This document shows positions 1 through 35,074 of a stretch of 35,074 nucleotides of DNA, in pieces. Position 1 is the stretch's first letter. The number at the start of each line of letters is the position of its first letter. The stretch lies in NCBI RefSeq assembly GCF_003585965.1, contig NZ_NRJF01000063.1:1-35074 (forward strand). The letters are read 5' to 3'. The notes beneath the pieces were generated by a model. The model had not been told where the DNA came from. It searched no databases and saw only the letters and a list, made by a program, of their open reading frames with translations. The DNA comes from Psittacicella gerlachiana (GTDB lineage Bacteria; Pseudomonadota; Gammaproteobacteria; Enterobacterales; Psittacicellaceae). Made by a program: the position numbers and the translations under genes.

Positions 1-440
1 GAAAAATTTGTAATTTTTCCTTAAGTGATTCATTTTTAAATAAAATATTTATTTGACTTTTTGATCACCTATAATCATTTTATCTAAAATCTCCCTTGAT
101 AACTTGGGTTATCTCCCTTACACTTTACTTCTTTTTCCTAAAAATGATCAATCATAGATCATAATTTTACTTTTTTCTTCCCTCATAAGCTCTTCTCCTT
201 TAATCACCGTTCTTTACTGAGTTATTCCCTTTAATCCCTTAGAGATTACCCTTATATAGTTAATCCCTTAACAACTACAACTCTTCCCTTTGTTTTTATA
301 GTTAACTCTAACTAAATAACACTTATATTAAACATTTTCTAATAAGAGGCTAACTTTGTCTTCTCTGATTATAGTTACCTCAAAAGTCTTTAAACTTTTG
401 TAGCTTATCTTTACTTAAGTCTTTAGTTTTATTTTGCTCA
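1..440. other. G-poor non-coding spacer downstream of polA
   Basis: No convincing gene is visible here. The plus strand is very AT-rich and pyrimidine-biased, with many short TCCCTT-like words (for example near 92, 114, 226, 234, 263 and 284). There are stops in all frames and no long hairpin before the polA terminator. I looked for a small RNA of the Spot 42 type, which lies beside polA in enterics, and saw nothing resembling it. Confidence 0.5.
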
Positions 441-483
441 TAAAAAACCCCTCCACTCTTTAAACCTAAAGTGCGGAGGGGTT
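441..483 (-). terminator. Rho-independent terminator of polA
   Basis: A perfect 9-bp GC-rich stem is formed by AACCCCTCC (446-454) and GGAGGGGTT (475-483). It can be extended by ACT/AGT across a small bulge. On the minus strand the stem is followed by a T run (complement of 442-447). It lies about 55 bp after the polA stop codon. Confidence 0.85.
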
Positions 484-538
484 ATTTATAGCAATTTTAT
501 TTGGAAGCTATTTTTATATTCGCATGAACCTTAAAACT

Positions 539-3500
539 TTATTTCGTCCAATGTGAACCTATAGACGCTTCTACTTTTAGTTTTACCCCAGGTAAACTTA
601 CTGAAGTTTCCATTACCTGTTTAATTTGAGCTACATATTTTTCAACAAGAGTTTCAGGAATCGAAAATACTAATTCATCGTGCACTTGTAAATGACTAAT
701 TACCTCAGGCATACAACTGGTAATTTCTTTTTGAATTTCAATCATTGCCAGTTTAATAATTTCAGAAGCCGAACCTTGAATTGGATAGTTAGTCGCATTA
801 CGTTTTTCAGATTCTACTAATGAACGTACTCCTGAAAAAATATAAGGTAAAGGAATAATGCGTCCATAAATTGTTTGGGCAAAACCTCGTCCCATAGCTT
901 TGTCGATAGTTTGCGTAATAAAGTCTTTGATCTTAGGGTAAGTTGCAAAGTACTCATTGATATACGCTGAAGCCTGCTGACGACTAATCCCTAACTCAGT
1001 AGCTAAACTAAATGCCGTTTTTCCGTAGTTTAAACCAAAGTTAATTGCTTTAGCAATTTGACGTTGACTTCTTTCTACCTCTTCTACCGGCACATTAAAT
1101 AGTTTACTTGCCGTACGAGCGTGAATATCTTCACCATGATTAAAAGCTTCGAGCATATGCTCATCTTGAGATAAAGAAGCTGAAACTCTTAATTCAATCT
1201 GACTATAGTCTAGGCTCACCATTTTGTAACCAGGAGGAGCGATAAAGCTTGCACGAATACGTTTTGCAATATTAGCTACCGCAGGAACATTTTGCAAGTT
1301 AGGGTCTTGTGAAGAAAGACGTCCGGTAACCGTTTGCGTTTGTAAGAAAGTAGTATGGATTTTTTGGTCTTTACTACTTTGAGCTAACTCAATTAACGGT
1401 ATTACATGTGACGCTAAAATCGTAGTTAAGGAACGATAATTTAAAATATGTGCAATTACAGGATGATCTAGTTGAGTTAAAACTTCAGCAGCAGTTGAAC
1501 CTTTGCCCGTAGGATCAGTTAATAACAAGTGATTATAGAGAACATCTGCGGTTTGCTTCGGACTATTAGGATTAAACTCCATTCCTGCAGCCTGATAGAT
1601 ATCTTGCTCAGCTTGCTTAATTTCCTCTTGCAAATCTGCCACTATAGATTCTAAATTAGCAATATCTACTAAAATCCCATTAGTTTCCATAGTATAAAGA
1701 TACTTCCATAAAGGTTGTTCCATCTTTTGGTACAATGGACTATTTAGAGTAGAAGTTGCTAAACGATAGAATAAAGGCATAAACATGGTTGCCTGTTGGC
1801 ACGATTGATAAATGCTCTCTAAATCTACTTTTGTTTTTAAGTATTTAATTGGAGCAAATTCAAGCTTGCAAAACTCTTTGGCTAAGTTCACTAGGCTATT
1901 GTCTTTGATTCCTGAATTACGCGTATAACCTACTAAACGTAAATCATGGACATTAGCTCCTACCGCATTAACTTCCGCAACACTTAAATTAAACTCGTGA
2001 GCTAAATCTTTTAAATCTGCAGTAAGTACAGGAATTTGCTCTTGAGCTAATAAAGGTTTAAACACTAGCTCGGCAAAAGCTTGCTTAAAGGCAAAATAAG
2101 CTAGGGTTACAAATTCATCATGTTTAATCCTATTTAAGAAAATTTGTGCTTTCGCAAATTCTAAGCTAAAGAGTTGACGCTGTTTATACTCAGGTTCACC
2201 TCCTTCTACTACAGCCTGCTTCTCTCCACTTTCAAGAAGAATATTTAATACTACCGGAGTTTTATGAATAGTATTTTTTTCTAAGATTAAGCTTACTTGC
2301 TTTGCTTGCTTGAGAACTTCAAGCAGAGGACTAGCAATTAAGAGTTCTTTAAACTTGTGATAAAACTTTTCTTTTAAATTTGCTAGCTCAGGATGTTCGC
2401 TATAGATCTCTTCTTTACTTAATTGCTCAGCACTAAAACCAAGAATTACCTCTTGTTCACTAAAATCAAAAGGATCTATCATCAGTAAAGGAGAGGTAGT
2501 TACATCTTGAGCAAATTCCGTAAATTTTCCAGAAAACGCTCGTGTCTCTTTTAAAAGTTCTTTATCTTCTGCAGTAGCTTGATAAGTAGCTTTACTACTT
2601 GCCGTCGTAGATTCTTCTGTACTCTTCTCTGCCGTTACCTTACGCTTACCACTACTTGCTGCCATTAAAGGCGTACCATCAGGCAAAAGTCCGGTAGTAT
2701 AAATTTCTTTGGCTTGCTCTACGGTAAGATTTTTAATATCAAGTTTAGATAAACGTAAACTTTGTTTACGAGTTTTAAAACTATGCTTTTCTAAATAAGC
2801 TTCTACTTCTTGTTTTAAAGCTTGAAGATCATAGTTTAAACAACTTAACTTGCCTTCAACAAAAGAGTTACGAATACTAAAAAGCTCGTACTCCTCGAGT
2901 AATTCTAGAACTTTTGTGACATTTGGCTGTCTCATTAGCATGTGATCTAACTCGATATTTTCCATAGGCACATGAGTATTGATCGTTGCTAATTTATAAG
3001 AAAGAAACGCATTCTCTCGGGAAGCTAACATTTTTTTAGCAAGAGTTTGCGGTTTAAGGTTACCTACTTGCTCGGTAAATCTATCTTCGTCTATTGCTTG
3101 ATAGATTTGCTCAATTCCTCCATAGGTATTGATTAACCCTGAAGCTGTTTTCTCTCCGACTCCCTTAACCCCCGGAATGTTATCGATACTGTCTCCACAA
3201 ATAGCAAGAAAGTCGATCGTTCTTTCAATAGGAACCCCAAATTTACGATCTCCATTTTTATAATCGTAAAGAGAGTCATTTAAAGTATCTGCTAAAGAGA
3301 TGTTTTTATCAATTAACTGTACAAAGTCCTTATCTTTAGATTCAATTAAAACTTCGACTCCTTGGGCACTATGATATTTAGCAATAGTCCCTATCACATC
3401 ATCAGCTTCATAACCTGGAACTATATATACCGGAAAGCCCATGGCCTCTAGTAACTCAGGAATACGCTCGAGTTGCCACAAGAGCTGCTCATCAGGACGA

Positions 3501-3739
3501 GAGCGGTTTTGTTTGTATTCTGCGTAAATTTCATTACGGAAGGTTCCACCTTTAGGATCAAATACGACCACCACATTAGTAGGAAATACCTTACCGATAT
3601 AAGAATTAATTGAAGTTATAGTTCCAGATAATGCAGAAGTATCATGGAAATTAGAATTTAAAAAATAATTAAAATTGGCATGATAGTTACGGAAAATTAT
3701 TGCCGTACCATCAATAACATAAAGAAACTTGTCGCTCAT
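539..3739 (-). CDS. polA: DNA polymerase I
   Basis: DNA polymerase I (1066 aa) carries out Okazaki-fragment processing and repair synthesis. The N-terminal 5' nuclease domain (about 1-300) shows VIDGTA (D10), the YEADD acidic cluster, ESKDKDF and the helix-hairpin-helix-like GDSIDNIPGVKGVGEKTA. The C-terminal polymerase domain (about 690-1066) has motif A DYSQIELR (D near 842), motif B RQIAKAINFGLNYG and motif C QVHDELVF (H1020, D1021, E1022). The middle region, where the 3'-5' proofreading domain belongs, is poorly conserved: I cannot find the DxE, NLKYD or YxxxD motifs of the DEDD exonuclease. A Ser/Thr/Lys-rich linker at about 355-405 adds length compared with the roughly 930 aa of E. coli PolA. 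No clear Shine-Dalgarno precedes the ATG. The gene is transcribed alone, divergent from the glycosyltransferase operon, and ends at a strong terminator. Confidence 0.97.
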   Translation of the reverse strand: MSDKFLYVIDGTAIIFRNYHANFNYFLNSNFHDTSALSGTITSINSYIGKVFPTNVVVVFDPKGGTFRNEIYAEYKQNRSRPDEQLLWQLERIPELLEAMGFPVYIVPGYEADDVIGTIAKYHSAQGVEVLIESKDKDFVQLIDKNISLADTLNDSLYDYKNGDRKFGVPIERTIDFLAICGDSIDNIPGVKGVGEKTASGLINTYGGIEQIYQAIDEDRFTEQVGNLKPQTLAKKMLASRENAFLSYKLATINTHVPMENIELDHMLMRQPNVTKVLELLEEYELFSIRNSFVEGKLSCLNYDLQALKQEVEAYLEKHSFKTRKQSLRLSKLDIKNLTVEQAKEIYTTGLLPDGTPLMAASSGKRKVTAEKSTEESTTASSKATYQATAEDKELLKETRAFSGKFTEFAQDVTTSPLLMIDPFDFSEQEVILGFSAEQLSKEEIYSEHPELANLKEKFYHKFKELLIASPLLEVLKQAKQVSLILEKNTIHKTPVVLNILLESGEKQAVVEGGEPEYKQRQLFSLEFAKAQIFLNRIKHDEFVTLAYFAFKQAFAELVFKPLLAQEQIPVLTADLKDLAHEFNLSVAEVNAVGANVHDLRLVGYTRNSGIKDNSLVNLAKEFCKLEFAPIKYLKTKVDLESIYQSCQQATMFMPLFYRLATSTLNSPLYQKMEQPLWKYLYTMETNGILVDIANLESIVADLQEEIKQAEQDIYQAAGMEFNPNSPKQTADVLYNHLLLTDPTGKGSTAAEVLTQLDHPVIAHILNYRSLTTILASHVIPLIELAQSSKDQKIHTTFLQTQTVTGRLSSQDPNLQNVPAVANIAKRIRASFIAPPGYKMVSLDYSQIELRVSASLSQDEHMLEAFNHGEDIHARTASKLFNVPVEEVERSQRQIAKAINFGLNYGKTAFSLATELGISRQQASAYINEYFATYPKIKDFITQTIDKAMGRGFAQTIYGRIIPLPYIFSGVRSLVESEKRNATNYPIQGSASEIIKLAMIEIQKEITSCMPEVISHLQVHDELVFSIPETLVEKYVAQIKQVMETSVSLPGVKLKVEASIGSHWTK

Positions 3740-3759
3740 AATGATTTTTATCTACAAAA

Positions 3760-3782
3760 CAGTAGCTTAATTCTTGCTACTG
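3760..3782 (-). promoter_or_regulatory. Hairpin in the polA 5' leader
   Basis: CAGTAGC (3760-3766) and GCTACTG (3776-3782) form a perfect 7-bp inverted repeat with a 9-nt loop. It ends about 20 nt before the polA ATG, where no Shine-Dalgarno is visible. It could be a leader hairpin or an operator; the role is unknown. Confidence 0.4.
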
Positions 3783-3810
3783 CTTTATTATCTCCACTTT
3801 TTACGTAAGA

Positions 3811-3849
3811 TTTGCCCTTAGATTTTAACACAAAAAATCTGTGGGCAAG
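3811..3849. repeat. Imperfect inverted repeat, copy 1 of the GCCCTTAG pair
   Basis: GCCCTTAGATTTT (3814-3826) pairs with AAAAATCTGTGGGC up to 3846, with one mismatch and one wobble; the outer TT/AA extends the stem. There is no T run on either side, so it does not look like an intrinsic terminator. It lies between divergent genes, next to a second hairpin that shares the word TGCCCTTAG. Confidence 0.5.
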
Positions 3850-3869
3850 AATTAAAAAACCTGTCATTA

Positions 3870-3926
3870 AACTTTTCCTCTGCCCTTAGTGAACCTAAGA
3901 AATTTAGGGAGCTAAAGGCAAAAGTT
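3870..3926. repeat. Nested inverted repeat, copy 2 of the GCCCTTAG pair
   Basis: TGCCCTTAG (3881-3889) pairs with CTAAAGGCA (3912-3920) with one mismatch. An inner CCTAA/TTAGG hairpin (3894-3908) and an outer AACTTT/AAAGTT pair (from 3870 to 3926, across a bulge) lengthen the structure. It sits in the divergent polA / glycosyltransferase region and could be a regulatory cruciform or part of an RNA leader. Confidence 0.45.
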
Positions 3927-3936
3927 ATTCTCATAA

Positions 3937-3964
3937 TTGCGCCTAATTTATAGTAAAATATAAG
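3937..3964 (+). promoter_or_regulatory. Possible promoter of the glycosyltransferase operon
   Basis: TTGCGC (3937-3942) and TATAAG (3959-3964) are separated by 16 bp, about 43 bp upstream of the first ATG. The -10 is a 5/6 match and the -35 only 3/6. In AT-rich DNA such matches arise by chance, so this is tentative. Confidence 0.3.
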
Positions 3965-4006
3965 GCATAAAATTTCCTCAATAATAATGATTTTTGGCAA
4001 AAGATT

Positions 4007-6322
4007 ATGCATAAATTTTTGCAAACCCCTTTAACTTCATCCTTACCTAAATTTGTCTTAGGTACAAACCCTTTATTCTCGGTACAACCTTTTAATGAAG
4101 AGTTCACTTCCTTTACCGAATTTAAAGCTCAATTACTTGAGCAAGATTGGTATTTCTTTCAAATCTTACTCCGCTTAAGTTTTATTATTGATCGTAAATA
4201 TCCACAACAACTTAAACTACAACAAGAGCAATTAACCCCTACACAAATTTTGTATGTGGAATACTGGGATCAAATGGCAAAATTTTTAATCCAAGCCTAT
4301 GCTCCAATTACTCCTAGTTTAAAAGAACAAATCCAAACCCATAATCTCAAACAACAACTTAAACTTGACCGCTTAAATCGTTATCAACTCGCTGATTTTA
4401 TCAACCAAGCTACGCTTGATCCTGAAATCTTACCTCAAGAGCTTAGTGCTAAAGTCCGTCAGCGTTTATATCTCCTCCTCGCAACTTGCTTTTACTTAGA
4501 AGCACCGAAAAACCAATTAACTCTTGCTCAATTAGAGCAAGCAGTGACCGTACGTTTGCTCAATAACTATCTCTTGCAAGTAGTTGCAAAAAAAGAACCT
4601 GCAACTAACGCAGAGCAAGAGCAACTACCTAAAAAGCAAACCCTAGCAGAACAATGGGTACTCGTAGCAAGTAGCAATCTGAGTTTAACGCCAGATTGGC
4701 CTCAACGTCTAGAAGTAATTCTCGAAGCTCTAGAAGGACGAAAACAAGTTTTTTCTCACGCTTCTTTACACCAAGCTCAAGAAGAGCTTAACTCATGTGG
4801 TAATGAGCTCAAAAGTCTTTGGCGTTGTCAACAGCAATATCAACAACAGTACCTCCTAGCTCTTGAAAGCTACAGCTCTCAACTGCAAGATTTACCAGGA
4901 CTTGAAAGTCTAACCACTCCTCAAGCCCAAGCTTTAGCTGATCGTCTTTGTCGTACTGCGGTAATTGCTTTGGATAACTCTTTAGAATTAGAGGCGAATT
5001 TTAAGGCAAATACGGGACTCGATTTTGTTCCTGAGCAAAGCCTCAAAATTAATCTCAGCAAGAGTAAAATTGCCTATCCACAATTAGCAGACAATTTAAA
5101 TTCGCAACAACTAAACTTTTTACAAAGCTTTATTCCAAGTTGCCAAGGACTTTATTTAGTTAATCTCCAAGCTCTTGTTACTCTCAAATTGCAAGAAGCT
5201 CAAGCTAATACTCAAGCTTATGGTGTGTATGCTCAAGTAGCCCAAAAACATTTATCTAAACTTGTACAAAAGATTAATAAAACCTCAAGTAACTATCAAC
5301 TAGGTTTCCCTTATGCTTCACCAAGTTTAGATCCTTTTGCTTTTGCCTCTTTAGCTACCAACCAAACCTTGATTTTTGCTCAAGCTCAACCAAGCTTAGG
5401 ACAAGTTATCAACGACAACTTAGCAGTACAAACCCGAGAGCAAATTGCCCTCTATCATAATCAACTTGCTTCTTATAATTTTTCAGGGAACTATGTAGGG
5501 CGAGGCTATGACTATCTTGCAACTATGAAGCACTTAGTGTTGAGCTATATACCCTCTTCGTATACCAAATTAGATCTGTACAATCAATTAAGCTCTCAAG
5601 ATCTCAATAGCTATTTTAGTGTAAACTCTCAAGCTCAGACTAATCCTTTAGCCGTAGGCTCTTTTTATAAACAACCGCATACGGTAAACTTTGTTCCTCA
5701 AGCCTTAGCTCCACAATTAATGCGAGAGTCACAAATTCTTGCTGGTAACTTCTTTACCCGTGCTAGTCTGCTTGCACTCTTTAAGCAATTAAATCAACAG
5801 AGAGATACCTTAGCTCATGACTACTTATTAATTACTCAAAGTAGTACTCGTTTCCAAGCTAATTGGTACGGAATGGTAAATCAGCAACTTAGCAAGATCT
5901 TTACCCAAGACCTTCCTGCTCTTATTGTTTTAGGCGGACAAGGTCTAGAGTCAGAGATTCGAGCTTCACAAGTAGACGCTTTTCTTGTTCTCAAAGCGGC
6001 TCTCCCTAAACTCATTTCCGAGTTAGAAGCGCAAACTACCAGTGATCCTCTCTTAAATGCCTATGTGCTTCCGGAGCTGGTAAGTAAAGAAAGAATTTAT
6101 CCTCAAGCTCCAATTGAGCTCGTAGATATTCAACAACCTCAAAGCTCTGAGTTAATTACCCAAGAAATTTCTTTAACTAATTCCCAATTTAAACTTCTCG
6201 CAACTAACTTACAACTAACTCCAAAACAATTAAAACAATTTGTTGTTAGTGAACGTAAAGAGCAAAAGCTCACTGCTTATAAGTTTAATTTTTCACAACT
6301 AATTTCAGCAAACCAAAAATAA
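4007..6322 (+). CDS. Degenerate two-module GT25-like protein
   Basis: This 771-aa protein has no signal peptide or membrane segment and is probably cytoplasmic. Direct similarity to glycosyltransferase family 25 is weak; the assignment rests on its alignment with the three following paralogues. Module A (about 1-475) has KFVLGTN near 15-21, EQWVLVASSN (215-224) followed by PDWPQRLEVIL, and GLYLVNLQAL, matching the family order KFVINL / DDWVLIxEDD / GAYLIRKSAL. Module B starts near GYDYLATMKHLVL (500-512) and has DYLLITQSST (605-614) followed by NWYGMVNQQL. Both modules have lost the acidic EDD triplet (ASSN and TQSS instead), so catalysis is doubtful. The protein stops where its paralogues continue into modules C and D. 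It is rich in Gln. It is first in the operon, without an obvious Shine-Dalgarno, and may be a non-catalytic partner. Confidence 0.75.
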   Translation: MHKFLQTPLTSSLPKFVLGTNPLFSVQPFNEEFTSFTEFKAQLLEQDWYFFQILLRLSFIIDRKYPQQLKLQQEQLTPTQILYVEYWDQMAKFLIQAYAPITPSLKEQIQTHNLKQQLKLDRLNRYQLADFINQATLDPEILPQELSAKVRQRLYLLLATCFYLEAPKNQLTLAQLEQAVTVRLLNNYLLQVVAKKEPATNAEQEQLPKKQTLAEQWVLVASSNLSLTPDWPQRLEVILEALEGRKQVFSHASLHQAQEELNSCGNELKSLWRCQQQYQQQYLLALESYSSQLQDLPGLESLTTPQAQALADRLCRTAVIALDNSLELEANFKANTGLDFVPEQSLKINLSKSKIAYPQLADNLNSQQLNFLQSFIPSCQGLYLVNLQALVTLKLQEAQANTQAYGVYAQVAQKHLSKLVQKINKTSSNYQLGFPYASPSLDPFAFASLATNQTLIFAQAQPSLGQVINDNLAVQTREQIALYHNQLASYNFSGNYVGRGYDYLATMKHLVLSYIPSSYTKLDLYNQLSSQDLNSYFSVNSQAQTNPLAVGSFYKQPHTVNFVPQALAPQLMRESQILAGNFFTRASLLALFKQLNQQRDTLAHDYLLITQSSTRFQANWYGMVNQQLSKIFTQDLPALIVLGGQGLESEIRASQVDAFLVLKAALPKLISELEAQTTSDPLLNAYVLPELVSKERIYPQAPIELVDIQQPQSSELITQEISLTNSQFKLLATNLQLTPKQLKQFVVSERKEQKLTAYKFNFSQLISANQK

Positions 6323-6351
6323 GTTTAACTTAATAGGTTTAAGATAAAGTT

Positions 6352-9300
6352 ATGGCAAAACTTCCCCTCTTTAATTCGATTCCTAAGTTTGCCCTTGTAA
6401 TGCCTACAGGCAGTCAAACCCAGGAAGCATTTTTCGCTCAACCTTTTGCCCAACTTTTTACTAAAGTAAGTGGATTTGATCTGCCTAGCTACTTAGTAAA
6501 GTTAGGGAAAATTACTCAAGAGATGGCAAATGAATATCCTTGTGAGACTAAATTTGACCTCTTAGATGAGTTTCTTTATAACCCTAAAAGTATTCATACG
6601 CCTTTTCTTGATGCTTTAGCACCTTATTTTGATGTCCGCAAGATGCGTGATACTTATGATTTAAGCTTACCACGCCGTTTTGTAAGCATTGCTGATATTA
6701 ACGAAGCTGTAAGTTTAATAAATCTTCTAGCCCATATTTGTCTTGATGAAAGTATTGCTGACGATCAATGGGTACTAATTGCCAATAATGAAATTATTCT
6801 TAGCCCTGAATGGCCGCAAAGAATTGAAGCTTTATTAACCAATTTAATTCCTTATAACCGTAATCTTGCCTCTTATGTAACTCCGGCATACCGCGAAGAG
6901 ATTACCGCAAGCTTTAGTCAACAACAACTTAACGATCTCTCACGCTTAAAATTTATCTTTCTAAGTATTGAAGGCAATAAAAACCTCTCTCACTTAGATG
7001 AGACGCAAAAAGATGCCTTAAAAGTTTATCCAAGTTATAGCATTCGTAACGACATAAGTTCACTGACGGATAACATAGAATCACCTTATGGGATTCAAGA
7101 GTTAGAACTGTCTAATGTATTTAATTATCATCGCTCGGGAATGATGTTAATTAATAAGTTTGCTCTCTTAACCACCGTAAAACTTTGGGCAAAAAATAAA
7201 ATTCGTGAAATTAACTACGGTAAAATTCACAATATTGTTTCGAGTGAAGCTTCTATGATCGCTTGTTACCAAAAAGAGATTAGTGCTAAAGAAGTTTTAG
7301 ATCTCGAACTTAAAGATCAATACTTACAAAGAGATAAATACCCAGCAGACATTCTCGAAGGAGCAGACGCAGCGGGGAAAGACTATGGTAAGCTCGTTCC
7401 TCTTGAGCAAAGTGTTTCCTTTTTTAAAGATTCTTTACATAAAATCTTTAATTTTACAACCATGTCGGTAGCCTATGCCAATCCATTTCTTGGCATTCAA
7501 GCCTATGCTAATGGCTCGCATGAACTTACCGATCAAGACTATGTAAACATTGCAAACCAACAAGGAAAAGCGGTAGTTTTTAATTCCCATTTAGATAGAT
7601 ATACAGCTCAGGGATATGACTTTGTCCAACCTTTACGTAAATACGTTTTACAAGGTAAAAGCCACTTACACAAGTTCTCAACTTTCTTTGCTCAACGTAA
7701 TACTCAAGGCTTTATTCCTGTTACGACCCCAAAACTCGAAGAGTGGACACAAGATCAAGTTGAAAAAGCTTATTTCTACTTTGCAAGATTTGCTAATGGT
7801 ACACATCATTTACCAAACTTAACTGCAGCCGCTCAAACACTCGCTCAAAGACGTCTGATTCGTGAGATTCTTGCAGATCCGACTATTGACGAGAGTGAAT
7901 GGATAGTTTTTGCCAAGGATCAAACTATTTTCCGTCCTGATTGGTATAAAAAACTCAATCAGTTTATGCGTTGGTTAACCATCCGTTACCCTTTAGCAAA
8001 AATTATTATTGCCGGCAACGAAAATCCTGACGCAGGGTTTAATTTTATTGATGATCCTGATCCGCAAAAGCGTCTTGAACTCTTTACCCAGCAATCAATT
8101 ATTACTCCAGAATTAAGTTGGACTTGTCGCCTTGATCAAGATCTAGAAGCTATAGTAGCTAGTTCATTTAAATACTTAAGTTACTCTTTAGTCCTTGTAC
8201 GTAAACGAGCTTTACATGAACGCCTTAGTGCCGATGATTACTTAAATGCTCGTAGCTTCTATCTCGATCGCTTTGCAGATTTAATTAACTTTAATGCGAC
8301 TAATGTGATTTTTACTAATCCAAGTTTAGCTATTTACCATAACCAAGAACAAATCCATGATCTACAACTCCCGCAACTACAAGAAGATAGTAGTTTAGGT
8401 AAAAAAGAAGCTCAGGATCTCACCAATTTGGTAAATGTAAGTGATATGCAAGAGCAAGGGGCGGATTTACCTTGGCAAAGCCAAGAAGTCTACCGTCAAG
8501 CAGTAACAGCTCCCCAAGCGATCATAGAACCGCAAGTGTACAACCAAGAAAGTGGTGAAATAATTAATCCTCTTGAACGCATTAATACAATTCAGGCTCA
8601 AGAACAATTAGATTTAACTCCTTTTAGTTCGCAACAGGCCCAAAAAATTGCTCAAGAGCAACCTTTATTCTTTGGTCAAGAAAAACCAATTAAAGAATAC
8701 TTTGAGCAATTAGAACCAAGCGAACTTGAAAACTGTTATAAATCGAGTCCGAAATTAAATCCTGAACTCCACTACCTTAAAGCGGGAGCTTTACCTGACT
8801 TAGTCGCTAAAGTTAAAAAATATGTAATTAACTTACCGCAATCGCAAGATCGCTTACAAGCGTTTATGCGTCAAAATAATGTCGAAGACTTTATGGTGCA
8901 TCAGGCAGTTTGGGGTAAGGATCTGAGCGAAGAGGATATAAATGAACTCTTTGATCGCGAGAAATACAATGAACGTTATCACCGTACCATGCATGCGGGA
9001 GAGTATGGTTGCTCTTTAAGCCATACGCAAATTCTACGTAAAGCTTTATATGATACTGAATTAGGCATTGATGATTGGATTTTAATTATTGAAGATGATA
9101 CTCGTCTTAATCCCGACTGGTATCAAATGCTCAATAAGGTTCTACTTTATGTAGAACAAGAACTTCCAAATCGGGTAGAAATTATTAATGGAGCCCAAAA
9201 TCAAATTCCTAATTTTGATCTCATAGCTCCAAAACGCTTTGTGGGTTACCACAGTATTTACTCGCAATTAAATAATTACCATCAAATTACTCCGGAGTTA

Positions 9301-10263
9301 GGGATTACTTTAATTAACCGAGATTTCCCTGCGGGAGCTGGTTTCTATTTAATCCGTAAAAGTCTGTTAGTAAAAAACCACCAACGTATTTGCAGTAAAA
9401 TTGACTGGGTTGCTGATGATATAGCTCAATACTATACTTTCCGTCCGGAAATCTTTGCTTATGTTAACCCACAACTGGGCTTTGATGATCGTGATTTAGA
9501 GTCAATTCTTGATCATGAACGTATTGCAAGTATTAATGCCGAAAAAATTAAACTACGTTCGGTAGCAGTAACCAATCCTTCTGCTTATGTCACTCGTGAA
9601 AGATTGCATGTGATTCAAAAAACCTTAAGTCTTGAGGAAATTAACCAAAAATTCCCGCACTTTAATGTAATTAAAAAAGAAGACTATGCAAGCTTACCAC
9701 GCAACGAGCAAGAAAAACTATTTGATTTTGCTAAGTTCAAGCAAACCTATGGGCGTGAGATTACTCCAGAAGAACTTAATCTTACTCTAACTCACCATAA
9801 GGCTTGGTGCTATATCCGTGATTTAGGTGTTTCTGATTTTACGTTCCATTTTATTGTCGAAGACGATCAAACCCTAGCTCCAGACTTTTTACATCAATTA
9901 AATTGTATTAGTGAATATATTGATACAAGATTAGATTTAGATACTCTCTTAATTCAAACGAGCAATAGCAAGCAAGAACAGAACTTTGAGCTCTTAGAGG
10001 AAAAGGATTATCCACAACATGGTATTCATATAGGTGAGAATCCAGTGTACTCGATTAATGAGCAACAAACCGTAGCCATTATTAACCGTAAAGTCAGCAA
10101 TGGTTCCGGTTCTTACCTCATGCTCAAATTTACCCCTTCACATATGCATTTATTCTTATCTGAAGGTAAACGCTACTTCCTTGCCGAGGACTATGTATTT
10201 GGCATGCCATTTACCAAAAAATCTATTGCTTTTGCTCAACCTCAAGTATCAATTAAACCATAA
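6352..10263 (+). CDS. Four-module GT25 family glycosyltransferase (paralogue 2)
   Basis: This 1303-aa protein is probably a cytoplasmic transferase acting on a surface glycan; donor and acceptor cannot be read from sequence. Modules A (about 1-420; DDQWVLIANNE, 140-147 region) and B (about 420-700; ESEWIVFAKDQ, 514-524) lack the EDD motif. A Gln/Glu-rich linker (about 700-815) leads to module C, a full GT25 domain: KKYVINLPQSQDRLQAF (822 on), GKDLSEEDI, GEYGCSLSH (883-891), DDWILIIEDD (E914, D915, D916), GAGFYLIRKSLL (995 on) and DWVADD (1018-1023). Module D (about 1085-1303) keeps VEDD (1169-1172) but replaces the GC.LSH element with LTLTH. The family includes LPS galactosyltransferases and collagen galactosyltransferases. 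The gene starts 29 bp after its upstream neighbour, with a weak purine stretch as ribosome site. Confidence 0.87.
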   Translation: MAKLPLFNSIPKFALVMPTGSQTQEAFFAQPFAQLFTKVSGFDLPSYLVKLGKITQEMANEYPCETKFDLLDEFLYNPKSIHTPFLDALAPYFDVRKMRDTYDLSLPRRFVSIADINEAVSLINLLAHICLDESIADDQWVLIANNEIILSPEWPQRIEALLTNLIPYNRNLASYVTPAYREEITASFSQQQLNDLSRLKFIFLSIEGNKNLSHLDETQKDALKVYPSYSIRNDISSLTDNIESPYGIQELELSNVFNYHRSGMMLINKFALLTTVKLWAKNKIREINYGKIHNIVSSEASMIACYQKEISAKEVLDLELKDQYLQRDKYPADILEGADAAGKDYGKLVPLEQSVSFFKDSLHKIFNFTTMSVAYANPFLGIQAYANGSHELTDQDYVNIANQQGKAVVFNSHLDRYTAQGYDFVQPLRKYVLQGKSHLHKFSTFFAQRNTQGFIPVTTPKLEEWTQDQVEKAYFYFARFANGTHHLPNLTAAAQTLAQRRLIREILADPTIDESEWIVFAKDQTIFRPDWYKKLNQFMRWLTIRYPLAKIIIAGNENPDAGFNFIDDPDPQKRLELFTQQSIITPELSWTCRLDQDLEAIVASSFKYLSYSLVLVRKRALHERLSADDYLNARSFYLDRFADLINFNATNVIFTNPSLAIYHNQEQIHDLQLPQLQEDSSLGKKEAQDLTNLVNVSDMQEQGADLPWQSQEVYRQAVTAPQAIIEPQVYNQESGEIINPLERINTIQAQEQLDLTPFSSQQAQKIAQEQPLFFGQEKPIKEYFEQLEPSELENCYKSSPKLNPELHYLKAGALPDLVAKVKKYVINLPQSQDRLQAFMRQNNVEDFMVHQAVWGKDLSEEDINELFDREKYNERYHRTMHAGEYGCSLSHTQILRKALYDTELGIDDWILIIEDDTRLNPDWYQMLNKVLLYVEQELPNRVEIINGAQNQIPNFDLIAPKRFVGYHSIYSQLNNYHQITPELGITLINRDFPAGAGFYLIRKSLLVKNHQRICSKIDWVADDIAQYYTFRPEIFAYVNPQLGFDDRDLESILDHERIASINAEKIKLRSVAVTNPSAYVTRERLHVIQKTLSLEEINQKFPHFNVIKKEDYASLPRNEQEKLFDFAKFKQTYGREITPEELNLTLTHHKAWCYIRDLGVSDFTFHFIVEDDQTLAPDFLHQLNCISEYIDTRLDLDTLLIQTSNSKQEQNFELLEEKDYPQHGIHIGENPVYSINEQQTVAIINRKVSNGSGSYLMLKFTPSHMHLFLSEGKRYFLAEDYVFGMPFTKKSIAFAQPQVSIKP
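8797..9576 (+). other. Canonical GT25 module C of paralogue 2
   Basis: This stretch encodes about residues 816-1075. It contains, in order, the INLPQSQDR donor-side loop, the GEYGCSLSH motif, the IIEDD acidic triplet, a GAGFYLIRK strand and DWVADD. This is the full motif order of glycosyltransferase family 25. Boundaries are approximate. Confidence 0.75.
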
Positions 10264-10274
10264 CTTAAATTTCT

Positions 10275-13200
10275 ATGTTTCAATTAGCTCGTAGTTACTT
10301 GTTAACTAATATTCATAATAATTCTGCACGTAATTTAAGTTTAAAACAACCTTATGCTCAGGAGTTTACTGAGCATAAGGCTTTAACCTATAACGAGGCA
10401 GAATTAGAACAACGCTTTAATACCCAAAGTTATCTACAAGAATTTGGTGAGCAAGATGTATCCCCTAAAGCTTTGAATCAAATTCTCGCTCATCTCGATT
10501 TACAGCTCGTAATTGCTCAAGACTCTAGTCTTGACGATGATGACTTTGTCCTCATAGTCCAAGAAGGAACTTTACTCGCAAGTAACTGGCAAGAGCAAAT
10601 TGCAGATAGCTTACAGGCTGCAGCCAATAACCACATTCTTAAAGAACGCCTCAATGCTATAAGTTTAGGAGATAGCAAAGAATTAACTTTTAATTATTTT
10701 TCTCGTGCTACTCTTGAGACCCGTCGTAAAATTGTTGCGGGAGAACATAACTACCTCAACTTACGTGGTTGTGACTTTACCAAAAAACGTTTAGAGCTCT
10801 TACCACAATTTACTAAATACCTCGAGGACAAGTCTCCTCTAACCCAAAACTTAGCTTATAAATCTAGAGTTTTTAATAATCAAGGGAAACAATTAACTGC
10901 AACTAATGAACACCCTTTTAGCCAAACTCCTTTTACTTCTTTAACCAATATTAATGAACCTTTAGAGTTAGTTTGTGTTTCTCAGCTACCACTACATGAG
11001 CCGGTAGCTTACCTCATGCGTGTAAAGGCAATTCGTGAATATATCAATAAGCTTTGTCTTGATCCCCAAGCTCAAAAACAACAACTGCAAGTACTTAAAG
11101 AAGCCCAAGCTAAATTTCAAGGGCTAGCTCAAACTCAAGATCTTCTCACCAAAGTAGCTTCAGTATGGCATCAGCCTTTAGCTTGGAATATGTCCATGTG
11201 GCATCAGCTCTTTGAGTTTAATGTAGGTTCAATTGCGATTACCAACCCAAGTATTGCCGTAAGTAATTTCCGCTATGGCAACTTTGTTCTTACTCTAGAT
11301 TCTTTAAGTCTTGTAAGCTGGATGCAAACACACCAAATTCAAGCAGGTAAAGCTAGCCTCGGTTATGACTATGTAACCTCAATGCCAAAATTTGTGATGT
11401 TTAAAGCTGATCACGCTTATAGCTTGCAACAGTTTTATAACAATAGTCAAACTACCAACTTTATGCCTCTCATGTTGGACTCACCAAGTGCAAGTAGTCA
11501 ACATAGTCTGAGCTTAGGTTGGAGTAGAATCTTCTCAGATCTCAGTAACAATAGTCATATTTACAATAGTGAAAGCTTAAGTCAAACGCTAGCTCTCTAT
11601 CGAGTATTCCAAGCAGTTCTTGCCAATCCGCAAATTGGTGAACAAGACTACTTTATTGTTGCAAATAGCTTTGTGAGTCTTGATCCCGATTGGCAAACTC
11701 GTCTAAATCAAAGCCTCGCTTATTTAGCAGGAGGAGCCCCAAATAATCTTATTCTCCTTGGCGATACGGTAGGAGCAAAAAATCTAGATTATCAAGCACC
11801 AAACCTCTATGAACAAGGAGGACAGGCTTTTGCTTCCAATGTACATTTTTATGTGCAACCAGACTTTGCTAACCTCTATAATCAAAATGAATACTTTGCC
11901 CAAAGTTTACAATCTTTAATTAAGCTCTCAAATAAAAACTTTTCTTTCTTGATCTTAAATAAAGGTTTAATTAAGAGTTATGTGCAAAGATTACGTGAAG
12001 AATTAGGAGAATTAACTTCTGAGCGTCTTGAAAAAACTTGGTTTAGTGCTCAAGAAAATCTCCAAACAGGTCTTTCAGATTATGATCCAGAAAATATCGA
12101 GCAACTTATAGCTCCGCTTAAAGAGGATCCTTTATACAAACTTTTATTCCTTGAAGATAACTTATCGCATCGAGAAATTAAAGAAAATAATCCCGAACTG
12201 CTCAAGGATATTCTCTTCCACGAGCAGCTAAAAAACTTTAGTCAAGAAGGATCTACAGAGAGTGAACATTTACAAGAATTTTGGTTAGAAAGTTTACTCA
12301 AAACTCTAGCTAAAGTAAGAGCAAAAACTCAAGATAAACTCTTTAGTAATAAAGAGCAACTCAAAGCCTTAATTGATCTTGAGCAATTAAATGACTGGCA
12401 AATTCTTACGCTTGCGGCTCCTTTATTTGAAATAAACTATAGTCGTCTTAGTTGGTATCTTGACTTTACCAGTCACTCAATTATTCAGGTTAATCCGCCT
12501 TTAGCGCAGGCTCTAGATACCGATCCTACAGCAAAAATTATTAATGAAGAGCAGTTTGGTTTTAGTGAATATCAAAATTTACGTTCTAATCGCCAAAAAC
12601 AACGTCTTCTCACTTATTTAGATAATAACCAAGAACAATACCCTGATTATCTAAGTAAAGTTCGTAAATTCGTTATTAGCTTGCCCCAATCGAAAGATCG
12701 TCTTCAAGCTTTTAAAGCTCAAACTCATGCTCAAGATTTTGAACTCTTTCCCGCAGTTTATGGTAAAGAATTAAGCGAACAAGAAATTTCTTCACGTTTT
12801 GATAGTAAGCGTTTTTATAATACTTATGAACGTATTATGACCCTAGGAGAAATAGGTTGTACACTTTCGCACTGGGAAATCTACCAAAAAGTCTTACAAG
12901 ATCCAAGTATTGCCGATGACGACTGGGTACTTGTCTGTGAAGATGATACGAAGTTCTTTACGAATTGGTACGAACGTACCAATAGTATTCTGCATTATTT
13001 ATACAATAACCCTGAACGTAATACTCAATTTATTCAATGTAGCAATAATATGCTTAACCAAGATCGAGCTTTACCTTATCATAAGCTCAAAGAAATTACT
13101 TATTTCCGTTTTGAAGCCGATGATCTCATTTGCCTCAATCCAAAACAAAGTATTTTCTTCCCTACAGCAGTAGTATCTTATGGTTCAGCTCATTACTTAT

Positions 13201-14243
13201 TTAAGAAATCATTACTAAAAACCAATTTCTTTCAAAATTTAAATCGTCCTTATTGGGTCGCAGATGATTTCCCACGCTTTTTTGAGTATTTACCTGATAC
13301 CTATGTTTATGCTTCACCTATGCTCAGTCACCAAGATAATGACAACTTTACTTCAATTATTGAAGAAGAAAGAACGGTAACCCGTGAAGCTATGCGTAAA
13401 CGTCTCTTAGAGACCGAACTCTATAAACCACTAAACTTCTTAAATAATAAAGTAATTATTATTCAACGTAGTTTAACTGAAGAACAAATTCAAGAAAAAT
13501 TTGCAGATATAAGTCACATTATTAAACGTCAAGAATTTGATAAGCTCAGTGATCAAGAATTAGAAAAATACTATGATCTCGAAGCTTTCCAAGCAAATTA
13601 TCAACGTTTACCAACAAGAGAAGAAATGATTCGTGCAATCATGCACCAAGAAGCTTATCGTTATCTCAATAATCTTATTGATAATGTGCATAATTACTAT
13701 TTAATTCTTGAAGATGATGTGCAACCTGTATCTAAGAGTTCTTTAATCTTTGCTAATCAAGTGGTTAATTACATAGCTACCCGTCTAGATACTCGGACTG
13801 AAGTAATTGAGTTAAGCAATCTCTACTGGAATCAAGCTCTAGAAAAACACCAGCAAGATCCACGTGAGCTTCCAGGACATATAGATCTCGAAGCTCAATT
13901 AGCAAGTCAAGGGCGTAGTGTTGCTACTCTTGAATATGCAGATTTAACACCAAATGAATATGGTTACCTCTTTAGTGATTACCCTATCGAACAAGAGAAC
14001 TTTGCTGATTACTATATTCTTGGTAATGCAAAACAAAACTACCATATTAACTCTTATCTCGATATTCAAATTACCGAGAACCATGCATGTACGGGAGGTA
14101 AAGCTTATTTAATCTTTACTTATCCTTTAAAAACTCAAGATACGGCAAACAAACCTATTGCTTGGTTACATGATGATTTCCCTAAATTTGTCTTCTATCA
14201 CAACCTAGCCTTAGCTTACGCTATGCCTCCACTTTATTTCTAG
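10275..14243 (+). CDS. Four-module GT25 family glycosyltransferase (paralogue 3)
   Basis: This 1322-aa protein has the same A-B-C-D layout as the preceding gene. Module A (about 1-365) has DDDDFVLIVQEG (87-98) and ends with AITNPSIAV. Module B (about 365-775) has the GYDYVTSMPKFVMF junction, QDYFIVANSF (457-466) and IIQVNPPLAQA. Module C (about 790-1050) is canonical: VRKFVISLPQSKDRLQAF (796 on), GEIGCTLSH (858-866), DDDWVLVCEDD (E889, D890, D891) and WVADDFPRFF. Module D (about 1059-1322) has KVIIIQRSLTEEQI, IMHQEAYRYL, LILEDD (E1146, D1147, D1148) and WLHDDFPKF. There is no signal peptide. It begins 11 bp after the previous stop, with no clear Shine-Dalgarno, which suggests translational coupling or a weak start. 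Module C is the best candidate for activity; D is possible. Confidence 0.87.
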   Translation: MFQLARSYLLTNIHNNSARNLSLKQPYAQEFTEHKALTYNEAELEQRFNTQSYLQEFGEQDVSPKALNQILAHLDLQLVIAQDSSLDDDDFVLIVQEGTLLASNWQEQIADSLQAAANNHILKERLNAISLGDSKELTFNYFSRATLETRRKIVAGEHNYLNLRGCDFTKKRLELLPQFTKYLEDKSPLTQNLAYKSRVFNNQGKQLTATNEHPFSQTPFTSLTNINEPLELVCVSQLPLHEPVAYLMRVKAIREYINKLCLDPQAQKQQLQVLKEAQAKFQGLAQTQDLLTKVASVWHQPLAWNMSMWHQLFEFNVGSIAITNPSIAVSNFRYGNFVLTLDSLSLVSWMQTHQIQAGKASLGYDYVTSMPKFVMFKADHAYSLQQFYNNSQTTNFMPLMLDSPSASSQHSLSLGWSRIFSDLSNNSHIYNSESLSQTLALYRVFQAVLANPQIGEQDYFIVANSFVSLDPDWQTRLNQSLAYLAGGAPNNLILLGDTVGAKNLDYQAPNLYEQGGQAFASNVHFYVQPDFANLYNQNEYFAQSLQSLIKLSNKNFSFLILNKGLIKSYVQRLREELGELTSERLEKTWFSAQENLQTGLSDYDPENIEQLIAPLKEDPLYKLLFLEDNLSHREIKENNPELLKDILFHEQLKNFSQEGSTESEHLQEFWLESLLKTLAKVRAKTQDKLFSNKEQLKALIDLEQLNDWQILTLAAPLFEINYSRLSWYLDFTSHSIIQVNPPLAQALDTDPTAKIINEEQFGFSEYQNLRSNRQKQRLLTYLDNNQEQYPDYLSKVRKFVISLPQSKDRLQAFKAQTHAQDFELFPAVYGKELSEQEISSRFDSKRFYNTYERIMTLGEIGCTLSHWEIYQKVLQDPSIADDDWVLVCEDDTKFFTNWYERTNSILHYLYNNPERNTQFIQCSNNMLNQDRALPYHKLKEITYFRFEADDLICLNPKQSIFFPTAVVSYGSAHYLFKKSLLKTNFFQNLNRPYWVADDFPRFFEYLPDTYVYASPMLSHQDNDNFTSIIEEERTVTREAMRKRLLETELYKPLNFLNNKVIIIQRSLTEEQIQEKFADISHIIKRQEFDKLSDQELEKYYDLEAFQANYQRLPTREEMIRAIMHQEAYRYLNNLIDNVHNYYLILEDDVQPVSKSSLIFANQVVNYIATRLDTRTEVIELSNLYWNQALEKHQQDPRELPGHIDLEAQLASQGRSVATLEYADLTPNEYGYLFSDYPIEQENFADYYILGNAKQNYHINSYLDIQITENHACTGGKAYLIFTYPLKTQDTANKPIAWLHDDFPKFVFYHNLALAYAMPPLYF
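12642..13424 (+). other. Canonical GT25 module C of paralogue 3
   Basis: This stretch encodes about residues 790-1050, with ISLPQSKDR, GEIGCTLSH, VCEDD, a HYLFKKSLL strand and WVADDFPRFF. Boundaries are approximate. Confidence 0.75.
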
Positions 14244-14254
14244 GATAACTTTGT

Positions 14255-17200
14255 ATGCATGAATTTATTTCCCGTGCTTATTTACTCAAGGATTTAAATG
14301 GTGCAGCTGCCAATGCTCTAAGTGCTCGTCAAACCCATAGCGAGTACTTAGAACCCTTTGCTGCCGTAAACCTTGCTAACCTCGAGCCAGCACGTCAAGA
14401 ACTCCTAGTTGATCGTCAAGCTTATACTGACTTTTATCAACTCGAAGGTCAACTACGTGAAGCCAAACTAAATCGAGCTTTAAGCCATTTACGTTTATGG
14501 CAACAAGTATATTATGATCCTGCAGTTGCGGATAACTCTTGGATTCTCGTGGTCGAAAGTGGCGTTTCTCTTGCTCACGATTGGTTACGCCGTGCTCGTC
14601 TCATTGCGGAGCAATTACATGCTACCGATTTACAAGCAATTAGCTTGACCAATGACAATATTGATGACTTTGCGGCTCATGAACAAGATTTAGAAGAGGT
14701 TGCGGTATTTCATAATCATAATTATGTTTACACAATTAACGATCCGGTAAATCACCTGCTAGCCTCTGCTCAACTTCCGGTAGCCCCACAAGTAAGCGAA
14801 CAAAAAGTGTATGCTACCCGTACGATTCAAATGACTGGTTCAGGAGCCTACTTAATTCGTAAAAGCGCCTTAAGCAAGATTATTGCTCGTACTCTTGATA
14901 TTACCGAAGTAATTACTTGTAGCCCTGAACGCTTAGCTCAGCTCCAACAACAAGCAAAAACTCCAATTAGTTGGAATGCTGAAAGCTGGCACGAAGTTTT
15001 TCGTTATCGTCAAAACACCCATGCCTATGCCGTACCTGTACTTGGAGTTGAGGTTTTTAATCCTGTAAGTGCTCAAAGTAGCTTTACTCCTGAAGCAGTT
15101 GTAAAAAACCTTGTTACTTACAGTCAATGGCAACTAAATGCTTTAAGTGTTGAGCAAGCTAAAGAGCAACTTCACACCTTAGAGCAACACCAAGCTCAGC
15201 TTAATCCTGAGCAACAAATGTTACTCAGCCAAGCAGCGAACCTAGCTAAACCGGCGATTACCGGAGATAGCTATCTCCAAGGGATGGGCAGTAACTTTTT
15301 ACAAAAAGTACGTAAATACTTATTAACTGATCCCGGCTACTATAGTTGGCAAACCCAAGACTTTAGTAGTAGATTTTTTGCTCAAGAAGGCACAAGTGAT
15401 TTTAGGATTCAGCGTTTACCGCAAAATACCGATGAACAATATTTAAAATTTTTAAATTTCCATCGTTTATCTTTTGCTCCTTTAAAAGTTCCGCATCACT
15501 TACCACTTAATGAGTATCGCTATAACTATGCTTGGGGACAACTTATTGCCCAAGTGCTTACCGATCCAACTTTGAGTGACAACGACTGGATTATGGTGTG
15601 CGAAGACAATCAACTCTTTACTCCTGATTGGCAACGCAAACTCAATCATTACCTTGAAGTACTCTTAACCAGTCAAGTGCAAGCAAGTTACTTAATTCTT
15701 GCCAATCACCAAGCTAAGGATTTTCGTCGCTTAGAGAGAAAAACTCTTGAAGAGCTCAAAATTATTCCTGCCGAACAGGAACTAACTTGGTCGAGTTCAC
15801 GTCTTGAGCCTTTACATTTATTAGGAGCTTCTCAAGCTTTAGCTCAAATTAGCTATCAAAAAGAACAACAACTGGCTTTAACTTATAGTGACCATAAAAA
15901 AGTTACTAATACTCTAGCTAACTTTAGTTCTACTGACGATAAGCTCTATCTTGCGGCTAATGAACAACTAGGAGGAAGTTTAAATCTCCCTCCAGAACTC
16001 CAAGAGGCTGTAGGTGTCCCTAAAGAGCAACTCTCAGCCGAACTTGCCAAGCTTGTAGATCTCTATTGGCAAATTACCGATATAGATGTAACCTTACTTA
16101 AACCTCAAACCTTTAAACTTGGGCAACAAGAAATTACTCGTCCTTTCTTTGATTTAAGTCTAGAAGAACAAGCGTATCCTTTAGCTCAAAATGGGGTAGA
16201 GAACTTTAAGCATTTGGCTAATGTACAAGATTTTGCTCAAATTAAAGCAAGAGTAGCTAATTTTAGTCAAGACAATACCCAACAGGCAAGTCCAAGCTTT
16301 GTGAAGTTTTATCAACAAATTAACCAAGCTTTTACAAGCCATAAACGAGATCATAACCAAGCAAATCTCAATCGAGAACTGCTCAGAGATTATGCTCAAG
16401 GTTTCCAAGCTCAGCCAAGTTATCTTTTTACTTCGCAAAATCCTCTTGCGAGCACCAAAAAAGAAATTAATGCAGTTTGGCCTACAGCTCTCAGTTTAGA
16501 TCAGGGTAACTACTTAGTTAGCGATTGGCAACCTCAAGCCTATCAAGCTTTAGATTTAAACTATTATTATCACCATCGTTATCCTAATGTAATGCTCAAT
16601 GTCGGAGCTTTACGTCGTAAAGCAGCCCAACAAGCATTTAATCCTTACCGTATTAACGCTAAGTCTTTAGTTAATCTTATCGACTTTAATGTAGGAACAA
16701 CTTTCTATGCAAATCCAGGCTTTAGTATTACTAATAGTCTCATTACTAAAGCTAGTGAGCAGGCTTTACAAAAAGTCTTTGATCCTCTAAGACCTCATAG
16801 CCAAAACAGTCGTCTCCTCTTAAATCGTAACCTCCAACAGCAACATCTTGATAGCACTCAAGATCAAGTAAGTAGCTTACCTGCTTTTCTGATTAACTTA
16901 GAAAAAGATAAGGAACGCTTACACCGCATGGAGTTACAAGTAGGAAGTGAGTTCTTTAAAGTGGTTAAAGCCGTATATGGACGTGATTATAGTGATGAGC
17001 AATTAGAGCAAATGTTCGATATCCAACGCTATGAGCAAGAAACTAACAAACTTGCTACCCCAAGCGAAATCGGCTGTACTCTCTCCCATTGTAAGATCTA
17101 CCTTGAGATTCTTGAAGATCCAAACATTGATGATCAAGATTGGGTGTTAATTACCGAAGACGATTGTCTGTTTGCTCCACAATGGCGTGAACGCTTAAAT

Positions 17201-18358
17201 GAGATGCTAAGTTATCTGCGTACTCCTTATGCACAAGATTTAAGTATTGTTTTTCTTGGTCATACTTACTTTAAAAACTTTAAGTTACAGTCAAATCAAG
17301 AGTTTAGTAATACTACTTATCTCTATCCAGATAATACTTTTGCTCTCTATGTTTCAGGACAACAAAAGTTACATCCGCTTGTAGGTTTCTTACCCGCAGC
17401 TTCGTTTTGTTACTTAATTCGTAAAGGTGCATTACGCACCCATGCTCAAGACTTTAAACGTCCATTTTGGGTTGCTGATCACTTTACCTATTTTGTGCCG
17501 TTTACTCCAAGTGCTTATGCAATGGCAAATCCGCCTCTAACCATTCATAATTTGGATTTAGAATCAAATATTGCTGAGGATCGTGCTCATGCGGAAATCA
17601 CCATGCGTACTAAACTCAAACAAGTACCTATTGGCTGGCATGAAGTTAGAGACTTTTTAAAGCAAAACAAGTTTGTGCTACAAACAAGTTTAACTACTGC
17701 TGAAATTGAAGAGAAGTTCCCAGGCTTTACCATAATTCCTCCATTTGACTATCATAGTCTGAGCGAACAAGAATTCAATGCTCGCTATGATCGTCAAGGA
17801 TTTATTGAACATTATGGCTATGAACCTAGTGATGAAGATATTAATCGAGCTTTACAACACCAAGAGGTATATCGCCTCTTAGCTGATCAAGCTCTCAATA
17901 TCTTTGAGTTTGCACTAATTGTCGAAGATAATGTGGTAATTAATCCAAACATTGACTTAGTTAAATATGCAAACTTATACCTCAAATATGTAGATACCCG
18001 CTTAATCTTACAACATCGTCTTGTAAGTTTTAGCAATCTCTACAACCCACATCCTTTTATTCCACTCACAGCTGAGGAAGAAGAGGCAAGCTATATTTAT
18101 CGTCATAATGAACCAGGTACCTTATGTCCTGGCTACTCCTTAATTGAAGTTAAAGCAAAAACTACTACGGGAGCAAGTGCTTATATGGTAATTAATTTAA
18201 ATATTATTGCCGACCAAGCTCACTCACGCCGTGTAAGTTGGTTATATGATGATTTCCCACGTATTTTTAACTTTAGATTAGGAAACTTCTCTTATAGTAA
18301 TCCTTGTTTGGTCGCAACTCCGGAACAAAACCTCGCTACAGAAAAAGACGAGGTCTAA
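14255..18358 (+). CDS. Four-module GT25 family glycosyltransferase (paralogue 4)
   Basis: The last and largest protein of the operon (1367 aa) has the same modular order. Module A (about 1-345) retains ALSHLRLWQQV, NSWILVVESG (94-103) and GSGAYLIRKSAL, so it is the least degenerate A copy. Module B (about 345-840) has VRKYLL, DNDWIMVCEDN (E450, D451, N452) and YANPGFSI, the only B copy that still has ED. Module C (about 870-1125) is canonical: AFLINLEKDKERL (877 on), SEIGCTLSH (937-945), DQDWVLITEDD (E968, D969, D970), FCYLIRKGAL and WVADHF. Module D (about 1139-1367) has LQHQEVYRLL, LIVEDN (E1224, D1225, N1226), SAYMVI and WLYDDFPRIF. It follows the previous stop by 11 bp, with a TAGGATAA ribosome-site-like stretch. 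A strong terminator lies about 120 bp downstream. Confidence 0.87.
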   Translation: MHEFISRAYLLKDLNGAAANALSARQTHSEYLEPFAAVNLANLEPARQELLVDRQAYTDFYQLEGQLREAKLNRALSHLRLWQQVYYDPAVADNSWILVVESGVSLAHDWLRRARLIAEQLHATDLQAISLTNDNIDDFAAHEQDLEEVAVFHNHNYVYTINDPVNHLLASAQLPVAPQVSEQKVYATRTIQMTGSGAYLIRKSALSKIIARTLDITEVITCSPERLAQLQQQAKTPISWNAESWHEVFRYRQNTHAYAVPVLGVEVFNPVSAQSSFTPEAVVKNLVTYSQWQLNALSVEQAKEQLHTLEQHQAQLNPEQQMLLSQAANLAKPAITGDSYLQGMGSNFLQKVRKYLLTDPGYYSWQTQDFSSRFFAQEGTSDFRIQRLPQNTDEQYLKFLNFHRLSFAPLKVPHHLPLNEYRYNYAWGQLIAQVLTDPTLSDNDWIMVCEDNQLFTPDWQRKLNHYLEVLLTSQVQASYLILANHQAKDFRRLERKTLEELKIIPAEQELTWSSSRLEPLHLLGASQALAQISYQKEQQLALTYSDHKKVTNTLANFSSTDDKLYLAANEQLGGSLNLPPELQEAVGVPKEQLSAELAKLVDLYWQITDIDVTLLKPQTFKLGQQEITRPFFDLSLEEQAYPLAQNGVENFKHLANVQDFAQIKARVANFSQDNTQQASPSFVKFYQQINQAFTSHKRDHNQANLNRELLRDYAQGFQAQPSYLFTSQNPLASTKKEINAVWPTALSLDQGNYLVSDWQPQAYQALDLNYYYHHRYPNVMLNVGALRRKAAQQAFNPYRINAKSLVNLIDFNVGTTFYANPGFSITNSLITKASEQALQKVFDPLRPHSQNSRLLLNRNLQQQHLDSTQDQVSSLPAFLINLEKDKERLHRMELQVGSEFFKVVKAVYGRDYSDEQLEQMFDIQRYEQETNKLATPSEIGCTLSHCKIYLEILEDPNIDDQDWVLITEDDCLFAPQWRERLNEMLSYLRTPYAQDLSIVFLGHTYFKNFKLQSNQEFSNTTYLYPDNTFALYVSGQQKLHPLVGFLPAASFCYLIRKGALRTHAQDFKRPFWVADHFTYFVPFTPSAYAMANPPLTIHNLDLESNIAEDRAHAEITMRTKLKQVPIGWHEVRDFLKQNKFVLQTSLTTAEIEEKFPGFTIIPPFDYHSLSEQEFNARYDRQGFIEHYGYEPSDEDINRALQHQEVYRLLADQALNIFEFALIVEDNVVINPNIDLVKYANLYLKYVDTRLILQHRLVSFSNLYNPHPFIPLTAEEEEASYIYRHNEPGTLCPGYSLIEVKAKTTTGASAYMVINLNIIADQAHSRRVSWLYDDFPRIFNFRLGNFSYSNPCLVATPEQNLATEKDEV
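16862..17629 (+). other. Canonical GT25 module C of paralogue 4
   Basis: This stretch encodes about residues 870-1125, with INLEKDKERL, SEIGCTLSH, ITEDD, FCYLIRKGAL and WVADHF. It differs from the other C modules in the Lys/Glu-rich KDKER loop where they have PQSxDR. Boundaries are approximate. Confidence 0.75.
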
Positions 18359-18478
18359 GTAATTGGTAAATCAAGACTAATACAAGGCTTAGCTAATAAG
18401 CCCATGCTCTCTTGAACAAAAGATTAGCTCTAATTAAAGATCTAGCTGTTCTTAGAGAAGAAACTATTTATTTTCTGT

Positions 18479-18511
18479 AAACTCCTAAAGCTTAGCTTTG
18501 GGAGTTTTTTT
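18479..18511 (+). terminator. Terminator of the glycosyltransferase operon
   Basis: A near-perfect stem of AAACTCC-T-AAAGC (18479-18491) and GCTTT-G-GGAGTTT (18495-18507), with one T-G wobble and a 3-nt loop, is followed by a run of T up to 18511. It lies about 120 bp after the last operon gene and points rightwards. Confidence 0.88.
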
Positions 18512-18514
18512 ATA

Positions 18515-18557
18515 CAAAAAATAGTGGGCAAGTAAAGTTGCCTTACCTGCCCACTAT
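18515..18557 (-). terminator. Terminator of cyaA
   Basis: ATAGTGGGCA (18521-18530) pairs perfectly with TGCCCACTAT (18548-18557). An inner GTAA/TTAC extends the stem across one mismatch. On the minus strand it is followed by a T run (complement of 18516-18521). It lies 15 bp after the cyaA stop and back to back with the plus-strand terminator. Confidence 0.88.
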
Positions 18558-18572
18558 AAGAGAGTGAGAAAT

Positions 18573-21500
18573 CTATAAATCATGAACTAAAGTGAAAGGA
18601 TGAATTACACCACTCCACTCGGGAATTAATTTTACTTGGCTATACCAAGCCTCTGATGTTTCTCCAAGACTATAAACTTCAAGATTTAAAAGTTTTGACG
18701 TAACTTGAGGAAACACCGTCCATAAAGCCGCCGGAAGAATTTTGCTAATTTCTCCTTGTACCCCTAAATAAGTAGTTAACTCTTGTTCGGGAGTACTTAA
18801 GTAGAGATCATAACCTTGTTCTTGTCCTTTAATAAAAATTTGCATTTTTCCTATATGACAAAGCTTAAAATCTAACGGAGCTTGATAATGGGTATAAGGT
18901 AAGTGACAAGAAGCTACAGTAAAATTCCGCATAAACTCTTGCCTTAAAATTGTCGCTCGACTTTGTTCGACAATTAAGTCTTCCCATTCTTGATTATGTA
19001 GCTTAGCTTGAATCGCTCGGAGTAAAAGCTGATTTATCGTCCCAACACTATTACCATTTAGCTTATTTAAAGAAATACTTGGTAAAGCTTGTGGTTGAGT
19101 GTGTTTACGTAAGTAACGGATTAAATTAGCTAAAGCTTGTCTTCCGGTAAAACGTATATTACGATAAGTACCAACCCGAGTAATATATACTAAACTTAAA
19201 TAATCAATAAACTCTCCACTAATCCCCACTAAATTGCTTCCTAATTTTTCTAAACTATTTTTTAAGCCACTTAAATTATTAGCTTTAAGGGATGGTAAAT
19301 ATTTCACAAAAATGTAAGCAGTCGCAATTTGTTCCTCTTCTTCGAGATAGGCAAGGGTAAAAATGCGTGAGAGATGACTAAAGGTAGATACCACAGGAGA
19401 AGCATTCTCTAAAGTACTTGGCATTAACAATTCATCTAAATCGCTTTCTGGCTCTCGAGTTAGGGTTAGCTTTTGTTCTTGCCCTTGCTTACCTTGAGCC
19501 AAACTTATCTTCTCAGTAGAGTTACTTTCTAGCTTGGAGTTATTTTCATTCTCAAATTTACTTGGGGTTAGAGTCCCAACACTATGGGCATGATTTAGAA
19601 GATGATTTGCGATCTCTAGTCGACGATTGCGTACTAAATTGGTTACTTTAAGCTCAACTTGAGTATAGCGTTTTACCACCTCTAAATCTGAACATTCTTC
19701 TCCCAAGTAGCTTCCAAGATTTTGAGCCACGGAAATTAATTGCTTACCGCTTAAACTTGGGTTAATCACAATGCGATTCATTAAACCATAACATTGTTGT
19801 TGATGTACTAAAGGATAGACTTCAATTACCTGAGTAGATTCTGTTTCCGAGCTTACTTGATCCACAAAAGAATTGCTTACTTGGTAACTATGAATGGTTT
19901 TAAAATCAAAATTATCATCAACGACCAGAGGACGAGGTGAGTTGCCACCTAACATACTTAGATACATTTCTAAACGCTCTTCAGTTTCTGTTTGAGATTT
20001 TAGAGCTAAAGCATGATTAGAAGCGTCATAATGCACCGCTTTGGTTAAGGCTTGTAAACAATCATCTTGTTGCAATTGCGCTTGAGTTTTTTGATCAAGT
20101 AATACTGTAATCTCCATAATCCCCGTTCCAGCTCCCACAAATCTTGGTAAGACTTGTGGAAGTAAGGAGTTAGAATCTTCAGCATCAATAAAATCTAACT
20201 CTAATCTCTGTTCTAAAACATAAGCAACTTTTTTGCCCAGTTCGAGAACAAGATGATCATCGGTGAGGTAATGCAGATTTTGATGATAAACTTGAATTTG
20301 CTCAGTACCTGTAATACCTATTTTTACTTGTGCATAATATAGATTACCCAAATAATTTATATAATCTCGATTTCCAAGATTAGCCGTGAGGAAGTTATTT
20401 AGCACAAAAAGCAAAATGCTTGGATCATAATTAAACCAATGCAAGTTACCGCGTACGGGCAAGATTAAATCTTCTTTAGCAATTACTTGTAACTTAGGTT
20501 TAACCGGAGCTTGAGGTTGTAAACTATGATATTTCTTTTGTGTTCCTAAACTATAGCACCTATAGCTTCCTTTAAAATTAACCGCTTGAGGCTTAACTTT
20601 AGCTTGAACTAATAACTCCTGGTAAAGAGGAAAATATCCGTTGGATATATAGCTAAGTCCTCGATCTTGCCACCTTGCTTGCGAAAAGCCTTTAGCTTTT
20701 AACTCTTTTTCTATCTCTTGATTGGCAACCAAAGCAATTACTTGGTGCTGGTTCAGCAATGGTTGTTGCGGACGCCAAACATAAGTTCGAGGTTGCAATA
20801 CTTGAGCTAAATCTACCTGGGCATCTTGGGCTAAACTTCTTAAAACCTCTAGTCCCGGATGCTCGGTTAAAATATAAAAGGATGCAAAAGAAAGATTTTC
20901 ATGATCTAGAACCTGAAATCTATGCCTCTGCTCGGCTAATTCTTCAAGATTTACCTTATAATTCGCCTCTGATTCAAGCTTATCTTTACCGAGAGTAACA
21001 CTTGGAGGTTGGATAGCCAACATTTTTCCAAGTGTACGATCAAGAGAAGCCACACGAGATTTAGCTTTAACCAGCACTTGATCCAAAAATCTGTTTTCCG
21101 AATCAGCTGAAGCTACGGCTGTATAGCTCAAATGTTTTTGGAGCTGATCTACAGTTTGCAAATCTATAGTAACAAAATTACTTTCACCATTACCCTTTTG
21201 CGGACCATGTGAAATTAACTCAGGTTGAGACCAAAGAATATCCGTATTTTGATTTAACACGTCAACACTAAGTTCGTGCTCCTCAGTTACTTTAGCAACT
21301 CTAGATTTATTAAACTTAGTTGCTAAAAAATGAGCAATTTTAGTTTTTTGTTCAGGGTTAGCTTCTACTTGCCAAGTTAAACTCGCTAAAAAAGCTAACT
21401 CTTTGGCAAAGGTTCTCTCTACTAAGGCTTGAACTCCAAGGCAAGCTTGCTGTACTACTCTTGTTATTGAGGCTGATCTTAAACGTAAAATTTTTACGGT

Positions 21501-24500
21501 ATAACCACTTTGCCCTAACTCAGGTAAAAAGTTTTTTAATTTAAAACTTTGAGCTTCAAGCTTAATTTCTTGTTGCCACTCTCGATAACTAAAAGCCAAA
21601 CTCGGCACAAAAGTATAAGCACTTAACTTGAGTTCTTGGAAATTTAAATAAAAACTCGCTAAAGTTTTAATTAATTTTACCCGTTCAAAAGCTTGGGCTT
21701 GAGAAGGTTCATCATCCTCTTGAGCAGCAAATTCTTGACTAGCTTCTTGAGCTAATAATAGTTTTGGCACTTGAAATTTAGTAACCGATTTAAGAGTTTT
21801 TTCCGCTTGATATGGAAACTCTCCAGCTTGTCCACTAATGCGTAAACGTAAATATTCACTGTTACGTAAACTTAAAGGTAAATCTGCTTCCGAGCTTGGA
21901 ATCAGTTGTTGGTAATCACTTACTTGATACCAAGCTTGTAAACCTTGCGTTCCAGCTTGAGATTGATAATGAAGTACTAAAGCTGATTTAGTTGCGCTTT
22001 GCTCTAACTCTAAAGGAAAATTAAGATTAATCCCTAGAGCATGCTCAGATGATACATGAGAAGCTGTTGGCAACCAATGTAACTGCTGTTGTGCATCCAC
22101 GGTTAAAAGTGGATAGGTCTCTTTGGACTTACTTGCCTCTTCTAACGATGCTGTCAATTGCGTAGCAAAGTCGATTCCTTCTTGTACTTGAGCTTGGTAA
22201 ATTTTATTCTCTTCGGCTTCGAGTGAAGCAGAAGCTGGAAAATTAATAGCCAAGCTTTGTTCTCTGTTCCTAGTTGCCCCTAGCTCTTGAGTATTCTCTA
22301 GGTTTACTCCATGACTACTCGCTACACCTGTAAATGACAAACTATTTACTTGGTTAAGGTTTACTTCACTTAGATTTACTTGAGATTGCTCTAAATTTGA
22401 GGTAAGAGAAAAGTTCTGCGTTTCTAGTTGATGCGAAAAATCATTAAAGTATTCTGACTGTTCAAGAAAAGCGTTAAGATCACTAACTTCTCGAGCATTG
22501 AGTTTACTCGACTTTCTCTTCGTTAGTTCTCGCGTAAATAATGCTTCTACCGCACTCGTATAATTGATCAAGGTAAAAGCCCGCTCTTCAGTAGCACCTT
22601 GAATTTGAGCTTGCTCAGTTTCAAGTTCTCCTAAAAAATGCTCGTGATTAGTATCAACAAAAATATAGTCCGATAAACGACGAGAAAGACGACTAAAGTA
22701 ATCTCCTTTTTTACGTAGTCCGCGAATTAAATTCACTAGTAGTTCTTGACTATAATAAGGATTTTCTTTTAATTGTAATTGCGTTTTATTGGTAATTAAA
22801 CCATTAAAATAGCACCAGCAAACTAAACTAATAAAATCATATTTAACTTCAATATGCTTACGCTCGGGATTTAGGCCAGGGTTGTTTTTATCTATGTTAA
22901 CTACATACCAAACAACTTCATCTTCATCATTTTGAGTAAAATAGCCAAAATACAAATAATTTTCAGCAAGATCTAATTCAGGATAACGATTATAAATTTT
23001 TATTTGGTTACGGTGATTTACAAACAATGAAGATACCGTACGCTCTATTTCTCGTAACTCTTGATGATCTGCAAAACTAATTTGTAAACTATTAGTTTGC
23101 ACACTGCTTTTAACTAAGAAGTTATACAACTGTAAATAGGTTTTAATTAAAGCTCGTTTATAGTTATCTGAATACTTAACTAACTCCCCAATATGCCAAA
23201 AACGAAAACGAAGTGCGAGTTTTACATCAACCTGACTAATAAAATTAGCATATTTATTTCTCAGGCGTACGGTCATTACTCTTAGTTCACTAGGTACAGA
23301 AATAAATCTATCGGGAACATCTAGATGCTCAAGTAAATAGTCTACCGCTTGATTCTCAGTTAACTTGAGCTCGTGCATAATATTCTGCACACTTGGAGCA
23401 AAAAGTTTATTTACCTTAAGTAAAAAACTTGTAAACACTAGATAAGCACGTTCATTATCATTAATCAAAATAAGGTACTGCATTACCTTATCAAGCACTA
23501 ATTCATAAGCATCAAAATGTAATTTGGAAGTAAGAAAAACACTGGCACTAGTTTGTTGATCTTGATAAATCTTTTGCCAAATATGTAAATAATCACTATT
23601 GGTTGCTTTAATCGCCTCATGTAGCTCTCGTTCTCGACTTAACTCTTGCTTTACCGAAGTTAATGGTAACTTAGTTCCCTCTTGTAAAATCTTTTTCTTC
23701 ATTTGTACTGAAACTAATTCTGAATTCGGAAACTCACTAAAATAAGCTTCAAGTAAACAAATTTTTATAAAAGATTTAAAAGGATTTTGTAAACCTTTAT
23801 AAATGAGCCAAAGAGAAGTCGCATAAAAGGCTTGACGACTTAAATGATCTACCTCCATACCCCCAAAGTCAATCCAATCACTTAAAGTAATAAGATTAAA
23901 ATCGAGATAAGCTTGTTTTACTTCTTGATAACTATAGCCTTTGATCTCAGGTAAGAAATACCATAGTAACCACTTACCTGCAATTTTAGTTGCTGAACGA
24001 TAAAACTCATCGAGTAAAAAGATTTTCTCTCGAATCCCATCTTCAGCAAGAAATTGATTATTATGACGATTGTAAAGGAGATGTTGACTATCTACTAAAT
24101 AAAAACTAGCTTCTACATGATGCGTCTCTTGTAACCAAGCACTAATTAATTGTAGCTTTTTATATAAAGCTTGGCGAGCTTCTTGAGTTAAATCTTGCTC
24201 AACTACTATCCATAAATCTAAATCAGAATCTGCAGTAAAGGTTACTGAAGTAACCGACCCCATGACATAGATGCCTTGAATTTGAGTCTTACTTGGCTCT
24301 TCTAATAGGTGGTAGCTGATTTCGACGTAATCAGCAAAATTTTTGCATTGCTTGCTATCGACCAAAAAATTAGCCACCCCAAAAGGAGCATGAGGCACAT
24401 AAAACTTCATACTCGGGTGATTAAAATGTAGAATATAGGGAATATTTATAAGAAAGTCACGAATACTCGGTGACTTAGACGCAAGAGTGAACTCATAGCG

Positions 24501-24584
24501 ATTTTGATGAAAACTACTCATCGCTTGGATATTATGCCTGAGTTCTTCTTGGGCTTGAGTGTAGGTTAAGCCAACTCGTTTCAT
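18573..24584 (-). CDS. cyaA: Class I adenylate cyclase, greatly enlarged
   Basis: This enzyme converts ATP to cAMP. The N-terminal catalytic region (about 1-440) matches class I cyclases: IYVMGSVTSVTFTADSDLDL with G109, S110 and the metal-binding D121 and D123 of DLDLW, then ASFYLVD (about 159-165), FLLDEFYRSATKIAGKWLLW and SLWLIYKGLQNPFKSFIKI. Further blocks fit the C-terminal regulatory part of the family: FISLVCWCYFNGLITNKTQL (near 581-600), then YITRVGTYRNIRFTGRQALA (near 1795-1815) and MQIFIKGQEQGYDLYLST (near 1913-1930). Between about 655 and 1780 lies a long segment I do not recognise, partly Gln/Ser/Asn-rich. Enteric CyaA is about 850 aa; this is 2003 aa in one intact frame. A good AAAGGAA ribosome site precedes the ATG. 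It is transcribed alone and ends at its own terminator. Confidence 0.92.
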   Translation of the reverse strand: MKRVGLTYTQAQEELRHNIQAMSSFHQNRYEFTLASKSPSIRDFLINIPYILHFNHPSMKFYVPHAPFGVANFLVDSKQCKNFADYVEISYHLLEEPSKTQIQGIYVMGSVTSVTFTADSDLDLWIVVEQDLTQEARQALYKKLQLISAWLQETHHVEASFYLVDSQHLLYNRHNNQFLAEDGIREKIFLLDEFYRSATKIAGKWLLWYFLPEIKGYSYQEVKQAYLDFNLITLSDWIDFGGMEVDHLSRQAFYATSLWLIYKGLQNPFKSFIKICLLEAYFSEFPNSELVSVQMKKKILQEGTKLPLTSVKQELSRERELHEAIKATNSDYLHIWQKIYQDQQTSASVFLTSKLHFDAYELVLDKVMQYLILINDNERAYLVFTSFLLKVNKLFAPSVQNIMHELKLTENQAVDYLLEHLDVPDRFISVPSELRVMTVRLRNKYANFISQVDVKLALRFRFWHIGELVKYSDNYKRALIKTYLQLYNFLVKSSVQTNSLQISFADHQELREIERTVSSLFVNHRNQIKIYNRYPELDLAENYLYFGYFTQNDEDEVVWYVVNIDKNNPGLNPERKHIEVKYDFISLVCWCYFNGLITNKTQLQLKENPYYSQELLVNLIRGLRKKGDYFSRLSRRLSDYIFVDTNHEHFLGELETEQAQIQGATEERAFTLINYTSAVEALFTRELTKRKSSKLNAREVSDLNAFLEQSEYFNDFSHQLETQNFSLTSNLEQSQVNLSEVNLNQVNSLSFTGVASSHGVNLENTQELGATRNREQSLAINFPASASLEAEENKIYQAQVQEGIDFATQLTASLEEASKSKETYPLLTVDAQQQLHWLPTASHVSSEHALGINLNFPLELEQSATKSALVLHYQSQAGTQGLQAWYQVSDYQQLIPSSEADLPLSLRNSEYLRLRISGQAGEFPYQAEKTLKSVTKFQVPKLLLAQEASQEFAAQEDDEPSQAQAFERVKLIKTLASFYLNFQELKLSAYTFVPSLAFSYREWQQEIKLEAQSFKLKNFLPELGQSGYTVKILRLRSASITRVVQQACLGVQALVERTFAKELAFLASLTWQVEANPEQKTKIAHFLATKFNKSRVAKVTEEHELSVDVLNQNTDILWSQPELISHGPQKGNGESNFVTIDLQTVDQLQKHLSYTAVASADSENRFLDQVLVKAKSRVASLDRTLGKMLAIQPPSVTLGKDKLESEANYKVNLEELAEQRHRFQVLDHENLSFASFYILTEHPGLEVLRSLAQDAQVDLAQVLQPRTYVWRPQQPLLNQHQVIALVANQEIEKELKAKGFSQARWQDRGLSYISNGYFPLYQELLVQAKVKPQAVNFKGSYRCYSLGTQKKYHSLQPQAPVKPKLQVIAKEDLILPVRGNLHWFNYDPSILLFVLNNFLTANLGNRDYINYLGNLYYAQVKIGITGTEQIQVYHQNLHYLTDDHLVLELGKKVAYVLEQRLELDFIDAEDSNSLLPQVLPRFVGAGTGIMEITVLLDQKTQAQLQQDDCLQALTKAVHYDASNHALALKSQTETEERLEMYLSMLGGNSPRPLVVDDNFDFKTIHSYQVSNSFVDQVSSETESTQVIEVYPLVHQQQCYGLMNRIVINPSLSGKQLISVAQNLGSYLGEECSDLEVVKRYTQVELKVTNLVRNRRLEIANHLLNHAHSVGTLTPSKFENENNSKLESNSTEKISLAQGKQGQEQKLTLTREPESDLDELLMPSTLENASPVVSTFSHLSRIFTLAYLEEEEQIATAYIFVKYLPSLKANNLSGLKNSLEKLGSNLVGISGEFIDYLSLVYITRVGTYRNIRFTGRQALANLIRYLRKHTQPQALPSISLNKLNGNSVGTINQLLLRAIQAKLHNQEWEDLIVEQSRATILRQEFMRNFTVASCHLPYTHYQAPLDFKLCHIGKMQIFIKGQEQGYDLYLSTPEQELTTYLGVQGEISKILPAALWTVFPQVTSKLLNLEVYSLGETSEAWYSQVKLIPEWSGVIHPFTLVHDL

Positions 24585-24599
24585 ATAAGTTTCCTTTTA

Positions 24600-24613
24600 T
24601 TGCTAGATAGCAA
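24600..24613 (-). promoter_or_regulatory. Palindrome just upstream of the cyaA ribosome site
   Basis: TTGCTA-GA-TAGCAA is a 14-bp inverted repeat ending 16 bp before the cyaA ATG and abutting the AAAGGAA ribosome site. It could be an operator or a leader hairpin affecting initiation. Confidence 0.45.
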
Positions 24614-24616
24614 GCA

Positions 24617-24645
24617 TTTATAGAGAAAACTAGTTTTTAAAGGAA
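24617..24645 (-). promoter_or_regulatory. Possible cyaA promoter with internal palindrome
   Basis: On the minus strand TATAAA (24622-24617) could be a -10, with TTCCTT (24645-24640) 17 bp upstream as a poor -35. The perfect 12-bp palindrome AAAACTAGTTTT (24626-24637) sits between them, where a regulator could block or activate. The palindrome is seen directly; the promoter is a guess. Confidence 0.3.
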
Positions 24646-24823
24646 AGATAAAATTCTATTCCTGAGCTTAGTTACAGGAAGGATGAAAAATGATTATTTT
24701 GCTTAATCTTACCTATTTTACTATTTTTTATCTAAAAAATCCGTTTCTTAAAACATTTTTTGTCGTAAATTTTTATCTAATTTTTTTCTCATAAAAAAAA
24801 TTACTTTTTATCTTCTTATTTAA

Positions 24824-24867
24824 GCATAAGTTAAACTAAAAGATAGCAAAAAATTTAGTTTTTATGC
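24824..24867. repeat. Bulged inverted repeat upstream of cyaA
   Basis: GCATAA (24824-24829) and AAACTAAA (24833-24840) pair with TTTAGTTT (24854-24861) and TTATGC (24862-24867). That gives 14 bp with a 3-nt bulge and a 13-nt loop. No terminator-like T run belongs clearly to it. Confidence 0.5.
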
Positions 24868-24872
24868 AAAAA

Positions 24873-24889
24873 TGTTGTTACTAACAACA
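24873..24889. promoter_or_regulatory. Perfect operator-like palindrome upstream of cyaA
   Basis: TGTTGTTA-C-TAACAACA is a 17-bp perfect dyad flanked by A and T tracts, six bases from the preceding bulged repeat. The dyad and its flanks resemble a dimeric regulator site more than an RNA hairpin, because the natural loop would be very short. It is about 290 bp upstream of cyaA. Confidence 0.45.
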
Positions 24890-25135
24890 GTTTTTTAGGT
24901 ATGTTCCTTTAATTCACTTATATAGTTTAATGGCTTTAAAAATTTTATCCATGCTCTCTTTCTAAAAATTTAATACAATACAAAGTAAGACCTTGATAAA
25001 CTCGTTAAGCAGTGAAAAATCTTTTTACAATCTAAAAAAGATGAGTTCTAAACTCAAGCTTAAAAAGAAATTAAACAGCTCAAAGAAATTAAAAGCCCCA
25101 AGGAGAGAAAAAGCTATAGGTCATTTCCTAATTTT

Positions 25136-26023
25136 TTACCAAGCTTTATCTTTACCCTCTACGATTAAAAAATCAATTAATGCTCTTACTCGAGCTGGCA
25201 TATGTTGACGTGAGGTATACACCGCATAAATATCCAAAGTTATAACTTGCCAATCAGCTAACACCACTTGCAATTTTCCCGCTTCTACTTGCTCATTAAT
25301 TAGGTAATTAGGTAACATCGCAATCCCACTATGGGCAAGTACTGCCGACATTACTGTAGCCGTATCATTCGAAGTAAAACTACTTTTAGTAATTACATCT
25401 ACTTTTTCTAAATCTTTGGTTAAAGTTAGAGCTACATTCTCAAATAATACATGACTAATAAAATTATGAGTTTCAAGTTCTTGTGGAGTGTGCGGAACAC
25501 CATGTTTTTGTAAATACTCTGGAGTAGCCACAAACGTAGAATGACAAACTCCGATCTTTCTTGCAATTAGAGATTCATCGATTTTATTACTAAAACGAAT
25601 AGCCAAATCTATGCGATCACTAATTAAATCTAGACTTGAATCTGCTACTTGTAAATGAATTTTTACTTGCGGATGTAATTGTTGAAATTTTACTAAGATT
25701 TGACTAAGCTCTGTTATTGCAAATGAAATACTGGTAGTAATACGAATACTGCCACTTAGTTCTTGTGGGGAATCTTTTACAGTTTGCACGCCATCTACTA
25801 GCTGCAGAATTTGCTGACATTGCCTTAAAGCTTGCTCTCCATCTGTAGTTAAAGTAACATTGCGTGTTGTACGATTAAATAGACGTATTCCCAACCAATC
25901 TTCAAGATAACTAATATAACGTGATACCTTAGCGGTAGACATCTCAAGTTTTTGGGCAGCTTCCGTAAAACTCCCTAAGTGAGCCACTTGTAAAAATACT
26001 TCCATTGCTTGAATCCGATCCAT
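25136..26023 (-). CDS. LysR-type transcriptional regulator
   Basis: This 295-aa protein has the usual length for the family. The N-terminal winged helix-turn-helix (about 1-60) is clear: MDRIQAMEVFLQVAHLGSFT, AAQKLEMSTAKVSRYISYLE and RLFNRTTRNVTLTTDGE. The effector-binding domain follows (about 90-290), with the SGSIRITTSISFA opening typical of the CrgA/AaeR-like subgroup. The ligand and targets are unknown. It is divergent from hflK with 397 bp between, so it may control itself or hflKC, but an ordinary LysR arrangement is only suggestive here. A GAGAGG ribosome-site-like stretch lies about 10 nt before the ATG. No convincing terminator was seen downstream. Confidence 0.9.
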   Translation of the reverse strand: MDRIQAMEVFLQVAHLGSFTEAAQKLEMSTAKVSRYISYLEDWLGIRLFNRTTRNVTLTTDGEQALRQCQQILQLVDGVQTVKDSPQELSGSIRITTSISFAITELSQILVKFQQLHPQVKIHLQVADSSLDLISDRIDLAIRFSNKIDESLIARKIGVCHSTFVATPEYLQKHGVPHTPQELETHNFISHVLFENVALTLTKDLEKVDVITKSSFTSNDTATVMSAVLAHSGIAMLPNYLINEQVEAGKLQVVLADWQVITLDIYAVYTSRQHMPARVRALIDFLIVEGKDKAW

Positions 26024-26081
26024 ACTTCTTATCCTCTCTTGATCTTGAGCTTACTTAACTTAGCTCTAAGCTCTATAACTT

Positions 26082-26110
26082 ATTATACCTTGAGAACTAA
26101 AAATCTTAAA
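26082..26110 (-). promoter_or_regulatory. Likely lysR promoter
   Basis: On the minus strand a perfect TATAAT (26087-26082) lies about 60 bp upstream of the lysR ATG. A weak -35 TTTAAG (26110-26105) sits at 17-bp spacing. Confidence 0.45.
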
Positions 26111-26190
26111 TCTAAGCTAAAAATCCCTTAAAACTTTTATGGATATATTTTATTTTTCCTTAATAAATTATACAAAATCTACGAAAAATC

Positions 26191-26219
26191 TTGGGGATTA
26201 TGCTTATAACTGCTATAAT
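26191..26219 (+). promoter_or_regulatory. hflKC promoter with extended -10
   Basis: TTGGGG (26191-26196) and a perfect TATAAT (26214-26219) are 17 bp apart. TGC immediately before the -10 gives the extended TGnTATAAT form. Initiation near 26226 would give a leader of about 195 nt before hflK. Confidence 0.65.
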
Positions 26220-26268
26220 TAAATAAAAACTTGGTTTTATTTCCGTTTTTACTGGAGATTTTCTTCTT

Positions 26269-26383
26269 GGTTCGCCGATCAAATATCCTCTATTTTTTCT
26301 GCGAACCTAAAAATAATATATAAGTATTTCTTACTTATAAATTTTGCAGACTAATGTGAGATTAGCCGTAGATAATCTCTTAG
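26269..26383 (+). promoter_or_regulatory. Structured 5' leader of hflKC with three hairpins
   Basis: Three inverted repeats follow one another in the untranslated leader. GGTTCGC/GCGAACC is at 26269-26307 (7 bp, long AU-rich loop). TATAAGTA/TACTTATA is at 26319-26339 (8 bp, 5-nt loop). GAGATTA/TAATCTC is at 26358-26379 (7 bp), extended by CTAA/TTAG to 26351-26383. None has a terminator T run. The last ends about 25 nt before the TAAGGG ribosome site (26409-26414). Confidence 0.5.
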
Positions 26384-26420
26384 TAAAAACGACAACCTAA
26401 ATTAAATGTAAGGGTTACTA

Positions 26421-27755
26421 ATGAGTGACGAAAAAGATAACAAATCTAGTGAAGATTTAAGTCGTGAATTAGAAGAACGCCTCAAAAAATTCCGCAAACT
26501 TGCGGGAAATGAAGAGGAGCAAACCACTAATTCATCTACTTCTCAAGAACAAACAACTGAACAAGAACCTAAGCGAACCTTTACACAAAGTAATCGTGAA
26601 AGTCGTGAAGACAACACTTCTAAAGATTCGCCAAATAAAGAAGAAAAGAAATCATTCAATATGCCTAAATTTTCTGGATTTAATTTTGAACTTGGAAAAC
26701 ACACTAAAACTGTAGCTGCAGGGGTAGTAGGTTTTCTAGCTCTAGTTTTTGTCGTTTCTGGTTTTTATACAGTAAACGAATCTGAACGTGGGGTAATTAA
26801 GCGTTTTGGTGCTTATAACTCTACAAGTATGCCAGGTTTAAACTGGAAAATTCCTCTTGTTGATAATGCTACGCTGGTAAATGTTCAACGTGTAAGTGAA
26901 TTACGTATTGATGGCACCATGCTTACTCGTGATGAAAACGTAGTTAATGTAACTTTAACCGTACAATACCGCATTGATGATCCTGTAAAATACCTTTTCA
27001 ATGTTGATGAACCTATTACCACTCTCGAAGAAGCGACAGAAGCTTCATTACGTTATGTAGTAGGTCACATGGACATGGACAATGTAATTACTACAGGACG
27101 TTCGGAAGTGCGTGAAAGTACACGTCAAATGCTTCTTAAAACTCTAGAAGCTTATAACGTAGGTATTGGGATTGTCGATGTTAACTTCCAATCTGCTCGT
27201 CCACCTGAAGCTGTAAAAGAAGCTTTTGATGATGCAATTAAAGCTCAAGAAGACGAACAACGTTTTATTCGTGAAGCAGAAGCTTATCAACGTTCACGTG
27301 AACCTATTGCTCGTGGTCAAGCTCAACGTATTGTGGAACAAGCACGTGGTTACGCTGCTCAAGTAGTTGCTGAAGCTAATGCTAATGCAGCTGAGTTTGA
27401 TAACCTCTTACCACAATTCCTTGCTAATCCACAAGTATTTAAACAAAGATACTATTTAGAAACTCTTGCAAATCTTTATGCCCAAACTCCTAAAGTAATT
27501 ATGCAAGATACTAATGGCATTACTTTCTTACCTCTAGATAAACTCTTAGAAAGAGTTGGACAAACCTCTGAAAAAGATAATGAACAAGGCGGTAACTTAA
27601 TTTTAACTCCAAGTTCATCTTCAACTTCTTCAACATCTACGTCTAACTCAACATCTACCACAACTACAAGCACTACTCAAGCGAGCCCAACAACTACAAC
27701 CAATAATTCTAGTCGTCAAGCTCCTAGTCGCTTTGTAACTAGAGGAGGTAACTAA
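26421..27755 (+). CDS. hflK: HflK, SPFH/band-7 membrane protease modulator
   Basis: HflK forms with HflC a large inner-membrane complex that encloses and modulates the FtsH protease. The 444-aa protein has a charged, Gln/Ser-rich cytoplasmic N-terminus (1-95), one membrane segment (about 97-115, AAGVVGFLALVFVVSGFY) and then the SPFH domain beginning NESERGVIKRFG and continuing through VTLTVQYRIDDPVKYLFNV. An Ala/Glu-rich coiled coil follows (about 270-320, QRIVEQARGYAAQVVAEANA). The C-terminus ends in a Ser/Thr/Asn homopolymer-like tail (about 397-435), of low complexity. The start is supported by TAAGGG six nt upstream. The gene overlaps hflC by one base (TAATG), so the pair is translationally coupled. 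Confidence 0.95.
   Translation: MSDEKDNKSSEDLSRELEERLKKFRKLAGNEEEQTTNSSTSQEQTTEQEPKRTFTQSNRESREDNTSKDSPNKEEKKSFNMPKFSGFNFELGKHTKTVAAGVVGFLALVFVVSGFYTVNESERGVIKRFGAYNSTSMPGLNWKIPLVDNATLVNVQRVSELRIDGTMLTRDENVVNVTLTVQYRIDDPVKYLFNVDEPITTLEEATEASLRYVVGHMDMDNVITTGRSEVRESTRQMLLKTLEAYNVGIGIVDVNFQSARPPEAVKEAFDDAIKAQEDEQRFIREAEAYQRSREPIARGQAQRIVEQARGYAAQVVAEANANAAEFDNLLPQFLANPQVFKQRYYLETLANLYAQTPKVIMQDTNGITFLPLDKLLERVGQTSEKDNEQGGNLILTPSSSSTSSTSTSNSTSTTTTSTTQASPTTTTNNSSRQAPSRFVTRGGN
27743..27749 (+). promoter_or_regulatory. Strong Shine-Dalgarno of hflC inside the hflK end
   Basis: An almost full anti-16S match (GGAGGT) lies within the last codons of hflK, about 6 nt before the hflC ATG at 27755. It is much better than the ribosome sites of the other genes here, and suggests matched HflK:HflC synthesis. 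Confidence 0.7.
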
Positions 27756-28765
27756 TGCAAAGAGAACATAAAATAGTTGCTGGCTTTATTGCTCTCGTAG
27801 TAATTTTATTCTTACTATTTAACTCTGTCTTTGTCGTAAATGAAGGTACACGAGCAATTAAATTACGTTTTAATAAAGTGGTACGTGATGGTGATGGACA
27901 AGTTGTAGTTTATCAACCAGGTTTACACTTTAAGCCTCCATTTATTGATAATGTAATTTCTTTAGATGCACGTTTACAAACTCTTGATGATACAACAGAC
28001 CGTTTCTTAACGGTTGAGAAAAAAGACGTATTAATTGAGTCTTACGTAAAATGGAAAGTTGTAGACTTTGGTCGTTTCTACACGACTACAGGTGGAATCT
28101 ACTCTCGTGCAAGTGACCTTTTACGTCGTAAAATCAATGACCGTCTACGTTCTGAAGTAGGTAGCCAAACAATTTCAGATATAGTTTCTGGTCAACGTTC
28201 GGAGTTAATGTCACAAGCAAAAGAAAGCCTCAATACCGGAGAAGATGGAGCATCTACTTTTGGTATTGAAGTAATTGATGTACGTGTAGTAAAAATCGAA
28301 TTACCAACTGAAGTCGCTGATTCAATCTACCAACGTATGCGTGCAGAGCGTATGGCTGTAGCGGGAGAACACCGTGCACAAGGTCAAGAGCAAGCACAAA
28401 TTATTATGTCGCAAACTGACCGTAATGTAACGGTAATTCTTTCTGAAGCTAATTTAGAAGCTGCAAAAATTCGTGCTCAAGCTGATGCCCAAGCAAATGC
28501 TATTTATAATCAAACCTATAGCAAAAACTTTGAGTTATTTAATTTCTTAAAAAACATGGAAGCTTACAAGGTTTCTTTAGCTAATAACAACAGTGTGTTA
28601 CTAATTAATCCTGAAAAAGATAGTTTCTATCAATATCTCTTTAATAACTCAATTTCGCAAACTACAACTCGTCCAAATACCAATGTGACAGTTCCAGCTT
28701 CAGCTTTACCAAGTAAAGAAAATCAAGTTAGTGAGCCGACAGCTCCACAAGTAACTAATCCATAA
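27755..28765 (+). CDS. hflC: HflC, SPFH/band-7 membrane protease modulator
   Basis: HflC is the partner of HflK in the FtsH-modulating complex. The 336-aa protein has a membrane segment almost at the N-terminus (about 7-28, IVAGFIALVVILFLLFNSVF), then the SPFH domain starting VVNEGTRAIKLRFNKV, with FKPPFIDNVISLDARLQTLD, YVKWKVVDFGRFY and RRKINDRLRSEVG. An Ala/Gln-rich coiled coil follows (about 205-250, RAEGRAQ-like repeats). The Pro/Thr-rich tail is short. The ATG overlaps the hflK stop and has a strong ribosome site. No hflX or other hfl-linked gene is adjacent. A strong terminator follows immediately. Confidence 0.95.
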   Translation: MQREHKIVAGFIALVVILFLLFNSVFVVNEGTRAIKLRFNKVVRDGDGQVVVYQPGLHFKPPFIDNVISLDARLQTLDDTTDRFLTVEKKDVLIESYVKWKVVDFGRFYTTTGGIYSRASDLLRRKINDRLRSEVGSQTISDIVSGQRSELMSQAKESLNTGEDGASTFGIEVIDVRVVKIELPTEVADSIYQRMRAERMAVAGEHRAQGQEQAQIIMSQTDRNVTVILSEANLEAAKIRAQADAQANAIYNQTYSKNFELFNFLKNMEAYKVSLANNNSVLLINPEKDSFYQYLFNNSISQTTTRPNTNVTVPASALPSKENQVSEPTAPQVTNP

Positions 28766-28766
28766 A

Positions 28767-28800
28767 AAAAGTCCCTAGAGTATAAGCTCTAGGGATTTTT
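28767..28800 (+). terminator. Terminator of hflK-hflC
   Basis: TCCCTAGAG (28772-28780) and CTCTAGGGA (28787-28795) form a perfect 9-bp stem with a 6-nt loop, followed by TTTTT. The A run before the stem can pair with the T run. It starts directly after the hflC stop. Confidence 0.9.
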
Positions 28801-29008
28801 ACTTATCTATTTATCTTTATTTTCGGATTTATCTCACCTATTTATACCTAACTTATCTATACTTCTACTTCCTATTATCAGTACTTTCCCTCTCTAAACT
28901 TATTTTACAGTTTACTGTTTTTATTTACCTCAAGCATTTTTATTTTCTAACTCTTAATACTTACTAGTCTTTGTTCTATATTTGTTTCTGTATTTAGTTA
29001 TACAAATA
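28801..29008. other. G-poor convergent spacer
   Basis: No gene is visible between the hflC and adhesin terminators. The plus strand is strongly pyrimidine-biased: by hand count 28801-28980 has about 8 G against about 38 C. It has no long hairpins. Confidence 0.5.
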
Positions 29009-29009
29009 C

Positions 29010-29040
29010 AAAAACTCCCCCCTACAAAAGTAGAGGAGAG
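29010..29040 (-). terminator. Terminator of the adhesin gene
   Basis: CTCCCCCCTAC (29015-29025) pairs with GTAGAGGAGAG (29030-29040) across two mismatches with an AAAA loop. On the minus strand it is followed by TTTTT (complement of 29010-29014). Confidence 0.65.
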
Positions 29041-29046
29041 CTAGGA

Positions 29047-29067
29047 AATCTTGATTTACTCAAGATT
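29047..29067 (-). repeat. Hairpin directly after the adhesin stop codon
   Basis: AATCTTGA (29047-29054) and TCAAGATT (29060-29067) form a perfect 8-bp stem with a 5-nt loop, two bases beyond the stop. It may protect the mRNA 3' end or act with the following terminator. Confidence 0.5.
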
Positions 29068-29069
29068 GG

Positions 29070-32000
29070 TTAGTTGTTTGTTGCTTCTACTAAACGCTGA
29101 CGTTGTTCATCTGTTAAGTCATTACGTTGTAATAGAGTTTGTACAGTTTGCGTCGCTGTATCTAAACCTAATTGATTTGCAATCTCTTGCACTAGATCTA
29201 CAACTGGAGTTACTAGACTTACATCTGTTGTCGTTACTTCAAGAGTAGGTAAATCAGGGAAGTTAAATTCAGGTAAAGGTTGTGCCGTACGAGCAAACTC
29301 ACCTAAACTTGTGTCTAAACGACGCACATCAAAGTTATTATTGATTAACCAAGATTTACGATTATCTTCAAAAATATCAGGTAATCTTAGATCATTAAAG
29401 CGAGTATCCATCTCTTGCTGAGGTTGATCAACTTCAATTGGAGCTACTTGTTTGCCAGCTTCACTTGGATCTACTGGAGTTGGTTCTGTAGGTTCCTCTA
29501 CTGGAGTTGGTTCTGCAGGTTCCTCTACTGGAGTTGGCTCCTTAGGTTCTTCTGATGGAGTTGGCTCAGTAGGTGTAGGAGTTACTGGCGTTGGCTCCTC
29601 CGTAGGTGTCGGCTCTACTGGAGTAGGCTCCTCGGTAGGTGTTGCAGAAGCTTCCTCATTAATAGTTAAATTCGGATTTGCCTCTAATACTGACGCCTTA
29701 TCTTCTTTCACTCCATTAAGAGTTGGAATATATTCTAGAGTTCCATTATTTGAAGCAAAAGTAACAGGTTTTTCCGACTCCTCAGTAACCGCAAACGCTA
29801 AAGACTCTAAAGTTAAACTATTTGATACTACTGAAGCTGAAGTTTTTGCATTAACACCAAGATTTTTATATTGCTCTATAGTGTTACCAGTTAATACTAC
29901 TTTACCTTGTGTAGAGGTTACATTAAAGTTACCTGTATTATCTCCAGTAAAGTTTGAACTATCAACTTCAACGTCATTGGTAGCAGTTAAGTTTACATTA
30001 GGAGCTGTTACGGTACTATTAGTAACTTCTAAAGTATCACTTGCTTCTACATCAAGACTTGTTGCTACTGCTAGGGTTGCATCGCCAAGAGTAACATTTC
30101 CTCCTTTAACCGCAACTCCTTTAGCTGCTGTCGCTTTTAAACCTGTTGCCGTTAAAGTTTTTGCTTGTAAACTCACATCATCTTGGCTAGTTAAGTTTGC
30201 ATTAGTTAATACTAGAGTATCTGCTCCTTGCAGAGTTAAGTTACCTTGAGCTTTTAAAGTTGCTCCTGTAAAGTTTACATGGTTAGGAGTTGCTACTGTG
30301 CTTGCCTCTGCTTCTAAACTATCAAGACGAGTTACCTCTTTCTCCGCAGTTAAGCTTAAGTCTCCAGTAGTTGTGGTTAGCTCAGCTTTAGTAGCATTTA
30401 CGCTTCCTACTTTTAACTCCGCAGTTCCTGTAGTTAATTTGCTATTTGCTAATTCTAAGTTCTCAGTATCAACTTTAGTTGTACCACTTACCGTAAAGCT
30501 ACCACCAGCATCTTGAACTAAAGATACAGATTTTGCAGTTATGGTAAAGTCACCAGCACTATTGAAAGTATCACCATCAGAAACTAAATCTGCTGTTGTT
30601 GCTAAAGCAAAGTTAACCTCACCAGCACCTGTAGTTGTATAAGTATTATTTACTGAATCAACACTGGTTTGAGCTTGAACCTTGAGATTATTTGTAGCTT
30701 TTAAGGTGCTATCGGTTACCGTTAAATCTTTAGTTGCATTTAAAGTAAGATTACTTACTGCTTGCGTAGTGACATTCTCAAGAGTTACTGTACCACCATT
30801 TAAAGCTACATTGCTTGCAAGATCAACTTTTAAGTTTTTCGCCGTTAGACTTTCATTACCTGTAATTGCTAACTCAGAAGCATTAAAGTTAGTTATATTG
30901 AAAACATGAACATATAAATCATTTGCAGTTACATTTTTAGCTTGTAACGCAACTTTATCACCTGTATCAAGTTTTGCTTTATCTAATACTAAAGTATCTG
31001 CCTCACTAACTACAAATCCTTTGGTAGTTGTAACTGTAGCTCCCGTAAAGTTTACGTGATTTGGTACAGCTACTTGAGGAGCATTATCTTCAAGACTTGC
31101 AAGGCGAGTTACCGCTTTGTTTGCTGTTACCGTTAAAGATCCTGCAGTAATTGTTACTTGTACACCTGAAGCATTTAAACTACCAACCGTTAAATTAGCG
31201 TCACTCGTAGTTAACTTAGCTTGTGCTAACTCTACGCGTTCTGCATTCAGGTTAGTACTTCCTGTTACGCTAAAGCTTCCGGTAGAACCTTGTTGAAGTA
31301 CGAAATTCTTCGCTGTAGCATTAAAGTTACCAGCACTATTGAATTTATCTTCCGTAGAAACTAACTCAGCATTTTCACCTAAATTAAAGTTAATACCTCC
31401 ATGATTACGAGTAGTATAACTATTATTAGTTGAATCTACACTTACGCCTGCAGCTACATTGAGATTATTCGTTGCAGTTAAAGTATTATCTTCGAGAACA
31501 GCTTCTTCAGTAGCTTCAAGACTAACATTCGCTACGGTTGTGGTAGTTGCATTAGTTAAAACTAAAGATTTACCTTTAAGTTTAAGTTCGGTCGCTAAAC
31601 CAACATTTAAGTTATCGGCTACTAAAGAATCAGTTCCTTCTAAAGTAACCGTTGCTTCTGACATTGGGGTGGTAAATACCGAATCTATCTCAAGATTATC
31701 TGCAGTTAGCTCTTTACCTTTTGCAACCACTTTGCTTGCATGTTGTACTTTTGCTTGATCTAATTTAAGCTCACCTTGCTCTGCAGTTAAAGTTAAATTC
31801 GCCACATTAGTTACACTAGTGCCGGTAAAGTTAAGACCAGCTTCACCTGTAGCCTTAGCCTCTAAATCACCATTTACATTGAAACTCGAAGAAGCAACAT
31901 TTACTGTAGCTCCTGTTAAATTAACTTTATTTGCACTCACTTGGAAACCACTGAGATCTAACTCATTAGTTGCAGTTAAGTTTAAATCTGTGGTTACACT

Positions 32001-35000
32001 TAAGCTAGAATTAGTCCCTGCATTAAATACTAAATCTTTAGCTTGTGCATTAAAGTAACCTGCTGAAGAGTAACTATTGTTATCAGCTAATAGAGAGTAA
32101 CCGCTAAAGTTAAAGTTAAAACCACCACCTGCAACTGTAGTTTTAAAAGAGTTGCGTTCTAATTGCGCATTATTAGTTCCACTTAAATTAATGTAATTAA
32201 TTGCCGTTAAAGTGTTGTTTTCTAACACTAAATCTTTAGTGGTATTAATATTTAGTTCGCTTGGAGCAATCGAAGAATTAATTACATGTACTTCTGGAGC
32301 GGTAAGATTAACTTTTGTACCTTTTACTGAAGTACCATCATTTAAGGCAACTTTATTATCTGAGCTCACAGTTAAATCATTGATTGCCGTAAAGTCGGTA
32401 TAAGTTACACCTACACTTTCAGCACCATGTAGATTTACATTATGTGCAACTAGATGGTTATCTTTACCTTCTTCGGCTGAAATAGCAACAAAACCTTTAG
32501 CACTTACATTAAAGTCACCCGCAAAAGCATTTACCGAGGTATTTGCTAAAGCAACATTATTTACCGCTACGGTTACATTTCCTGTAGTTGCCGTTAAACT
32601 TGCATTCGCTAAAGCTAGGTCACCAGCTTTTGTCTCTTGAGCAGTATTACTGGTTACAACTGTTAAGTCATTACTCGCAGTTAAGGTTGAATCTTGTACT
32701 AAAGCATTACCTGTACCTGTTACGACAGCTAAACCTTTACCTGCTTCAACCGAAGCAGCTACGACTAAGGTTTCACGATTACCGTCTAGAGTTAGATCTT
32801 GTCCCGCTTTTACGCTTGCATTGTGTACTACAACATCACGTCCAGTAGAGCGTAAATTCAGATTACCTTTAGTTGCTTCTAATTTCGCTTTACCATCAAC
32901 AGTAATATCATTAGCAGTCTCTACCAGTAAGTGTTCAGTTATTGCGGTTGCGCTAGACTGAGCGGTCACCGAAATATTATTGTCAGCTTCTAAGTTAACA
33001 CTATTTCCAGCAACTGATGAAGCTCCTTTAATCGTAAGGTCATTACCTTTAGCCGCAAAAGAAGTTGAGGTTACAGAAGACGCTCCATCAATAGTAAGAT
33101 TTTCTTTTGCCATTAAAGTTGCATTACCTGAAGCTATAATGATGCTTCCATTAGTAATACTATTATTTCCGGTTACAGCATAAGCATAGAAATCACCATG
33201 TTCACCTTGGGTATTATTTTGTAGCATGATAGTTGCATTTTGTAGAACAAGGTTACCACCTACAATTGCTGCTCCATTTAGTGATAGAGTACTGTTAGTA
33301 ATATTTGCATTTTCTGTCACACAGAAAATTACTTGCCCCACACTACTAAATGTACTGTTAAATACGGTAACATTTTCTGCAGTTACATTATCAGTACCAA
33401 CAAAATTAACATAAGCAAGATTAGAAACTGTAGAGTTAGAAACTCGTAACTCATTAGCAACTAAACTTAAGCCGTAAGAAGAATCACCTTTAACCGTTGC
33501 ATAATCAAAATAAATTACAGACTTATGATCCCCATCAGGTTTTACTAATAGAGTCACATTAGTTGTATTTAATTGTGATGATAGATCATCATCTTTAATA
33601 AATGAATAAAGTTTAGCTGTACCTTGATCCGCAGTATATACGCCACTAGTAAAATCTGTACCTGAAGCAAAATCAAAAAGAATAGTTAAATATTCACTTG
33701 CGGAATAAGTAGAAGAGTTTACAACCCTAATTTCTGTTGGGTCAATAAGCCAAGAACCACGCTCTCCATATACACTACGTGTATCTACTTGCGTACCACT
33801 AACGCTTATCACTTTCCCTGAGGTTTCCACAAAACCACCTTTGCCCTCTACGGCAGTGGCAATAAAGTTTCCGGCAACCGCAGCCTGATTCCCCCACACA
33901 ATAATTGTTCCCGCATCACCTTGGGTTGCAGAAACATCAATAGTAGCTCCTTGCTGTACCGTAGTTTTAGCGGCTAATTTTACTTCACCTTGTCCTTGAT
34001 AATCACCCCCGAGGCGTACTTGCTCAGTAGCTTTAATCTCCGTCGCTTTTTCTGCAACCACTACATCAGCAAATACATCTACTTTTTGGGCTTGCACACC
34101 AGCATTAACTACCGCTAAACTATGGCTACCATCAGTAGCTGTAGCTCCATAGAGTACTACTTCACCCGTAGCAGTTACTTTTACTCCAGAAACCGAAGTA
34201 CTTCCTGACACAAGATCAGCAAAAGCTTGAGCTTGAGTATAACCATGAGCTACTTTGTTCCCTGCGAGGTAAGCTTTCTTCGCAACAATTTCTCCTAGGT
34301 TTACCGCTTTATTTTCCGCCGTAACTTTATAAGAAATTAATGGATTATCTAGATCTTGAATAGTAATAGATTGCCCTGCTAAAAGATAGACTGTCCCATT
34401 TTTAGCTTCGAGAACTCCATTATTTACGACCTTGCCACCCACTAAAGCAAGCGTACCATCTTCCGCAACTTTAATTACCCCTTGGTTAATTACTGAAGCT
34501 AAAGCTTGTTCTTTATCTTGTGAGAAAACATAGTTACCGTTTACAAAGTCTTCATTAGTAAGATCTAGAGTTGAAGCAACTAAACCTGCTACATCTACTT
34601 GTGCATTTGCCCCAAACACTATCCCTGCAGGGTTAACGATAAACACTTTACCATTAGATTGGAGCTGACCGAGAATTTGCGACACGCTCCCGCCCAGCAC
34701 GCGGTTTAATACGGCTGAATTAGCATTTTCTTGGACGAACTTCACTAGTTCGTTACTATTGATATTAAATTTTTCCCAGTTAATTATGGCATGAGGAGAG
34801 TTAGTAATAGTAGTCACTAGACCCTCAGTAAGGGTCTGTACTTGTCCCGCTACTACTTGCATACCCGTACGCGCAGGATCGGCGTGGGCTAGAGACATTA
34901 ATGCCGTGAAAGGAATGAAAAGAGTCGCTAACTTACCTAGTTTAAAAAGCTTCGAGGTTAAGCTAGTTGCTGATTGAGTTGAACCTGTTGTTGCACTAGT

Positions 35001-35069
35001 TGCGAGTTCTGATACCGCATCTAATTGGCGAGTTTGTCTATTAAATTTTAATTTATAAATTTTATTCAT
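29070..35069 (-). CDS. Two-partner-secretion adhesin (filamentous haemagglutinin-like)
   Basis: This is a secreted beta-helical exoprotein of 1999 aa. Residues 1-25 (MNKIYKLKFN followed by RQTRQLDAVSELA) are an extended signal-peptide region of the autotransporter/TPS type. A hydrophobic core follows and cleavage is likely after AHA (61-63). The TPS domain (about 64-310) shows the family signature: SAVLNRVLGGSVSQILGQL, then NGKVFIVNPAGIVFGA with NPAG (146-149) in place of the usual NPNG. A long Asn/Thr/Val-rich beta-helix fills about 310-1800 and contains approximately 240-260 residue repeats. A Pro/Thr/Glu linker (about 1809-1870) leads to an acidic, partly helical C-terminus. I see a single cysteine. 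The TpsB outer-membrane transporter is not in this window and may lie upstream beyond the right edge. The ATG lies five bases from the edge, so the promoter is missing. Confidence 0.93.
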   Translation of the reverse strand: MNKIYKLKFNRQTRQLDAVSELATSATTGSTQSATSLTSKLFKLGKLATLFIPFTALMSLAHADPARTGMQVVAGQVQTLTEGLVTTITNSPHAIINWEKFNINSNELVKFVQENANSAVLNRVLGGSVSQILGQLQSNGKVFIVNPAGIVFGANAQVDVAGLVASTLDLTNEDFVNGNYVFSQDKEQALASVINQGVIKVAEDGTLALVGGKVVNNGVLEAKNGTVYLLAGQSITIQDLDNPLISYKVTAENKAVNLGEIVAKKAYLAGNKVAHGYTQAQAFADLVSGSTSVSGVKVTATGEVVLYGATATDGSHSLAVVNAGVQAQKVDVFADVVVAEKATEIKATEQVRLGGDYQGQGEVKLAAKTTVQQGATIDVSATQGDAGTIIVWGNQAAVAGNFIATAVEGKGGFVETSGKVISVSGTQVDTRSVYGERGSWLIDPTEIRVVNSSTYSASEYLTILFDFASGTDFTSGVYTADQGTAKLYSFIKDDDLSSQLNTTNVTLLVKPDGDHKSVIYFDYATVKGDSSYGLSLVANELRVSNSTVSNLAYVNFVGTDNVTAENVTVFNSTFSSVGQVIFCVTENANITNSTLSLNGAAIVGGNLVLQNATIMLQNNTQGEHGDFYAYAVTGNNSITNGSIIIASGNATLMAKENLTIDGASSVTSTSFAAKGNDLTIKGASSVAGNSVNLEADNNISVTAQSSATAITEHLLVETANDITVDGKAKLEATKGNLNLRSTGRDVVVHNASVKAGQDLTLDGNRETLVVAASVEAGKGLAVVTGTGNALVQDSTLTASNDLTVVTSNTAQETKAGDLALANASLTATTGNVTVAVNNVALANTSVNAFAGDFNVSAKGFVAISAEEGKDNHLVAHNVNLHGAESVGVTYTDFTAINDLTVSSDNKVALNDGTSVKGTKVNLTAPEVHVINSSIAPSELNINTTKDLVLENNTLTAINYINLSGTNNAQLERNSFKTTVAGGGFNFNFSGYSLLADNNSYSSAGYFNAQAKDLVFNAGTNSSLSVTTDLNLTATNELDLSGFQVSANKVNLTGATVNVASSSFNVNGDLEAKATGEAGLNFTGTSVTNVANLTLTAEQGELKLDQAKVQHASKVVAKGKELTADNLEIDSVFTTPMSEATVTLEGTDSLVADNLNVGLATELKLKGKSLVLTNATTTTVANVSLEATEEAVLEDNTLTATNNLNVAAGVSVDSTNNSYTTRNHGGINFNLGENAELVSTEDKFNSAGNFNATAKNFVLQQGSTGSFSVTGSTNLNAERVELAQAKLTTSDANLTVGSLNASGVQVTITAGSLTVTANKAVTRLASLEDNAPQVAVPNHVNFTGATVTTTKGFVVSEADTLVLDKAKLDTGDKVALQAKNVTANDLYVHVFNITNFNASELAITGNESLTAKNLKVDLASNVALNGGTVTLENVTTQAVSNLTLNATKDLTVTDSTLKATNNLKVQAQTSVDSVNNTYTTTGAGEVNFALATTADLVSDGDTFNSAGDFTITAKSVSLVQDAGGSFTVSGTTKVDTENLELANSKLTTGTAELKVGSVNATKAELTTTTGDLSLTAEKEVTRLDSLEAEASTVATPNHVNFTGATLKAQGNLTLQGADTLVLTNANLTSQDDVSLQAKTLTATGLKATAAKGVAVKGGNVTLGDATLAVATSLDVEASDTLEVTNSTVTAPNVNLTATNDVEVDSSNFTGDNTGNFNVTSTQGKVVLTGNTIEQYKNLGVNAKTSASVVSNSLTLESLAFAVTEESEKPVTFASNNGTLEYIPTLNGVKEDKASVLEANPNLTINEEASATPTEEPTPVEPTPTEEPTPVTPTPTEPTPSEEPKEPTPVEEPAEPTPVEEPTEPTPVDPSEAGKQVAPIEVDQPQQEMDTRFNDLRLPDIFEDNRKSWLINNNFDVRRLDTSLGEFARTAQPLPEFNFPDLPTLEVTTTDVSLVTPVVDLVQEIANQLGLDTATQTVQTLLQRNDLTDEQRQRLVEATNN
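29471..29640 (-). repeat. 27-bp tandem repeats coding a Pro-rich linker
   Basis: Four units with a 27-bp period begin at about 29471, 29498, 29525 and 29552 and encode nine-residue units of the type EPTPVEEPT. Less regular related units continue to about 29640. The first three are nearly identical in DNA, so copy number could change by slippage. Confidence 0.75.
29950..32250 (-). repeat. Three to four large repeats in the adhesin beta-helix
   Basis: Units of about 230-260 codons recur. They begin near 32250 (TTKDLVLENNTLTAINYI), 31530 (TEEAVLEDNTLTATNNL), 30750 (TKDLTVTDSTLKATNNL) and partially near 30055 (SDTLEVTNSTVTAPNVNL). Units 2 and 3 share SVDS-NN-YTT, FNSAG-F and NHVNFTGAT at a spacing of about 780 bp. 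Unit 1 is more diverged. Confidence 0.7.
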
Positions 35070-35074
35070 ATCTT

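Follow-up and report, generated by a model that had tools for sequence, protein, structure and literature searches.

Bacterial GT25 glycosyltransferases (PF01755), among them LOS hexosyltransferases, are mostly single-domain proteins with one module each, and a bacterial GT25 structure has been deposited as a beta-1,4-galactosyltransferase (PDB 8xc8/8xlz). A longer chain is known from human COLGALT1 (GLT25D1), a eukaryotic ER protein acting on collagen, in which a GT25 domain is joined to a second GT-A domain and which has an inactive paralogue, CERCAM (CEECAM1) (PMC3244457). COSMC has a glycosyltransferase fold without DxD and xED and is kept as the partner of T-synthase (PMC7185993), and CHSY3-CHPF likewise pairs a pseudo-glycosyltransferase with an active GT-A enzyme. 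The chondroitin polymerase of E. coli (PDB 2z86/2z87) contains two GT-A modules in one chain.

We analyzed a stretch of 35,074 nucleotides (the window) from the bird-associated genus Psittacicella (Psittacicellaceae, Pasteurellales); sequence comparison gave P. melopsittaci and P. hinzii as named relatives. It contains an operon of four adjacent genes that encode 14 homologous GT25-type modules in the arrangement 2+4+4+4 (Table 1). The new element is that four GT25 copies are present per chain in a four-gene operon and that their position in the chain separates the intact ones from the eroded ones. Module C has the fold and the motifs of the bacterial single-domain enzymes, but the Psittacicella proteins hold up to four modules instead of one. 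COLGALT1 was the best structural match to our models and likewise has joined domains and an inactive paralogue, although it has two glycosyltransferase domains rather than four GT25 modules. The apparently dead modules can be likened to the partners in COSMC/T-synthase and CHSY3-CHPF, which, however, belong to different families and are separate subunits, and a partnership of the Psittacicella proteins would be putative. The E. coli chondroitin polymerase can serve as a model for modules C and D, but it belongs to the GT2 family and has two modules, both of them active. In view of the two-domain chain of COLGALT1 and the known dead GT-A partners, the parts of the Psittacicella system are thus familiar. 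As copies of a single fold that are intact, half-intact, or dead occur side by side in orthologous series from four species, the operon represents a natural experiment on the role of pseudo-glycosyltransferase domains and on the route from a single LOS transferase to a multi-module machine.

The spacers between the four genes are, in order, 29, 11, and 11 bases long, and the position of the operon between polA and cyaA was common to all four Psittacicella genomes searched, with orthologue identities of ~25-63% across the four species. NCBIfam matched no family for genes 1-4, no signal peptide or transmembrane segment was apparent in their products, and no LOS gene adjoins the operon within the window.

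Table 1. Coordinates of the operon, its modules, and other features mentioned in the text. Positions refer to the window unless a locus is named.
Feature	Position	Strand	Remarks
polA	539-3739	-	one flank of the operon
Gene 1 (P0001, 771 aa)	4007-6322	+	ORF list; no C or D module
Gene 1, module A core	4631-5197	+	diverged; no scored catalytic motif
Gene 1, module B core	5765-5941	+	diverged; no scored catalytic motif
Gene 2 (P0002, 1303 aa)	6352-10263	+	A-B-C-D; ORF list and module profile
Gene 2, module A	6379-7500	+	without GE.GC..SH; EDD not conserved; xED-like pair lost
Gene 2, module B	7633-8340	+	KDQ replaces EDD, LDR replaces ADD; predicted GT25 fold
Gene 2, module C	8812-9489	+	intact GT25: R, GEYGCSLSH, EDD, ADD
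Gene 2, module D	9616-10254	+	GT25: EDD and AED; N-terminal Arg lost
Gene 3 (P0003, 1322 aa)	10275-14243	+	A-B-C-D; ORF list and module profile
Gene 3, module A	10290-11267	+	QEG replaces EDD; WN...WH replaces W.ADD
Gene 3, module B, first part	11382-11996	+	long insert precedes last strands
Gene 3, module C	12660-13337	+	intact GT25: R, GEIGCTLSH, EDD, ADD
Gene 3, module D	13488-14234	+	EDD and HDD kept; N-terminal Arg lost
Gene 4 (P0004, 1367 aa)	14255-18358	+	A-B-C-D; ORF list and module profile
Gene 4, module A	14273-15052	+	ESG replaces EDD; WN...WH replaces W.ADD
Gene 4, module B, first part	15308-15883	+	
Gene 4, module B, last strands	16304-16735	+	past long insert
Gene 4, module C	16877-17551	+	R, SEIGCTLSH, EDD kept; ADH instead of ADD
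Gene 4, module D	17681-18316	+	EDN, YDD; absent in fourth species
Terminator-like hairpin	18479-18507	+	strong, 13 pairs and T tail; closes the operon
cyaA (2003 aa)	18573-24584	-	other flank of the operon
FHA/HMW-type adhesin (1999 aa)	29070-35069	-	
Extra GT25 locus, fourth species	L046 6101-13524		
Weak GT41 match in 659-aa ORF	L078 (G000 contig C301, 6447-6623)		
LpxB (651 aa)	L048 17485-19440		
LpxK (735 aa)	L047 13964-16171		
KdsB	L047 16171-17172; L040 13073-14074		
Second giant protein	L040 4047-9797	-	
Second giant protein	L047 7095-12905; L048 4374-9995; L049 4225-10059		

The original prediction of 14 GT25 module copies was borne out. A profile seeded only from the three C modules of the window matched, untrained (iteration 0), at 14 of the 14 expected places. 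In profile-profile comparisons, the orthologous sets of A, B, and D modules, drawn from three or four species, were related to the C modules with probabilities of 92.5-99.5% (P 5e-7 to 2e-23), and the seven negative controls from neighbouring genes all remained at or below 0.3%. The modules of gene 1 were only partly recognizable, over 81 and 44 aligned columns, and the "2" is therefore the weakest number in 2+4+4+4. The Pfam family GT25 exceeded its curated cut-off in proteins 2, 3, and 4 only (module C in all three, plus D of gene 2), and Pfam gave no match for gene 1. When compared with an independent set of 12 single-domain GT25s, the profiles reached 99.4-99.8% for C, 91-97% for D, 67-96% for A of genes 2-4, and 71-72% for B of genes 2 and 4. 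The remaining modules, namely B of gene 3 and the two of gene 1, scored near zero in this comparison and are connected with GT25 by way of the C modules. A long insert splits B of genes 3 and 4. As had also been predicted, the D modules start similarly (VIQKTLSLEEI, IIQRSLTEEQI, and VLQTSLTTAEI in genes 2, 3, and 4) and contain the elements TRLD, TRLD, and TRLI, respectively. The C modules were said to share GE.GC.LSH and EDD, which held for EDD in all three copies and for the first motif in genes 2 and 3, whereas gene 4 has SE in place of GE.

With respect to the GT25 fold of the A, B, and D regions, we modeled module B of gene 2 from an alignment of 24 module sequences, which gave a pLDDT of 80.5 and a pTM of 0.80, and the first 17 PDB matches of the model were GT25 proteins, namely COLGALT1, R655, and bacterial GT25s, with TM values up to 0.56. 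As the underlying alignment contained A, C, and D rows, the fold of B is supported by this model but not independently proven. A model of residues 1-1090 of gene 2, which comprise A, B, and C, had a mean pLDDT of 55.9 and was confident only in C and part of A, so the arrangement of the modules cannot be read from it. This model also matched GT25 first, over ~245 columns, with COLGALT1 and mimivirus R655 as the best PDB entries, followed by bacterial GT25 galactosyltransferases and other GT-A enzymes, and CHSY3-CHPF was among the weaker fold matches.

To trace the ancestry of the modules, we placed 76 modules of the four species in one tree together with single-domain GT25s. The position labels required 7 changes on this tree, close to the minimum of 5 and far below the mean of 44.8 obtained with shuffled labels. 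All D modules fell into a single clade. At each position, the copies of gene 2, of gene 3, and of gene 4 separated into clades that comprised three or four species each and mostly had strong support; the deeper branching order of A, B, C, and D was weakly supported (64/89). For gene 3, we tested a grouping of the modules by gene, as would result from gene conversion or separate internal duplications; it costs 122 log-likelihood units and was rejected at p-AU 6.3e-7. The position-wise grouping and this rejection indicate that the A-B-C-D protein predates the gene duplication, in agreement with the expectation that a finished four-module protein had been duplicated. The order read from the sequences is thus an A-B-C-D chain, then gene copies, then species. 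An extra GT25 locus of the fourth species, which comprises an A-B-C-D gene and another A-B-C-D unit distributed over two ORFs, again shows A-B-C-D as the copied unit.

Profile searches outside Psittacicella, with D against 369 genomes of the class, A against 395 of the order, and A+B+C against 299 of the phylum, revealed no multi-module homologue and no multi-domain GT25 protein of such size. The matches were nearly all single-module ORFs of ~225-314 aa, and among the 395 genomes of the order, the stronger Pfam GT25 matches, as listed outside the genus, lay in ORFs of 139-455 aa. A 787-aa ORF with a weak D-profile match in one genome (G606) looked spurious; no multi-module GT25 was recognized in the ORFs that we read in that genome, several of them overlapping one another. 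The literature that we searched contained no report of a multi-module GT25 protein or of glycosylation in Psittacicella. The A and C profiles both pointed to the same relative, a single GT25 of ~255-280 aa from one related family. The neighbours of this GT25 in the three loci examined are GT2-like genes and an EpsG-like protein (recognized by eye); one locus also has a GT52, and another a polysaccharide pyruvyl transferase. By its gene order, the locus resembles the lsg locus of H. influenzae, for which lsgC-lsgE have been described (PMC6530457) and from which LsgCDEF have been used for building Gal-GlcNAc-Gal-GlcNAc (PMC7174548), and its GT25 would be the counterpart of lsgC.

The motifs scored in each module were the N-terminal Arg, GE.GC..SH, the metal/nucleotide motif EDD, and the acidic pair of W.ADD. 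On the basis of the alignment, we take the latter, near the module end, to be an xED-like site and carry its presumed role as base over from GT-A enzymes in general, for which the function of xED is known (PMC7185993). Only module C of genes 2 and 3 contained every scored motif, and did so in all four species, with GDD for ADD once. In C of gene 4, three species have ADH with EDD retained, and the fourth has ADN and has lost the Arg, GE.GC, and EDD. The operon copies of A and B have lost almost all scored motifs, including EDD and the acidic pair. Although A, B, and gene 1 have lost the metal and base residues, their ORFs are kept in four species.

The mean pairwise identity between species agreed with this distribution. 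Overall conservation in genes 2 and 3 was highest for C (68% and 59%, respectively), and its motif columns were 94% and 100% identical, respectively, whereas A and B reached 41-48% with little or no excess at their motif columns (44-55%). In gene 4, where C is without the xED-like Asp, this module was conserved no better (42%) than A (43%) and B (44%), as would be expected for a non-catalytic module. The pattern is the one expected if catalysis took place in C of genes 2 and 3 but not in C of gene 4.

The explanation that we favor, with about an even chance of being correct, is that genes 2 and 3 encode catalytic proteins and genes 1 and 4 largely non-catalytic GT25 scaffolds, all acting on the LOS outer core. 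The sequences themselves show the homology of the modules, their ancestry by position, their conservation throughout the genus, and the pattern of retained and missing motifs, whereas we infer the activity, donor, acceptor, and complex formation of these proteins as follows. A single-domain GT25, most like the lsg-type LOS-locus enzyme of the related family, would have multiplied inside one gene of a Psittacicella ancestor to A-B-C-D, and this gene would then have been copied into the operon. Module C of genes 2 and 3 would be a metal-dependent UDP-hexose transferase. A and B, deprived of metal and catalytic-base residues, would be GT25 folds without catalytic function that bind the acceptor or partner proteins, D would be a half-preserved module and possibly a second active site, and gene 4, with its altered C, and gene 1, with A and B only, would provide non-catalytic partners. 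The proteins are predicted to be cytosolic. Their most likely role would be elongation of the LOS outer core, and they may act in a single complex. Of the two functions considered originally, a large scaffold around one active domain thus appears to fit better than a processive machine, given the intact C of genes 2 and 3, with the qualification that D may be active as well.

LOS is favored as the acceptor because the nearest single-module relatives are found in an LOS-type locus and because of the LPS gene set. The genus has lpxB, lpxK, and kdsB, and this genome a GT9 heptosyltransferase, but no match to the Wzy_C/O-antigen ligase family was found in its assembly, which is ~89% complete; this combination fits LOS.

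A clearly lower probability is given to the view that C and D are both active. In this case, genes 2 and 3 would encode bifunctional enzymes that, like two-domain GT-A polymerases, transfer two sugars in turn while A and B hold the acceptor, and D of gene 4 might take part as well. D would seem not to be simply dead, as its operon copies mostly keep EDD and otherwise have EDN. The acidic xED-like pair is also mostly kept, D of gene 2 attains the Pfam cut-off, and the motif columns of D are conserved to 79-86% compared with 52-61% elsewhere in the module. However, the N-terminal Arg is missing from every D, as is GE.GC in the SH motif, and the xED-like residues differ between species (AED, AHD, ASD, HDD, and HGD). 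We consider it unlikely that the four products form one particle of 14 modules of a single fold, in which dead modules hand a glycan under construction from one active C (or D) site to the next; if true, this would be a modular glycan assembly line built solely from GT25 copies.

As members of GT25 also glycosylate proteins, such as human COLGALT1 (PMC3244457), the acceptor is not fixed, and the operon enzymes could modify proteins rather than LOS, for instance the large FHA/HMW-type adhesins of the genus. An adhesin gene with TPS and ESPR elements is present in the same window, and the genome has a weak match to GT41, the HMW1C-type family. We regard this as quite unlikely, since the adhesin gene is ~11 kb away from the operon, past cyaA, a LysR gene, and hflKC, and the nearest single-module relatives are housed in an LOS-type locus. 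The adhesin has an extended signal peptide, a TPS domain, and PTPxEEP-like repeats near its end, and the ORF with the GT41 match encodes a possible N-glycosylation enzyme.

Improbable to much the same degree is that the extra modules are near-neutral baggage in a genus with generally bloated proteins and that C alone matters, which would agree with the lengths of CyaA (2003 aa, profiles ~640-950), LpxB (651 versus 382), and LpxK (735 versus 324) and with the motif columns of A and B, but not with the facts that all modules are open and recognizable in three or four species, that a conserved WN...WH occupies the catalytic-loop place in A of genes 3 and 4, and that gene 1 is retained in 4/4 species without any intact module. 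As several unrelated Psittacicella proteins are also unusually long, size alone may not mean function in the favored scaffold explanation either, and a tendency towards longer proteins may be general in the genus and not peculiar to the operon genes.

CyaA has 1819-1938 residues in the relatives, and CyaA, LpxB, and LpxK each matched their own family in several stretches apart from one another, as would be seen if inserts had enlarged the proteins of this genus. KdsB carries an N-terminal extension of ~50 residues (GLVCP..KQPLY) that resembles a fused YcaR/Trm112-type protein. A second conserved giant protein of ~1870-1945 aa was found in all four genomes. It has a C-terminal GT25 module in which EDD is kept and ASD or AAD is present at the xED-like site, a middle region of ~1000 residues, and two weak N-terminal traces of modules.
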